In this document: in pieces, positions 1 through 57,725 of the stretch
Position numbering within the stretch: the stretch's first letter is position 1
Layout: each line of letters opens with the position of its first letter
NCBI GenBank assembly: GCA_905339295.1
Contig: CAJPFI010000038.1
Coordinates: 1-57,725 of the forward strand
Length of the DNA: 57,725 nt
Direction: 5' to 3'
Source: Burkholderiales bacterium
GTDB taxonomy: Bacteria; Pseudomonadota; Gammaproteobacteria; Burkholderiales; Casimicrobiaceae
Notes under the pieces: model-generated
What the model was told of the DNA's origin: nothing
Databases searched by the model: none
Seen by the model: only the letters and a program-made list of their open reading frames with translations
Program-made: the position numbers and the translations under genes

Positions 1-358
1 TGTGGGTCGGGCTTCAGCCCGACATGCGGGTTCGGTGTCTCGTCGTCGGGCTGAAGCCCGACCCACGGCGGCGGAGTTGCGACTGAATTGCGGTGGGTCC
101 GGCGTCAATTGGGCACCCGTCGGGCTGCACCGGCAAGGCGAACCGCGGGGACATCAACGTCGACGACGACTGCCTCGAGGAGAAGCGATCGCGGACGTCC
201 GCCCGGCGATCGGTCCTGTGGGTCGGGCTTCAGCCCGACATGCGCCTTCGGTGTCTCGTCGTCGGGTTGAAGCCCGACCCACGGCGGCGGAGTTGCGACT
301 GAATTGCGGTGGGTCCGGCGTCAACCGGAGGCCCGTCGGGCTGAAGCGCGACCCACAA
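1..358. repeat. REP-like palindromic repeat cluster A with a 108-bp direct duplication
   Basis: Copies of the palindrome GTCGGGCTTCAGCCCGAC, normally extended by GTGG or CCAC on one side, lie at 2-23, 45-66 (inverted), 218-239, 261-282 (inverted, one change) and, degenerate, near 337-358. The head-to-head pairs 2-66 and 218-282 belong to a larger direct duplication: about 108 bases starting at 1 recur starting at 217 with only three or four differences. Each core can fold into a 7-bp stem with a TTCA tetraloop. The structure resembles REP/BIME elements; no RAYT transposase is present in the window. The last unit overlaps the 3' end of lnt. No gene is seen in 1-320. Confidence 0.85.
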
Positions 359-1844
359 CGAACGCGGCCGCGACGAGTGCTGCCGCGATCAGCGCCGCGA
401 ACGCGTTGCCCCAGCGCATGAACGGCGTCACGCCGGTGCGGCCGACGACGTTCGTCTCGAGCATCCCGCGCCGGAACCACGGCAGGTGCACGCGCTGGCC
501 GCCGTCCGCATCGATGACGCTGGTGATGCCCGTGTTGGTCGCGCGGAGCATCGGCCGGCCGGTCTCCTTTGCGCGCATCTGCGCGATCTGGTTGTGCTGC
601 CACGCGGCGATCGAGCGGCCGTACCACGCGTCGTTGGTCACATTGACGAGGATCGTCGAGTCGCGCGACCAGCCCGCGATCTCCGCGCCGAACGCGTCCT
701 CGTAGCAGATGTTGACCGCGAGCCTTTCGCCGGCCACCTCGATCGGCGGCTGATCGTCGGGACCGGGCGTCTGGTCGGAGAGCGGGATCGCCAGCACGCG
801 GTTGATGAGCCAGCCGACCGCCGCCTTCGCGGGGATCGTCTCGCCGAACGGCACGAGGTGGCGCTTGCGGTAGAGCTGCGTGGCGGACTCGCCCAGCGTC
901 ACGACGCTGTTGTGGATGCGCGGCTGGTCCTCGCCCGGCGACGGCGGCTGCGCGACGAACACCCCGACCAGCACGTCGCCGCCGCGCGCGCGCATCGTCC
1001 GCGCGAGCGCCGCGAACGTCTCCGCGGGAACGTCCTCCGCGAACACCGGGAACGCGCTCTCCGGCAGCACGACGAGCCTGCCCTTGCTCTCGGCGACGAG
1101 CTCCGCGTAGACGCGGAACGCGCGGCCGCGCAGCTCCGGATCGAACTTCTGCTCCTGCGGGATGTTGCCCTGGACCAGCGTCACGGCGACGGGCGCGGCG
1201 TTGGGGGTCGTCCACACGACGCGATCCAGCAGCGCGCCGGCGACGAACAGCGTCGCGACGCCCGCGCCGGCGAGCGCGACTCGCTTCGGCAGTTCCTGCG
1301 CCAGCGCCTCGATTCCGTATGCGACGAGCGCGGCGACGGCCGCGACCGCGAGCGACACGAGGAACACGCCGCCGAGCGGCGCGAATCCCGCGAGCGTGGA
1401 GCCGGGCAGCTGCGCGTGGCCGGCCGCGAGCCACGGGAATCCGGTGAGGACGAACCCGCGCAGCCATTCGGCGAGCGTCCACGCGCCTGCCGCCGCGACG
1501 AGGCGCAGCGCCGAGCCGGCCGGCGCCGCTCGCGCCGCGACGTAGCCCGCGAACGCCGGCCACAGCGAGAGGTAGGCGCAGAAGCCGGCGATGCCGACGG
1601 CGGCGACCGGCGCCGGCATGCCGCCGAAGGTCTCGAGCGCGATGTAGATCCACGACACGCCCGCGCCGAAGAGGCCCGCGCCGAACGCGAAACCGATCCA
1701 CGCCGCACGCCTCGGCGTCGCCGCGCCACGCCAGAGCAGAAACAGCGCGGCAAGCGTCGCGATCGGGACGAGTCCCACGCCGAACGGCGCGAACCCGAAG
1801 ACGGTCAGCGCGCCGGCAAGGGCGGCGGTGGCGGCGGGCAGCAC
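321..1844 (-). CDS. lnt: apolipoprotein N-acyltransferase Lnt
   Basis: Inner-membrane enzyme that adds the third acyl chain to the N-terminal cysteine of diacylated lipoproteins, using phospholipid as donor. The 507-residue protein has a hydrophobic N-terminal half (about residues 5-210, several membrane segments) and a periplasmic nitrilase-like domain. The expected catalytic residues are visible: Glu262 in LPESAF, Lys327 in LYRKRHLVPFGE and Cys380 in NICYEDAFG. The start is GTG. It is the last gene of the miaB-phoH-ybeY-corC-lnt operon, the usual proteobacterial order. Oddity: the final residues, around VGRASARRASG, are encoded by a copy of the palindromic repeat, so the natural C-terminus has been replaced or extended by repeat sequence. 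Confidence 0.95.
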   Translation of the reverse strand: MLPAATAALAGALTVFGFAPFGVGLVPIATLAALFLLWRGAATPRRAAWIGFAFGAGLFGAGVSWIYIALETFGGMPAPVAAVGIAGFCAYLSLWPAFAGYVAARAAPAGSALRLVAAAGAWTLAEWLRGFVLTGFPWLAAGHAQLPGSTLAGFAPLGGVFLVSLAVAAVAALVAYGIEALAQELPKRVALAGAGVATLFVAGALLDRVVWTTPNAAPVAVTLVQGNIPQEQKFDPELRGRAFRVYAELVAESKGRLVVLPESAFPVFAEDVPAETFAALARTMRARGGDVLVGVFVAQPPSPGEDQPRIHNSVVTLGESATQLYRKRHLVPFGETIPAKAAVGWLINRVLAIPLSDQTPGPDDQPPIEVAGERLAVNICYEDAFGAEIAGWSRDSTILVNVTNDAWYGRSIAAWQHNQIAQMRAKETGRPMLRATNTGITSVIDADGGQRVHLPWFRRGMLETNVVGRTGVTPFMRWGNAFAALIAAALVAAAFVVGRASARRASG

Positions 1845-1919
1845 GTGGCAGGACGTGGACGGAGGCGATCCGGCGAGGCGCGCGGCTGGCGACGGCGCGA
1901 TCCGCCTCCGTCGCGATGG

Positions 1920-2789
1920 TTATCTGGCGGGCCCGGCCCCCGGAGCCGGCGAGACCTTGTCGACCTGCAGCGTGTGGATGCGCCTGCTGTCGGCGCGCAC
2001 GACGCGGAAGCGGAACTCGCCGATCGTCGCGACGTCGCCGCGCTTGGGCAGCCGGCCGAACGCGTGGACGACGAGTCCGCCGACCGTGTCGACCGCGTCG
2101 TCCGAGAGCTGGCTGCCGAAGCGGCCGTTGAAGTCGGCGATCTCGGTCTGCGCCTTCACGCGGTATCTCCCCCCGCCCTCCGCGATGATGTTGTCCTCGG
2201 TCTCGTCGAAGTCGTATTCGTCCTCGATGTCGCCGACGATCTGCTCGAGAACGTCCTCGATGGTCACGAGACCGGAGACGCCGCCGTACTCGTCGACGAC
2301 GATCGCGATGTGGTTGCGGTTGGTGCGGAACTCGCGCAGCAGAACGTTCAGCCGCTTCGACTCGGGCACGAACACGGCCGGACGCAGCGTGTCGCGCAGG
2401 CTGAAGGCCCCGGGGTCGCGGTAGTAGTTGAGCAGCTCCTTCGCGAGCAGGATGCCGACGACGTCGTCCTTGCTCTCGCCGATCACCGGGAAGCGCGAGT
2501 GCTTGGTGTCGACGACGAACGGGATGAATGTCGCGGGCTCGTCGTCGATCGACACGCAGTCCATCTGCGAGCGCGGGATCATCACGTCGCGCACCGTCAT
2601 CTCGGAGACCTGCAGCACGCCCTCGATCATCGACAGCGCGTCGGCGTCGAGGAGGCGCCGCTCGAACGCGCCGCGCAGCAGGTCGAGGAGCTCCTCGCGG
2701 TCCTCGGGCTCGCGCGTCAGGAACGCGGACAGACGCTCGAGGAGCGACGGGCGCGGCTCGTCGCGGTCATCGGGGTCGGCGGTCGACAT
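1920..2789 (-). CDS. corC: CorC/HlyC-family CBS-domain protein
   Basis: A cytoplasmic 289-residue protein with two CBS domains (roughly residues 60-185, starting at VSEMTVRDVMIPRSQM) and a C-terminal CorC_HlyC transporter-associated domain (roughly 200-280). The family is linked to magnesium/cobalt efflux, and soluble members such as E. coli YbeX are also tied to ribosome maturation. The second CBS domain carries the conserved DEYGGVSGLVTIEDVLE segment. It sits between ybeY (15-bp gap) and lnt in the conserved operon, which supports the ybeX/corC assignment. It starts with ATG. The biochemical activity of this subgroup is not settled, so the name reflects family membership. Confidence 0.93.
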   Translation of the reverse strand: MSTADPDDRDEPRPSLLERLSAFLTREPEDREELLDLLRGAFERRLLDADALSMIEGVLQVSEMTVRDVMIPRSQMDCVSIDDEPATFIPFVVDTKHSRFPVIGESKDDVVGILLAKELLNYYRDPGAFSLRDTLRPAVFVPESKRLNVLLREFRTNRNHIAIVVDEYGGVSGLVTIEDVLEQIVGDIEDEYDFDETEDNIIAEGGGRYRVKAQTEIADFNGRFGSQLSDDAVDTVGGLVVHAFGRLPKRGDVATIGEFRFRVVRADSRRIHTLQVDKVSPAPGAGPAR

Positions 2790-2804
2790 GGCCGGCGGTC
2801 TCGG

Positions 2805-3296
2805 TCAGCCGTTCGCGTACGGGTCGGCGCAGCCGAGTCCGGCGAGAAGCGCGGTCTCGCGCGCTTCCATCCGTCCGGCGTCGCGCGGCGTCGCGTGGTC
2901 GTGGCCCTGTAGGTGCAGCATTCCGTGCACGACGAGGTGCGCGCAGTGCGCGCTGAGCGTCCGCCCGCCCTCCCGCGCCTCGCGCCTGAGCACCGGCACG
3001 CACAGCACGATGTCCCCGGCGAGCGGGACGGCGTCATCGTACACGAAGGTCAGCACGTTCGTCGCGTGCTCCTTGCCGCGGTAGAGAGCGTTGAGCGTCC
3101 GTCCCTCGGCGAGGCCCACGAAGCGCAGCGTCACGCGCACGTCGCGCTCGAGGGCCGCGGCCGCCCAGCGCCGCAGCGTCGGCGCCGCGGGCAGCCCGGT
3201 ACGGGCAACCGCGTACTGGACGGCGAGCGATAGCCGCGGCGCGGCGCCCTGCGCGCGTGCGCGCGATTCAGGCGGGCGTGTCACGCTCGTATGCAT
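2805..3296 (-). CDS. ybeY: endoribonuclease / rRNA maturation factor YbeY
   Basis: A 163-residue member of the UPF0054 metal-dependent RNase family, needed for 16S rRNA 3'-end maturation and ribosome quality control. The zinc-binding signature is present as HLVVHGMLHLQGHDH (three histidines), near residue 120. The conserved TNVLTF segment comes before it. The ATG start overlaps the end of phoH by 29 bases, consistent with translational coupling; a later start would shorten a poorly conserved N-terminus only. It is followed by corC, the same order as ybeZ-ybeY-ybeX-lnt in E. coli. Confidence 0.95.
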   Translation of the reverse strand: MHTSVTRPPESRARAQGAAPRLSLAVQYAVARTGLPAAPTLRRWAAAALERDVRVTLRFVGLAEGRTLNALYRGKEHATNVLTFVYDDAVPLAGDIVLCVPVLRREAREGGRTLSAHCAHLVVHGMLHLQGHDHATPRDAGRMEARETALLAGLGCADPYANG

Positions 3297-4311
3297 CGAT
3301 GATCTTCTGCACCAGCGGGTGACGGACGACGTCGGCGCTGGTGAAGCGGCAGAACGCGATGCCGCGCACGTCCTTCAGCACGCGCGCCGCCTCGTTCAAC
3401 CCGCTCTTCTGGCCGCGCGCGAGGTCGATCTGCGTGACATCGCCGGTGATGACCGCGCGAGTGCCGAAGCCGATGCGCGTCAGGAACATCTTCATCTGCT
3501 CGGGCGTCGTGTTCTGCGCCTCGTCGAGGATGATGAAGCTGTGGTTGAGCGTGCGTCCGCGCATGTAGGCGAGCGGCGCGACCTCGATCGTCTGGCGCTC
3601 GAACAGCTTCGACACCTTGTCGAAACCCATCAGGTCGTAGAGCGCGTCGTAGAGCGGGCGCAGGTAGGGGTCGACCTTCTGGGCGAGGTCGCCGGGCAGG
3701 AAGCCCAGCCGCTCGCCTGCCTCGACCGCGGGCCTCACGAGCACGAGGCGCTTGACCGCGTCCCGCTCGAGCGCGTCGACCGCGCACGCGACGGCGAGGT
3801 AGGTCTTGCCGGTGCCGGCGGGTCCGATGCCGAACGTGATGTCGTGCGCCTGGATCGCGGCGAGGTAGGCGGACTGGTTGGGCGTGCGGCCGTGCAGGTC
3901 GGCACGGCGCGTGCGCAGCGCCGGCGCGTCGTCGTCCGCGATGCCGGAGGGCGTCGCGCGCGGGCCGCGCGTCGCGATCTCGACCAGACCGAGCTGGATG
4001 TCGTCGACGGAGAGCGGCTTCTCGGCCGCCGCGTAGAAGCGCTCGATCGCGGCGCGCGCGCGGGCGATCCGCCCGGGCTCGCCGGCGAACGCGAACGCGC
4101 CGCCACGATGCGTGATCGTGACGTCGCAGGCAGCCTCGATCTGGCGCAGGTTGGCGTCGAGCGGCCCGCACAGGTTCGCGAGCACGCGATTGTCGAGCGG
4201 CGACAGCACGAGCTGCGTGCGCTGGGCCCCCCCGGGCTCGCGCGCGACGCCAGGCGGGGGCGCGCCGCGCGCGCTTCGGGCGGACGGGCTGCGCGCGCGC
4301 CGGGTCGCCAT
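3268..4311 (-). CDS. phoH: PhoH-like ATPase (YbeZ)
   Basis: A 347-residue cytoplasmic P-loop ATPase of the PhoH/YbeZ family, thought to partner YbeY in RNA metabolism. An N-terminal KH-like region (about residues 35-95) is followed by the ATPase domain with Walker A GPAGTGKT near residue 163 and Walker B FIILDEAQN near residue 250. I chose the ATG at 4311 because the frame upstream of it only mirrors the neighbouring metalloprotease gene; this start gives a normal family length and a 14-bp gap to the preceding stop codon. The residues just after the start are rich in Arg, Ser and Ala and may be disordered. Confidence 0.95.
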   Translation of the reverse strand: MATRRARSPSARSARGAPPPGVAREPGGAQRTQLVLSPLDNRVLANLCGPLDANLRQIEAACDVTITHRGGAFAFAGEPGRIARARAAIERFYAAAEKPLSVDDIQLGLVEIATRGPRATPSGIADDDAPALRTRRADLHGRTPNQSAYLAAIQAHDITFGIGPAGTGKTYLAVACAVDALERDAVKRLVLVRPAVEAGERLGFLPGDLAQKVDPYLRPLYDALYDLMGFDKVSKLFERQTIEVAPLAYMRGRTLNHSFIILDEAQNTTPEQMKMFLTRIGFGTRAVITGDVTQIDLARGQKSGLNEAARVLKDVRGIAFCRFTSADVVRHPLVQKIIDAYERDTPA

Positions 4312-4325
4312 CGCCGCGTCCGGCG

Positions 4326-7115
4326 TCAGATCTGCGACCGGACGAGCGGCGCCTTGAGCGCCTCGTCGATCGTCGCGAGGGACTCGGCGAGGTGCGCCGA
4401 GGCGGCCGCCGGCCAGCCGCTCCGGCCCGCGGCGGCAGCGATCTCCCCGCGCAGCGCCTTCGCGTCGGCGCGCAACAGCGCGCGCGCGTCGGCAGGCATC
4501 GCCGACGGGCGCAGCAGCGCCTGCGCGAGCTTCGAGGCGTGCTCGCGCTGGAGGTTGCGGCGGATGAGCGGGATGTCGCGCCCGCCCTTCAACTCGCTCC
4601 AGATCGCGCGATGCAGGCTCGCGTAGACCTCGGCGAGCTCGAGCGCGTCGCCGGGACGGTCGACCTTGCCCTCGGCGTCGAGGAGCCGCTGCGCGATCGA
4701 CTCGCTCATGACGCGGTCGAGCACGGCCTTCTGCGCGGCGAGCACCTGCGTCGGCAGCGAATAGTCGAAGCTCTGCGGCGCCAGGCCCGTGCCGAAGCTG
4801 TCGCCGCGGTCCAGGAAGTCGACCGAGAGGCTGCGCAGGAACTCGGGCTTGAAGCGGAAGCTCGCCGCCGAGAACACGCCGGTCTCGATCAGCTTCAGCG
4901 CGTCGCGCTGCTTGGCCGTCGCGACCGGGTTCATCGGCGTGCGGCCCGAGCCCGCTGCGTCGCGCAGCACGCTGATCCCGCCGACGTAGCGCGCGGCCAG
5001 CAGGCCGCTTTCGCGCACCTGGGTGATTCCGCGCGAGATGTTGCGGCGAAGCGACGCGTACGATTCGCCGGGCTTCAGCGGCCGCGCCTCCCAGCGCTCC
5101 CACAGCTCGCGGGCGAGCGCGAGGCGGCGCGCCGCGTAGCCGAGCGGGTCGCTGCCGAGGTCCCCCGCGGTCGCCTCCGGGTCGATCGCCAGGTTGGTCT
5201 CGTCGTCGTACGCGTACGCGAGCAGCGGCTCGTTGCTGCGGCCGGCGATCCTCGCGAGCTCCGCGGCCTCGCGCTCGGGGGCGATCGGCCGGTATGCGTA
5301 CTCGATCGCCCAGTAGTCGTAGGGGCCGAGCGTCGACATCGAGTACTCGCCCTGCGGCTCGCCGCGCAGCGCGAGGTTGATCGGCGAGTACTCCATCACC
5401 GACCCCGCGATGCCGTTCTTCCTCGTGAACTCGGCGTCGTTGAGCTGCGACTGCGTGTAGATCGTCGACGCGCGGAAGTTGTGCGTGAGGCCGAGCGCAT
5501 GCCCGACCTCGTGCATCACCACCTCCTTGAGGTCCGACAATACGAACTCCTCGGCCTCGGGTCCGTCCGGCTCGATCACGCCGCGGGCGGCGAGCAGGTC
5601 CATCGCGAAGCCGCGGTCCTCGGCGACGAAGTCGGCGATCCGGCAGGCCATCGCCTGCTCCGGCAGGAGCGATGCGCCGGCGGTCGCCGCCGGACCGGAC
5701 GAGTCGGCGAGGCGGTAGCGCGCGAAGCGCAGCCGCACCGGATCGATGCCGATGTCCGCGTCGAGGATCTCGCCGCTGCGCGGGTCGGACTGCGACGGGC
5801 CGATGCCGCCGAACACCGGGCGGGCGGACGTGATCCAGCGGACCGACGCGTGGCGCGCGTCGACCGTGTCGAAGTCCGCGTCGTCAGGCTGGATCCTCGT
5901 CTGCACCGCATCCTTGAATCCGATCCTCTCGAACGCCTTGTTCCACTCGACGACGCCGGCGACGACCGTGTCGCGGTAGCGCAGCGGCACGTTGCGGTCG
6001 ATCCAGAACACGATCGGCTGCCTCGGCTCGGAGAGCGCCGCGTCCGGGTCCTTCTTCTCGAGGCGCCAGCGCTTCACGTAGTTGACGCGGGGCGTGAGCG
6101 TCTTGTCGCTCGAGTAGTCGTAGCGCGAAACCGTGAAGTAGCCGACGCGCGGATCGGCGAGTCTCGGGCGCATCGGCTCGTCCGGGAGCTTCGTGAGGTT
6201 GTACTGGAAGCCGAGGAACAGGCTGCGCGGATCCGGAAGCGTCGTCGGCACGCTCGGCACCGGCGCGCCGGGCGTGACGACCGGCGGCGGCTGGACCAGG
6301 CGCTGCACCGCATAGTGCGCGTTCACGAGCACGCTCACCGCGTCGTTGCTCGCGCGCACGCGCGTGATGCCCGTGTTGCGCGCGTCGACGGCGTACGGCT
6401 GCCGGTAGGCGCGGTCGAGCGCCGCGTACGCGCCGGGAATGTCGGCGGACAGCATCGTGCCGAGGTCGACCAGCACCGACTTGCGCTCCGGATGGGGCTG
6501 CGAAACCGTCGGGCCCGAGGCGATCAGGCTGTCGGAGAACGCCTCGGCGACCGCGGCGGCCTCGGGCGTCGACGGCTGCGCGAAATAGCGCTCGTTGCGC
6601 GCGACCAGTTGCACGGCGTTGCCGACCTTGCGGAACTCGGCGATGTGCGAGCGGCCCATCAGTCCGCCGAACAGGAAGCTTTCGCCCAGCCCGCTCGCGA
6701 GGTTGACCGAGAAGAACATCGGCTTGCCGAACTGCTCGGGCGCGATCTCGATCCAGACCTTCTCGTCCTTCTGCCAGAGCGTGAAGTAGCCCTTCGTCTC
6801 GGTCGCCTCCTTCACGATGTCCGCGAACGGGCGGGTCTGCGACGCGGCGGCCGCCGCGGCCGCCGCGGCCGCCGCCGCGACGGTCCCCGTGGCGCCGGGA
6901 CGTCCGCCTGCTGCGGCGGCTCCGCCCTGCGCCGCAGCCTGCGCGCTCACGACGGCCGAGGCCGCGGCGCCCGCGGCGCGGGCCACGTCCGCGGTGGCGC
7001 GTCCGCCGTCGGCGGACGACGTTGCGGGCGCGGAAGGCGTGGTCGCGCAGCCTGCGAGCGCGATCGAGAGCGCGGCGAGCGTGAGGGCGAGCGTGCGTGA
7101 GTCGGTGCGGAACAT
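4326..7115 (-). CDS. zinc-dependent metalloprotease lipoprotein (DUF5117/DUF4953 type)
   Basis: A large (929-residue) secreted lipoprotein. The ATG at 7115 gives a clear type II signal peptide (MFRTDSRTLALTLAALSIALAGC); an upstream in-frame start would bury it. The zinc-binding motif HEVGHALGLTH (HExxHxxGxxH, metzincin-like) lies in the middle of the protein, after an N-terminal DUF5117-like region. The family is common in Bacteroidota and Proteobacteria, and its substrates are unknown. Between the lipobox and residue 115 is a low-complexity Ala/Gly linker with a run of 12 or more alanines encoded by imperfect gccgcggcc repeats (about 6845-6885), a place where slippage could occur. The gene is inserted between miaB and phoH, which are normally adjacent. 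Confidence 0.85.
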   Translation of the reverse strand: MFRTDSRTLALTLAALSIALAGCATTPSAPATSSADGGRATADVARAAGAAASAVVSAQAAAQGGAAAAGGRPGATGTVAAAAAAAAAAAASQTRPFADIVKEATETKGYFTLWQKDEKVWIEIAPEQFGKPMFFSVNLASGLGESFLFGGLMGRSHIAEFRKVGNAVQLVARNERYFAQPSTPEAAAVAEAFSDSLIASGPTVSQPHPERKSVLVDLGTMLSADIPGAYAALDRAYRQPYAVDARNTGITRVRASNDAVSVLVNAHYAVQRLVQPPPVVTPGAPVPSVPTTLPDPRSLFLGFQYNLTKLPDEPMRPRLADPRVGYFTVSRYDYSSDKTLTPRVNYVKRWRLEKKDPDAALSEPRQPIVFWIDRNVPLRYRDTVVAGVVEWNKAFERIGFKDAVQTRIQPDDADFDTVDARHASVRWITSARPVFGGIGPSQSDPRSGEILDADIGIDPVRLRFARYRLADSSGPAATAGASLLPEQAMACRIADFVAEDRGFAMDLLAARGVIEPDGPEAEEFVLSDLKEVVMHEVGHALGLTHNFRASTIYTQSQLNDAEFTRKNGIAGSVMEYSPINLALRGEPQGEYSMSTLGPYDYWAIEYAYRPIAPEREAAELARIAGRSNEPLLAYAYDDETNLAIDPEATAGDLGSDPLGYAARRLALARELWERWEARPLKPGESYASLRRNISRGITQVRESGLLAARYVGGISVLRDAAGSGRTPMNPVATAKQRDALKLIETGVFSAASFRFKPEFLRSLSVDFLDRGDSFGTGLAPQSFDYSLPTQVLAAQKAVLDRVMSESIAQRLLDAEGKVDRPGDALELAEVYASLHRAIWSELKGGRDIPLIRRNLQREHASKLAQALLRPSAMPADARALLRADAKALRGEIAAAAGRSGWPAAASAHLAESLATIDEALKAPLVRSQI

Positions 7116-7143
7116 GGACACCTCGTGGGACGGGAGACCGCCG

Positions 7144-8472
7144 TCACGCGGCGAGCTCGCCGCGCAGCGAATGCGGCAGGGCGGCCGTGACGGCGAGGTC
7201 GACATAGGTACCGGTCAGGGCGGGGTCGCCGGCGAAGTTGACGACGCGGTTGTTGTCGGTGCGCGCGGACAGCTCGTCCGCGTCCCTGGCGGCGCGGCCG
7301 GTGACGAGCGCGCGCTGGCGCGTACCGACCATCGCGGCGGACGCCTCGCGATACTGCGCGTCGATCGCGGCCTGCAGCCGCTCGAGGCGCGACTGCGCGA
7401 CCTCGCGCGGCACCGGGCCGGGGAGCTCCGCCGCGGGCGTGCCCGGCCGCGGCGAGTAGAGGAACGAGAACGCGCCGTCGAAACGCACGTCGTCGATCAG
7501 GCGCATCGTGCGCTCGAAGTCCTCGTCGGTCTCGCCGGGAAACCCGACGATGAAGTCCGACGAGATCGACAGGCCGGGACGCGCGGCGCGCAGCCCGCGC
7601 ACCGTCGACTTGTACTCGATCGCCGTGTAGCCGCGCTTCATCGCCGCGAGGACTCGGTCGGAGCCCGACTGCACCGGCAGGTGGAGCTGCGAGACGAGCT
7701 TGCCGACCCTGCCGTAGACGGCGATCAGTCGCGGCGTCATCTCCCTCGGGTGCGACGTCGTGTAGCGGATGCGCTCGATGCCCGGCACCTCGGCGACGTG
7801 CTCGACGAGCGTCGCGAGATCGGCGATCCCGTTGCCGCCATCGAGGGTCCCGCGGTAGGCGTTGACGTTCTGCCCGAGGAGCGTGACCTCCTTCACGCCC
7901 TGGAGCGCGAGGTCGGCGACCTCGGTGAGAACGTCGGGCAGCGGCCGCGAGACCTCCTGGCCGCGCGTGTACGGAACGACGCAGAACGTGCAGTACTTGC
8001 TGCAGCCTTCCATGATCGAGACGAACGCGCTGGCGCCATCGACGCGCGGCGGCGGCAGCCGGTCGAACTTCTCGATCTCGGGAAAGCTCGTGTCGACCTG
8101 CGGGCGGCCGCTCGCGCGACGGGCGCGGATCAGCTCCGGCAGGCGGTGCAGCGTCTGCGGCCCGAACACGACGTCGACATAGGGCGCGCGCCTCACGATG
8201 GCGCCGCCTTCCTGCGATGCGACGCAGCCTCCGACGCCGATGATGAGGTCGGGACGCGCGGCCTTGAGCGCGCGCACGCGGCCGAGATCGTGGAACACGC
8301 GTTCCTGCGCCTTCTCGCGCACCGAGCAGGTGTTGAACAGGATGACGTCCGCGTCGTCGGGACGGTCGGTGGGCTCGAGGCCGTCGGACTCGGCGAGCAC
8401 GTCCGCCATGCGCGCCGAGTCGTACTCGTTCATCTGGCATCCGAACGTTCGGATGTAGAGCTTTCGGGTCAC
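7144..8472 (-). CDS. miaB: tRNA-2-methylthio-N6-dimethylallyladenosine synthase MiaB
   Basis: A radical-SAM methylthiotransferase that thiomethylates i6A37 of tRNAs. The 442-residue protein shows the N-terminal UPF0004 domain with its three cluster cysteines ([22 protein letters not shown]), the radical-SAM motif CSKYCTFC near residue 145-155, and a C-terminal TRAM-like region. The start is GTG at 8472 ([16 protein letters not shown]), the canonical N-terminus; the reading frame runs on upstream but without family similarity. It is the first gene of the minus-strand operon, with a TATAAT box about 60 bases upstream. Confidence 0.96.
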
Positions 8473-8532
8473 GGCGTCCGGCTCCGGCGCCGGGAGTAGC
8501 CGGGGGGAGCCGCAGTGAGGCGAAGGGGCGCG

Positions 8533-8538
8533 ATTATA
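8533..8538 (-). promoter_or_regulatory. -10 box of the miaB operon promoter
   Basis: On the minus strand these bases read TATAAT, a perfect sigma-70 -10 hexamer, about 60 bases upstream of the miaB GTG start. The spacing is right for a short leader. No good -35 hexamer is visible in the GC-rich sequence behind it, so the promoter call rests on the -10 alone. Confidence 0.55.
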
Positions 8539-8910
8539 GCAGGGGGGCGCCCCGGGCCCGGGACGAGCCATTCTCCCGAATCGCGGCCGTATCGAGGGAT
8601 CCGGGAAGGTCGGGACACCGACGACGACTCCTATCGAACGGGCCTGACTCATCCGAAACGCGACCGCGCTTCCGTTCGTTCCCGGCGCGACGATCGCGAT
8701 CGTCAGCGACTGCATCGTCCGCATTTCACGGGAAGCGTCCGGCGTGTTCGCGCGCGCGATCATGATGATCCACTCGTTCGCGGTCGACGCGCGCATGGCG
8801 ACCGGGCGACATTCCGCGAAATCGCGCGGGCGCGGGCCCGGTGTTCGACGTGCCCCACGTCGCGACGGGCACCCGCACCGCAACCGCTACCCGCCGATGC
8901 GACGATCGGC
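8539..8910. other. intergenic stretch without a recognisable gene
   Basis: About 370 bases separate the miaB promoter from the btuB riboswitch promoter. Reading frames cross it on both strands, but none shows family similarity, a good start with ribosome binding site, or a structure I recognise. On the minus strand the miaB frame continues upstream through it and could be a decayed gene fragment; I see nothing firm. Confidence 0.5.
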
Positions 8911-8916
8911 TATCAT
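8911..8916 (+). promoter_or_regulatory. probable -10 box ahead of the cobalamin riboswitch
   Basis: TATCAT, a near-consensus -10 hexamer, lies just upstream of the first conserved bases of the cobalamin riboswitch, which places the transcription start at about the riboswitch 5' edge. The -35 region is not convincing. Confidence 0.5.
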
Positions 8917-8921
8917 TTGCC

Positions 8922-9125
8922 TTGCAGGTGTCCGCCGCGAGAGCCTTCGCGGCGGGTGAAACGGGAACGCGGTGACGGGTCCGGCGGCGTGCCGACGGAC
9001 GCGGATCCCGCGGCTGCCCCCGCAACGGTGAGCCCTTCGAGGGCCGTCCTTCATGCCACTGCCGCACCCACGTGCGGCGGGAAGGCGGGACGGCCCGCAT
9101 GGCGAGCCCGGAGACCGGCCTGCGA
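8922..9125 (+). ncRNA. cobalamin (B12) riboswitch
   Basis: The conserved adenosylcobalamin aptamer boxes appear in order: GCAGGTG at about 8925, GGGTGAAACGGGAA at about 8954, GCTGCCCCCGCAACGGTGA at about 9013, GCCACTG at 9055, GGGAAGGC at about 9079 and the B12-box end GAGCCCGGAGACCGGCC at about 9104. In this class, coenzyme B12 binding lowers expression of the downstream gene, here the B12 receptor gene btuB. About 190 bases lie between the aptamer and the btuB start, enough for an expression platform; I could not identify which hairpin does the switching. Confidence 0.96.
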
Positions 9126-9319
9126 CCGCTCGGCCGCGTTCCCGTTGGGGGGCGCGCCGCGGGCGGCCGAAGCGCGGCGCGGGAAGGCGTCGACGCGGTC
9201 GCCGCCGTGCCGCGCCCCTGGCGTCCCCGCACGACTTCCTCCGCGTCCGCCTCCTTCCCCGCCGCATGTCCGTCACCACGGCCGTGCGGGGAAGCATGGC
9301 CACACGCGGAAGGTCCGTC

Positions 9320-11188
9320 ATGTCCCCAAGCACTCCGAACCGCGACGCGCGCGTGCGCCCGTTCGCCGTCCTGCTGTCCGTTTCGCTGGTCGCGCCGGCC
9401 GGCGCGGCCGCCGCGCAGTCCGCGGCGATCAAGTCCGCGTCGTTCGACCCGGTCGTCGTCACCGCGTCGCGCGGTCCGCAGTCGCTCGACGAGCTCGTCG
9501 CCGACGTCACCGTCATCGGCGCCGACGAGATCGCGCGCAGCGGCGCCGCGACGCTCGCGGCGTTGCTCATGCGTCAGCCGGGTGTCGAGGTCATCCAGAA
9601 CGGCGGCCCAGGCGCGACGTCCGGCGCGTTCATCCGCGGCGCGAACCGCGGGCAGACGGTCGTGCTGCTCGACGGGATGCGCCTCGAGTCGTCCACGGTC
9701 GGCGCCGCGTCGCTCGAGGCGATCCCGCTCGACCAGGTCGAGCGCATCGAGATCCTGCGCGGCCCCGCCTCGTCGCTCTACGGCGCCGACGCGATCGGCG
9801 GCGTGATCCAGATCTTCACGCGTCGCGGCGGCGACGCGCTCGCCGCGAACGCGAGCGCGGGGTACGGCACCCACGCGACGGCGACGGGCAGCGCGGGCAT
9901 CTCGGGATCGGCGGGGCCGCTGCGCTTCGCGCTGCAGGCGGGCGCGCGGCGCAGCGCCGGCTTCGACGCGATCGCCGATCCGTCGAATTTCTCGTCGAAT
10001 CCGGATCGCGACGGCTACCGCGCCGCGAACGCCGGCGCCTCCGCGAGCCTCGACTGGGTGAAGGGCCAGACGATCGTCGCGCGCTACCTGCGCAACCGCC
10101 TCGACAATGCGTTCGACGCCGCCGCCGGACACGACGACCGGACGATCACGGTGGTCGAGGCGTGGCAGGTCGAGTCCCGCAACCGCCTTGCCGCGGCGTG
10201 GAGCTGGACGCTCTCCGCCGGGCGCAGCGTGGACGACTCCACGTCGACGACCGGCTTCGGCGCGTTTGCGTACCGCACGCGCGACACCCAGTACCGCTGG
10301 CAGCACGACATCGCGCTGCCCGCCGGCAGCCTGTCGCTCGCGTACGAACGCCGCGAGGAGCGGCTCGACGAGAACGAGGGCTTTGCCGTGACCGCGCGCG
10401 ACACCGACGCCGTCGTCGCGATCTACCGTCTCGCGAGCGGACCGCATGCGCTGCAGGCGAACCTGCGCCACGACGAGTCGACGCAGTTCGGCGGGCGCAC
10501 GACCGGCACGCTCGCGTGGGGCTGGCGTTTCGCGCCCGGCTGGCGCGTCACCGCGAGCGCGGGCACGGCGTTCAAGGTGCCGACGTTCAACGACCTCTAC
10601 TTCCCCGGATTCTCGAATCCCGGCCTCGGACCCGAGACCTCCCGCGGTGTCGAGGCGGGACTCGCGTGGCACGGCACGGCCGGCGGCGCGCGCGTCGAGG
10701 CGCGCGCGACCGGCTGGCACAACCGGGTTCGCTCGCTGATCGTGTTCCAGTGCGACGAGGACTTCGCCTGCGCGCCGCAGAACGTCGACCACGCGACGCT
10801 GAAGGGCGTGACGCTCGCGGCGGATGCCGCATGGGACGGCACGTCGGTGAGGGCGTCGCTCGACCTGCAGTCGCCGGAGGACGACGCGACCGGCCGCCTG
10901 TTGCCGCGTCGCGCGCGCGCGCACGGCGCGCTGTCCGCGCTGCACCGGATCGGCCCGGTGTCGCTCGGCGCGGAGCTGGTGGCGTCGTCGAGGCGCTTCG
11001 ACGACGCGGCCAACGCGCGCGCGATGGGCGGCTACGCGGTCGTGAACCTCACCCTCGAGTGGACGGCAGGGCGAGGCGTCACGCTGTTCGCGCGCGGCGA
11101 CAACGTGCTCGATCGCGACTACGAGCTCGCGGCCGGCTACGCGACCGGCGGCGCGCAGGTGTTCGCGGGACTGCGATGGGCGCTGTGA
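9320..11188 (+). CDS. btuB: TonB-dependent vitamin B12 receptor BtuB
   Basis: An outer-membrane, TonB-dependent transporter for cobalamin, 622 residues, close to the length of E. coli BtuB. The start at 9320 is preceded by GGAAGG at 9308-9313 and followed by a signal peptide ending near AAAAQSA. After it come a TonB-box-like DPVVVTA, the plug domain (about residues 45-150, with the typical VERIEILRGPASSLYGADAIGG region) and a 22-strand-type barrel ending in an aromatic-containing terminus (GLRWAL). Control by the preceding cobalamin riboswitch supports the substrate. The frame is open further upstream into the riboswitch, but those codons are not coding. The next gene overlaps its stop. Confidence 0.95.
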   Translation: MSPSTPNRDARVRPFAVLLSVSLVAPAGAAAAQSAAIKSASFDPVVVTASRGPQSLDELVADVTVIGADEIARSGAATLAALLMRQPGVEVIQNGGPGATSGAFIRGANRGQTVVLLDGMRLESSTVGAASLEAIPLDQVERIEILRGPASSLYGADAIGGVIQIFTRRGGDALAANASAGYGTHATATGSAGISGSAGPLRFALQAGARRSAGFDAIADPSNFSSNPDRDGYRAANAGASASLDWVKGQTIVARYLRNRLDNAFDAAAGHDDRTITVVEAWQVESRNRLAAAWSWTLSAGRSVDDSTSTTGFGAFAYRTRDTQYRWQHDIALPAGSLSLAYERREERLDENEGFAVTARDTDAVVAIYRLASGPHALQANLRHDESTQFGGRTTGTLAWGWRFAPGWRVTASAGTAFKVPTFNDLYFPGFSNPGLGPETSRGVEAGLAWHGTAGGARVEARATGWHNRVRSLIVFQCDEDFACAPQNVDHATLKGVTLAADAAWDGTSVRASLDLQSPEDDATGRLLPRRARAHGALSALHRIGPVSLGAELVASSRRFDDAANARAMGGYAVVNLTLEWTAGRGVTLFARGDNVLDRDYELAAGYATGGAQVFAGLRWAL

Positions 11189-12063
11189 CCCTCCGCGTCG
11201 CGCTGGCGCTCGCGTGCGCCTTCGCGGCGCCCGCCCCGCAGGCGGCGCGCGTGGTCGACGACACCGGCGCGCCGGTCGAGCTCTCCGCGCCGGCGCGGCG
11301 CATCGTCACGCTGGCGCCGCACGCGGCGGAGCTCGTCGCCGCCGCGGGCGCCGCGTCCCGGCTGGTCGGCGTGATCGCGCACACCGACGCGCCGGCCGCC
11401 GCCCGCGCGCTGCCGGTCGTCGGCGACGTGAACGCGATCGACGTCGAGCGCATCCTCGCGCTTGCGCCCGACCTCGTGGTGACCTGGCCGTGGACGATGC
11501 CCGCGCAGGTCGCACGCCTGCGGGATCGGGGCATCCCGGTGTTCACGACCGCGCCACGCACGATCGACGCGATCGCGGCGAACATCGAGCGCCTCGGCGC
11601 ACTCGCCGGCACGTCGCCCGAGGCGACGGCGTCCGCGGCCGCGTTCCGCGCGCGCCTCGCATCGCTCGAGGCCGCCGTCCCGCGCGGCGCGCGGCTGCGG
11701 GTGTTCTACCAGTTGTCCGGCGCACCGCTCTACACGATCGGCGCCGGCCACACGATCACCGAGGCGATCGCGCTGTGCGGGGGCGAGAACGTGTTCGCGT
11801 CGCTGCCGGTGCCGGCGCCGGTCGTGAACGTCGAGGAGGTGCTCGCCCTGCGGCCGCAGCTGGTCGTCGCCGGCATCGAGAACGCCGTGCGCCCGTCCTG
11901 GCTCGACGACTGGCGCCGCTGGGAGGAGCTCCCGGCCGCGCGCGACGAGGGACTCGCCGTCGTCGACGCCAACCTGCTGCACCGGCCGGGACCGCGCTTC
12001 GTCGAGGGCGTGGCGCAGCTCTGCGCGGCCGTTGCGCGAGCGCTGCCCCGCGGCCGGGGGTAG
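11176..12063 (+). CDS. btuF: cobalamin ABC-transporter substrate-binding protein (BtuF-like)
   Basis: A periplasmic binding protein of the helical-backbone metal/B12 receptor family (Peripla_BP_2), about 295 residues. It begins with a signal peptide (ending near APAPQAA) and then VVDDTGAPVEL, RIVTLAPHAAELVAAAG, and a second lobe starting around VFYQLSGAPLYTIG. It would hand B12 to an inner-membrane BtuCD complex. The ATG at 11176 overlaps btuB by 13 bases; a GTG at 11185 in the same frame is also possible. btuC and btuD do not follow, so the permease and ATPase must be encoded elsewhere. Confidence 0.88.
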   Translation: MGAVTLRVALALACAFAAPAPQAARVVDDTGAPVELSAPARRIVTLAPHAAELVAAAGAASRLVGVIAHTDAPAAARALPVVGDVNAIDVERILALAPDLVVTWPWTMPAQVARLRDRGIPVFTTAPRTIDAIAANIERLGALAGTSPEATASAAAFRARLASLEAAVPRGARLRVFYQLSGAPLYTIGAGHTITEAIALCGGENVFASLPVPAPVVNVEEVLALRPQLVVAGIENAVRPSWLDDWRRWEELPAARDEGLAVVDANLLHRPGPRFVEGVAQLCAAVARALPRGRG

Positions 12064-12158
12064 AATCGCGACGCACGCCGGGGGACGATTTCGGGTCGGC
12101 AGGCCCGGTTCCGGTCTGCCCGCCCCTTCCCCCCGGCTGCCCGGCCCGGGGAAACGCC

Positions 12159-12767
12159 ATGAACAAGGCCTTCACGCGCGAGAACGACGCCGCGACCGAT
12201 GCGGACGACGACGACCTCGACGCCGCGCCTGCGCTGCCGCCGGGCTCGCGCAATTACATGACGCCGGGCGGCTTCGCGCGGCTCAAGGCGGAGCTCGACG
12301 GACTCGTCGCGACCGAGCGGCCGGCGCTCGTCGCGACGGTCGCGTGGGCGGCGTCCAACGGCGACCGCTCCGAGAACGGCGACTATCTCTACGGCAAGAA
12401 GAGGCTGCGCGAGATCGACCGGCGCATCCGCTTCCTCGTGAAGCGCCTCGACGCGGCGGAGGTGGTCGACCCGGCGTCGCGCGCCATCGACGGCGTCGAC
12501 CAGGTGTTCTTCGGCGCGACAGTCGACTACGCGACGCAGCGGGGCGAGCGGCGCACGATCTCCATCGTCGGGATCGACGAGACCGACGTCGCCCTCGGCT
12601 ACGTCTCGTGGATCTCGCCGGTGGCCCGCGCGCTCACGCGGGCGCGCGAGGGCGACGTCGTGGCGCTGCGCACGCCGGCCGGCAACGAGGAGCTGGAAAT
12701 CCTCGAGATCCGCTACGTGCCGCTCGCCACCGGACCGGTGGCCGCGCCGCCGGTCGCGCGCGGTTGA
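12159..12767 (+). CDS. greB: transcription elongation factor GreB
   Basis: A Gre factor that enters the RNA polymerase secondary channel and stimulates cleavage of backtracked transcripts. The 202-residue protein has the N-terminal coiled coil with the acidic tip region SENGDYLYGKKRLREIDRR, typical of GreB rather than GreA, and a C-terminal FKBP-like domain (YVSWISPVARALTRAREGD). An acidic N-terminal extension of about 35 residues, with a run of Asp, precedes the conserved start MTPGGFARLKAEL. The ATG at 12159 was chosen for its position just after GGGGAAA. The gene sits between the btu genes and zapA. Confidence 0.94.
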   Translation: MNKAFTRENDAATDADDDDLDAAPALPPGSRNYMTPGGFARLKAELDGLVATERPALVATVAWAASNGDRSENGDYLYGKKRLREIDRRIRFLVKRLDAAEVVDPASRAIDGVDQVFFGATVDYATQRGERRTISIVGIDETDVALGYVSWISPVARALTRAREGDVVALRTPAGNEELEILEIRYVPLATGPVAAPPVARG

Positions 12768-12802
12768 CGCTCGCACGGGTTGCCCTCACCATAGTCATCG
12801 CC

Positions 12803-12997
12803 ATGGAACAGGATCTCGCGCTCCTCGAGCAGAAGCTCGCGATGCTGATCGCGCACACGCGCGCGCTCCGCGCCGCGAACGAGGACCTGCGCACGAAGCT
12901 CGCCCAGGCGCAGGCGCACGAACGCCTGCTCGACGAGCGCATGCGCGCGGCGGCGAGCCGCCTCGACGCGCTGCTCGCGAGAATGCCCGCCGAATGA
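12803..12997 (+). CDS. small coiled-coil protein (TIGR02449 family)
   Basis: A 64-residue protein predicted to be almost entirely alpha-helical coiled coil (MEQDLALLEQKLAML, then regular Leu/Ala heptads to the end). It matches the short TIGR02449-type protein that commonly precedes zapA in beta- and gammaproteobacteria. The function is unknown; the size and coiled coil recall ZapB and SlyX, and the link to zapA hints at cell division. Its stop codon overlaps the zapA start (ATGA), so the two are probably translationally coupled. Confidence 0.8.
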   Translation: MEQDLALLEQKLAMLIAHTRALRAANEDLRTKLAQAQAHERLLDERMRAAASRLDALLARMPAE

Positions 12998-13338
12998 CCA
13001 CGCGCCCGCCCGCCGGCGAGAAGCCGCTGCAGCTCGACGTCTCGATCCTCGGGCGCGAATACAAGGTCGCGTGCAAGGAGTCCGAGCGCGCCGAGCTGAT
13101 GCAGGCGGTCGCGCTGCTCGACGCGCGCATGCGCGAGATCCGGGACACGGGCAAGGTCGCGGCGATCGACCGCATCGCGGTCATGGCCGCCCTGAACCTC
13201 GCGCACGAGGTGCTCCGCGCGCGGGCGGGGACGAAGTCACACGCCGCGCCGATTGACGACGCGCGCGCGCAGCGTAGAATCCATTCGATGCAGTCCGCCA
13301 TCGACCAGTTGATGGCAGGGCAGGATAAGCTGCTGTGA
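12994..13338 (+). CDS. zapA: cell division protein ZapA
   Basis: A 114-residue FtsZ-ring stabiliser. The N-terminal globular part has the conserved LDVSILGREYKVACKESER pattern, followed by the helix with LDARMREIRDTGKVAAIDRIAVMAALNLAHE. ZapA cross-links FtsZ protofilaments at midcell. It overlaps the preceding coiled-coil gene by four bases and is followed directly by the 6S RNA gene, the same linkage as in E. coli (zapA-ssrS). A strong promoter for 6S RNA is embedded in its 3' end. Confidence 0.94.
   Translation: MTTRPPAGEKPLQLDVSILGREYKVACKESERAELMQAVALLDARMREIRDTGKVAAIDRIAVMAALNLAHEVLRARAGTKSHAAPIDDARAQRRIHSMQSAIDQLMAGQDKLL
13253..13280 (+). promoter_or_regulatory. sigma-70 promoter inside zapA, probably for 6S RNA
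   Basis: TTGACG at 13253-13258 and TAGAAT at 13275-13280 are separated by 16 bases, a near-consensus sigma-70 promoter inside the last third of zapA. Transcription would start near 13287, about 90 bases ahead of the mature 6S RNA 5' end, as expected for a longer 6S precursor. Confidence 0.7.
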
Positions 13339-13375
13339 ATGCCGCGCGCCGCGGCCGGCCGCCGCGACGCGCTCC

Positions 13376-13558
13376 CTCCAATCCCTGCGGTGTTCGAGAA
13401 CGGCCAGACATTCCTTGAACCAATGCCAATCGGCGAGGCTGCCGAGCCTTGTAGCGAGCCGGTGTGCGCTCCCCACGCGGGAGCACCTGATGGCTCCGGC
13501 AGGCGGCCACCCTGAACCCAGGTTCGGGATGAGGGCTTGACGGCATCTGCGGGGACCC
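13376..13558 (+). ncRNA. ssrS: 6S RNA
   Basis: The transcript is about 183 bases and carries the betaproteobacterial 6S hallmarks. The closing stem pairs TCCCTGCGG at its 5' end with GCATCTGCGGGGA at its 3' end (nine pairs including wobbles), and between them lie the internal segments TTCCTTGAACC and CCTGAACCCAGGTTCGGG, which bracket the open-promoter-like bubble. 6S RNA binds the sigma-70 RNA polymerase holoenzyme in stationary phase. The position directly after zapA is the conserved one. The usual following gene, 5-formyl-THF cyclo-ligase, is absent here. The ends are estimated from the stem and are good to a few bases. Confidence 0.92.
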
Positions 13559-13822
13559 ATGCAGGACGGGCGCGACGGCGCCCGGCAGCGACAGGGCGGC
13601 GCCGGCGACGGCGCCGTTCGCGCTCCATGGGAGTTGAGGAGGCGGGAATTGGGAGGCAGGCGAACGGGAATCGCGCAACGGTGGCTCGTCGGGCCCCGAA
13701 CCTCGGTCCCCTCGCACGCGGGGAGCGGGCCGGGGCGATGGGTCCGCCCGGAATCGCCCCCTTCCGATTTCCCGAGCTTGTCCCGCGTCACCACGCGCCG
13801 ATTCCACGTCGCCCCGAACGCC

Positions 13823-14284
13823 ATGCGCCACTGGCTGATGAAGTCCGAGCCGGACGAGTTCTCGATCGACGACCTCGCGCGCGCGCCGCGCCGGACGACG
13901 GCGTGGTTCGGCGTGCGCAACTACCAGGCGCGCAACTACATGCGCGACGACATGAAGGTCGGCGACCAGGCGCTCTTCTATCATTCGAGCTGCCCGGAAC
14001 CGGGCGTCGCGGGGATCGTGCGCGTGTCCGCGCCCGCGCATCCCGACGAGACACAGTTCGACCCGGGGAGCGGCTACTACGATCCCAGGGCCACGCGCGC
14101 GGCGCCGCGCTGGCTCAACGTCGACGTCACGCTGGTCGCGAAGACGCGCCTCGTGCCGCTCGCGGAGCTCCGCGCGGCGAAGGGCCTGCAGGACATGGTC
14201 ATCCTGAAGCGCGGCAACCGCCTGTCGATCACGCCGGTCACCGAAGGCGAATGGAAGGCGGTGATCAGGCTGGCGCGAGGATGA
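13823..14284 (+). CDS. EVE domain-containing protein
   Basis: A 153-residue cytoplasmic protein made of a single EVE (PUA-like) domain: MRHWLMKSEPDEFSIDDL, then TAWFGVRNYQARNYMRDDMKVGDQALFYHSS and WLNVDVTLV. EVE domains recognise modified bases in nucleic acids; the free-standing bacterial form is common next to 6S RNA and zapA in betaproteobacteria, but its job is unknown. The ATG at 13823 gives the canonical N-terminus. The 264 bases between 6S RNA and this gene contain no recognisable gene or terminator with a T-run. Confidence 0.9.
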   Translation: MRHWLMKSEPDEFSIDDLARAPRRTTAWFGVRNYQARNYMRDDMKVGDQALFYHSSCPEPGVAGIVRVSAPAHPDETQFDPGSGYYDPRATRAAPRWLNVDVTLVAKTRLVPLAELRAAKGLQDMVILKRGNRLSITPVTEGEWKAVIRLARG

Positions 14285-14341
14285 CGTCCCCACGCAGCTC
14301 GCCGAGTCCGCCGCCAGCGGTCGCCGGGACGCGGGCCTGAC

Positions 14342-15148
14342 GTGGAGCCGCTGCTCTTCGTCGTCTACGTCGCGCTGGGCGTGTTCGTGGGCTTCCTCGC
14401 CGGCCTCCTCGGCATCGGCGGAGGCATGACGATCGTGCCGGTGCTCGTCGCCGTGTTCACGCGCGAGGGTTTCGCGCTCGAGCACGTCCTGCCGCTCTCG
14501 ATCGGGACCGCCTCGGCGACGATCATGTTCACGGCGATCTCGTCGGCGCGCGCGCACCATGGCCACGGCGCCGTCGACTGGGGGATCGTGCGCGTGATGG
14601 CGCCGGGGCTGATCGTCGGATCGCTCGTGGGGCCGCAGATCGCGAGCGCGATGCCGGCGCGCGCGATGGCCGCGGCGTTCGCGGTGTTCACGTGGTTCAC
14701 AGCTTTTCGCCTGATCCGCAGGGCGGAGGCAAGGGCGACGCGCGAGCTGCCCGTGGGCGCGGGGCTGTTCGGCGTCGGCGCCGGCATCGGGGTGTTGTCC
14801 GGTGCGCTGGGCGTGGGCGGCGCCTTCCTGTCGGTGCCGTTCATGGTTCGCTGCCGCGTGCGGATGCACGCGGCGGTGGCGACCTCTGCGGCGCTGGGCA
14901 TCCCGATCGCGATCGCCGCGACGATCGGGTTCGTGTACGCGGGACTTCGGAAGAGCGGGCTGCCCGCGCACGCAATCGGCTACGTCTACCTGCCCGCGCT
15001 CGCCGGGATCGTCGTCTCGAGCATGATCGCCGCGCCCTTCGGTGCGCGCCTCGCGCATCGGTGGAGGGGCGCGACGCTCAGGCGCGCGTTCGCCGTGCTG
15101 ATGTCGGTCCTGGGCTGCTACATGCTTTGGCGCGCGCTGGGCGGGTGA
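14342..15148 (+). CDS. TauE/SafE family sulfite/anion exporter
   Basis: A 268-residue inner-membrane protein with about eight transmembrane segments in two homologous halves, each with a glycine-rich motif: GFLAGLLGIGGGMTIVP near residue 20 and GVLSGALGVGGAFLSVPF near residue 150. Both are TauE/SafE family signatures. Family members move sulfite, sulfoacetate and other organic anions. It starts with GTG and follows the EVE gene after 57 bases, and it converges on the end of the formate dehydrogenase operon. The substrate cannot be told; a link to the oxalate/formate locus is possible but not shown. Confidence 0.85.
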   Translation: MEPLLFVVYVALGVFVGFLAGLLGIGGGMTIVPVLVAVFTREGFALEHVLPLSIGTASATIMFTAISSARAHHGHGAVDWGIVRVMAPGLIVGSLVGPQIASAMPARAMAAAFAVFTWFTAFRLIRRAEARATRELPVGAGLFGVGAGIGVLSGALGVGGAFLSVPFMVRCRVRMHAAVATSAALGIPIAIAATIGFVYAGLRKSGLPAHAIGYVYLPALAGIVVSSMIAAPFGARLAHRWRGATLRRAFAVLMSVLGCYMLWRALGG

Positions 15149-15217
15149 GCCGGGACCCGCCCGATGCGCCGCGAGGACGCCCGGGTCGCCCGGCCGGGGA
15201 GCTCCCGGCGGCCGGCG

Positions 15218-18010
15218 TCAGCCGGCTCCGGCACGCTCGTAGCCGAACGTCCGGTGCGGCTCGCCGCCCGCGCTGACCCTCACCGCGCAGTACTTGAATT
15301 CGGGGATCTTGCCGTAGGGGTCGAGCGCCGGGTTGGTGAGCAGGTTCGCCGCAGCCTCGTGGTAGCAGAACGGCAGGAAGATCGCGCCGCGCGGCGTCCC
15401 GTCGTCGGCGCGCGCGAAGAACGTGACCTCGCCCCGCCGCGACGCGACGGTGACCGCGCCTCCCGGCGCGACGCCGAGCTGCGCGAGGTCGGCGGAATTG
15501 AGCGAAGCGACGGGCACGGGCTCGATCGCGTCGAGGACCTCGGAGCGGCGCGTCATGCTGCCGGTGTGCCAGTGCTCGAGTTGCCTGCCGGTGATCAGCA
15601 CCCACGGGTACTCGGCGTCAGGCTGCTCGTCGGCGCGGATCAGCCCCGCGGGCACGAGGCGCGCCCGGCCGCTCGCCGTCGGGAAGCGCTCGGTGAACAC
15701 GACGGCCTCGCCCGGATCGCCCTCCCGCTCGCACGGGTAGGTGACCGAGTGCTCGCGCTCGAGCCGGTCCCAGGTGATGCCCGCGATCGACGGCATGCCC
15801 TTGCGCATCTCGTCGAACACGTCGCGCGGGTGCGCGTAGCGCCAGTCGAGGCCCATCCGCCGGCCCATGTCGACGATGATCGCGAGGTCCTGCCGCGCCT
15901 CGCCCGGCGGCGCGAGCGCCTGCCGGCCCATCTGCACCGTGCGGTCGGTGTTCGTGAATGTCCCGGTCTTCTCCGGGAACGCGGAGGCAGGCAGGATCAC
16001 GTCGGCGAGGTAGCAGGTCTCGGTCGGGAAGATGTCCTGCACGACCAGCATCTCGAGCTTCGCGAGCGCCTCGCGCGCGTGTCCCGCGTCGGGGTCCGAC
16101 ATCGCCGGATTCTCGCCCATGATGTACATGCCGCGGATCTCTCCGGCGTGCACGGCGTCCATGATCTCGACCACGGTGAGGCCGGGCTTCGCGTCGAGCG
16201 TCGCGCCCCACAGCTTCTCGAACAGCGCGCGCGCGGCGGCATCGTCGACGCGCTGGTAGTCCGGGAACACCATCGGGATCAGGCCCGCGTCGGAGGCGCC
16301 CTGCACGTTGTTCTGCCCGCGCAGCGGGTGCAATCCGGAGCCCGGCTTGCCGATCTGCCCGGTGAGCATCGCCAGCGCGATCAGGCAGCGCGCGTTGTCG
16401 GTGCCGTGGATGTGCTGCGAGATGCCCATCCCCCACAGGATCATCGATCCGCGCGAGGTCGCGAACGCGCGCGCCACCTCGCGGATCGTCCCGGCCGGGA
16501 TGCCGCACACGCCGGCCATCGCCTCGGGGCTGAACGCGGCGACGTTTCTCGCGAGCTCGTCGTAGTTGCTGGTGCGCTCCGCGACGAACGCACGGTCGAC
16601 GAGCCCCTCCTCGACGATCGTGTGCATCATCGCGTTCAGCAGCGCGACGTCGGTGTCCGGCCTGAACTGCAGGTAGCGCCACGCGTGCCGCGCGAGCTCG
16701 GAACGGCGCGGATCGGCGAGGACGAGCCGCGTTCCCCGCCTGACCGCGTTCTTGATCCACGTGGCCGCGACCGGATGGTTGACGACGGGATTCGCGCCGA
16801 TCAGCAGCACGACGTCGGCCGCGAGCACGTCCATCACGGGGTTCGACACCGCGCCCGAACCGATGCCCTCGAGCAGCGCCGCGACGCTCGACGCGTGGCA
16901 CAGCCGCGTGCAGTGGTCGACATTGTTGGTGCCGAAGCCGGTGCGCACGAGCTTCTGGAACAGGTACGCCTCCTCGTTGCTGCCCTTCGCGGAGCCGAAG
17001 CCGGCGAGCGCGCGGGGTCCGCGGGTGTCGCGGATCCGCCGGAGCGTGCCGCTCGCGATGGCCATCGCCTCGTCCCACGTCGCCTCGCGGAACGCGGCGA
17101 GCAGGTCGGCGCGGTCGACGATGGCGTGCGCGTCCTTCGGCGCCCCGACGCGACGGACCAGGGGCTTCGTGAGGCGCTGCGGATGCGAGACGTAGTCGAA
17201 GCCGAAGCGGCCCTTGACGCACAGCCGCTCGCGGTTCGCCGGGCCGTCGCGGCCCTCGACGCGCACGATCGCGTTCTCGTGCACGTGGTAGGTGATCTGG
17301 CAGCCGACCCCGCAGTAGGGGCACACGGACGCGACGGTGCGGTCGACCGGCTTCAGGTAGGCGTCGCCGGCGGGCGCGAGCGCGCCGGTCGGGCATGCCT
17401 GCACGCACTCGCCGCACGCGACGCACGACGACGCCCCCATCGGGTCGTCCAGGTCGAAAACGATCGCCGAGTGCGAGCCGCGGTGCGCATAGCCGATCAC
17501 GTCGTTGACCTGCGCCTCGCGGCACGCGCGCACGCAGCGCGTGCACTGGATGCACGCGTCGAGGTTGACCGCCATCGCCGGATGCGAGAGGTCGGCCCGC
17601 GGCTGCTCGCGCGCGGGGAAGCGCGTCCTGCCGATGCCGAGCCTCCTGCGCCACAGTTCCAGCTCGGAGTCCGGCTTGTAGACGCGCTCGGGAACGTCGG
17701 AGGCGAGCAGCTCGACGATCATCCTCTGCGCGTGCATCGCCCGCGGGCTGTCGGTGGTCACTTCCATGCCGGACGCCGGCGTGCGGCAGCACGACGGCGC
17801 GAGCACGCGCTCGCCCTTGATCTCGACCATGCACGAGCGGCAGTTGCCGTCCGGCCGCAGCCCCGGCTTGTGGCACAGCCGCGGGATGGGCACGCCCAGC
17901 CGGTCGGCGACCGCGAGGATCGTCTCGCCCGGGGCCGCGCCGGCGTCCGCCCCGTTCAGCTTGAATGCGATCGTCGGCGCCGGGCGCGGGGTTTCGAGCG
18001 GAGCGTTCAT
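15218..18010 (-). CDS. fdsA: NAD-dependent formate dehydrogenase, alpha (molybdenum) subunit
   Basis: The catalytic subunit of the soluble, oxygen-tolerant formate dehydrogenase (formate + NAD to CO2 + NADH), 930 residues. In order: an N-terminal [2Fe-2S] domain (CHKPG, CRSC, CC near residues 45-80); a His/Cys cluster region; two [4Fe-4S] motifs (CIQCTRCVRAC and CVACGECVQACP, about 150-210); a further cluster CPYCGVGC; then the bis-MGD domain. The active-site residue is Cys, not selenocysteine, in HCTRLCHASS. It is the last gene of the oxalate operon and would oxidise the formate released from formyl-CoA. No fdsC (fdhD) or fdsD gene follows, so cofactor sulfuration must be supplied from elsewhere. 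Confidence 0.94.
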   Translation of the reverse strand: MNAPLETPRPAPTIAFKLNGADAGAAPGETILAVADRLGVPIPRLCHKPGLRPDGNCRSCMVEIKGERVLAPSCCRTPASGMEVTTDSPRAMHAQRMIVELLASDVPERVYKPDSELELWRRRLGIGRTRFPAREQPRADLSHPAMAVNLDACIQCTRCVRACREAQVNDVIGYAHRGSHSAIVFDLDDPMGASSCVACGECVQACPTGALAPAGDAYLKPVDRTVASVCPYCGVGCQITYHVHENAIVRVEGRDGPANRERLCVKGRFGFDYVSHPQRLTKPLVRRVGAPKDAHAIVDRADLLAAFREATWDEAMAIASGTLRRIRDTRGPRALAGFGSAKGSNEEAYLFQKLVRTGFGTNNVDHCTRLCHASSVAALLEGIGSGAVSNPVMDVLAADVVLLIGANPVVNHPVAATWIKNAVRRGTRLVLADPRRSELARHAWRYLQFRPDTDVALLNAMMHTIVEEGLVDRAFVAERTSNYDELARNVAAFSPEAMAGVCGIPAGTIREVARAFATSRGSMILWGMGISQHIHGTDNARCLIALAMLTGQIGKPGSGLHPLRGQNNVQGASDAGLIPMVFPDYQRVDDAAARALFEKLWGATLDAKPGLTVVEIMDAVHAGEIRGMYIMGENPAMSDPDAGHAREALAKLEMLVVQDIFPTETCYLADVILPASAFPEKTGTFTNTDRTVQMGRQALAPPGEARQDLAIIVDMGRRMGLDWRYAHPRDVFDEMRKGMPSIAGITWDRLEREHSVTYPCEREGDPGEAVVFTERFPTASGRARLVPAGLIRADEQPDAEYPWVLITGRQLEHWHTGSMTRRSEVLDAIEPVPVASLNSADLAQLGVAPGGAVTVASRRGEVTFFARADDGTPRGAIFLPFCYHEAAANLLTNPALDPYGKIPEFKYCAVRVSAGGEPHRTFGYERAGAG

Positions 18011-18115
18011 GACCGGACCGTCCTGATCGGCGCTCGCGGACGCGCCGATCGCGAGTCTCCCCGCGTCGGGGAGGCGGCGGGGCGGGAGCCGGGGGCTGGG
18101 GGCGCCACGGCGGCC

Positions 18116-19801
<1,686 letters not shown>

Positions 19802-19826
19802 CGCGGAGGGGCCGCTGCGTTCGGCC

Positions 19827-21368
19827 TCAAGGCTCGCCGGCTCTTGGCGACTCCGCCGCGAGCTCCGCCGCGCGCAGCCGTCCGCGCCACGCTCCCAGGC
19901 CGGCCGACACGAGCGGCCAGCAGAGCAGCACGAGCGCGAGTCCCATGATCGAGCCGACCAGGCCGTTCGACCAGAACACCGTCACGCTTCCGCCGGACAG
20001 CAGCATCGACTGACGGAACGCCGTCTCGGCCATGTCGCCGAGCACCAGCGCGAGCACGAGCGGCGCGAGCGGGTAGCGGAGCTTCTTGAAGAAGTAGCCG
20101 ACGATGCCGAAGACCACCATCATCACGACGTCGAACATGTTGTTGTGGACGGTGTAGGCGCCTATCGCGCAGATGACGACGATGACCGGCGCGATGATCG
20201 AGAACGGGATGCGGAGGATCGCCGCCCACCACGGGACCGTCGTGAGCACGATCAGCAGACCCACGATGTTGCCGAGGTACATGCTCGCGATCAGGCCCCA
20301 GACGAATTCCTTCTTCTCGACGAACAGCAGCGGACCCGGCTGCAGTCCCCAGATCAGCAGCCCGCCGAGCAGCACCGCCGCGGTCGGCGATCCGGGAATG
20401 CCCAGCGTCAGCATCGGCAGGAGCGCGCTGGTCCCCGCGGCGTGCGCCGCGGTCTCCGGCGCGACCACGCCTTCGATATTGCCCTTCCCGAAGGTGTCGC
20501 GGTCCTTCGACATCCGGCGCGCCATGCCGTAGCTCATGAACGACGCCGGCGTCGCGCCGCCGGGCGTGATGCCCATCCAGCAGCCGATCAGGCAGCTGCG
20601 CAGCGACGTCATCCAGAAGCGGGGAAGCTTCTTCCACGTTTCGAGCACCACCTTGAGGTTGATCTTGCCCTTCGCGCCCTTGAACGCGAGCCCTTCCTCC
20701 ATCGTGATCAGGATCTCGCCCAGTCCGAACAGCCCGATGACCGCGATCAGGAAGTCGAAGCCCTGCAGCAGCTGCATGTGGCCGAAGGTCATGCGCAGCT
20801 GGCCGGTCACGATGTCGAGGCCGACGGCCGCGAGCGCGAATCCGATCATCATCGACGCGATCGTCTTCGCCGCGGGCTCGCGGCTCATCCCGATGAAGCT
20901 GCAGAACGTCAGGAACTGGACCGCGAAGTACTCGGGGGGGCCGAACTTGAGCGCGAACCTCGCGACCAGCGGCGCGAGGAACGTGATGACCAGCACCGCG
21001 ATGAACGCACCCACGAACGACGACGTGAACGCCGCGGTCATCGCCTCGCCTGCGCGGCCCTGCTGGGCCATCGGGTAGCCGTCGAACGTCGTGGCCACCG
21101 ACCAGGGCTCGCCCGGTATGTTGAACAGGATCGACGTGATCGCCCCGCCGAACAGCGCCCCCCAGTAGATGCACGAAAGCATGATGATCGCCGAGGTCGG
21201 CGACATCGTGAACGTGAGCGGGAGCAGGATCGCGACGCCGTTGGCGCCGCCCAGGCCGGGCAGCACGCCGATCAGCACGCCGAGCAGGATGCCGACCAGC
21301 ATGAAGAGCAGGTTCTGCCAGGTCAGCGCGACCGCGAAGCCCTGCATCAGGTTGCCGATGTCCTCCAT
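19827..21368 (-). CDS. tctA: tripartite tricarboxylate transporter, large permease TctA
   Basis: The large membrane subunit (513 residues, about 11-12 transmembrane segments) of a TTT secondary carrier that works with a periplasmic binding protein. The family signatures GVLPGLGGANGVAILLPLTF near the N-terminus and GIPGSPTAAVLLGGLLIWGL around residue 330 are present. TTT systems take up citrate and other di- and tricarboxylates. Being inside the oxc-frc-fds operon suggests that the substrate is oxalate or a related acid; this is inference. It lies 117 bases after tctB and 25 bases before the fused fds gene. Confidence 0.93.
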   Translation of the reverse strand: MEDIGNLMQGFAVALTWQNLLFMLVGILLGVLIGVLPGLGGANGVAILLPLTFTMSPTSAIIMLSCIYWGALFGGAITSILFNIPGEPWSVATTFDGYPMAQQGRAGEAMTAAFTSSFVGAFIAVLVITFLAPLVARFALKFGPPEYFAVQFLTFCSFIGMSREPAAKTIASMMIGFALAAVGLDIVTGQLRMTFGHMQLLQGFDFLIAVIGLFGLGEILITMEEGLAFKGAKGKINLKVVLETWKKLPRFWMTSLRSCLIGCWMGITPGGATPASFMSYGMARRMSKDRDTFGKGNIEGVVAPETAAHAAGTSALLPMLTLGIPGSPTAAVLLGGLLIWGLQPGPLLFVEKKEFVWGLIASMYLGNIVGLLIVLTTVPWWAAILRIPFSIIAPVIVVICAIGAYTVHNNMFDVVMMVVFGIVGYFFKKLRYPLAPLVLALVLGDMAETAFRQSMLLSGGSVTVFWSNGLVGSIMGLALVLLCWPLVSAGLGAWRGRLRAAELAAESPRAGEP

Positions 21369-21485
21369 GGAGTGCCCTAGGAAAGCATGCCGCGGCCGGT
21401 CCGGGCCGCAGGATGGCGCGTCGCGCCGACGATCGTGCCGCCGCGACGCGGCGTCCTTCGCGCGGAGCGCGCGTCGTTCTCCATG

Positions 21486-22007
21486 TCAGTACCCGAGCAT
21501 GTTCTCGAGCGGGCCCTTCGGCAGAGGCACCAGGAACCAGACCTCGAACAGCAGGAACATCGCGACGGGTACGCACAGCGACACGCTGACGGTGAGCGGC
21601 CACCTGTAGCGGCCCTTCCAGACCATGAACGCGCCGATGAAGATCGCCGAGGCGACGTAGATGCCGATCAGCTTGATCGCCACGACGAACGCGATCGTGG
21701 GCAGCAGCATCTCCAGCACCGGCTTGAGCGCCGTCCATTCGACGAACACCGAGCTGGCGAGCCGCTTCCAGCGCACCAGCACGGCGCCGGCGATCCACGC
21801 GCCGGAGAGAAGGAGGCAGGCGCCCGTCAGGAACGGGAAGTAGCCGGACTCCGGGCCGTCGCTCGCCCACTTCGCGCCGATGCGGACGCTGTCGAAAACG
21901 ACGATCGCCCCGCCCAGGCAGATCAGCAGCGCGACGATGAGCTCGACCCATCGGGTCGAGAGGCCGCCGCGCGTGGCGGCGGCCCCTCCTTGCGCTTCCT
22001 GGTCCAT
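21486..22007 (-). CDS. tctB: tripartite tricarboxylate transporter, small permease TctB
   Basis: The small membrane subunit of the TTT carrier, 173 residues with four predicted transmembrane segments (about residues 20-42, 60-80, 98-122 and 135-165). The sequence RIGAKWASDGPESGYFPFLTG matches the conserved first loop of TctB proteins, and the C-terminal FEVWFLVPLPKGPLE is also typical. Its start lies only three bases after the tctC stop, so the two are surely cotranscribed. The function depends on TctA and TctC. Confidence 0.92.
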   Translation of the reverse strand: MDQEAQGGAAATRGGLSTRWVELIVALLICLGGAIVVFDSVRIGAKWASDGPESGYFPFLTGACLLLSGAWIAGAVLVRWKRLASSVFVEWTALKPVLEMLLPTIAFVVAIKLIGIYVASAIFIGAFMVWKGRYRWPLTVSVSLCVPVAMFLLFEVWFLVPLPKGPLENMLGY

Positions 22008-22010
22008 CGG

Positions 22011-23021
22011 CTACTTGGCCAGGAAACCGGCTTCCTGCATCAGCTCGCGGTGACGGTTCTCGGTCTTGGCGACCCAGTCGACGTACTCCCTGCCCGTCAT
22101 GAACGTCGTGTTGAACGCCGCGTCCTCGGTGTACTTCTTCCACTCGGGCAGCGCGCGCACCTTCTTGAACAGGTCGATGTAGAAGTCGACCTGCTCCTGG
22201 CTCACGCCCGACGCCATGAAGATCCCGCGCAGCATCACGTACTCGACGTCGAGTCCCGCGGACTTGCAGGTCGGGATGTCCTGCCAGGACATCGTCGCCG
22301 TGACCTTGGCCGGGTAGGGCATCGGCTGGCTGTCGAACACGCACAGCGGCCGCAGCGCCCCCGAGCGCCAGTGCGCGATCGCCTCGATCGGGTTGTTGAC
22401 CGTCGAGTCGACATGCTTGCCGACGAGCTGCACGGCCACGTCGCCGCCACCCTTGAACGGCACGTAGGTCATCTTCTTGCCGACGAATTTCTCGAGCGCG
22501 ACCGTGATGATCTGGTCCTCCTGCTTCGACCCGGTCCCCGCCATCTTGTACTGGCCGGGGTTGCCCGCCCTGAGCGCGTTGACGTAGTCCGCCGTGGTCT
22601 TGTAGGGCGACTCGGCGTTGACCCACAGCACGAACTCGTCGAGCGCGAGCATCGCGACCGGCGTCAGGTCCTTCCAGTTGAACGGCACGCCCGTCGCGAG
22701 CGGCGTCGTGAACAGGTTGGAGAGCGTGATGATGATCTTGTGCGGGTCGCCCCTGGCGCCCTTGACCTCGAGGAAGCCCTCGGCGCCGGCGCCGCCGGAC
22801 TTGTTGACGACGATCAGCGGCTGCTTCATCAGGTTGTGCTTCGCGACCATGCCTTGCACGAAGCGCGCCATCTGGTCTGCCCCGCCACCGGTTCCCGCTG
22901 GGACGACGAACTCGACAGGCTTGGTGGGTTCCCACGCCGCGTGGGCGGCCGGCTGCGCAGCGAACACGCCGACGGCGAGGGCGGCCGCGAGTGCGGCCCG
23001 GCGATTGGCATTGCGATCCAT
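22011..23021 (-). CDS. tctC: TTT substrate-binding protein (Bug/TctC family)
   Basis: A 336-residue periplasmic receptor with a Sec signal peptide ending near AAQPAAHAAW. Bug-family landmarks are present: PVEFVVPAGTGGGADQMAR in the first lobe, NKSGGAGAEGFLEVKG, and the second-lobe segment TYVPFKGGGDVAVQLVGKHVDSTVNNP. Bug proteins bind carboxylates through water-bridged contacts. The operon context suggests oxalate, but binding specificity cannot be read from the sequence. It is the first of the three transporter genes, 83 bases after the acyl-CoA synthetase gene. Confidence 0.93.
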   Translation of the reverse strand: MDRNANRRAALAAALAVGVFAAQPAAHAAWEPTKPVEFVVPAGTGGGADQMARFVQGMVAKHNLMKQPLIVVNKSGGAGAEGFLEVKGARGDPHKIIITLSNLFTTPLATGVPFNWKDLTPVAMLALDEFVLWVNAESPYKTTADYVNALRAGNPGQYKMAGTGSKQEDQIITVALEKFVGKKMTYVPFKGGGDVAVQLVGKHVDSTVNNPIEAIAHWRSGALRPLCVFDSQPMPYPAKVTATMSWQDIPTCKSAGLDVEYVMLRGIFMASGVSQEQVDFYIDLFKKVRALPEWKKYTEDAAFNTTFMTGREYVDWVAKTENRHRELMQEAGFLAK

Positions 23022-23104
23022 GACTCCTCCTGGGTGATCGGGCTATGGCCGCCCGCGCGGGCTCGTGACGGACCCGGACCGCGTCGTGCGGGTACGGCAG
23101 GAAC

Positions 23105-25276
23105 TTAACGCTTCGGACTCTCCCGGCGTGTACCGGTTCCGCCGGTCCGGATGAGACCCGCGCCGCGGGCCCACTTGTACTTCGCGCCCAGCACCATCAC
23201 CGGCATCTCCGTCGAGTACGGGTAGGCCGGGATGCCGTGGTCGAACAGGTACTCGGCGGCCTCCTCGACCTCCACGTCGCCCGCCAGCGACGCGACGACG
23301 GGCTTGCTGATGCCCTTCGCCCTGAACTCCTCGACCACCTCCGCGACCAGCCTCGCGAACACCATCGGCGGGGTGACGATCGTGTGCCAGTAGCCGAGGA
23401 TCAGCGAGTGGATGCGCGGATCCTCGAGCCCGAGCCGGATCGTGTTCTGGTAGGTCTTCGGCGGCTCGCCGCCGGTGATGTCGACCGGGTTGCCGGCCGC
23501 GCCGAACGGCGGGATGAACTTGCGGAACGCCGCGTCGAGGTCGGCGGGCATCGCCATCAATTTGAGGCCGTTGTCGACACAGGCGTCGGAAAGCAGCACA
23601 CCGGACCCGCCGGCGCCGGTGATGATCACGACGTTCTCGCCCGCGGGCGTCGGCAGAACGGGAATCGCGCGAGCGTACTCGAGCATCTCGCGCAGCGCCT
23701 TCGCGCGGATGACGCCGGACTGGCGCAGCACGTCGTCGTAGATCTTGTCGTTGCCGGCAAGGGCGCCGGTGTGCGAGCTCGCCGCCCGCGCGCCCATGCT
23801 GGTGCGGCCCGCCTTCAGCACGACGACCGGCTTCTTCTTCGACACGCGCTTCGCGACCTCGGCGAACGCGCGCCCGTCCTTCAGGTCCTCGCAGTGCTGC
23901 GCGATGATGTGCGTGTTCTCGTCCTGCTCGAAGAACGTCAGCAGGTCGTCCTCGTCGATGTCCGACTTGTTGCCCAGGCCGACGATCGCCGAGACGCCCA
24001 TCCTGGCGGAACGCGAGAAGCCGATGATGGCCATCCCGATGCCGCCCGACTGCGACGACAGCGCGGCGTGGCCCTTGACATCGTAGGCGGTGCAGAACGT
24101 CGCGCAGAGGTTCTTCCACGTGTAGTAGAAGCCGTAGATGTTGGGCCCCATCAGGCGCACGCCGTACTTGTGCCCGATCGCCTGGATCTCCTTCTGGCCC
24201 TCGACGTTGCCGGTCTCGGCGAAGCCGGACGGGATCAGAACCGCGCCGGGGATCTTCTTCTCGCCGCACTCGACCAGCGCCGCGGCGACGAACTTGGCGG
24301 GAATCGCGAACACCGCAACGTCGATCGTGCCGGGCACGTCCTTCACGCTCTTGTACGCCTTCATCCCCATGATCTCGCCGGCCGACGGGTTGATCGGGTA
24401 GATCTTCCCCTGGTAGCCGCCGTTGATCAGGTTCTTCATGACCGAGTTGCCGATCTTGCCGGTCTCGCCCGAGGCGCCGATGACCGCGACTGCTTCCGGC
24501 TTCATGATCCGGTTCATGTCGCGCACGATGTCCGCGTGCCTGGGACGGAAGCGCGCCGGCGGCGGATCCCAGTCGCACACGATGCGCACGTCCGCGGCGA
24601 CCGCGCCGGCCTTCGACGCGAACACCGGATTCAGGTCCATCTCGGCGATCTGGGGGAAGTCGGCGACGAGCTGGGACACGTTGCGGATCACCGTCGCGAG
24701 CGCGTTGCGGTTCACCGGGTCGGCCCCGCGCACGCCCTTCAGGATCTCGGCGGCGGCGATGCCGTCGAGCATCGACAGCGCGTCGTCCTTCGTCGCCGGC
24801 GCGAGCCGGAACGTCACGTCCTTCAGCACCTCGACCAGCACGCCGCCCAGGCCGAACGCGACCAGCTTGCCGAACGACGGATCGGTCACCGCGCCGATGA
24901 TCACTTCCTGCCCGCCGCCCACCATCTGCTGCACCTGGACGCCGTGCACGACCGCCTTGCGGTTGTACTTCCTCGCGTTGGCGAGGATGGTCGCGAAGCC
25001 CTTCTTCGCGTCGGCCGCGTTCTTCACGCCGACGATCACGCCGCCGGCCTCGGTCTTGTGCAGGATGTCCGGCGACACGACCTTGAGCACGACCGGGTAG
25101 CCCATCCTCGTCGCGAGCTTCGCGGCCTCGGCCGCGTTCTTCGCGACGCCTTCCTTCGGCACCGGGATGCCGTAGGCGTCGCAGACCAGCTTGCCCTCGG
25201 GCGCAGTCAGCGACGTCCGCCCGTCGGCCTTGACGGCGTCGAGGATCTTCCGCACTGCGGTCTTGTTGTTCGCCAT
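23105..25276 (-). CDS. NDP-forming acyl-CoA synthetase (acetate-CoA ligase type)
   Basis: A 723-residue single-chain synthetase of the succinyl-CoA-synthetase superfamily, interconverting an acyl-CoA plus ADP/Pi with acid, CoA and ATP. The ATP-grasp (beta-type) part comes first, about residues 20-235; the CoA-binding domain follows from about 260 (AVAVIGASGETGKIGNSV) and the ligase domains carry the phospho-histidine motif SSHTGALAGN (His502). It lies 29 bases after frc in the oxalate operon. Likely jobs, by inference, are making the first formyl- or oxalyl-CoA needed to prime Frc, or recovering ATP from formyl-CoA. The acid used is not knowable from the sequence. Confidence 0.88.
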   Translation of the reverse strand: MANNKTAVRKILDAVKADGRTSLTAPEGKLVCDAYGIPVPKEGVAKNAAEAAKLATRMGYPVVLKVVSPDILHKTEAGGVIVGVKNAADAKKGFATILANARKYNRKAVVHGVQVQQMVGGGQEVIIGAVTDPSFGKLVAFGLGGVLVEVLKDVTFRLAPATKDDALSMLDGIAAAEILKGVRGADPVNRNALATVIRNVSQLVADFPQIAEMDLNPVFASKAGAVAADVRIVCDWDPPPARFRPRHADIVRDMNRIMKPEAVAVIGASGETGKIGNSVMKNLINGGYQGKIYPINPSAGEIMGMKAYKSVKDVPGTIDVAVFAIPAKFVAAALVECGEKKIPGAVLIPSGFAETGNVEGQKEIQAIGHKYGVRLMGPNIYGFYYTWKNLCATFCTAYDVKGHAALSSQSGGIGMAIIGFSRSARMGVSAIVGLGNKSDIDEDDLLTFFEQDENTHIIAQHCEDLKDGRAFAEVAKRVSKKKPVVVLKAGRTSMGARAASSHTGALAGNDKIYDDVLRQSGVIRAKALREMLEYARAIPVLPTPAGENVVIITGAGGSGVLLSDACVDNGLKLMAMPADLDAAFRKFIPPFGAAGNPVDITGGEPPKTYQNTIRLGLEDPRIHSLILGYWHTIVTPPMVFARLVAEVVEEFRAKGISKPVVASLAGDVEVEEAAEYLFDHGIPAYPYSTEMPVMVLGAKYKWARGAGLIRTGGTGTRRESPKR

Positions 25277-25305
25277 GTCCGCCTCGTCGATCGGTCAGGG
25301 GGCCG

Positions 25306-26553
25306 TCAGATGACGCCCTCGTTGCGCAGCGCCGCGATCTCTTCGGTGCCGTAGCCCAGCTCCATCATCACCTCCTCGGTGTGCTCGCCCAGGAGCGGCG
25401 AGCGCTTCACCTCGGTGGGGCTGTCCGACATCTTGATCGGGTTGCCGACGCTCAGGTACTTGCCGCGCGTCGGGTGGTCGACCTCGACGACCGTGCCGGT
25501 CGCGCGAAGCGACGGCTCCTCGGCGATCTCCTTCATCGACAGGATCGGCCCGCACGGGATGTCGTGCTTGTTGAGGATGTCCATCGCCTCGAACTTGGTC
25601 TTGGTCTTGGTCCACTCCTCGATCTTGCCGAAGATCTCCATCAGGTGCGGCAGGCGCGCCTTGGGCGTCGCGTAGCGCGGGTCGGTCAGCCACTCGGGCC
25701 GCCCGATCACCTCGCAGATGTCCTTCCACACCGGCGCCTGCGTGATGAAGTAGATGTAGGCGTTGGGGTCGGTCTCCCACCCCTTGCACTTGAGGATCCA
25801 GCCCGGCTGGCCGCCGCCCGACGCGTTGCCGGCGCGCGGCACCGCGTCGCCGAACGTGCCGTTCGGGTACTGCGGGTATTCCTCCATCACGTGCGTGCGG
25901 TCGAGCCTCTGCTGGTCGCGCAGCTTGACGCGGCACAGGTTCAGCACGCCGTCCTGCATCGCGGCGAGCACCTTCTGGCCGCGGCCCGTCGTCTTGCGCT
26001 GGTAGAGCGCCGCGACGATGCCGAGCGCGAGGTGCAACCCGGTGCCCGAGTCGCCGATCTGCGCGCCGGTGACGAGCGGCGGGCCGTCGTCGAAGCCGGT
26101 CGTCGACGCCGAGCCGCCTGCGCACTGCGCGACGTTCTCGTAGACCTTGCAGTCCTCGTACGGCCCCGGCCCGAAGCCCTTGACCGACGCGACGATCATC
26201 GCGGGGTTGAGCTGCTGGATGCGCTCCCAGGTGAAGCCCATCCGGTCGAGCGCGCCGGGCGCGAAGTTCTCGACCAGCACGTCGCAGTGCTTCACCAGCG
26301 CCTCGATCACCGCCTTGCCCTTGGGATGCTTGGCGTCGATGGTGATCGAGCGCTTGTTGTGGTTCAGCATCGTGAAGTAGAGGCTGTCCACACCCGGGAT
26401 GTCGCGCAGCTGGCCGCGCGTGATGTCCCCTTCGCCCGCGCGCTCGATCTTGATGACGTCGGCGCCCATCCACGCCAGGAGCTGCGTGCATGTCGGCCCC
26501 GACTGCACGTGCGTGAAATCGAGAATGCGGACGCCGTCCAGTGCCTTACCCAT
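25306..26553 (-). CDS. frc: formyl-CoA:oxalate CoA-transferase Frc
   Basis: A class III CoA-transferase that moves CoA from formyl-CoA to oxalate, making oxalyl-CoA and formate. The 415-residue protein is collinear with the Oxalobacter formigenes enzyme as I recall it: [47 protein letters not shown], and the catalytic aspartate in QIGDSGTG (residue 168; Asp169 in O. formigenes). It also keeps the glycine loop [10 protein letters not shown] prefer the ATG at 26553, with GGGGGA upstream, over the adjacent in-frame GTG at 26556. It lies 147 bases after oxc, its partner enzyme. Confidence 0.95.
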
Positions 26554-26700
26554 CACGTTCCCCCATTCATCTCTACCGTCCCCTCGGGCACCGGCGCCCC
26601 GACGCCGAGTCCGCGGTGCGCAAGCCGCGTTGAGCGTCGTCGCGCCTACCGTCGCTCACGCGACGTCGCGTCGTCGACGACGCTCGAACGCGGCCGGCCG

Positions 26701-28503
26701 TCACGGTTTCTTCTTCGCGGCGGGATTGAGATTGGTGATGCGTCCGCTCTCGGTCCCCCCGCCCTCGTCGATGACCGCGTTGATCAGCGTCGGCCGCCTC
26801 GAGCGGATCGCCGCCTCCATCGCCGCACGCAGCTCCCCGGGCGTCTTCGCGTGCACGCCGACGCCGCCGAACGCCTCCATCAGCTTCTCGTAGCGCGCGT
26901 CCTTGACGAACACGAGCGGGGACGGATCCGGCCCGCCCGTCGGATTCTTCTCGTCGCCGCGGTACACGCCGTTGTTGTTCATGATCACGACGCACACCGG
27001 CAGGTCGTAGCGACAGATCGTCTCCGTCTCCATCCCCGAGAAGCCGAACGCGCTGTCGCCCTCGACCGCGATCACCTGCTGCCCCGTCACGACGGCGGCG
27101 GCCACGCAGTAGCCCATGCCGATGCCCATGATTCCCCAGGTGCCGACGTCGATCCGCTTGCGCGGCTTGTACATGTCGACGATCGAGCGCGTGAAGTCGA
27201 GCGCGTTGGCGCCCTCGTTGACGAGGATCGCGTCCGGGTTCGCCTTGACGATGTCGCGCACGACGTTGAGCGCGCTCTGGAAGCTCATCGGCGACGGGTC
27301 CTTCCCCAGCGTCTCGGCCATCTTCGCGACGTTCTTCGCCTTGCGCTCGGCGACGGCGTCGAGCCAGTCGGACGGCGGCTTCGGCCAGCCCGCGCCGATG
27401 CCGGCCAGCAGCGCCGTCACGCAGGAGCCGATGTCGCCGACCACCGGAGCGTCGATGCGCACGTTGCTGTCGGCCTCCTGCGGCGAGATGTCGACCTGCA
27501 CGAACTTCTGACCGCCCCAGGCCTTCGACGACGCGCCGCCCCAGGTCTTGCCCTTGCCGTGCGAAAGCAGCCAGTTCAGGCGCGCGCCGATCAGCATCAC
27601 GACGTCGGCTTCCGGCAGCACGAACGAGCGCGCGGCGGACGCGCACTGCTCGTGCGTGTCGGGCAGCAGGCCCTTGGCCATCGACATCGGCAGGTACGGG
27701 ATGCCGGTCGTCTCCACCAGCGCGCGGATGTCCGCGTCGGCCTGCGCGTAGGCCGCGCCCTTGCCGAGGATGACGAGCGGCTTCTTGGCCGTCCTGAGCA
27801 GGTCGAGCGCACGCTTGACGGCGTCGGCCGCGGGAATCTGCTTCGGCGCCGCGTCGACCACCTTGATCAGCGTCGCGGCGCCGGTCGCGGCGTCGATCGC
27901 CTGCGGGAACAGCCTGGCCGGCAGGTCGAGGTACACGCCGCCCGGGCGTCCGGAGACGGCCGCGCGGATCGCGCGCGCGACGCCGACGCCGATGTCCTCG
28001 GCGTGCAGCACGCGGAACGCCGCCTTGGCGAGCGGCTTCGCGATCGCGAGCTGGTCCATCTCCTCGTAGTCGCCCTGCTGCAGGTCGACGATCTCGCGCT
28101 CGGACGAGCCGCTGATCAGGATCATCGGGAAGCAGTTGACCGTTGCGTGCGCGAGCGCGGTGAGGCCGTTGAGGAAGCCGGGGGCGGACACCGTGAGGCA
28201 GATGCCCGGCTTCTGCGTCAGGAATCCGGCGATGGACGCGGCATACCCGGCACTCTGCTCGTGCCGGAAGGAGATCACGCGCATGCCCGCAGCCTGCAAC
28301 TTGCGCGTGAGGTCGGTGATCGGGATGCCGGGCAGGCCGAAGATCGTGTCGATGCCGTTCAGCTTGAGGGCCTCGATGACGAGCTGAAAGCCGTCGGTTT
28401 CCCTTGCATGGCGATCGATCGCGCCGCCGCCGGGGGACTTCGGCATGTCGTCGGCGGTGCTGGTCGCCGGCTTCGTGGCGGTCTTCAGCGCTTGGTCGTT
28501 CAT
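26701..28503 (-). CDS. oxc: oxalyl-CoA decarboxylase Oxc
   Basis: A thiamine-diphosphate enzyme that decarboxylates oxalyl-CoA to formyl-CoA and CO2, 600 residues. It shows the family order: N-terminal PYR domain with the catalytic glutamate in [14 protein letters not shown], a central domain, and the C-terminal PP domain with the ThDP/Mg motif [20 protein letters not shown] to MNNNGVYRG. The ATG at 28503 has a clean GGAGG seven bases upstream and gives an N-terminal extension of about 35 residues before the conserved part. It is the first gene of the operon, and the -35/-10 region with a candidate GntR operator lies about 370 bases upstream. Confidence 0.96.
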
Positions 28504-28866
28504 GCGATCCTCCGATGACGGAATCCCGACGGCGCCGCACCGCGGCGGCCGGACATGTGCCTGCGCGTGCGCAGGCGGCGGATCAGATGTTCGATCCGGA
28601 GACGGGCCCGGTCGTTCCGCCTGCGCGGCGCGGGAATCCGGGAACGTCTCGGAAACGGGGTACGGCGTCGGTGGACGGGTCGGGGCGCGCGTCGGTGCGG
28701 GAAATCCGGCCATGCGTGCATTCCGCGCCCGGATTCATCGCTGCCGCCTGCTCCGGCAGCCTGATGAATGGATGCGAAACCCGTGTCGACGCGTGCTGCA
28801 TCCCGAACCTCCTCCTGGACGTGCCGTGGCCATCGAATCGCTGGCCCGGCCCGTGTTTCGAGATAA
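28504..28866 (-). other. oxc leader region without a gene
   Basis: About 360 bases between the candidate oxc promoter and the oxc start. No reading frame here looks coding. The stretch is GC-rich with many short complementary words, and I could not pick out a known riboswitch. A long untranslated leader, or a second promoter closer to the gene, are both possible. Confidence 0.45.
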
Positions 28867-28893
28867 GGTATTTGATATATCAGGCGGCGTCAA
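28867..28893 (-). promoter_or_regulatory. oxc promoter with candidate GntR operator
   Basis: Read on the minus strand, TTGACG (28893-28888) is followed after 17 bases by a weak -10 candidate, TACCTT. The spacer contains GATATATCAAATACC (28881-28867), which matches the palindrome GGTATATAAGATACC in the promoter of the neighbouring GntR-family gene at 12 of 15 positions. AT-rich sequence stands out sharply in this 70% GC region. A repressor bound here would block RNA polymerase. This is a pattern-based inference. Confidence 0.6.
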
Positions 28894-28938
28894 CGAACTC
28901 TCGGACGCGTTGGCAGCGCTTGCAGGATGCTGCAACGC

Positions 28939-28970
28939 GACATTCCCGCCGCCCGACGGCGGGCAATGTC
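28939..28970. terminator. hairpin at the lysR 3' end
   Basis: GACATT at 28939-28944 and AATGTC at 28965-28970 pair, and inside them CCGCC pairs with GGCGG, forming one long GC-rich hairpin that overlaps the lysR stop codon. No T-run follows on either strand, so it may be a weak or Rho-assisted terminator, or a stabilising 3' hairpin, separating lysR from the oxc operon. Confidence 0.5.
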
Positions 28971-29940
28971 ATCGCCCGCCAGGCGCCGCGGACGAGCGTG
29001 CGTCGAGTGTCCGGGCGGGCACTCCGGCGCGCATGTAGCCCTCGATCAGGCGAGCGCCTTCCTCGCGAAGGAAGTCCCTGAAGGCGGCGGCCACCGGAGG
29101 CAATCGCTTCGCGCGGCGGTGCACGACGTACCAGTGACGCATCGCCGGGAATCCCACGACGTCCAGCACCACCAGTCCCCCGCTGGCGAGCTCGAGGGCG
29201 ATTGCATGCGACGACAGGAACCCCAGGCCGAAGCCCGCGATGACCGCCTGCTTGATGGTCTCGTTGCTGCCGATCTCCATCGCGACGCGGACCGCGGAGA
29301 ATTGCGTCCCGAATGCCTCGCGCATCGAGTTCCATGTGTCGGACCCGCGCTCGCGGACGACGAACGGTTCCGCGAGGACGCGCGCGAACGGAATGCGCTT
29401 CGCCCACGCCAACGGGTGCGAGGGCGCGGCGACGATCACGTAGGCGTGCGGCGCGAACGCCTCGTGGATCGTGTCGTCGCCGGCAGGCGGCCGGACCATC
29501 ACGGCGAGATCGGACAGGTTGTCGTCGAGCCGCTTGAGGAGGCCCTCGCGGTTCTGGACGGCGAGGTCGATCGTCACGCCAGGATGGCGGCGCGTGAACT
29601 CCGCGAGCAGCCGGGGAAAGAAGTAGTCGCCGGCGCTGATGACTGCCACCGACAGCGTGCCGCCGCCGACGCCCTTGAGCCGCGCCATCGCCTCCTCGGC
29701 GTCGCGAAACTCCTGCAGGATCGCCCGGCTGCGCTCGACCAGCTCGCGTCCGGCCGCCGTCAGGTAGACCCTGCGCCCGAGGCGCTCGAACAGCGGAAGG
29801 CCGGCGTGTCCCTCGAGTTCGCGGATCTGCGCGGAGATCGCCGGCTGCGAAAGGTGCAACTCCTCCGCCGCGCGGGAGAAGCTCAGGTGCCGGGCGACCG
29901 TCTGGAACACCTTGAGCTGGCGGATCGTGGCGTTCTTCAT
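28969..29940 (-). CDS. LysR-family transcriptional regulator
   Basis: A 323-residue LTTR of the CbbR-like type: an N-terminal winged helix-turn-helix (MKNATIRQLKVFQTVARHLSFSRAAEELHLSQPAISAQIRELE) and a C-terminal inducer-binding domain starting near residue 95 (GTLSVAVISAGDYFFPRLLAEF). It lies upstream of oxc on the same strand and divergent from a small hypothetical gene. Its own upstream region has three regularly spaced GGTTAT half-sites, probably its autoregulatory operator. An activator role for the oxalate genes is likely from position but not shown; the GntR gene 1.7 kb away is the other candidate regulator. Confidence 0.9.
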   Translation of the reverse strand: MKNATIRQLKVFQTVARHLSFSRAAEELHLSQPAISAQIRELEGHAGLPLFERLGRRVYLTAAGRELVERSRAILQEFRDAEEAMARLKGVGGGTLSVAVISAGDYFFPRLLAEFTRRHPGVTIDLAVQNREGLLKRLDDNLSDLAVMVRPPAGDDTIHEAFAPHAYVIVAAPSHPLAWAKRIPFARVLAEPFVVRERGSDTWNSMREAFGTQFSAVRVAMEIGSNETIKQAVIAGFGLGFLSSHAIALELASGGLVVLDVVGFPAMRHWYVVHRRAKRLPPVAAAFRDFLREEGARLIEGYMRAGVPARTLDARSSAAPGGR

Positions 29941-29949
29941 CGCGATGCT

Positions 29950-29974
29950 GGTTATATCATAACCATTCGGTTAT
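29950..29974. promoter_or_regulatory. three-half-site operator between lysR and a divergent gene
   Basis: GGTTAT (29950-29955), ATAACC (29959-29964) and GGTTAT (29969-29974) form two overlapping inverted repeats with centres about 10 bases apart, one helical turn. The site begins 10 bases upstream of the lysR start. This is the usual layout of a LysR autoregulatory site in a divergent promoter region. An AT-rich stretch follows toward the divergent gene. Confidence 0.65.
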
Positions 29975-30066
29975 GTAATTGAGAGGAACTTTAAACTATA
30001 CATTATGCATAGGTCCGCCTATCGTCACGGCTATTGGAAGGCCCGACCACCGAACCGGAGGCGACG

Positions 30067-30360
30067 ATGATTCCCGATACCACGGCTCACCCCAGGCGCG
30101 AACGAATCGCCACCGAGGCGGAACGCGAACTCGACGCGTACAACGCCGCCTTCGACGAACTGGAGCTCGACTGGCACTGGAGCCGCGCCACTCTCGATGA
30201 ACTGGCGTCGATCAGCGGCGAACAGGAGCGTATCACCGCCTATCTTCGCGCTCATCGCCCGCATTTGCTCAAGGTTCACGATGCGGCGGCGATCGCGAGC
30301 GAGATCCTGGAAGTCAAGGAGCGCATGCGGGCACGGACCGCGAGCCAGGGGAACGGCTGA
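30067..30360 (+). CDS. small conserved hypothetical protein
   Basis: A 97-residue cytoplasmic, mostly helical protein with no motif I can assign. The core reads IATEAERELDAYNAAFDELELDWHW and later YLRAHRPHLLKVHDAAAIA. Similar short proteins occur in betaproteobacteria, without known function to my knowledge. The ATG at 30067 is preceded by GGAGG at 30057-30061; an in-frame start 11 codons upstream is less well placed. It is divergent from lysR and shares its operator region, so the LysR protein may control it. Confidence 0.7.
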   Translation: MIPDTTAHPRRERIATEAERELDAYNAAFDELELDWHWSRATLDELASISGEQERITAYLRAHRPHLLKVHDAAAIASEILEVKERMRARTASQGNG

Positions 30361-30529
30361 CCCGCGGCCCCACGCGCCTCGGGCGAGGGCCCCGACTCCT
30401 CCGGGAGCGCGACCCGCAAGTCGCGGTGCGACGCCGGCCATCGTGCCGGTTTCCGGACGGGAGATGCGCGGCGCACGGATCGCGCCCGGAGGGGCGAGGC
30501 GCGAGGCACTCGTTCCGCCGTTCGGTTTT

Positions 30530-30544
30530 GGTATATAAGATACC
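30530..30544 (+). promoter_or_regulatory. candidate autoregulatory operator of the GntR gene
   Basis: The imperfect palindrome GGTATATAAGATACC (GGTAT...ATACC arms) overlaps a likely -10 box (TATAAG) about 90 bases upstream of the GntR-family start. The same pattern recurs in the oxc promoter. FadR/VanR-type GntR regulators bind short AT-rich palindromes of this kind and often repress their own gene. A second small palindrome, GGGTACC, follows directly. Confidence 0.6.
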
Positions 30545-30632
30545 GGGTACCGGGGATGGGCTCGGCGCCTCCGGCGCCATCCAGGACGGGCGCGCGAAGC
30601 GCCCTGCGACCCCGAAGGAACCCGAGCGATCC

Positions 30633-31343
30633 ATGTCCACCGGCACGGCCGCCGCCGCGAAGATCCCGCTGGCCCTCCAGCCGATCAACGCGAATGCGAG
30701 CCTGCGCGACCAGGCCTACGCCGCGCTCAAGCAGGCGATCGTCGAGGCCGACATCTACTCGCACTCGGGCGAGGTGCGCCTCGACGAGCGCCAGCTGTCG
30801 CTCTCGCTCGGCGTGTCGCGCACGCCGATCCGCGAGGCGATGACGCTGCTCGAGCAGGAAGGGCTGCTGCGCACGGTTCCGCGCCGCGGCATCTTCATCG
30901 TGCGCAAGACCAGGCGCCAGATCGTCGAGATGATCGAGATGTGGGCGGCCATCGAGAGCATGGCTGCGCGACTCGCGACGGCGAACGCGTCCGACGAGGA
31001 CATCGCCGGCCTGCGCAAGATGTTCGACGAGTTCCGCAACGCGGCGCCGGCCGAGCACATCAGCGAGTACTCGGACGCCAACATCGCGTTCCACCAGGCG
31101 ATCATCGCGCTGTCCGGGTCGCAACTGATGGGGCAGATGCTCGAGAACCTGTTCATCCACGTCCGGGCGATCCGGCGGATGACGATCTCGCAGGCCGACC
31201 GCGCATCGCGCTCGATCGTCGACCACATGCGCATCATCGAGGCGCTCGAGACGCGCGATACCGAGCTCGCCGAGCGCCTCGTGCGCCAGCACTCGCTCGA
31301 CCTCGCGGCCTACGTCGAGAAGCACTGCGACTTCCTGGCGTAG
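30633..31343 (+). CDS. GntR/FadR-family (FCD) transcriptional regulator
   Basis: A 236-residue regulator with an N-terminal winged helix (about residues 20-85; LDERQLSLSLGVSRTPIREAMTLLEQEGLL and RRGIFIVRKT) and an all-helical FCD effector domain (about 95-230) with the expected metal/ligand histidines (NIAFHQAII, VDHMRIIEAL, RQHSLDLAAY). FCD regulators sense small organic acids. Its promoter contains a palindrome that recurs in the oxc promoter, so it is a candidate repressor of the oxalate operon as well as of itself. The ATG at 30633 follows AAGGAA at a loose distance. The frame is open upstream without similarity. Confidence 0.9.
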   Translation: MSTGTAAAAKIPLALQPINANASLRDQAYAALKQAIVEADIYSHSGEVRLDERQLSLSLGVSRTPIREAMTLLEQEGLLRTVPRRGIFIVRKTRRQIVEMIEMWAAIESMAARLATANASDEDIAGLRKMFDEFRNAAPAEHISEYSDANIAFHQAIIALSGSQLMGQMLENLFIHVRAIRRMTISQADRASRSIVDHMRIIEALETRDTELAERLVRQHSLDLAAYVEKHCDFLA

Positions 31344-31417
31344 CGGCAACGCAGCGTCGGCGAGGCGCCCCGGCGCTTGCATCGGGTATCGACGACGCGC
31401 GCTTGTGATCGCCGTCG
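31344..31417 (+). other. short gap after the GntR gene
   Basis: About 75 bases with no gene; they lead directly into the repeat array that fills the rest of the 620-bp gap before the next gene. I see no terminator with a T-run. Confidence 0.4.
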
Positions 31418-31960
31418 GTCGGGCTGAAGCCCGACCCACAGGGCGGAGGCGTCGGGCAGAAGTGCGACCCGCAGGGCGGATGGGCGACGCTTCGCATCCC
31501 GGCTGACATTCGAGGAGGACTCCGGCGTTGCCGTGGGTCGGGCTTCAGCCCGACAGCGCGCGCACAGAAGTCCGGCTGAAGCGCGACCCGAAGTGCGGAG
31601 GCGTCGGTCTGAAGCCCGACCCACTGTGAGGAGGCCGGACTGAAGCGCGACCCGCAGTGCGGAGGCGCAGCGCCTCGCATCGCGGCTGACATTCGAGGAG
31701 GACTCCGGCGTTGCCGTGGGTCGGGCTTCAGCCCGACAGCGCACGCACAGAAGTCCGGCTGAAGCGCGACCCGAAGTGCGGAGACGTCGGGCTGAAGCGC
31801 GACCCACAGGGGGAGGCGTCGGGCTGAAGCCCGATCCACTGTGAGGAGGCTGGACTGAAGCGCGATCCACAGGGCGGAGGCGTCGGGCTGAAGCCCGACC
31901 CACAGGGGGGAGGCGTCGGGCTGAAGCCCGACCCACAGGGCAAAGGTGCCGGGCGGAAGC
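31418..31960. repeat. REP-like palindromic repeat array B
   Basis: At least ten copies of the GTCGGGCTGAAGCCCGAC palindrome or its decayed versions (for example with GAAGCGCGACC on one arm) follow each other over 540 bases in both orientations, separated by short spacers such as AGGGCGGAGGC. A 100-bp block at 31501-31600 is repeated at 31684-31783 with a single difference. The array ends just before the stop codon of the quinone oxidoreductase gene. Short open frames through the array encode repetitive VGRASARR-type peptides and are not genes. The unit spacing is irregular, unlike CRISPR. Confidence 0.88.
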
Positions 31961-31967
31961 CCGAGGG

Positions 31968-32972
31968 CTACGCGCCGACGTCGAGCATGATCTTGCCGAT
32001 GTGCCGCGACGACTCCATCAGCGCGTGCGCCGCGGCCGCGTCGGCAAGGGGAAAGACGCGGTGGATCACCGGCTTGACCCTTCCCGACGCATAGAGCGGC
32101 CAGACGCGCTCGCGCAGCGCGGACGCGATGCCGACCTTCCGCTCGGCCGGGCTGGCGCGCATCGTCGAGCCGGTCACCGTGAGCCGCTTCAGCATGATCG
32201 GCATCCAGTCGACCTCGGCGCGGCTGCCGTGCAGGAACGCGATGATCACGAGCCGGCCCTCGAGCGCGAGGCAGCGCAGGTTCTTCGCGATGTAGTCGCC
32301 GCCGACCATGTCGAGCACCAGTTCGACGCCGCGCTTCCCGGTGATCGCCGGGACCTCGGCGGCGAAGTCCGCGGCCCGGTAGTTGATCGCGTGGTCCGCT
32401 CCGAGCCCGCGGCAGAACGCGGCCTTCTCGTCGCTGCCGACCGTCGTGATCACCGCCGCGCCGAACGCCTTCGCGTACTGGATCGCCGTGGTGCCGATGC
32501 CGCTCGTGCCGCCGTGGATCAGCGCCGTCTCGCCGGCGACGAGCCTCCCGCGCTCGAACACGTTGTGCCAGACGGTGAATGCGTTCTCCGGCAGGCTCGC
32601 CGCGTCGAGCGGAGACAGGCCGTCCGGCGGGGGCAGGCAGTGGCCCGCGGGCGCGACGCAATACTCGGCATAGCCGCCGCCGGGCGTGAGCGCGCAGACC
32701 TCGTCGCCGACGCGCCACGCCGTGACGTTCGCCCCGATGGCGGCGACCGTGCCGGCGACCTCGAGCCCGATGATCGGCGATGCTCCCGGCGGAGGCGGGT
32801 AGCCCCCCGAGCGCTGGATGCAGTCCGGGCGGTTGACGCCGGCGTAGCGGACCCGGATCAGCACATCGGACGGGCCCGGTTGCGGGACCGGGCCTTCGGC
32901 AATTGCGAGCACGTCCGGCGGGCCGGGTTCGCGGATGTCGATGTAGCGCATCGCCGCGGGAAGCGTCGTCAT
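31968..32972 (-). CDS. NADPH:quinone oxidoreductase (zinc-less MDR family)
   Basis: A 334-residue medium-chain dehydrogenase/reductase without the zinc ligands, of the quinone oxidoreductase / PIG3 (TP53I3) type. It shows the N-terminal GroES-like domain (VRYAGVNRPDCIQRSGGYPPPPG, GLEVAGTV) and the Rossmann domain with HGGTSGIGTTAIQYAKAFGA near residue 145. It would reduce quinones or enoyl compounds with NADPH in the cytoplasm. The ATG at 32972 (MTTLPAAMRYIDI) fits the family better than the in-frame start 18 codons upstream. The stop codon abuts the repeat array, which may act as its 3' boundary. Confidence 0.9.
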   Translation of the reverse strand: MTTLPAAMRYIDIREPGPPDVLAIAEGPVPQPGPSDVLIRVRYAGVNRPDCIQRSGGYPPPPGASPIIGLEVAGTVAAIGANVTAWRVGDEVCALTPGGGYAEYCVAPAGHCLPPPDGLSPLDAASLPENAFTVWHNVFERGRLVAGETALIHGGTSGIGTTAIQYAKAFGAAVITTVGSDEKAAFCRGLGADHAINYRAADFAAEVPAITGKRGVELVLDMVGGDYIAKNLRCLALEGRLVIIAFLHGSRAEVDWMPIMLKRLTVTGSTMRASPAERKVGIASALRERVWPLYASGRVKPVIHRVFPLADAAAAHALMESSRHIGKIMLDVGA

Positions 32973-33179
32973 GGCGGAATTATGCGCGATGCCGGAGCGG
33001 CGGGCGTGCTGCGCTTCTCGATGCACTTGCAGTCGTCGGCGAGGACGGCTCCGACCGGCGCCGCGCGGCGATGCCGGGCAACGCGGAAACCGTCGTCGCG
33101 CGGCCGTGTCGGGATGTGCGCCGTCATGGGCGACGCACGGTCCGGGTGACGGGAGCGCGGCACCACGCCCCGCATGGCA

Positions 33180-34679
33180 CTAGCCTGACGGGCTCCCAAA
33201 CTTCGCGCGCAACTCCGCCTTGATCACCTTGCCCATCGCGTTGCGCGGCAGGTCGACGACGAAGAGCACGCGCTTCGGCACCTTGAAGCCCGCGATCTCG
33301 CCCTTGAGCGCGCCGATGACGCCGCTCTCGGTCAGCGCGTGCCCGGGCTTCGCGACGACGACCGCGGTGACCGCCTCGCCGAAGTCGGCGTGCGGCACGC
33401 CGATGACCGCGCTCTCGGCGACGCCTTCCATGGCGTCGATGCGCTCCTCGATCTCCTTCGGATAGACGTTGAGGCCCCCGGTGATGATCAGGTCCTTCGC
33501 GCGGCCGACGATCCGGAGGTAGCCCTCGCGCGTCCACTCGCCCATGTCCCCCGTCCGGAACCAGCCGTCGGCGGTGAACTCCTCGCGCGTCCTGTCCGGC
33601 AGGTTCCAGTAGCCCTTCAGTACGTTGGGCCCCTTGACCTGGATCGCGCCGATCGTGCCGGGCACGCACGGCGAGCCGTCGTCGCCGACGATGCGCACCG
33701 AGACGCCCGGCAGCGGGGGCCCGACCGTGCCGCCGAGGCGCGGGCCGTCGAGCGGGTTCGACGTGATCATGCCCGTCTCGGTCATGCCGTAGCGTTCGAG
33801 GATGCGCTGGCCGGCGCGTTCCTCGAACTCGCGGAACGTCTCGGGCAGGAGCGGCGCGGAACCGGAGACGAACAGGCGCACGCCCTGCGCATGCTCGCGC
33901 CCGAACGAAGGCTCCGCGAGCAGGCGCGTGTAGAACGTCGGCACGCCCATCATGACGCTCGCCTTCGGCAGGAGCGCCATCACCTCGTGCGCGTCGAACT
34001 TCGGCAGCCACAGCATGCGGCTGCCCGACAGGAGCACGCAGTGGATCGCGACGAACAGGCCGTGCACGTGGAACACGGGGAGCGCGTGCAGCAGCACGTC
34101 GCCGCGCGTGAATCCCCACGCCTCGACGAGAGCGAGCGCGTTCGACGCGAGGTTGCGATGCGTCAGCATCGCACCCTTCGAACGGCCGGTCGTGCCCGAC
34201 GTGTAGAGGATCGCGGCGAGATCGTCGGGCGCCCGCGCCACCGTGTCGAACCGCTCGGGCTTTCCGTCCGCGCGGTCGATGAGTTCGCCGCCGCCCGCGT
34301 CGAGCGTGAGCACGGTCGCGTCGCGCGCGGTCGCCGCGACGACGCCCAGTCGCTCGCTCCCGCAGACGATCACGCGCGGACGCGCGTCGCCGAAGAAGTA
34401 GTCGAGCTCCGCGCGCTGGTAGCCGGTGTTGAGCGGCAGGTAGACGAGCCCCGCGCGGAGCACCGCGAGGTAGAGCGGCAGCACTGTCCAGTGCTTCTCG
34501 GCCTGCACCGCGATGCGGTCGCCCGGCCGGCATCCGGCGTCGACCAGCACGTGCGCGATGCGTGCGGAGAGCGCGGCCAGCTCGCCGTAGGTGACGACCG
34601 GACCCCCGGGGACGACGAGACAGGGCGCAGCCGCGTCCGCGACGTGCTGCTCGAACAGCGTGCAGAGATTGGCGTCCAT
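33180..34679 (-). CDS. matB: malonyl-CoA synthetase (MatB-like AMP-forming ligase)
   Basis: A 499-residue member of the ANL superfamily, closest in pattern to MatB, which makes malonyl-CoA from malonate, ATP and CoA through an acyl-AMP. It has the AMP-binding P-loop LYTSGTTGRSKGA near residue 165, the ERYGMTETGM motif near residue 295, the GYWNLPDRT and GWFRTGDMGEW segments, and the C-terminal catalytic lysine in RNAMGKVIK. MatB-like enzymes can also use methylmalonate. It is divergent from the malonate decarboxylase fusion gene, with a 119-base shared promoter region, which supports a malonate substrate. Confidence 0.85.
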   Translation of the reverse strand: MDANLCTLFEQHVADAAAPCLVVPGGPVVTYGELAALSARIAHVLVDAGCRPGDRIAVQAEKHWTVLPLYLAVLRAGLVYLPLNTGYQRAELDYFFGDARPRVIVCGSERLGVVAATARDATVLTLDAGGGELIDRADGKPERFDTVARAPDDLAAILYTSGTTGRSKGAMLTHRNLASNALALVEAWGFTRGDVLLHALPVFHVHGLFVAIHCVLLSGSRMLWLPKFDAHEVMALLPKASVMMGVPTFYTRLLAEPSFGREHAQGVRLFVSGSAPLLPETFREFEERAGQRILERYGMTETGMITSNPLDGPRLGGTVGPPLPGVSVRIVGDDGSPCVPGTIGAIQVKGPNVLKGYWNLPDRTREEFTADGWFRTGDMGEWTREGYLRIVGRAKDLIITGGLNVYPKEIEERIDAMEGVAESAVIGVPHADFGEAVTAVVVAKPGHALTESGVIGALKGEIAGFKVPKRVLFVVDLPRNAMGKVIKAELRAKFGSPSG

Positions 34680-34798
34680 GTCGGTGGCGGACGGGAGGGG
34701 GGCGTGCGTGTAATCTTGCGGGGCGTTCGGCCGGCCTCCGCTGCGCGAGGCGCGGCCCGGACGAACGGCGACCCCAGACTATACGACAGCGCGCGACC

Positions 34799-36064
34799 AT
34801 GACGGCCGTCCCGATCGCACGTCTCGATCCGCGCGCGCGCCTCGACGCGCTCGCGGATCCGGGCTCGCTCGCGTTCGACGCCCCCGCGGGCGCGAGCCCC
34901 GACCTCGCCCGGTTCGGCATCGACGCGCGCGAGGACGACGGCATCGTGACCGGCTCCGCGACGATCGGCGGGCGGCGGGTGCTCGTCGCCGCGCAGGACG
35001 AGCGGTTCCTGCGCGGCGCCGTCGGCGCGATTCACGGGCGTGCACTCGCCGCGACGATGGTGCGCGCGCAGGACGAGCGGCCCGACGCCGTCGTTCTCGC
35101 GATGGCATCGGGCGGCGTGCGCCTGCACGAGGCGAACGCGGCCGAGCTCGCGCTTGCGCGAGCACTGCGGGCGCTGGTCGATGCGCGCGCCGGAGGCGTG
35201 CCGGTCCTGGCGATCGGCGCCGGCGACCTGTTCGGCGGCGCGGCGGTGTTCGCGGGCGCGTGCGATCGGCTCGCGCTGTTGCCGCACGTGCGTTTCGGGC
35301 TGTCCGGGCCGGCGGTGATCGAGGCGGCGCGCGGCCGCGGCGAGATCGCGGCCGACGACGCGCGCGCCGTGGCCGACGTGTTCGGCGCGCCTGCGCGCGC
35401 ACGCACGGGTGTCGCGGACCTGCTCGACGACGATGCGGGGGCGCTGCGCGCATGGGTCGACGTCGCGTTGCGCAGCGCCGTGCCGTTCGAGCCACGGGTG
35501 CGCGAAATGCACGCGCGACTCGCCGCGCGCGTCGGCTTCACGGGCGAGGGCCCGCCGTGGGTCGCGATCGACGGCGGCTCGGCCACCGTCCGCGCGGCCG
35601 GGACGACTTTCGGTCCGCAGGACGTGATCGCCATCGACGCGGAGCTGCTCGCGTGCCTCGACGCGGGCGGGTTCGAGGCGCTGACGATCCTCGAGGACTC
35701 GCTCGGCCACGAGCCGACGCGCGCGGCCGAGATCGCCGGCCTGTCGCAGCTGCTCGCGCATCACGCGTGCGTCCTCGGGCTCCTGCGCTCGCGCGGCATC
35801 CGGATCGAGGCGCGGCTCGTCGGCACCGGCCACAGCGCGGCGTTCTTCGCGAATGCGCTGCAGGCCGATTGCGTGTCGGCGTTGCCCGATTCGCGCGTCG
35901 TCGCCATGGATGTGCCGGGGATGGCCCGCGTGCTGCGTCTCGACCCCGAGCGGCTCGCCGCACTGGTCGAGGACGACCCGCTCCTCGGCCATCCGGTGCG
36001 GCACTTCGCTGCGCTCGGAGGCGCGACGATCGTGGTGCCCGGCGGCAATCAGCCTGCGGACTGA
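34799..36064 (+). CDS. fused malonate decarboxylase beta-gamma subunit (MdcD-MdcE)
   Basis: A 421-residue carboxyltransferase-fold protein. Residues about 5-235 match the malonate decarboxylase beta subunit MdcD (DPRARLDALADPGS, ASGGVRLHEANAAELA, GLSGPAVIEAARG). Residues about 245-415 match the gamma subunit MdcE (EARLVGTGHSAAFFANALQA, SRVVAMDVPGMARVLRL). In the known enzyme these two subunits decarboxylate malonyl bound to the acyl carrier MdcC. None of mdcA, mdcB, mdcC, mdcG or mdcH is nearby, and the fusion is about 100 residues shorter than the two separate subunits combined. Divergent to matB, so malonyl-CoA may be the substrate; this is inference. Confidence 0.78.
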   Translation: MTAVPIARLDPRARLDALADPGSLAFDAPAGASPDLARFGIDAREDDGIVTGSATIGGRRVLVAAQDERFLRGAVGAIHGRALAATMVRAQDERPDAVVLAMASGGVRLHEANAAELALARALRALVDARAGGVPVLAIGAGDLFGGAAVFAGACDRLALLPHVRFGLSGPAVIEAARGRGEIAADDARAVADVFGAPARARTGVADLLDDDAGALRAWVDVALRSAVPFEPRVREMHARLAARVGFTGEGPPWVAIDGGSATVRAAGTTFGPQDVIAIDAELLACLDAGGFEALTILEDSLGHEPTRAAEIAGLSQLLAHHACVLGLLRSRGIRIEARLVGTGHSAAFFANALQADCVSALPDSRVVAMDVPGMARVLRLDPERLAALVEDDPLLGHPVRHFAALGGATIVVPGGNQPAD

Positions 36065-37224
36065 CGCGAACGCGCGGCGTCGAACACGCGCGCGATCGCC
36101 TCGGCGCGGTCGGCGAGGAGCGATGCCGCGTCGCGCACGCACTCGTCGAGCGTCGCCGGCCCCGCGGGGAGGGCGAAGCAGCCGTCGAACTTCGCATGGA
36201 GCGCGTGCAGCGACGCCGGGTCGATCGCGCCCGACACGAGCGTCACCGGCACGCGGCGCGCGCGCGCGCGATCGGCGACCACCGAGGGCGCCTTCGCGAG
36301 AAGCGTCTGCGTGTCGCTCCTGCCTTCACCGGTGATCGCCCAGTCGGCCTCGCCGAGCGCGGCGTCGAGCCCGATCAGGTCCGCGACGACGTCGGCACCC
36401 GTGCGCATCGTGGCGCCCGCGAGCATCAGCGCGTAGCCCAGCCCCCCCGCGGCACCCGCGCCCGGCCGCGCGGACGCCCGGCGGCCGATCGACTCCTCGA
36501 CGATCGCGGCAAAGCGCGCGATCGTCGCGTCGATCGCCTCGACGCGGTCCTTCGCGACGCCCTTCTGCGGTCCGAAGATCGCGGTCGCGCCGCGCGGGCC
36601 GGTGAGCGGGTTGTTCACGTCGGACATGATCGTGATCTCGCACCCGGCGAGACGCGCATCGAGCGGGCTCGCATCCGCGCGCGCGAGCTGCGAGAGTCCG
36701 TCCGGCGTGGGTGCGACGTCGTGCCCGCGCTCGTCGACGAGGCGCAGCCCGAGCGCGACCAGGAAGCCTGCGCCACCGTCGTTGGTGCTGGTGCCGCCCA
36801 GTCCCACCATGAAGCGACGCACGCCGCGGTCCATGAGCGCGCGCATCTGTCGGCCGAGGCCGGTCGTCGTGCGGGACGTCACCGGAACCGACATGCCGGC
36901 GGCGTCGGTGATCGCGACGACCTGCGCCGCCTCCAGCACCGCGGTCGGCGCGCCGCCGTGCTCGACGATGCCGTAGCGGGCCGACAGCGGCGCGCCGCCG
37001 GCGCCTTCGACCTCGAGCGCGCCTCGCGTCGAGTCCGCGCCCGACGCGCGCAGCACCGTGTCGAGCGTGCCTTCGCCGCCATCGGCCATCGGCCGGGCGA
37101 TCGTCACCGCCGTGGGCGCGCCGCGCGCCACGCCTTCCGCGATCGCGGCCGCCGCCCCGGGAGCGGTGAGCGATCCCTTGAACGAGTCGGGCGCGACGAC
37201 GACGCGAAGGGGGGCGGGGGTCAT
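36049..37224 (-). CDS. glxK: glycerate kinase (GlxK type)
   Basis: A 391-residue glycerate 2-kinase of family GK-I, phosphorylating D-glycerate with ATP. Family markers are VVVAPDSFKGSLTAPGAAAAIAEG at the N-terminus, RPMADGGEGTLDTV near residue 45, GLGGTSTNDGGAGFLVALG near residue 140, and GAAGGLGYAL and ITGEGRSDTQTL in the second half. The ATG at 37224 gives the canonical start. Its last 16 bases overlap, tail to tail, the 3' end of the mdcDE fusion. In oxalate users glycerate kinase ends the glycerate assimilation route from glyoxylate, so proximity to the oxalate locus may be meaningful; the other pathway genes are not in the window. Confidence 0.93.
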   Translation of the reverse strand: MTPAPLRVVVAPDSFKGSLTAPGAAAAIAEGVARGAPTAVTIARPMADGGEGTLDTVLRASGADSTRGALEVEGAGGAPLSARYGIVEHGGAPTAVLEAAQVVAITDAAGMSVPVTSRTTTGLGRQMRALMDRGVRRFMVGLGGTSTNDGGAGFLVALGLRLVDERGHDVAPTPDGLSQLARADASPLDARLAGCEITIMSDVNNPLTGPRGATAIFGPQKGVAKDRVEAIDATIARFAAIVEESIGRRASARPGAGAAGGLGYALMLAGATMRTGADVVADLIGLDAALGEADWAITGEGRSDTQTLLAKAPSVVADRARARRVPVTLVSGAIDPASLHALHAKFDGCFALPAGPATLDECVRDAASLLADRAEAIARVFDAARSRQSAG

Positions 37225-37259
37225 GTCGCGAGGAATTCGCCCGACGGCTCCGGCACGCG

Positions 37260-38252
37260 CTAGCCCCGGTGCGCCGCGCGCGCGAGCCGGTCGCGCACGG
37301 CCAGCCACGCGCCCTCCGCGGGCGGCGCCTCGATCAGGATCGCATCCGCGCCCGCGACGTCGAGCGCGCGCAGGTTCGCGTAAAGGTCGCGCGCGTAGCC
37401 CTCGGCGTCGGCGGGCGCGGCGATCCACGGGCCGTCGAACTGCGCGGGCTTCGCCACGCCGCACGCGAGCACCGCGACGACCTCGTCCCGCTCGACCAGG
37501 CGCTGGATCTCGGTCGGGAGCGCGCGCGGGTCGACCAGGAACGCGGCCGTTCGAGGCGCGTAGTGCGACGCATGCGTTCCCGACGCGCGCGGCGCACCGG
37601 CGGACGGCGCGTCCGGCGCGCGTCCCAGCACGCGCGCGAGCGCGTCGACGCCGATCCCGCCGGGCCGCAGCAGCACCGCCCGATCGCCGTCGTATGCAAC
37701 GATCGTGCTCTCGATCCCCACGTCGCAGGCGCCGCCGTCGAGGATCAGCGCGACGCGGCCGCCGAGGTCGTCTGCGACGTGCGCGGCCGTCGTCGGCGAC
37801 ACGTGGCCGTAGCGATTCGCCGACGGCGCGGCGATGCCCTGACCCCCGCGTCGCGCGAACGCGGCGAGCAGCGCCTGCGCGACCGGGTGCGACGGGACGC
37901 GCACGCCGACCGTATCCTGGCCGCCGGTCACGGCGTCGCTGGCGAGCGTCGAGCGCGGCAGGATCAGCGTGAGCGGCCCGGGCCAGAAGGCGCGCGCGAG
38001 CGCGCGCGCGCCGTCCGGGACGTCGCGCGTCCACGCGTCGAGGTGCGTCGCGTCGGGCAGGTGGACGATCAGCGGATGGTCGGGCGGGCGTCCCTTGGCC
38101 TCGAAGATCGCTCGCACCGCCCGCGGATTCGCTGCGTCGGCACCCAGCCCGTAGACCGTCTCGGTGGGGAAGGCGACCAGCTCGCCGGCGGCGAGCGCGT
38201 CCGCGGCGCGATCGATCGCGCCGGATTGCGCTGGAACCACGTGTGCGTTCAT
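37260..38252 (-). CDS. L-threonylcarbamoyladenylate synthase (Sua5/YrdC/YciO)
   Basis: A 330-residue protein that makes threonylcarbamoyl-AMP for the t6A37 modification of tRNA. The N-terminal YrdC domain (about residues 10-200) shows LVAFPTETVYGLGADAANPRAV, KGRPPDHPLIVH, FWPGPLTLIL and APSANRYGHVSPT; the C-terminal Sua5 domain (about 225-325) starts after the linker GTHASHYAPRTA. The length and the C-terminal domain make it Sua5-like rather than the short YrdC (TsaC). It precedes glxK by 35 bases and is divergent to metK. Confidence 0.93.
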   Translation of the reverse strand: MNAHVVPAQSGAIDRAADALAAGELVAFPTETVYGLGADAANPRAVRAIFEAKGRPPDHPLIVHLPDATHLDAWTRDVPDGARALARAFWPGPLTLILPRSTLASDAVTGGQDTVGVRVPSHPVAQALLAAFARRGGQGIAAPSANRYGHVSPTTAAHVADDLGGRVALILDGGACDVGIESTIVAYDGDRAVLLRPGGIGVDALARVLGRAPDAPSAGAPRASGTHASHYAPRTAAFLVDPRALPTEIQRLVERDEVVAVLACGVAKPAQFDGPWIAAPADAEGYARDLYANLRALDVAGADAILIEAPPAEGAWLAVRDRLARAAHRG

Positions 38253-38289
38253 GCGCTCTGGGCTGCGGAGACGGCCGGCCGCGCGCCTT

Positions 38290-38298
38290 TGCTAGAAT
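38290..38298 (+). promoter_or_regulatory. extended -10 promoter of metK
   Basis: TGCTAGAAT, an extended -10 element (TGn-TAGAAT), lies about 118 bases upstream of the metK start, in the gap between the divergent sua5-like gene and metK. Extended -10 promoters need little -35 sequence, and none is evident. Transcription from here gives a leader of roughly 110 bases. Confidence 0.6.
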
Positions 38299-38304
38299 AC
38301 AAAG

Positions 38305-38398
38305 CTTTGCCACCCGCCTGTCTCGACGCGGCGGGATGGCTCGAGGGCCGTCCGGACGCGGCGGCGGGTTTGCACGAAGGCCGCCTGGGTGCGGCCTT
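38305..38398 (+). promoter_or_regulatory. structured metK leader with possible regulatory hairpins
   Basis: The leader holds the hairpin AAGGCCGC (38377-38384) CTGGGT GCGGCCTT (38391-38398), an eight-pair stem ending 17 bases before the metK start. Upstream, a CCCGCC near 38313 can pair with either of two GGCGGG copies, near 38329 and near 38362, so alternative folds are possible. It does not match a SAM riboswitch class that I can recognise. It could be a new regulatory element or only GC-rich leader. Confidence 0.4.
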
Positions 38399-38415
38399 GC
38401 GCCACGAGAGGGGCC

Positions 38416-39582
<1,167 letters not shown>

Positions 39583-39662
39583 TCCGCAGGGGGGCGCGGA
39601 CGTCGCCACCGGCCGTCGCCACGCGCGATCGCGTCGCCGGCCTTCCGGAAGGAGAGCCGAGC

Positions 39663-39728
39663 ATGACCCCGATCCACCGGTTTCAGGAGGTCCCATGTCC
39701 CCATCCCGTGCCCTCGCCGTCGCGCTGA
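39663..39728 (+). other. possible 21-codon leader ORF overlapping the chagasin gene
   Basis: An ATG at 39663 with GGAAGGAG eight bases upstream opens a 21-codon frame that ends with TGA at 39726-39728, 31 bases into the chagasin-like gene. Its codons run across the ribosome binding site of that gene, so translation of one could affect the other. The peptide itself resembles nothing known to me; coding status is uncertain. Confidence 0.3.
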
Positions 39729-40123
39729 CCGCGCTCGCCGTCGCGGCGTGTTCCTCGAACCCCGCCGCCGACCCGTGGAACCGCGCGCCGATCGTGCGCA
39801 ACACCGACGCCTCGATCGAGGGGCGCAGCGAGACGGTCAAGCGCGGCGACACGCTCGCCGTGCACCTCGAATCGAATCCGTCGACCGGTTACCGTTGGGA
39901 GCTCACGCGGCTCGCCGGCGCGGCCGTCGCGCAGATCGGGATTCCCGATTACCAGCCGGAAACGGCCGCCGGCGTTCCGCGCATCGGCGCGCCCGGGCAC
40001 ACGACGTTCCGGTTTCGCGCGATGCAGCCCGGGACCTCGAGCATCGAGCTCGCGCTGCGCCGCCCTTGGGAGACCGGCGTCGCGCCGGCGAAGACCGTGC
40101 GCTTCGAGATCTCGGTGCCGTGA
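39695..40123 (+). CDS. chagasin-family cysteine protease inhibitor lipoprotein
   Basis: A 142-residue predicted lipoprotein (MSPSRALAVALTALAVAAC) carrying an inhibitor I42 (chagasin) domain. Two of the three inhibitory loops are clear: NPSTGYRWEL near residue 65 (L4, NPTTG type) and LRRPWE near residue 124 (L6, RPW type). Chagasins are tight inhibitors of papain-like cysteine proteases, known from protozoa and scattered bacteria. A perfect CAGGAGG lies five bases before the start. Its target here may be a protease of the host, a predator, a competitor or the cell itself; nothing nearby tells. It follows metK by 112 bases. Confidence 0.85.
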   Translation: MSPSRALAVALTALAVAACSSNPAADPWNRAPIVRNTDASIEGRSETVKRGDTLAVHLESNPSTGYRWELTRLAGAAVAQIGIPDYQPETAAGVPRIGAPGHTTFRFRAMQPGTSSIELALRRPWETGVAPAKTVRFEISVP

Positions 40124-40145
40124 CGCCGCACCGGCGGTGAGCGCC

Positions 40146-40631
40146 ATGCCGGACTCGGACGACGTCGCCGCGCGCCTCGCCACCCGCTACGGCGACGACG
40201 CGTGGATCGGCGCGTGCGTGCGGGTGGTCGGCTCGGCGCGGCAGGGACGCTCCGGGGCGATCGGGCGCACGCCGGACCACTACCTCGCCGCGGCGTGGGC
40301 GCCCGGCGCGCCGCGATCGCGCTGGCCCGACGCGGTCGTGATCGGTTCGCCCGCGGCCGACAACGCGCTCGCGGCGCTGCTGCGCCACGTGCCGGCCGAC
40401 GCGAGGCTCTTCCTCGCGGACCTCGACGCGGTGGACGCGGCGCTCGCGGCGCGCATCCTGCTCGCCGCCGACCGCAACCTCGAGCCTTGCCAGCGCGAGG
40501 GCATCGCGGCGTTCGTCGCGGCCGAGGAAGCGCGCGTCGCCGCGCGCGTCGCGGCGGACTATACCGACCGCGACGACGGATTCGAGCGATTCCGCGCGCA
40601 GGTGCTCGACGCGCCCCGCGCGGCCCGGTAG
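40146..40631 (+). CDS. hypothetical protein
   Basis: About 161 residues, soluble, with no motif that I recognise. The N-terminal half reads like a mixed alpha/beta fold (WIGACVRVVGSARQGRSGAIG, PDAVVIGSPAADNALAALL) and the C-terminal 50 residues are helical and charged. I prefer the ATG at 40146, with GGTGAG five bases upstream, over the in-frame GTG at 40137. It is followed six bases later by the flavin oxidoreductase gene and is probably cotranscribed with it. Confidence 0.6.
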   Translation: MPDSDDVAARLATRYGDDAWIGACVRVVGSARQGRSGAIGRTPDHYLAAAWAPGAPRSRWPDAVVIGSPAADNALAALLRHVPADARLFLADLDAVDAALAARILLAADRNLEPCQREGIAAFVAAEEARVAARVAADYTDRDDGFERFRAQVLDAPRAAR

Positions 40632-40637
40632 CGCGGG

Positions 40638-41711
40638 ATGGCGCTATTCGACCCCTATACGCTGCGCGGGCTCGCGCTCGCCAATCGCATCGTGGTCTCG
40701 CCGATGTGCCAGTACTCGGCGGACGAGGGCCGCGCGACCGACTGGCACCTCGCCCACTGGGCGCAGATGCTGCAGTCCGGCGCCGCGCTGCTCTTCGTCG
40801 AGGCGACGGCCGTCACGCCGGAGGGCCGCATCACGCACGGCTGCCTGGGGCTCTACGACGACGATTGCGCGCGCGCGCTCGCCGGCGTGCTCGCGCGGGC
40901 GCGCAAGCTCGCGCCCGCGATGCCTGTCGCGCTTCAGCTCGCGCACGCCGGCCGCAAGGCGTCGTGCGCGGTGCCGTGGGACGGCGGCAAGCCCCTCCGG
41001 GGACCGCGCGCGTGGGCGACGCTCGCGCCTTCGGGCGTCGCGTTCGACGCCGGCTACCCCGTGCCGCGCGCGCTCGACGCCGCGAGGCTCGCGGTGATCC
41101 GCGACGGGTTCGCGGACGCCGCGCGGCGCGCCGGGGACGCCGGCATCGACGCCCTCGAAGTCCACATGGCGCACGGCTACCTGCTGCACGAGTTCCTGTC
41201 GCCGCTGTCGAACGTCCGCGGCGACGCGTACGGCGGGACGCGCGAGCGCCGCATGCGCTTTCCCCTCGAGGTGTTCGACGCGGTGCGCGCCGCGTTTCGC
41301 GCAGACCGGCCGGTCGGCGTGCGCGTGTCGGCGACCGACTGGGTCGACGGCGGCTGGACGCTCGACGACACGATCGCGCTCGCGCGCGAGCTGGCCGCGC
41401 GAGGCTGCGCCTTCATCGACGTGTCGAGCGCGGGACTGTCGCCCGCCCAGCGCGTCGACTCGCGGCCCGGCCTGCATGTCCCGTTCGCGCGCGCGATACG
41501 CGTGGAGACCGGCCTGGCGACCATCGCCGTCGGGCTCATCACCGAGCCGGCGCAGGCCGACGCGATCGTCGCCAACGGCGACGCGGACCTGGTCGCGCTC
41601 GCGCGCGGCCTGCTGTGGAATCCCCGCTGGCCGTGGCATGCCGCGCAGGCGCTCGGCGGCGCCGTCGGCGTCCCGCCGCAGTACCGGCGCGGCGTGCCTC
41701 GCGGACGGTAG
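40638..41711 (+). CDS. NADH:flavin oxidoreductase (YqjM-type old yellow enzyme)
   Basis: An FMN-dependent ene-reductase of 357 residues with a TIM-barrel fold. It shows RIVVSPMCQYSADEGRATDWH at the N-terminus (the thermophilic-like, YqjM subgroup with Cys in the FMN loop), QLAHAGRKAS, the HMAHGYLLHEFLSPLSNVRGDAYGG active-site segment near residue 175, and the phosphate-binding GLITEPAQAD region near the C-terminus. Such enzymes reduce activated alkenes such as enones; the natural substrate is unknown. It is between a hypothetical gene and a DUF429 gene on the same strand, with eight-base gaps or less. Confidence 0.92.
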   Translation: MALFDPYTLRGLALANRIVVSPMCQYSADEGRATDWHLAHWAQMLQSGAALLFVEATAVTPEGRITHGCLGLYDDDCARALAGVLARARKLAPAMPVALQLAHAGRKASCAVPWDGGKPLRGPRAWATLAPSGVAFDAGYPVPRALDAARLAVIRDGFADAARRAGDAGIDALEVHMAHGYLLHEFLSPLSNVRGDAYGGTRERRMRFPLEVFDAVRAAFRADRPVGVRVSATDWVDGGWTLDDTIALARELAARGCAFIDVSSAGLSPAQRVDSRPGLHVPFARAIRVETGLATIAVGLITEPAQADAIVANGDADLVALARGLLWNPRWPWHAAQALGGAVGVPPQYRRGVPRGR

Positions 41712-41718
41712 CGGGCCC

Positions 41719-42567
41719 GTGCGCGTCATCGGCGTCGATTTCTCGAGCGCGCCCTCGCGGCGCAAGCCCATCGCCGTCGCGCACGGACGGCTCGAGGGCG
41801 ACCGCGTGACGATCGAGCGTGTCGACCGGCTGTCCGACTGGACGGCGTTCGACGCGCTGCTCGCGGTGCCGGGGCCGTGGGTCGGCGCGTTCGACTTTCC
41901 GTTCGGTCTGCCGCGCGAGCTCGTCGACGCGCTGCGCTGGCCTGGCGCGCGCTCCCGCACGCAGCGCGGATGGCGCGCGATGATCGCGCACTACGCGTCG
42001 CTCGATCGTGCGAGCGTCGATCGCGCCTTCGCGCGCTTTCGCGCGAGGCGCGCCGCCGGCCGCAAGTACGCGCATCGCGCGACCGAGCTCGCCGCGCACG
42101 CGCACCCGTCGATGAAGCTCGTGAACCCGCCGGTCGGCTGGATGCTGCACGAGGGCGCGCCGCGGCTCGTCGCCGCGGGCGTCCACATGCCCGGCGTGGC
42201 GCGCGGCGATCCGTCGCGCGTGGCGCTCGAGGCGTACCCGGGGCTCGTGATGCGCCGCATCGCCGAGGCGCGCGGCGAGCCGCGCGCCCCTTCGTACAAG
42301 AACGACGCCCGCGCGAAGCAGACGCAGGCGCAGCGCGACGCGCGCGTCGGGCTCCTCTGGGCGCTGGTCGACGGCGCACATGCGTTCGCGCTGCGCGCCG
42401 ACCTGCCGATGTCGCTCGCGCAGGCCGCGATCGACGATGCGACCGGCGACACGCTCGACGCGATCGCCTGCGCCGTCCAGGCCGCCTGGGGCGCCGCCCG
42501 CGCGGACGAGCGCTACGGGCTCCCGGCGCGCGTCGACCCGGTCGAAGGCTGGATCGCCGGGGCCTGA
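41719..42567 (+). CDS. DUF429 domain-containing protein
   Basis: A 282-residue cytoplasmic protein matching DUF429, predicted to have an RNase H-like fold. It starts RVIGVDFSSAPSRRKPIAVA, with a GVDFS strand carrying a likely metal-binding aspartate, and has GAFDFPFGLPRELVDAL near residue 55, ALEAYPGLVMRRIAE near residue 175 and a C-terminal DDATGDTLDAIACAVQAAW that could supply a second acidic residue. No function is established. It starts with GTG at 41719, seven bases after the flavin oxidoreductase stop, and converges with the FAD oxidoreductase gene. Confidence 0.85.
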   Translation: MRVIGVDFSSAPSRRKPIAVAHGRLEGDRVTIERVDRLSDWTAFDALLAVPGPWVGAFDFPFGLPRELVDALRWPGARSRTQRGWRAMIAHYASLDRASVDRAFARFRARRAAGRKYAHRATELAAHAHPSMKLVNPPVGWMLHEGAPRLVAAGVHMPGVARGDPSRVALEAYPGLVMRRIAEARGEPRAPSYKNDARAKQTQAQRDARVGLLWALVDGAHAFALRADLPMSLAQAAIDDATGDTLDAIACAVQAAWGAARADERYGLPARVDPVEGWIAGA

Positions 42568-42586
42568 CGCGCGCGCCGGACGCGCG

Positions 42587-43753
42587 TCACACGATTCCGC
42601 GCTCGGGATACGGCGCGTTGTCGGCGATGCGCCGGTACGACAACCGCGCGAGATCGATCGTCTCGAAGCGTCCGTGAACGATCAGCTCGGCGATCGCGCG
42701 GCCCGCGGCGGGCGCGTGCATCATGCCGTGGCCGGAAAACCCCGCGACGACGTGAAAATTGTCGAGGCGCCCGGCCCAGTTGCCGATCACCGGGTTGCCG
42801 TCGAGCTCGTTCTGCTCGTAGAGCCCCGACCACGTGCGCTCGCACCGGCACGCCTCGAACGCCGGGAATCGGTGCGCGAGCGCGGGCCACACGACGCGCT
42901 CGAACCAGCCGTGGTCGACGTCGAAGTTGAATCCGCGCGCCTCGTCCCGGTCGACGAGCCCGCCCGAGTAGCCGCGCCCCTCGGGCCGGAACGCGAGCCG
43001 CGCCATGTCCTTCACGTACGGCAGCGGCTCGATCGCGTTCGGCGTCTCGAAGTAGTGCTCGAAGCGGCGCAACGGTTCGACCGGCAGCGGCATGCCGACC
43101 ATCGCGGCGATCTCCTTCGCCCACGCGCCCGCGGCGTTCACCACGTGGTCGGCGGCGATCGAGGCGCCCGATTGCAGCCGCACGCCGCGCGCTGCACGTG
43201 CGTCGTGATCGACACCCACCACGCGGTCGTCGCGATAGGCGACGCCGAGCGAACGCGCCTTGCGGCGGAACGCCTGCAGGAGCCCGGACGGGTCGCACCA
43301 GCCGTCTTCGGGCGTGTGCACGCCGGCGGCGATGCCGTCGAGGTTCATCGAGGGAAACCGCGCATGCAGGCCGTCCGCGTCGAGCCAGTCGGCGAGCACG
43401 CCGTGCGCCTGCTGCACGTCCGCGTTCGCGCGAAGGATGTCGACGTGCCCGGGGCCGACGATGAACAGGTAGCCGCCCTGGCGCCAGTCGACGTGCGCGG
43501 GCTCGCCGTCGACGGCGAGCTCCTCCCCCGCGCGCTCGATGAACGGGATGCTGAAGGTCGACATCGCGATGTTCTCGGGGCACGAGAACTGGCGCCGCGC
43601 ACCCCCGGAGGCGCGTGGCGTGGACGCGAACGCGTAAGTTCGGTCGGGCTCGATCACGACGACGTCGCACGCACGAGAGAGCCGCTTGAGGAAGCAGGCG
43701 ACGGCCGAGCCCATGATCCCGCCGCCCACGATCGCGACGTCGTGTCGGGTCAT
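42587..43753 (-). CDS. FAD-dependent oxidoreductase (DAO / FOXRED1-like family)
   Basis: A 388-residue flavoprotein of the glycine/D-amino-acid oxidase family. The Rossmann motif VAIVGGGIMGSAVACFL is at the N-terminus and EP follows at the second strand end; the C-terminus has the FAD-contacting GFSGHGMMHAPAAGRAIAEL. The ATG at 43753 places the FAD motif at residue 5, as usual; 37 upstream codons in frame are non-conserved. The pattern is close to sarcosine oxidase and FOXRED1-like enzymes; the substrate, probably an N-methyl or secondary amino acid, is not determined. Confidence 0.88.
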   Translation of the reverse strand: MTRHDVAIVGGGIMGSAVACFLKRLSRACDVVVIEPDRTYAFASTPRASGGARRQFSCPENIAMSTFSIPFIERAGEELAVDGEPAHVDWRQGGYLFIVGPGHVDILRANADVQQAHGVLADWLDADGLHARFPSMNLDGIAAGVHTPEDGWCDPSGLLQAFRRKARSLGVAYRDDRVVGVDHDARAARGVRLQSGASIAADHVVNAAGAWAKEIAAMVGMPLPVEPLRRFEHYFETPNAIEPLPYVKDMARLAFRPEGRGYSGGLVDRDEARGFNFDVDHGWFERVVWPALAHRFPAFEACRCERTWSGLYEQNELDGNPVIGNWAGRLDNFHVVAGFSGHGMMHAPAAGRAIAELIVHGRFETIDLARLSYRRIADNAPYPERGIV

Positions 43754-43947
43754 CGCGCACCCCGGGACTCCGGAGGACACGGGCGCGGCCCGACGGCGGC
43801 GCGATTCGGACGGGGGGCGGGGATCATCGGGCGTGGCACGAGGCGCCGGCGACGGCGGCGTCATTGTGCCCTCGGCGGCGCCCCGGGACGCGTGCGGGGC
43901 CGGCGTCGGCGGCGCGGCCGGGGCAAGGCTGGCCAGGTCGGCGCATC

Positions 43948-43958
43948 CTGTGTATAAT
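43948..43958 (+). promoter_or_regulatory. strong extended -10 promoter
   Basis: CTGTGTATAATC includes a perfect TATAAT at 43953-43958 with an upstream TGTG extension. It lies about 55 bases ahead of the start of a 42-residue basic protein. It is the best -10 element in the window and suggests strong, constitutive transcription of the short unit that follows. Confidence 0.75.
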
Positions 43959-44013
43959 CAAATGCTTTCGGTGCCCCCGTTCCGGGAACGGCAACCGAAC
44001 CGGAAAGAGCCCC

Positions 44014-44142
44014 ATGGCCGATATCAAGCGCAACCGCCGCAACACGCTCGAACGCCGCTGCCTGCCCAAGACGTTCAAGCGCATGTTCGTCGGCAGCCAG
44101 AAGGGCATCTTCAAGATGCTCGAGAAGATCAAGAAGAGTTGA
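44014..44142 (+). CDS. 42-residue highly basic protein
   Basis: A tiny protein starting MADIKRNRRNTLERRC and ending MLEKIKKS, with about 13 Lys/Arg in 42 residues and one cysteine. It resembles small basic or ribosome-associated proteins in composition, but I recognise no family. The case for a real gene is contextual: a strong extended -10 promoter about 55 bases upstream, the AAAGAG purine stretch before ATG, and a good intrinsic terminator 33 bases after the stop, so it forms its own transcription unit. Another possibility is that the unit is a small RNA and the frame is incidental. Confidence 0.6.
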   Translation: MADIKRNRRNTLERRCLPKTFKRMFVGSQKGIFKMLEKIKKS

Positions 44143-44174
44143 CGCCGGCGCGGCGCAGGCCGCCACGCCGTCGA

Positions 44175-44203
44175 CGAAGGCCGTCCCGCGGGGCGGCCTT
44201 TTG
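44175..44203 (+). terminator. intrinsic terminator of the small basic protein gene
   Basis: AAGGCCGTCCCGC followed by GGGGCGGCCTTTTG forms a GC-rich stem with an AAGGCCG/CGGCCTT base and runs into TTTTGTTT. This is the clearest Rho-independent terminator in the window and closes the short unit begun at the 43953 promoter. Confidence 0.85.
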
Positions 44204-44321
44204 TTTGCGGACGGCGGCGTCCTCGACGGGCGACGGGGGACCGCGGGCGGCCGCTGGTTCGCCCGTGGCCTTCCGGCGCACCCGGCGAGTTCCTTCGATC
44301 CCCGGCCCCTCCGTCGCCTCG

Positions 44322-44849
44322 ATGCCCTTCGCCTACTACGACAGGCTCTCGCCCGCCCGCAAGCGGATCTACCGCGCGAGCGACGCGATCGAGCGCCTCG
44401 ACCTGCCCGACGGATTCGCGGCGGGTGCCGAGGTCGAGGCGATCGCGGCCGCGCTCACGGCGGACGACCGCGCCGCTTGCGAGCGCGGGTGCCAGCGGCT
44501 CACCGACGCCCTGACGCGCGGCTACAAGGTGCCGCCGATCCGCGTGCAGGTGCTCGCGAAGCGCCCGTCGTCCGACTTCGGCGAGTTGCATGGCCTCTAC
44601 GAGCCGGAAGAGGGCCGGATGCCGGCGCGCATCACCGTCTGGATGCGAACGGCGCAGCGCCAGCAGGTCGTCGCGTTCCGCTCGTTCCTGCGCACGCTCG
44701 TCCACGAGGTCGGCCACCACCTCGACTACGAGATGTTCCGGCTCGAGGAGACGTTTCACACCGAGGGCTTCTACAAGCGCGAGGCGACGCTCGCCGCCGC
44801 GCTCATCGCCACGATGGCAGTCCCGCCGCCGCCGCGGGGGAAGGCGTAG
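44322..44849 (+). CDS. putative HExxH metallopeptidase-like protein
   Basis: A 175-residue cytoplasmic protein with a zinc-metalloprotease-like motif HEVGHHLDYE near residue 127, in a helix after the strand ITVWMRTAQRQQVVAFRSFLRTLV. This matches small, poorly characterised metallopeptidase-domain proteins. The upstream segment YKVPPIRVQVLAKRP fits a strand before the active-site helix. No signal peptide. The ATG at 44322 was chosen because residues before it are low-complexity and derive from the terminator region. The gene lies between the small basic protein unit and the ahcY leader. Confidence 0.65.
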   Translation: MPFAYYDRLSPARKRIYRASDAIERLDLPDGFAAGAEVEAIAAALTADDRAACERGCQRLTDALTRGYKVPPIRVQVLAKRPSSDFGELHGLYEPEEGRMPARITVWMRTAQRQQVVAFRSFLRTLVHEVGHHLDYEMFRLEETFHTEGFYKREATLAAALIATMAVPPPPRGKA

Positions 44850-44949
44850 GAAGGCGAGGTGCGCGACGACCCTCGCGGGCGCGACGTCCTGCCCGCGCAT
44901 GGCCGGTACGACGAACGTCGCCGTTGCCCTCCGGTCTTCCCGTTTGCGG

Positions 44950-44955
44950 TAGAAT
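44950..44955 (+). promoter_or_regulatory. -10 box of the ahcY promoter
   Basis: TAGAAT, a near-consensus -10 hexamer, lies about eight bases ahead of the SAH riboswitch. It would start the transcript right at the aptamer. The -35 region is unclear. Confidence 0.6.
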
Positions 44956-44962
44956 CCGGCCC

Positions 44963-45040
44963 CTCCGAGGAGCGCTGCAATCGGTCCGCCCGCCCGGGCG
45001 CCCGACCAGGCTCGGAGACCGTCCGTTTGAACGGCGCTCG
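44963..45040 (+). ncRNA. S-adenosylhomocysteine (SAH) riboswitch
   Basis: The conserved SAH aptamer is complete: CTCCGAGGAGCGCTGCAA at 44963-44980, a variable hairpin (CCGCCCGCCCGGGCGCCCG), CCAGGCTCGGAG at 45006-45017 and AACGGCGCTCG at 45030-45040. CTCCGAG pairs with CTCGGAG, and GAGCGC (44970-44975) pairs with GCGCTC (45034-45039), as in the known pseudoknotted fold. SAH riboswitches turn on ahcY when SAH, an inhibitor of methyltransferases, accumulates. About 80 bases separate it from the ahcY start. Confidence 0.95.
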
Positions 45041-45120
45041 TTGACCCGTGATCCTCGCGGGGCGGCGGGCACGCGAATCCCCGGTCGTCCAGGCGAGGTC
45101 ACCCGACGAGGAGTGACACG

Positions 45121-46548
<1,428 letters not shown>

Positions 46549-46621
46549 GCATTGCGGCTTGCCGCAACGATGCGGACGCCAGCGCCGGCGCCCGCGGAGG
46601 CGGTGGGCGGATCCGGGAATT

Positions 46622-46745
46622 CGTGCGACGGGCTTCAGCGCGACGCGGTTGGGGGCCTGTGGGTCGGGCTTCGGCCCGACAGGCAGGACGGATCGAACAC
46701 GTGGGTCGGGCTTCGGCCCGACGGGCAGGACGGATCGCGTCCGGC
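46622..46745. repeat. REP-like palindromic repeat cluster C
   Basis: Two clean copies of GTCGGGCTTCGGCCCGAC, each preceded by GTGG, lie near 46660-46682 and 46702-46722, with degenerate copies on both sides (near 46625 and 46738). Compared with clusters A and B the loop is TTCG rather than TTCA, a change that keeps the 7-bp stem and makes the extra-stable tetraloop. A spacer, AGGCAGGACGGATCG-like, follows each clean copy, so the unit has duplicated. The cluster separates ahcY from panE. Confidence 0.85.
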
Positions 46746-46811
46746 TGACGCGGGATCCACCGGCGCTGGCCCGCCGCGCTGGCGGACGGGCGCCGGAACG
46801 AGGGAACGGGA

Positions 46812-47735
46812 ATGAAGATCGCGGTGATCGGCGCAGGTGGCGTGGGAGGCTACTTCGGGGCGCGGTTGGCGAACGCCGGCCACGACGTGAGGTTTGTCGC
46901 GCGCGGGGCGCACCTCGATGCGATTCGCCATCACGGCCTCCGGATCGAGCACGAGTCGGGTCCGCTGCACGTCGCCGACGCGAAGGCGACCGACGATCCC
47001 GCGTCGATCGGTCCGGCCGACGTGACGATGTGCTGCGTCAAGCTGTGGGACGTCGAAGCGACGGCGCCGAAGCTCGCGCCGCTCGTCGCGGGCGGAGGCA
47101 TCGTCATTCCGTTCCAGAACGGCATCGACGCACCGGAGATGCTGAAGCGGGCGTTGGGACGCGAGGCGGTCGCGGGCGGCATCGCCTACGTCGCCGCGAT
47201 CATCGTCTCGCCCGGCGTCGTCAAGGTGCTGGGCGCGATGGGGCGGATGCGCGTCGGAGCGTTCGACGGCGTGGCCGAGGACCGCGTGCGGGCGTTCGCC
47301 GACGCCGGACAGCGCGCCGGCATCGACAGCGAGATGGTTCCCGACATCCGCCGCGCGCTGTGGGAGAAGTTCGCGATGTTCGCCGCGATGTCCGGCTGCA
47401 CCGCGCTCGCGCGCCAGCCGATCGGCGTGATCCGCGCCGATCCGGAGATGCGCGCGATGTTCGAGTCGGCGGTGCGCGAGGCCGTCGACGTAGGGCGGGC
47501 GGCCGGTGTCACGCTCGCGGACGACTACGTCGCCGGGCAGCTTGCCTTCATCGACGGGCTGCCCGCCGGAATGAAGGCCTCGATGGCGAACGACCTCGCG
47601 GCGAGCCGCCGCCTGGAGCTGCCATGGCTCTCCGGAGCCGTCGTGCGCCTGGGACGCGAGCATGGCGTGCCGACGCCGGTGCACGCGACGATCCACGCGG
47701 CGCTCAAGCCTTTTGCCGGCGGCCTCGCCGCCTGA
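46812..47735 (+). CDS. panE: 2-dehydropantoate 2-reductase (ketopantoate reductase family)
   Basis: A 307-residue NADPH-dependent reductase of the ApbA/PanE family, making pantoate for coenzyme A synthesis. It opens with the Rossmann motif MKIAVIGAGGVGGYFGARLA, has CVKLWDVEATAP near residue 78 and FQNGIDAPEMLKRA near residue 103, and a C-terminal helical domain with ALWEKFAMFAAMSGCTAL (catalytic Lys) and LELPWLSGAVVRLGRE. Paralogues with other substrates exist, so the physiological role is likely but not certain. It sits between ahcY and the small membrane protein gene, where many relatives have no gene, behind a repeat cluster. Confidence 0.88.
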   Translation: MKIAVIGAGGVGGYFGARLANAGHDVRFVARGAHLDAIRHHGLRIEHESGPLHVADAKATDDPASIGPADVTMCCVKLWDVEATAPKLAPLVAGGGIVIPFQNGIDAPEMLKRALGREAVAGGIAYVAAIIVSPGVVKVLGAMGRMRVGAFDGVAEDRVRAFADAGQRAGIDSEMVPDIRRALWEKFAMFAAMSGCTALARQPIGVIRADPEMRAMFESAVREAVDVGRAAGVTLADDYVAGQLAFIDGLPAGMKASMANDLAASRRLELPWLSGAVVRLGREHGVPTPVHATIHAALKPFAGGLAA

Positions 47736-47749
47736 ACCGGAGACTCCCG

Positions 47750-48112
47750 ATGCGCATCCTCGTCGCCTGGCTGATCAACGCCCTCGCCCTGTTCCTGCTG
47801 CCGTACGTGTTTCCGTGGGTCTCGGTCGACACGATGGTCGCCGCGCTCATCGCGGCACTCGTGCTCGGGCTGGTCAACGCGCTGATCCGGCCCGTGCTGA
47901 TCATCCTGACGCTGCCGGTGACGGTGCTCACGCTCGGCCTGTTCATCTTCGTGATCAACGGCCTGCTGTTCTGGATGGTGGGCTCGTTCGTCGACGGCTT
48001 CCACGTGACCGGCTTCTGGTCGGGCGTGTTCGGCGCGATCGTGTACAGCCTGATCTCGTGGGCGATCGCCGCGATCGTGCTTCCCGCCCCGCGCCCGGAG
48101 CGTGTCCGATGA
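47750..48112 (+). CDS. phage holin family 4 / YvlD-like membrane protein
   Basis: A 120-residue integral membrane protein with four hydrophobic segments (about residues 3-22, 28-48, 55-75 and 88-112). It has the YvlD-type pattern MRILVAWLINALALFLLPYVFP and ALVLGLVNALIRPVLIILTLPVTVLTLGLF. Despite the family name there are no phage genes around it. It is regularly found between ahcY and metF in betaproteobacteria; its function is unknown. It starts 14 bases after panE. Confidence 0.88.
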   Translation: MRILVAWLINALALFLLPYVFPWVSVDTMVAALIAALVLGLVNALIRPVLIILTLPVTVLTLGLFIFVINGLLFWMVGSFVDGFHVTGFWSGVFGAIVYSLISWAIAAIVLPAPRPERVR

Positions 48113-48154
48113 CCGCCGACCGGTTTTCGCGCGACGCCCGGAGGGCCTGATCCG

Positions 48155-48985
48155 GTGACCCGGCGCACCTACAGCCTGGAGTTCTTCCCGCCACGAACGG
48201 CGGAAGGCGTCGAGAAGCTGCGCGCGGCCCGCCGGCAGCTCGCGCAGCTCAAGCCGGCGTTCTGCTCGGTGACGTTCGGCGCCGGCGGGTCGACGCGCGA
48301 AGGCACGCTCGAGACCGTGCTCGAGATCCGCGGCGAGGGCGTCCCCGCGACGCCGCACCTGTCCTGCGTCGGCTCGACGCGCGAGAGCATCGCGGCGGTC
48401 CTCGCGCAATACCGCGCGCACGGCATCCGCCACCTGATCGCGCTGCGCGGCGACATGCCGTCGGGCACGGTCGACGCGGGCGAGTTCCGCTACGCGAACG
48501 AGCTGGTCGCGTTCGTGCGCCAGGAGACCGGCGACTGGTTCCACATCGACGTCGCCGCGTACCCGGAGATGCACCCGCAGGCGCACTCGCCGTACGAGGA
48601 CCTCGCCAACTTCCGCCGCAAGGTCGAGGCCGGCGCGAATTCGGCGATCACGCAGTACTTCTTCAATCCCGACGCCTATTTCCGCTTCGTCGACGACTGC
48701 GACGGGCTCGGCGTCCGCATCCCGATCGTGCCCGGCATCATGCCGATCGCGAGCGCGTCGAAGCTCGCGCGCTTCTCCGATGCATGCGGCGCCGAGATCC
48801 CTCGCTGGATCCGCCGCCGGCTCGAGGGCTACGGCGACGACACGGCGTCGATCCGGGCGTTCGGACTCGACGTCGTGACCGACCTGTGCGCGAAGCTCGT
48901 CGCGAGCGGCGCACCGGGGCTGCATTTCTACACGCTGAACCAGGCGTCGCTCACGACGACGATCTGGCAGCGGCTCGGGCTGTGA
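48155..48985 (+). CDS. metF: methylenetetrahydrofolate reductase MetF
   Basis: A flavin-dependent reductase making 5-methyl-THF for methionine synthesis, 276 residues with a TIM barrel. Signatures are YSLEFFPPRTAEGVEKL at the start (catalytic Glu), FCSVTFGAGGSTREGTLE near residue 35, HLSCVGSTRESI, LIALRGDMP near residue 93 and NSAITQYFFNPDAYFRFVD near residue 165. It starts with GTG at 48155. With ahcY upstream it completes the homocysteine-to-methionine supply; the SAH riboswitch may influence it if transcription reads through panE. Confidence 0.96.
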   Translation: MTRRTYSLEFFPPRTAEGVEKLRAARRQLAQLKPAFCSVTFGAGGSTREGTLETVLEIRGEGVPATPHLSCVGSTRESIAAVLAQYRAHGIRHLIALRGDMPSGTVDAGEFRYANELVAFVRQETGDWFHIDVAAYPEMHPQAHSPYEDLANFRRKVEAGANSAITQYFFNPDAYFRFVDDCDGLGVRIPIVPGIMPIASASKLARFSDACGAEIPRWIRRRLEGYGDDTASIRAFGLDVVTDLCAKLVASGAPGLHFYTLNQASLTTTIWQRLGL

Positions 48986-48990
48986 CGTCG

Positions 48991-49419
48991 ATGGCCAATT
49001 CGCGCGACTACATCGACCACCTGCGCGAGCTGATGCGCGCCGGGGGGCGCGCGGTCACCGCGCGCGCGATGTTCGGCGGCCACGGCCTGTACGTGGACGG
49101 GCTCTTCGTCGCGATCGTCGATGACGACGTGCTCTACCTGCGCGTCGACGACGCGAACCGCGCGGAGTTCGCCGCGCTCGGCCTGCCGCCGTTCGAGTTC
49201 ATGACGAAGGACGGCAAGCGTCAGGCGATGAGCTACCTGCGCGCGCCCGACGAGGCGCTGGAGGACGCGGCGGCGATGGCGCCGTGGGTGCGCTCGTCGC
49301 TCGGCGCCGCGCTCCGGGCCTCGGCGGCACGCGGCGGGCCGAAGGCCGGGCGCGCACCGGGCAAGCCGGCCGCCCCGAAAGCGCGCGGGCGGAAGTCGGC
49401 GAAGCGGCCGCGCGTCTAG
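48991..49419 (+). CDS. TfoX N-terminal domain protein
   Basis: A 142-residue protein with a TfoX-N domain in the first 110 residues (YIDHLRELMRAGGRAVTARAMFGGHGLYVDGLFVAIVDDDVLYLRVDD and FEFMTKDGKRQAMSYLRAPDE). TfoX/Sxy proteins regulate competence in some gammaproteobacteria; single-domain TfoX-N proteins elsewhere have no defined role. The last 30 residues are a basic, Lys/Arg/Pro-rich tail (PKAGRAPGKPAAPKARGRK) that may bind nucleic acid. It starts five bases after metF; an in-frame GTG overlapping the metF stop is possible. Its end overlaps the next, convergent gene by four bases. Confidence 0.85.
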   Translation: MANSRDYIDHLRELMRAGGRAVTARAMFGGHGLYVDGLFVAIVDDDVLYLRVDDANRAEFAALGLPPFEFMTKDGKRQAMSYLRAPDEALEDAAAMAPWVRSSLGAALRASAARGGPKAGRAPGKPAAPKARGRKSAKRPRV

Positions 49420-50144
49420 CCGCGACGGAACGACACGAGCTCGGTCACGCCGTGCTGGCTGCGGTGGATCGCGCGCGACAGCGGGTCGCCCTTGTCGTAG
49501 TACTGCGCGTCCCTTTCCTCGCGCACCGTGGCGCCGGCCGCGGGCGCGTACCAGAACAGGTAGTTGCACTCGGTCGCCGTGCGCCAGAATTCCTCGTCGT
49601 CGAGCTGGATCAGCACGCGCACCGCGATCGCGTCGAACGCGCCGGCCGGCGTCGCGACGGACTTCCAGCCTCCGACCCGCGCGTAGTAGTTGATCGTGCC
49701 CGCGCGGCTGGTCGATTCGTTCACGTTGCTCGCGAACGCGCTCCAGCTGTCGCCCGGGGCGAGCGGAAAGCGCCAGCGCGGCAGCGGCCGCGCGAACCGT
49801 CGCGTCTCGCTCGCGAACAGCGTGCCGATCGACATGTCGCCCGGCGAGGTCCAGCGCTCGACGCGCTCATTGTCGACGTAACGTCCCTTCTGCGTGACGC
49901 GGAGGTCGATGCCGCCGGGTCCGACGGCGACGACCTCGCGCACCTCGTTCCACGTGAGCGCCTCCCGGAAGCCGTCCTCGGAGCGGTAGGTCCAGCGATC
50001 GCCGGCCTTGAGCACCGGTGCGGGCGCGGGCGGCCCGTCGCTCGTGCCGGGCGCGCCCGCGCAGGCGGCGACGAGGGAAGCGAGCGGGGCGGCGGCAGCG
50101 GCGGCGAGCAGGCGCCGGCGTGATCGGTCGGGGGCCGCGGTCAT
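49416..50144 (-). CDS. hypothetical secreted lipoprotein
   Basis: A 242-residue protein with an N-terminus carrying a twin-arginine-like SRRRLL followed by a hydrophobic stretch and a lipobox-like LVAACAG, so it is probably exported and lipid-anchored. The mature part is beta-rich (LKAGDRWTYRSEDGFREAL, DLRVTQKGRYVDNERVERW, TNYYARVGGWKSV-like segments) with no domain I can name. The ATG at 50144 was chosen because it puts the arginines at the right place. The gene is alone on its strand between tfoX and ybaK-like genes. Confidence 0.65.
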   Translation of the reverse strand: MTAAPDRSRRRLLAAAAAAPLASLVAACAGAPGTSDGPPAPAPVLKAGDRWTYRSEDGFREALTWNEVREVVAVGPGGIDLRVTQKGRYVDNERVERWTSPGDMSIGTLFASETRRFARPLPRWRFPLAPGDSWSAFASNVNESTSRAGTINYYARVGGWKSVATPAGAFDAIAVRVLIQLDDEEFWRTATECNYLFWYAPAAGATVREERDAQYYDKGDPLSRAIHRSQHGVTELVSFRRG

Positions 50145-50208
50145 CGCGATCTTCCTTCCAGGGCGACTCGCGATCATATCCCGGCCGCGCGGCGCCGCGG
50201 CCGGGTCG

Positions 50209-50709
50209 CTACCCGGCGAGCGCGATGTCGGCGACCGTTCCGCCGCTCGCGCGCACCAGGTCGGCTGGCGCGATCGGGAAGAGCGCGTGCGGCGTTCCGC
50301 CGGCCGCGTAGACGATGTCGTAGCCGACGAGGTCGCGGTCGACGAGCACGGGCATCGACGTGGCGTGCGCGATCGGCGGAATTCCGCCGATCGCGTAGCC
50401 GGTGGCGGCGCGGACGAACGCGGCGTCGGCGCGGCCGACGGGCTCCCGCAGCAGCGCGGCGACCTTCGCCTCGTCGACGCGGTTCGCGCCGCTCGCGATG
50501 ACCAGTACGGCCCCTCCCGGCGGCCCGCCCGCGCCGCGGCGGAACACCAGCGACTTCGCGATCTGCGCGACCTCGCAGCCGAGCAGCGCGGCGGCCTCCG
50601 CCGACGTGCGCGCGGGCGACGCGTGCTCGACGACGCGGCAGGGGAGCCCCGCCGCGACGAGCGCGTCCTGCACGCGCCGCGCGGACGGCGACAGCGGCGG
50701 TTCGCTCAT
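50209..50709 (-). CDS. YbaK/aminoacyl-tRNA deacylase family protein
   Basis: A 166-residue single-domain protein of the YbaK/ProX family, which hydrolyses misacylated tRNAs in trans. The conserved features are VVEHASPARTSAEAAALLGC near residue 28, QIAKSLVFR with the key lysine near residue 50, VLVIASGANRVDEAKVAALL, and the glycine loop ATGYAIGGIPPIAH near residue 105. The tRNA specificity cannot be read from the sequence. It starts with ATG at 50709 and lies between two unrelated hypothetical genes. Confidence 0.9.
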   Translation of the reverse strand: MSEPPLSPSARRVQDALVAAGLPCRVVEHASPARTSAEAAALLGCEVAQIAKSLVFRRGAGGPPGGAVLVIASGANRVDEAKVAALLREPVGRADAAFVRAATGYAIGGIPPIAHATSMPVLVDRDLVGYDIVYAAGGTPHALFPIAPADLVRASGGTVADIALAG

Positions 50710-50762
50710 GACAGGAAGGGGCGGACGGGTGACCGGACCCGGCGGTGCGCGCCGCGCGACGA

Positions 50763-51326
50763 TCAGCGCTCGACCACCTCGAGCACGAAATCGTCGACCC
50801 AGAGCGTGCCCTCGCCCTCGAGCGTCGCGCCGGCCTCGAGGCGAGTCGTGCGCGGCGGCAGCGCGAGCTCGATCGTGACCCGCTTCCAGTCGGTCGTGCC
50901 GCGCACGCGGTCGCGCTTCATGAACTCGTGCGCGAGGATCGCCGAGTCGCGCATCGCCATCAGCACGAGCCCCGCGCCGCCGCGGCGCCCGTCGGGAACG
51001 TCTTTCGTGCGGATCCATGCCGACAGGCGCACGGTCCTGCCGGCGTACTGCGCCCCCCCGAGGACCTGCGAGATCGTGCCGTAGGGCTCGGGGCCGATGC
51101 GCTTGATGCGCAGGCTCTGCGTGCCGCTCTTCCTCTGGCCGCTGTCGAGCGCGAAGTCGTAGGACTCCTCGCCGGCGTGCTGCAACGCTGTCCAGCCCTC
51201 GGGACTCCCGTGCAGGCCCGGCCTCGCCGACTCGAAGCCGGGATTGACGAGCGGGATCGCCGTCGCGGACGCGGCCGGAGGCCAAACGGCGACGAGGAGG
51301 AATGCGGCGAGCGGCGGGATGCGCAT
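50763..51326 (-). CDS. hypothetical secreted protein with carbohydrate-binding-like fold
   Basis: A 187-residue exported protein with a signal peptide (MRIPPLAAFLLVAVWPPAASA) followed by a beta-sandwich-like domain: NPGFESARPGLHGSPEGW, SLRIKRIG, GRTVRLSAWIRTKDV, WKRVTIELALPPRTTRLEAGATLEGEGTLWVDDFVLE. This NPGFE...W...VDDF pattern is that of carbohydrate-binding modules and related jelly-roll domains (CBM4/CBM9-like). The ligand is unknown. The ATG at 51326 is chosen over an in-frame start 11 codons upstream because it begins the signal peptide. Confidence 0.65.
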   Translation of the reverse strand: MRIPPLAAFLLVAVWPPAASATAIPLVNPGFESARPGLHGSPEGWTALQHAGEESYDFALDSGQRKSGTQSLRIKRIGPEPYGTISQVLGGAQYAGRTVRLSAWIRTKDVPDGRRGGAGLVLMAMRDSAILAHEFMKRDRVRGTTDWKRVTIELALPPRTTRLEAGATLEGEGTLWVDDFVLEVVER

Positions 51327-51407
51327 GCGTCGGACCGGGCGGCGGATGACGGGGTGCAAGGATACCCTTCCGCACGCGGCGCGGACAATGCGGTGCGGCC
51401 GACGGCG

Positions 51408-53087
51408 TCAGTCGCCGTCGGTGATCGCACCGATCGAGGCGGTCGACACGAGCCGCATGTACTTCGCGAGCAGGCCCTTCGTGTAGCGCGGCGCCGGCGC
51501 CTTCCACTTCGCCCGGCGGCGCGCGATCTCGGCGTCGTCGACGTTGAGCTGGATGAGCTGCCTGTGCGCGTCGATCGTGATCGAGTCTCCTTCCTCGATC
51601 AGCGCGATCGTTCCGCCGACATAGGCTTCCGGCGCGACATGCCCGACCACCATGCCCCAGGTGCCGCCCGAGAAGCGGCCGTCGGTGAGCAGGCCCACCG
51701 ACTCGCCGAGGCCCTGGCCGATCAGCGCGGACGTGGGCGCCAGCATCTCCTGCATGCCGGGACCGCCTTTCGGACCCTCGTATCGGATGACGATCACGTC
51801 GCCCGCGCGGATCCTGCGCGCCATGATCGCGTCCATCACCTGCGGCTCCGAATCGAACACGCGCGCCGGGCCGGTGATCGACGGGTTCTTGAGGCCGGTG
51901 ATCTTGGCGACGCAGCCCTCGGGCGCGAGGTTGCCCTTCAGGATCGCGAGGTGGCCCTCCGCGTAGAGCGGCTTGGCGATCGGCCGGATGACGTCCTGGT
52001 CCGCGCGCGGCGCGTCGGGGACGCTCGCGAGCTCCTCGGCGAGCGTGCGCCCGGTGATCGTCATGCAGTCGCCGTGCACGAGTCCGGCGACGAGCAGCAT
52101 CCTGAGCACCTGCGGCACGCCGCCGGCCTGGTGGAAGTCGACGGCGACGTACCTGCCGGACGGCTTGAGGTCGCACAGCACCGGGACGCGCCTGCGGACG
52201 AGCTCGAAGTCGTCGATGGTCCACGTCACGCCGGCGGCGGAGGCGATCGCGAGGTAGTGGAGCACGGCGTTGGTCGACCCGCCGGTCGCCATCACCAGCG
52301 CGATCGCGTTCTCGATCGACTTCCGCGTGATGATGTCGCGCGGCTTCAGGTCGCGCCGGATCGCCTCGACGAGCACCTTCGCGCTCTCGGCCGACGAGTC
52401 GGCCTTCTCGGGGTCGGGCGAGGCCATCTGCGAGCTCCCCAGCAGGCTCATGCCGAGCGCCTCGAACGACGAGCTCATCGTGTTGGCGGTGTACATGCCG
52501 CCGCATGCGCCGACGGTCGGGCAGGCGTTGCGCTCGATGCCGTCGTAGTCCTCCTTCGACATCGTGCCCGCGGTGAACGCGCCCACCGCCTCGAACGGCG
52601 AGACGATCGTGAGCGTCTGCCCCTTCCAGTGCCCGGGCTTGATCGTGCCCGCGTAGACGAAGATGCCGGGCACGTTCATGCGCGCCATCGCCATGATCGC
52701 GGCCGGCATGTTCTTGTCGCAGCCGCCGACGACGAGCACGCCGTCCATGCACTGGCCGTTGACCGAGGTCTCGATCGCGTCCGCGATCACTTCGCGCGAG
52801 ACCAGCGAGTACTTCATTCCCTCGGTGCCCATGCCGATGCCGTCGGTGACGGTCGGCACGCCGAACACCTGCGGCATCGCGCCCGCGTCCTTCAGCGCGA
52901 CCATCGCGCGGTCGACGAGCGGCTGGATGCCCGCGTTGCACGGGTTCATCGTCGAGTGGCCGTTGGCCACGCCGACGATCGGCTTGTCGAAGTCGCCGTC
53001 GCCGAACCCGACGGCGCGGAGCATCGCGCGGTTGGGCGAGCGGGCGATGCCGTGGGTGATGAGGCGGGAACGTCGGTTGAGCGCCAT
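51408..53087 (-). CDS. ilvD: dihydroxy-acid dehydratase IlvD
   Basis: An iron-sulfur dehydratase of branched-chain amino acid and pantothenate synthesis, 559 residues. Signatures include [24 protein letters not shown] near the start, [16 protein letters not shown] (cluster cysteine) near residue 125, [13 protein letters not shown] near residue 195, [15 protein letters not shown] near residue 270, and [20 protein letters not shown] near residue 475. The ATG at 53087 matches the normal start ([13 protein letters not shown]). It appears to be a single-gene unit. Confidence 0.97.
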
Positions 53088-53156
53088 GGCGTCGTGTCCG
53101 TGTGGGGAAAGGGTGGGCGTTGCGCGGGCGGCGATTCTGCGCCTGCGCGGGAAGGG

Positions 53157-54152
53157 TCAGGACCGGGAATCGCGCGCGGCGCCGGCCGGCGCGGGCGCAG
53201 GCGCGACGGAAGGCGCTGCGACGACCGCGAGCGCCGCGTCCCGCGTCGCGGGTTCCGGCCGGAGGCAGCCGAGGACCGCGCCGCCCGCGACGAGCGCGAA
53301 CCCCGCGGCGTGGAATGCGTGCAGGCGTTCGTCGAGCAGCAGCGTCGCGAACACCGCGGCGAAGACCGGAACGAGATGCGTGAACAGGCCCGCCTGCACG
53401 GGGCCCACGCGATGGATTCCGTGCGCGAACAGCAGCATCGCGGCAAGCGTCGGCAGCAGCGCGAGATACACGACGCCGGCGACCGCGCCGGCGGACGGCG
53501 CCGCGATCCCGCGGGCCAGCGCCTCGACCACGACCCAGGGCGCGATCATGGCGAGCCCCAGCGTGCCGGCCGCGAACATGAATGCCGGGAACGACAGCGA
53601 CGGCGCCCGGTCGGCGAGCCTGACCGTGTAGTACGCCCAGACTCCCATTCCCGCGAGCAGCACGAGGTCGTACGGATTGACGGATAGCGATGCCAGGATG
53701 TCGAGCCGACCGCGCGCGACGATCACGACGACGCCGGCAAGCGAGATGGCCATGCCCGCGACCTCGAGCGGGCGCGGCCGCCGGTGATGCAGCAGCGCGG
53801 CGATCGCGACGATCAGCACAGGGATCGCCGAGTTGAGGAGCGACAGGTTGATCGCGGTGGACCCGACGAGCCCGACGTAGACGAGGAGCGTCTGCGGCGC
53901 GAAGCCGACGAGCGCGAACACCGCCAGCGTGCGCGTGTCCCGGACGAGAGCGTGCGCGATCGCGGCACGCTCGCGCCAGACCAACGGGACGAGTGCCGCG
54001 AGGACGACGGCCCAGCGCAGCGCCGTCAGCGCGACCGGGGAGATCGTGTCGAGCAGGCCCCGCGCGACGACGGCGCTGCTGCCCCAGAGGGCGGCGGTGA
54101 GCACGAGCGCGCCGTAGGCGGCGCCGCGCGAGCCCGGGAGGGGACGGAGCAC
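53157..54152 (-). CDS. EamA/DMT-family permease
   Basis: An inner-membrane protein with about ten transmembrane segments in two EamA halves (AAYGALVLTAALWGSSAVVARGL and later GMGVWAYYTVRL). Drug/metabolite transporter family members export small metabolites such as amino acids or purines. I chose GTG at 54152 (331 residues) because upstream in-frame codons up to a TTG at 54236 would extend into the promoter region shared with the divergent LysR gene. The last 30 residues are an Ala/Pro-rich tail. It is divergent from the LysR gene, a common regulator-transporter pair. Confidence 0.85.
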   Translation of the reverse strand: MLRPLPGSRGAAYGALVLTAALWGSSAVVARGLLDTISPVALTALRWAVVLAALVPLVWRERAAIAHALVRDTRTLAVFALVGFAPQTLLVYVGLVGSTAINLSLLNSAIPVLIVAIAALLHHRRPRPLEVAGMAISLAGVVVIVARGRLDILASLSVNPYDLVLLAGMGVWAYYTVRLADRAPSLSFPAFMFAAGTLGLAMIAPWVVVEALARGIAAPSAGAVAGVVYLALLPTLAAMLLFAHGIHRVGPVQAGLFTHLVPVFAAVFATLLLDERLHAFHAAGFALVAGGAVLGCLRPEPATRDAALAVVAAPSVAPAPAPAGAARDSRS

Positions 54153-54247
54153 GGCCGGATCGAGGGGGCGGGAGGCGAAGCCGGGAGTGTGCGCGCCGCC
54201 GGCGATACCGTCCAATACACGATCAGGACAAACCAATACCCGACAGG

Positions 54248-54253
54248 TATGAT
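54248..54253 (+). promoter_or_regulatory. candidate -10 box of the LysR gene
   Basis: TATGAT lies 30 bases upstream of the apparent LysR start codon in the divergent region. Nearby GGTAT/ATACC words (CGATACCG, CAATACCC, CAGGTATG) could be regulator half-sites. The region is short, so the two divergent promoters must overlap. Confidence 0.45.
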
Positions 54254-54282
54254 CGGCGCGTCCTCTCCCGCCCCGGCGCCCC

Positions 54283-55161
54283 CTGGAACTTCGCCATCTG
54301 CGCTATTTCGTCGCCGTGGGCGACGCGCTCAACTTCGGGCGCGCGGCGCTGGCGCTCCACATCGCGCAGCCTCCGCTGTCGCGCGCGGTCCGCGCGCTCG
54401 AGGCCGAGCTCGGCACGACGCTGTTCGACCGCGGCGCGCGCGGCGTCCGGCTGACCGGTGCGGGCGCCGCGCTGCTGCCGGAAGCGCGTCGTCTGCTGCG
54501 CGACGCCGAGGCGTTCCGGGAGGACGCGCGCCAGCACGCGGCCGGCGCCGCCGGCACGCTGTCGATCGGATTCGTGAGCACGGCCGCCTACAACGTGCTG
54601 CCGCGTATCGTGCCGGCGTTCCGGGCGCGCCGGCCGGGCGTGCGGCTGGCGTTGCGCGAGGCGACGTCGGACGTGCAGCCGGCCGCGCTCAGGTCGGGCG
54701 AGCTCGACGTCGGCTTCCTGATCCCGGGCGTGCACGATCCGGCGCTCGCCTACGCGCCGCTGCACCGCGAGCCGCTGATCGCCGCGCTGCCGGCGCGCCG
54801 GCGCTGGCCCGGCCGCGTCGCGCTGCGTGCGCTCGCGCGCGAGCCCTTCATCATGTTCCCGCGCGAGGTGGCCCCCGACCTTCACGACGCGATCGTCGCG
54901 CTGTGCCGCCGCGCCGGCTTCGTGCCGCAGATCGGGCAGGAGGCCATCCAGATGCAGACGATCGTGAGCCTGGTGGCCGGCGGGATGGGCGTGTCGCTCG
55001 TCCCGGCGTCGCTCGAGCACATGCGGCGCGACGGTGTGGTATACCGCCGGCTGGCGGAGCGCGCGCCGCAGGTCGAGATCGGGCTCGCGTGGCGAGCGTC
55101 CGACGACTCGCCGCTGACGCGCGCGTTCGTCGCGGAAGCGCGCGAGGCGGCCCCCGAGTGA
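54283..55161 (+). CDS. LysR-family transcriptional regulator with apparent CTG start
   Basis: About 292 residues: the canonical LTTR helix-turn-helix ([39 protein letters not shown]), then an effector domain from about residue 90 ([24 protein letters not shown]). The frame has no ATG in the right place. The conserved N-terminus MELRHLRYF is encoded from CTG at 54283; the first GTG, at 54316, would delete eleven residues of the first helix, and a TGA stop lies 33 bases upstream of the CTG. A sequence error in the C-run just before it is the main alternative. Divergent to the EamA gene, so probably its regulator. The stop is five bases before lgt. Confidence 0.85.
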
Positions 55162-55165
55162 CGCG

Positions 55166-55984
55166 ATGACGCTCGTCCACCCACAGTTCGATCCGATCGC
55201 GTTCCAGCTCGGTCCGGTGGCCGTGCGCTGGTACGGCCTCATGTACGTGCTGGCGTTCGTGCTGTTCATCGTGCTGGGGCGCGTGCGCGCACGCGGCAGC
55301 ATGCTGACCGGATGGCGCCTGCACGACGTCGACGACATGCTCTTCTACGGCGTGTTCGGCGTGATTCTCGGCGGGCGGCTTGGCTACGTGCTGTTCTACA
55401 AGCCGCTCCACTACCTCGCGAATCCGCTCGAGATCCTCGCCGTGTGGCAGGGCGGCATGAGCTTCCACGGAGGAATGCTCGGCGTGATCCTCGCGCTCTG
55501 GCTCTACGCGGGGCGGCGCGGAAAGCGCTGGCTCGACGTCACCGACTTCGTCGCCCCCCTCGTGCCGCTGGGACTGGCCGCCGGGCGGCTGGGCAACTTC
55601 ATCAACGGCGAGCTGTGGGGCCGGCCGACGGGCTCGCCGTGGGGCATGGTGTTCCCGCAGGTCGACGCCGTCGCGCGCCACCCGTCGCAGCTCTACCAGT
55701 TCGCGCTCGAGGGCGTGCTGCTGTTCGCGGTCCTGTGGGCATACGCGAACCGGCCGCGCCCGATGGGCGCGGTGTCGGGCGCGTTCCTGCTGGGCTACGG
55801 CGTCGCGCGCTTCGTCGCCGAGTACGCGCGCGAGCCCGACGCGTTCCTCGGGCTGCTCGCGCTCGGACTCACGATGGGGCAGTGGCTGTCGCTGCCGATG
55901 ATCGCCGCGGGCGTCGCGATGATGGCTTGGGCGTACGCACGGGCGGGGAAGGCGCACCCGACGATCCTGGACCGGATGAAGTAG
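55166..55984 (+). CDS. lgt: prolipoprotein diacylglyceryl transferase Lgt
   Basis: Adds diacylglyceryl to the lipobox cysteine of prolipoproteins, the first step of lipoprotein maturation. The 272-residue membrane protein has seven predicted transmembrane segments and the Lgt signature [16 protein letters not shown] near residue 145, along with the conserved [14 protein letters not shown] (HGGM motif) near residue 100 and [12 protein letters not shown] near residue 175. With lnt at the other end of the window, the first and third lipoprotein enzymes are both here. It follows the LysR gene by four bases. Confidence 0.97.
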
Positions 55985-56079
55985 CGATGAGCCGTCGGGC
56001 GCTCGCCGAACCGGACGCCCGAGGCGCCGGTCGGCTCGCGAACGGTGGCCGCCGGCCGCCGGCCGCGTGCACCGGGGCG

Positions 56080-56472
56080 CTACTCCACCCGGCGCCAGTC
56101 CGCGTCGATCGCGCCGCCGCCCGCACGCAGCGCGGACGCGGAACCGAAGCCGCGTCCAACGTTGATCGGCAACATCAGCAGTCCCAGCCCGAGGAGGTCC
56201 GACACGACGCCGGGCAGCAGGAACAGGAGGCCGGCGATGACCTTGCGGCCGCTGTCGAGCATTCCGCGCAGCATCGACGCCTCGCCGTGCATCGCCGCGA
56301 CGGTGCGCGCGCGGAACGCGAGACGCTCGCTGAACAGCAGCACGACGCCGGCGACGAGCCCGCCCGCGAGCCACGCCCAGATCGACACGTCGGTGTAGCG
56401 CGCCAGGCGCGCGGTCGCGGCGAGGTCGACCACCGGGAAACTCAGTACAATCGCAATGGCGACGAAGCGCAT
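56080..56472 (-). CDS. fxsA: FxsA family membrane protein
   Basis: A 130-residue inner-membrane protein with a short N-terminal hydrophobic segment, a second at about residues 30-50 (WLAGGLVAGVVLLFSERLAF) and a third at about 85-105 (GLLFLLPGVVSDLLGLGLLMLP), the FxsA pattern. E. coli FxsA suppresses phage T7 exclusion by F. Its biochemical role is unknown. AAGGA lies ahead of the ATG. It is divergent to cutA; their start codons are nine bases apart, so the translation signals overlap. Confidence 0.9.
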   Translation of the reverse strand: MRFVAIAIVLSFPVVDLAATARLARYTDVSIWAWLAGGLVAGVVLLFSERLAFRARTVAAMHGEASMLRGMLDSGRKVIAGLLFLLPGVVSDLLGLGLLMLPINVGRGFGSASALRAGGGAIDADWRRVE

Positions 56473-56481
56473 GGGATATCC

Positions 56482-56808
56482 TTGGCGGCCGCGGCGATCC
56501 TGGTGCTGACGAGCCTGCCCGACGAGGACAGCGCGAGGCGCATGGCCCGCGAACTCGTCGAGGCAAGGCTCGCCGCCTGCGTGCAGGTCGGCGCGCCCGT
56601 CGAGTCACTTTATCACTGGCAGGGACGACTCGAAACCGCCCGCGAAGTGACGCTGGCGATCAAGACGCGGGCCGACGCCTGGCCGGCGCTCGAGCGCGCG
56701 ATCCGCGAGCGCCATCCCTACGAACTTCCCGAGATCGTCGCTGTCACCATCAACGATGCATCGCCCGCCTACCTCGACTGGATCGCCGAGCAGACGCGCC
56801 CCGGCTGA
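56482..56808 (+). CDS. cutA: divalent-cation tolerance protein CutA
   Basis: A 108-residue trimeric ferredoxin-like-fold protein of the CutA1 family: ILVLTSLPDEDSARRMARELVEARLAACVQV at the N-terminus, YHWQGRLETAREVTLAIKT in the middle and HPYELPEIVAVTINDASPAYLDWI at the end. The role in copper tolerance is debated. No ATG is in frame at the right place; TTG at 56482 gives the expected N-terminus, and a GTG a few codons later is another option. It precedes the DsbD-like gene, which overlaps it by 53 bases. Confidence 0.9.
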   Translation: MAAAAILVLTSLPDEDSARRMARELVEARLAACVQVGAPVESLYHWQGRLETAREVTLAIKTRADAWPALERAIRERHPYELPEIVAVTINDASPAYLDWIAEQTRPG

Positions 56809-57322
56809 GGCGATCCGGCGGGCGGGGCGCGCGGCCGGTCTTGCCGCGGGGTTCGCCGCCCTGCTGGCCGCTCTCGCTCCCCTCGCCTCCGCGGCGGGTC
56901 CGTCACTGCTGCCGGCCGACCGGGCGTTCCGCCTGTCGGCGCGGGCGCTCGACGCGCAGACGCTCGAGATCCGGTTCAACGTCGCCGACGGGTACTACCT
57001 GTACCGCGACAAGCTCAGGTTCCGCGTCGAGCCCGACAGCGCCGGGTCGGGCACCCCGACGCTGCCGCCGGGCAAGGTGATCGAGGACGAGTTCTTCGGC
57101 CGGGTGGCAACCTACCGCGGGCTGGTCGTGATCCGGTTGCCGCTGGCAGCGGGCGCGCCCGGGCAGAGCGTCACGCTGGTCGCCGACTCGCAGGGCTGCG
57201 CGGATGCCGGCGTCTGTTACCCGCCGCAACTCCAGCGGCTCACGCTGCCGCTTCCCGCCGCTGGCGCCGGGCCCACGGTGCCGGTCGAGGCCGGGCCGCC
57301 CGCGAAGCCGTACTTCAACTGA
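56756..57322 (+). CDS. DsbD N-terminal alpha-domain-only protein
   Basis: A 188-residue exported protein with a long, Arg-containing N-terminal signal region (hydrophobic core AGLAAGFAALLAALAPLASA) and one immunoglobulin-like DsbD-alpha (DsbC-type, cDsbD) domain: FRLSARALDAQTLEIRFNVADGYYLYRDKL and the redox pair in GCADAGVCYPP. In full-length DsbD this is followed by a membrane beta domain and a thioredoxin gamma domain; here the frame stops at AKPYFN. The next gene encodes a TlpA-like thioredoxin. ATG 56756 is the only plausible start, overlapping cutA by 53 bases. A truncated dsbD or an independent redox carrier are both possible. Confidence 0.8.
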   Translation: MHRPPTSTGSPSRRAPAEAIRRAGRAAGLAAGFAALLAALAPLASAAGPSLLPADRAFRLSARALDAQTLEIRFNVADGYYLYRDKLRFRVEPDSAGSGTPTLPPGKVIEDEFFGRVATYRGLVVIRLPLAAGAPGQSVTLVADSQGCADAGVCYPPQLQRLTLPLPAAGAGPTVPVEAGPPAKPYFN

Positions 57323-57330
57323 TTCTGATA

Positions 57331-57352
57331 GTGGGCGCCCACTTGCGCCCAC
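57331..57352. terminator. hairpin between the DsbD-alpha gene and tlpA
   Basis: GTGGGCG (57331-57337) and CGCCCAC (57346-57352) form a seven-pair stem with an eight-base loop. The sequence GTGGGCGCCCAC at 57331-57342 is also a perfect 12-base palindrome, so alternative folds exist. No T-run follows. It may be a stability or attenuation element rather than a full terminator. Confidence 0.4.
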
Positions 57353-57363
57353 AGTTCCGTTCG

Positions 57364-57725
57364 ATGACCCTTCGCCAGTCAAGATGGATGCTGGCCGCCG
57401 CCGCCCTCGCCGCCCTCGCCGTGGGGGCTTGGGTGGCGCGCTCCACGCTCTTCGCTCCGTCGATGACCGGGCGGTCCGCCGAGACGCTGTTCGCCGTCAC
57501 GCTGCCGGATGCCGACGGCGGCGAGCAACCGCTCGCCCAATGGAAGGGCAAGGTCCTGGTGGTCAACTTCTGGGCGACCTGGTGCGCGCCGTGCCGCGAG
57601 GAGATGCCGATGTTCGTCCGCGTGCAGCGCGACGACGGCCCCAGGGGCCTCCAGTTCGTCGGCATCGCCGTCGACCAGGTCGACAAGGTCCGCCAGTTCG
57701 CCGGCGAGATCGGACTCAACTACCC
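57364..57725 (+). CDS. TlpA-family thiol:disulfide oxidoreductase (cut by the window end)
   Basis: The first 120 residues of a membrane-anchored thioredoxin-like protein. An N-terminal hydrophobic anchor or signal (WMLAAAALAALAVGAWVA) is followed by the AhpC/TSA-thioredoxin fold with LVVNFWATWCAPCREEMP, the CxxC active site near residue 80. The frame is open to the window end, so the C-terminus lies outside. Such proteins reduce apocytochrome c or other periplasmic disulfides. It sits 41 bases after the DsbD-alpha gene, which could be its electron partner. ATG 57364 is chosen; a GTG 11 codons upstream lies inside the hairpin. Confidence 0.85.
   Translation, partial: MTLRQSRWMLAAAALAALAVGAWVARSTLFAPSMTGRSAETLFAVTLPDADGGEQPLAQWKGKVLVVNFWATWCAPCREEMPMFVRVQRDDGPRGLQFVGIAVDQVDKVRQFAGEIGLNY

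What the first reader, a model, noticed from the sequence alone, without database searches (positions are those of the whole stretch)
15218..28503. Single-operon oxalate pathway from uptake to NADH
On one strand, in order: oxc, frc, NDP-forming acyl-CoA synthetase, tctC-tctB-tctA, fused fdsG-fdsB and fdsA. Seen in the sequence: family motifs for each, gaps of 3-147 bases. Established: Frc plus Oxc turn oxalate into formate and CO2, and Fds-type dehydrogenase oxidises formate with NAD. Inferred: the TTT transporter carries oxalate into the cell in place of the usual OxlT antiporter or other permease, giving one transcript that covers import to reducing power. This combination with a TTT carrier and its own formate dehydrogenase is not one I know as described.
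Basis: partly seen in the sequence, partly recalled or inferred. Interest (0 to 1): 0.8.

Follow-up and report, generated by a model that had tools for sequence, protein, structure and literature searches.

The report
Oxalate operon with its own importer
A betaproteobacterium carries one run of genes that appears to import oxalate, split it and burn the resulting formate for energy; the importer is of a family not found tied to oxalate in the papers searched, and its wide spread suggests how many oxalate-eating bacteria take oxalate up.

Summary
In detail: oxc, frc, an NDP-forming acyl-CoA ligase, tctCBA and a two-subunit formate dehydrogenase run on the minus strand, 28503-15218, gaps 3-147 bases. 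The dehydrogenase is FDH1-type, not Fds.

That the TTT carrier imports oxalate is well supported by comparison, with no biochemistry. This TctC stands apart from its paralogues (634 vs 121 bits), and no OxlT passes its cut-off in the genome. In 399 genomes of the order its clade occurs in 76: 57 hold oxc, 11 others an AAE3-type oxalate-CoA ligase near tctCBA, 5 others frc; the last 3 are 84-85% complete. At 70 well-flanked oxc loci, TTT alone occurs in 44, OxlT alone in 9, both in 1, neither in 16; this exclusion is not significant once kinship is allowed for. A palindrome found once in the window, upstream of oxc, tracks a GntR gene in relatives (100 loci: 17 both, 81 neither, 2 discordant).

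The linkage is widespread, not unique; the exact order was seen in three species of the same genus. Four literature searches pairing TTT with oxalate found no such link beyond one speculation. Verdict: new variant of a known kind; probably a major oxalate uptake route in Betaproteobacteria.

The parts
26701..28503 (-). oxc, oxalyl-CoA decarboxylase
   Evidence: NF006721 978 bits and TIGR03254 956 bits, both over cut-off; best PDB 7ayg 886 bits; start at MNDQALK
25306..26553 (-). frc, formyl-CoA:oxalate CoA-transferase
   Evidence: TIGR03253 736 bits over cut-off; PDB YfdW 1pt5 624 bits
23105..25276 (-). acs, one-chain NDP-forming acyl-CoA ligase, specificity unknown
   Evidence: PF13549, PF13607, PF19045; no NCBIfam cut-off reached; nearest PDB 8wzu 4-hydroxybutyrate-CoA ligase (ADP-forming) 500 bits
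22011..23021 (-). tctC, solute-binding protein of the predicted oxalate TTT carrier
   Evidence: PF03401 98 bits; clade model A1 634 bits against 121 for the best paralogue (the window's own protein is one of the 40 rows of A1)
21486..22007 (-). tctB, small membrane subunit
   Evidence: PF07331 64 bits; 4 hydrophobic segments by a crude scan
19827..21368 (-). tctA, large membrane subunit
   Evidence: PF01970 514 bits; 11 hydrophobic segments by a crude scan
18116..19801 (-). formate dehydrogenase beta subunit (fused NuoE-like and NuoF-like), FDH1 type
   Evidence: 7e5z_B 729 bits over residues 11-557; PF01257, PF01512, PF10589
15218..18010 (-). formate dehydrogenase alpha subunit, FDH1 type
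   Evidence: TIGR01591 over cut-off; 7vw6_A 1303 bits
28873..28882 (.). predicted operator, palindrome TGATATATCA, 370 bases before the oxc start
   Evidence: only match in the window with up to 1 mismatch (5 of 100 shuffles have one or more); TTGATATATCAA with up to 1 mismatch only here in 4.03 Mb; found upstream of oxc in relatives
30426..31343 (+). GntR-FCD regulator, predicted to bind the operator
   Evidence: PF00392 and PF07729; presence tracks the operator 17/81/1/1 in 100 loci; 59% and 54% identical to GntR beside oxc in Skermanella rosea and A. brasilense, 60% and 45% to GntR beside tctCBA in A. brasilense and S. mucosa
28969..29940 (-). LysR regulator (CbbR-like, below cut-off), same strand just upstream of oxc
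   Evidence: PF00126, PF03466; NF045990 252 bits, cut-off 450; also upstream of oxc in L192, L193, L224

Best explanation
This is an oxalate-utilisation operon. Periplasmic oxalate is bound by TctC and carried in by TctA/TctB (inferred; that TTT carriers are cation-coupled is recalled). Frc moves CoA from formyl-CoA to oxalate, and Oxc decarboxylates oxalyl-CoA to formyl-CoA and CO2, so each turn releases formate (established chemistry of the families). An FDH1-type enzyme oxidises the formate to CO2 and makes NADH (established for the family). The NDP-forming ligase most likely makes the first acyl-CoA that the Frc cycle needs, or recovers ATP from formyl-CoA (inference, weak). A GntR regulator at 30426-31343 probably controls the run through a palindrome upstream of oxc (inferred). 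The TctC belongs to a clade that follows oxalate activation across Betaproteobacteria, with either Frc/Oxc or an AAE3-type oxalate-CoA ligase plus a PanE-like reductase.
For: Gene families and order. Clade TctC and oxc in 399 order genomes: 57 both, 19 TctC only, 20 oxc only, 303 neither, odds ratio 45, not corrected for kinship. Of the 19, 11 hold an oxalate-CoA ligase, all 11 on the same contig next to tctCBA or one gene away, and 5 others hold frc over cut-off; the other 3 are 84-85% complete. The ligase in oxc-less genomes without the clade: 10 of 303. The ligase's best PDB match is an oxalate-CoA ligase, 441 bits. Compact one-strand runs ligase-tctC-tctB-tctA-panE in L251 and L263. TTT against OxlT at oxc loci with at least 6 kb on both sides: 44 TTT only, 9 OxlT only, 1 both, 16 neither, of 70. 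OxlT stands by the ligase in L298, where no TTT is. No OxlT over cut-off in this genome, best 63 of 335 bits. TTT lies upstream on the same strand, downstream on the same strand or on the opposite strand in 40, 13 and 7 of 60 loci, so linkage survived rearrangement. TctC tree: one 65-row clade, SH-aLRT 97, holds all 41 oxc-linked, 11 ligase-linked and 5 frc-linked rows and 8 others (quick method). Operator and GntR.
Against: No ligand, uptake or transcript data. The exclusion of TTT and OxlT is not significant once kinship is allowed for: 6 independent pairs, sign test median p 0.25. 16 of 70 well-flanked oxc loci have neither carrier. Three loci of the 180 annotated have both (L065, L152, L218). 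In G098 the TTT sits with fhs and FDH genes, on another contig than its frc, and in G183 beside what look like serine-cycle genes, with no oxc, frc or ligase found there; these would also fit formate or glyoxylate. In the Azospirillum and Skermanella records the TTT is not next to oxc. FDH is as common with TTT only (24 of 44) as with OxlT only (5 of 9), and absent with neither (0 of 16) or both (0 of 1), so the idea that own FDH favours TTT is not supported. In the loci checked where TTT stands apart from oxc, no operator was found before tctC.
Confidence: 0.84

Rival explanations
1. The TTT carries a different small acid (formate, glyoxylate, malonate or a precursor of oxalate) that is used in the same metabolic setting, and oxalate enters by an unknown permease.
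For: In G098 and G183 the clade TctC sits with formate or serine-cycle-like genes; many oxc loci also hold FTHFS (24 of 70) and FDH (29 of 70); malonate-type genes lie in the window at 33180-36064.
Against: The 11 ligase-linked TTT loci show no FDH, FTHFS or OxlT by the probes used, apart from a 34% FDH-alpha-like match in L263, and the Frc/Oxc loci have no use for glyoxylate; oxalate is the substrate common to both. OxlT stands where TTT is absent in both settings (one ligase locus only).
Confidence: 0.12
2. tctCBA merely lies next to the oxalate genes because the family is abundant (31 TctC genes here) and has no functional tie.
For: TctC genes are very common in this genome.
Against: This TctC is a separate clade (634 vs 121 bits); odds ratio 45 with oxc in 399 genomes; linkage kept through three arrangements.
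Confidence: 0.02
3. About the ligase only: the NDP-forming ligase is an ATP-dependent oxalyl-CoA or formyl-CoA synthetase that can replace Frc, making the pathway partly independent of CoA transfer.
For: A SucCD-like ADP-forming ligase stands directly before oxc with no frc found in the stretch in L215 and L221; acs also lies in the oxc-frc region of Skermanella rosea, Paracoccus alcaliphilus and Cupriavidus campinensis.
Against: frc is present and full-length in the window; acs reaches no NCBIfam cut-off; only 9 of 70 loci have it.
Confidence: 0.3

Closest known systems
Frc/Oxc oxalate degradation with OxlT antiporter (Oxalobacter type)
   Same: Same two catabolic enzymes, both over curated cut-offs.
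   Different: No OxlT over cut-off in the genome; a binding-protein-dependent TTT carrier stands in the operon; formate is probably oxidised inside rather than exported.
oxc-frc-ligase-FDH run of Skermanella rosea pSR-1 and oxc-FDH run of Azospirillum brasilense
   Same: Same enzymes, including the same acs (76% identical, Skermanella) and FDH1-type genes (61-63%).
   Different: There the clade TTT is unlinked; where seen (S. mucosa, another A. brasilense strain) it lies beside TerC, CBS and GntR genes. SucCD-like genes lie in the Skermanella run.
TTT family (TctABC, Bug proteins)
   Same: Three subunits of the right Pfam families in C-B-A order.
   Different: Substrates seen in passages of the review PMC5812351 (citrate, aspartate, glutamate, nicotinate, sulfolactate, terephthalate, adipate) do not include oxalate, a word absent from its main text; the nearest solved TctC are remote (129 bits).
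Tungsten formate dehydrogenase of PDB 7e5z/7vw6 (by recall FDH1 of Methylorubrum extorquens)
   Same: Two subunits with fused beta; 1303 and 729 bits.
   Different: Encoded inside an oxalate operon; metal not determined.
Cupriavidus oxalaticus Ox1 'complete oxalotrophy operon'
   Same: An operon for oxalate degradation is announced (PMC9476978, whole text read).
   Different: That paper names Frc, Oxc, FDH and OxlT in general terms and gives no gene list and no TTT.

Membership tests
Oxalyl-CoA decarboxylase | TIGR03254 / NF006721 score over curated cut-off | tested here: met
   956 and 978 bits, cut-offs 739 and 557
Formyl-CoA transferase | TIGR03253 over curated cut-off, full-length match to solved Frc/YfdW | tested here: met
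   736 bits, cut-off 504; 624 bits to 1pt5 over residues 2-413
TTT transporter | TctA, TctB and TctC together, each of its Pfam family over cut-off | tested here: met
   514, 64 and 98 bits, cut-offs 29, 29 and 27
TTT transporter | 12-TM TctA and 4-TM TctB | tested here: inconclusive
   Crude hydropathy scan: 11 and 4 segments
Oxalate transporter | Binds and carries oxalate | not testable with these tools
   Only co-occurrence and linkage were tested
OxlT oxalate:formate antiporter (TIGR04259) | A member over cut-off in the genome | tested here: not met
   Best 62.8 bits, cut-off 335 (genome 98% complete)
Fds-type formate dehydrogenase | Separate FdsG, FdsB, FdsA subunits | tested here: not met
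   NuoE- and NuoF-like parts are one chain; FdsG model 47.8 of 198 bits; alpha 604 bits to 6tg9 against 1303 to 7vw6
FDH1-type formate dehydrogenase | Alpha plus fused beta, near full-length match to 7e5z/7vw6 | tested here: met
Oxalate-CoA ligase (AAE3/Pcs60 type) in the second module | Best solved match is an oxalate-CoA ligase | tested here: met
   L265:12353-13879 only: 441 bits to 5ie0; 4 of 4 sequences below 1e-70 are named oxalate-CoA ligase or oxalyl-CoA synthetase; the other ten linked ones are 65-76% identical to it; activity untested
Single operon | One transcript from oxc to fdsA | not testable with these tools
   Same strand, gaps 3-147, no terminator-like site in a gap

The most novel reading that the evidence does not exclude
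A clade of TTT carriers is the main, so far unrecognised oxalate importer of Betaproteobacteria (and of some Azospirillaceae). It serves two unrelated oxalate routes and has been exchanged with OxlT several times. In the window's lineage it is part of a regulon run by a GntR regulator at TGATATATCA, and the co-encoded NDP-forming ligase makes or spends formyl-CoA or oxalyl-CoA, taking a step for which no gene is assigned.
Probability: 0.35. Interest if true: 0.75.

Novelty: new variant of a known kind. Interest (0 to 1): 0.62.

Why it matters
Oxalate is a large plant- and fungus-made carbon pool in soil, and bacteria that eat it drive the oxalate-carbonate pathway. [quoted passage not shown] If this TTT clade is the importer, many oxalotrophs gain a specific uptake gene to test and to use as a marker, and the TTT family gains its smallest dicarboxylate (of those I know). 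The GntR operator could give a reporter for oxalate.

Tried and rejected
Considered and rejected: chance neighbourhood of an abundant family. Not supported: that cells with their own formate dehydrogenase need TTT because they have no formate to export for OxlT; FDH is equally frequent with both carriers. Without clear result: exclusion of TTT and OxlT allowing for kinship (sign test not significant; fewest changes between TTT and OxlT on the one FastTree of Oxc: 8). Operator looked for before tctC, oxc, ligase, panE and frc in the Azospirillum, Skermanella and Paracoccus records, eleven ligase loci and L253/L254: best 2-5 mismatches; L296-L299 were in that list but had no hit table, so they were not examined. 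The PanE-like protein is called an oxalyl-CoA reductase only by recall of work on Methylorubrum PanE2; the model says 2-dehydropantoate 2-reductase, and no panE match was found in the M. bullatum oxc stretch L292. The acidic pair E168-D169 of TctC lies, by my own reading of the alignments and of TphC passages, where TphC threonine/serine contact the ligand; left as an idea, since the alignment there is weak. Structure prediction was not run. The nearest TctC group outside the clade (12 genomes, 419-507 bits; 13 fetched loci L268-L280) shows no oxc or ligase nearby by the probes used, but CoA-transferase-III-like genes of 27-36% to frc in 8 of the 13; its substrate is open.

Rows dropped or kept by choice: loci L001-L044 are not in the locus counts (short flanks or paralogues); 30 of 100 loci were left out of the 70 for flanks under 6 kb (all 100: 58 TTT only, 13 OxlT only, 2 both, 27 neither); the 80 loci, which overlap the 100 in genomes, give with 6 kb flanks 27 TTT only, 5 OxlT only, 0 both, 3 neither of 35. 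OxlT in these counts means a match of at least 35% identity and 150 bits to one of two MFS proteins; only five MFS proteins were scanned against the model. In one search I copied handles and scores by hand; G113 and G378 were put in the clade despite partial hits at contig ends, and G411 and G450, with two hits each, count once. The TctC tree holds 23 rows for the 30 other TctC genes of the genome, and two pairs of these rows are identical extracts, so 21 distinct. Of the 20 exact operator matches, three pairs are the same genome fetched twice (L049/L224, L051/L192, L053/L219): 17 distinct sites, 16 of them before oxc, frc or panE.


Full report
What is there. On the minus strand of the window, from 28503 down to 15218, lie oxc, frc, a one-chain NDP-forming acyl-CoA ligase, tctC, tctB, tctA, a formate dehydrogenase beta subunit in which NuoE-like and NuoF-like parts are fused, and the alpha subunit. 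Gaps are 147, 29, 83, 3, 117, 25 and 105 bases. A convergent TauE gene follows at the 3' end. No terminator-like site on that strand falls in a gap. One label changes: both dehydrogenase subunits match the two-subunit tungsten enzyme of PDB 7e5z/7vw6 (by recall FDH1 of Methylorubrum; 1303 and 729 bits) far better than the Fds type (6tg9, 604 bits for alpha).

Where it is. The closest titled relatives by Oxc are mostly metagenome bins of Burkholderiales and other Betaproteobacteria. The genome holds one oxc over cut-off, 31 TctC genes and no OxlT over its cut-off (best 62.8 of 335 bits).

Is the carrier tied to oxalate? Four tests. First, the clade. A profile of 40 oxc-linked TctC proteins, the window's included (A1), scores the window's TctC at 634 bits and the best of the other own-genome TctC proteins at 121. 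In 399 genomes of the order, 77 hold oxc and 76 hold the clade TctC (sorted: 74 at 530 bits or more, plus two partial hits at contig ends). 57 hold both, 19 only TctC, 20 only oxc, 303 neither; odds ratio 45 (not corrected for kinship).

Second, the 19 exceptions. In 11 of them tctCBA stands next to, or one gene from, an AMP-forming ligase whose best solved match is an oxalate-CoA ligase (5ie0, by recall Arabidopsis AAE3; 441 bits; 4 of 4 sequences below 1e-70 bear such a name; linkage, genome search). A PanE-like reductase is there in 10 of the 20 loci fetched (the 20 are 18 of the 19 genomes plus G137 and G415, which hold oxc about 40 kb away). L251 and L263 are compact one-strand runs of ligase, tctC, tctB, tctA, panE. 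By recall, a PanE-type enzyme reduces oxalyl-CoA to glyoxylate in Methylorubrum, so these loci look like a second oxalate route. Five more exceptions hold frc over cut-off (G092, G098, G109, G152, G190). The last three (G183, G225, G265) show neither and are 84-85% complete; G225 has a panE beside its TTT (L259), and in G265 the TTT lies at a contig end after FDH and fhs (L281). In oxc-less genomes without the clade, the ligase occurs in 10 of 303.

Third, exchange with OxlT. In 100 oxc loci from 100 genomes, 70 have at least 6 kb on both sides: 44 have TTT only, 9 OxlT only, 1 both, 16 neither. The five MFS proteins scanned, all from the set, are TIGR04259 antiporters at 548-656 bits. Among four ligase-panE loci without TTT, one has OxlT at 65% identity and three show neither carrier (6 of the 10 such genomes were not looked at). 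On the Oxc tree the fewest changes between TTT and OxlT are 8, but the pair test that allows for kinship is not significant. TTT lies upstream on the same strand in 40, downstream in 13 and on the opposite strand in 7 of the 60 loci with TTT.

Fourth, the tree. All 41 oxc-linked, 11 ligase-linked and 5 frc-linked TctC rows and 8 others fall in one clade of 65 rows (SH-aLRT 97; a quick tree without bootstraps and with warnings about long paralogue branches), and the ligase-linked rows are scattered among the oxc-linked (at least 3 changes on starred branches). The own-genome paralogues in the tree lie outside. So the carrier stayed with oxalate genes while the enzymes beside it changed.

Regulation. 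The palindrome TGATATATCA occurs once in the window even with one mismatch allowed (28873-28882, 370 bases before oxc), and TTGATATATCAA with at most one mismatch occurs only there in the genome (three other places have two mismatches). In 3.96 Mb of fetched sequence it occurs 20 times (17 distinct sites), 19 of 20 before oxc, frc or panE; 13 other palindromes of the same letters occur 0 to 2 times. The relaxed form TGRTATAYCA occurs 45 times: 23 before oxc, 9 frc, 4 panE, 2 oxlT, 1 tctC (L272, outside the clade), 6 at none of the probed genes. A GntR gene at least 45% identical to that at 30426-31343 is present somewhere in 18, and the operator (strict or relaxed) somewhere in 18, of 100 oxc loci, 17 of them shared; 14 of the 17 are of the window's family, so they are not independent. 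The window's GntR is 59% and 54% identical to the GntR next to oxc in Skermanella rosea and Azospirillum brasilense and 60% to the one next to the unlinked tctCBA of another A. brasilense strain; those three stretches have no such operator. No other operator lies in the window, which fits one regulated transcript but does not show it. A CbbR-like LysR gene lies between GntR and oxc.

How it most likely works. Oxalate is caught by TctC, brought in by TctAB, activated by Frc, decarboxylated by Oxc, and the formate oxidised by the FDH1-type enzyme. The enzyme steps rest on established families; the transport step is inferred. The ligase is the weakest part: it recurs in the oxc-frc run of Skermanella rosea (76% identical), and in the oxc regions of Cupriavidus campinensis (80%) and Paracoccus alcaliphilus (84%, cut by the stretch), but in only 9 of 70 order- and family-wide loci. 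Priming the CoA cycle or drawing ATP from formyl-CoA are the two readings that fit.

What speaks against. No binding or transport data. Sixteen of 70 loci have neither carrier. G098 and G183 carry the clade TTT among formate and serine-cycle-like genes. In the Alphaproteobacteria seen the TTT is unlinked. FDH does not favour either carrier. These keep a rival acid possible (0.12).

Known or new. Oxalate, TTT and formyl-CoA share no paper in the held library. Oxalate and TTT share four. Passages of all four were read: in three the two terms are unrelated in the text shown (PMC10838667, PMC8230837, and PMC2448597, whose readable text holds only the TTT reference although the listing counts oxalate three times), and the C. 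metallidurans genome paper lists oxalate among acids that Bug proteins might bind (PMC2864759). A wider search listed 20 of 32 papers; one with oxalate and 'tcta' proved to be a primer sequence (PMC6901664). The TTT review has no mention of oxalate in its main text (PMC5812351). GntR with oxc and frc gives none. Most subscription papers are not held. I file it as a new variant of a known kind: a known carrier family with a probable new substrate, in a widespread oxalate operon.

It corrected the FDH count (24 of 44, not of 45), added L065 to the loci with both carriers, added the relaxed-operator counts, and limited the literature claim to the searches named.

Noticed in passing
L215:6533-10479 and L221:6879-10841: A SucC-SucD-like ADP-forming ligase pair stands directly before oxc with no frc found in the stretch (genomes not searched for frc); it may replace Frc as an ATP-linked oxalyl-CoA maker.
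   Followed up: partly
L250:3339-5033, L255:3148-4842, L258:3496-5163: In three genomes without oxc, a ThDP enzyme 25-26% identical to Oxc sits between tctCBA and frc, in the place of oxc; the one scanned (L250) is closest to acetolactate synthase models, below cut-off.
   Followed up: partly
L060:3017-4684, L081:13204-14133 and others: Many oxc-TTT loci of another layout add formate-tetrahydrofolate ligase (cluster in 19 of 80 loci) and an Fmt-like formyltransferase (cluster in 28 of 80), pointing to assimilation of oxalate-derived formate; only one member of each cluster was scanned.
   Followed up: partly
L091:8996-9622 and further loci: A cluster of ORFs in 58 of 80 loci, whose one scanned member is CRP-like, lies beside oxc, so other lineages may regulate the oxalate genes differently from the GntR type.
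   Followed up: no
L253 and L254 (G137, G415): Two small (about 2 Mb) genomes carry the clade tctCBA about 40 kb from oxc-frc-frc, with no probed oxalate gene beside it.
   Followed up: partly
L268-L280: A sister group of TctC (most at 419-507 bits to the clade model) with no oxc or ligase found nearby, sharing the E168-D169 pair but not A48, N102 or Q167; its substrate is unknown.
   Followed up: partly
window 33180-36064: A malonyl-CoA synthase (over cut-off) and a gene that looks like fused malonate decarboxylase beta and gamma subunits (below cut-offs) lie a few kb upstream of the oxalate run.
   Followed up: partly
L087, L092, L093: Metagenome bins titled Bordetella parapertussis carry this oxalate locus with convergent tctABC; the titles are probably wrong assignments (my guess, not tested).
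   Followed up: no
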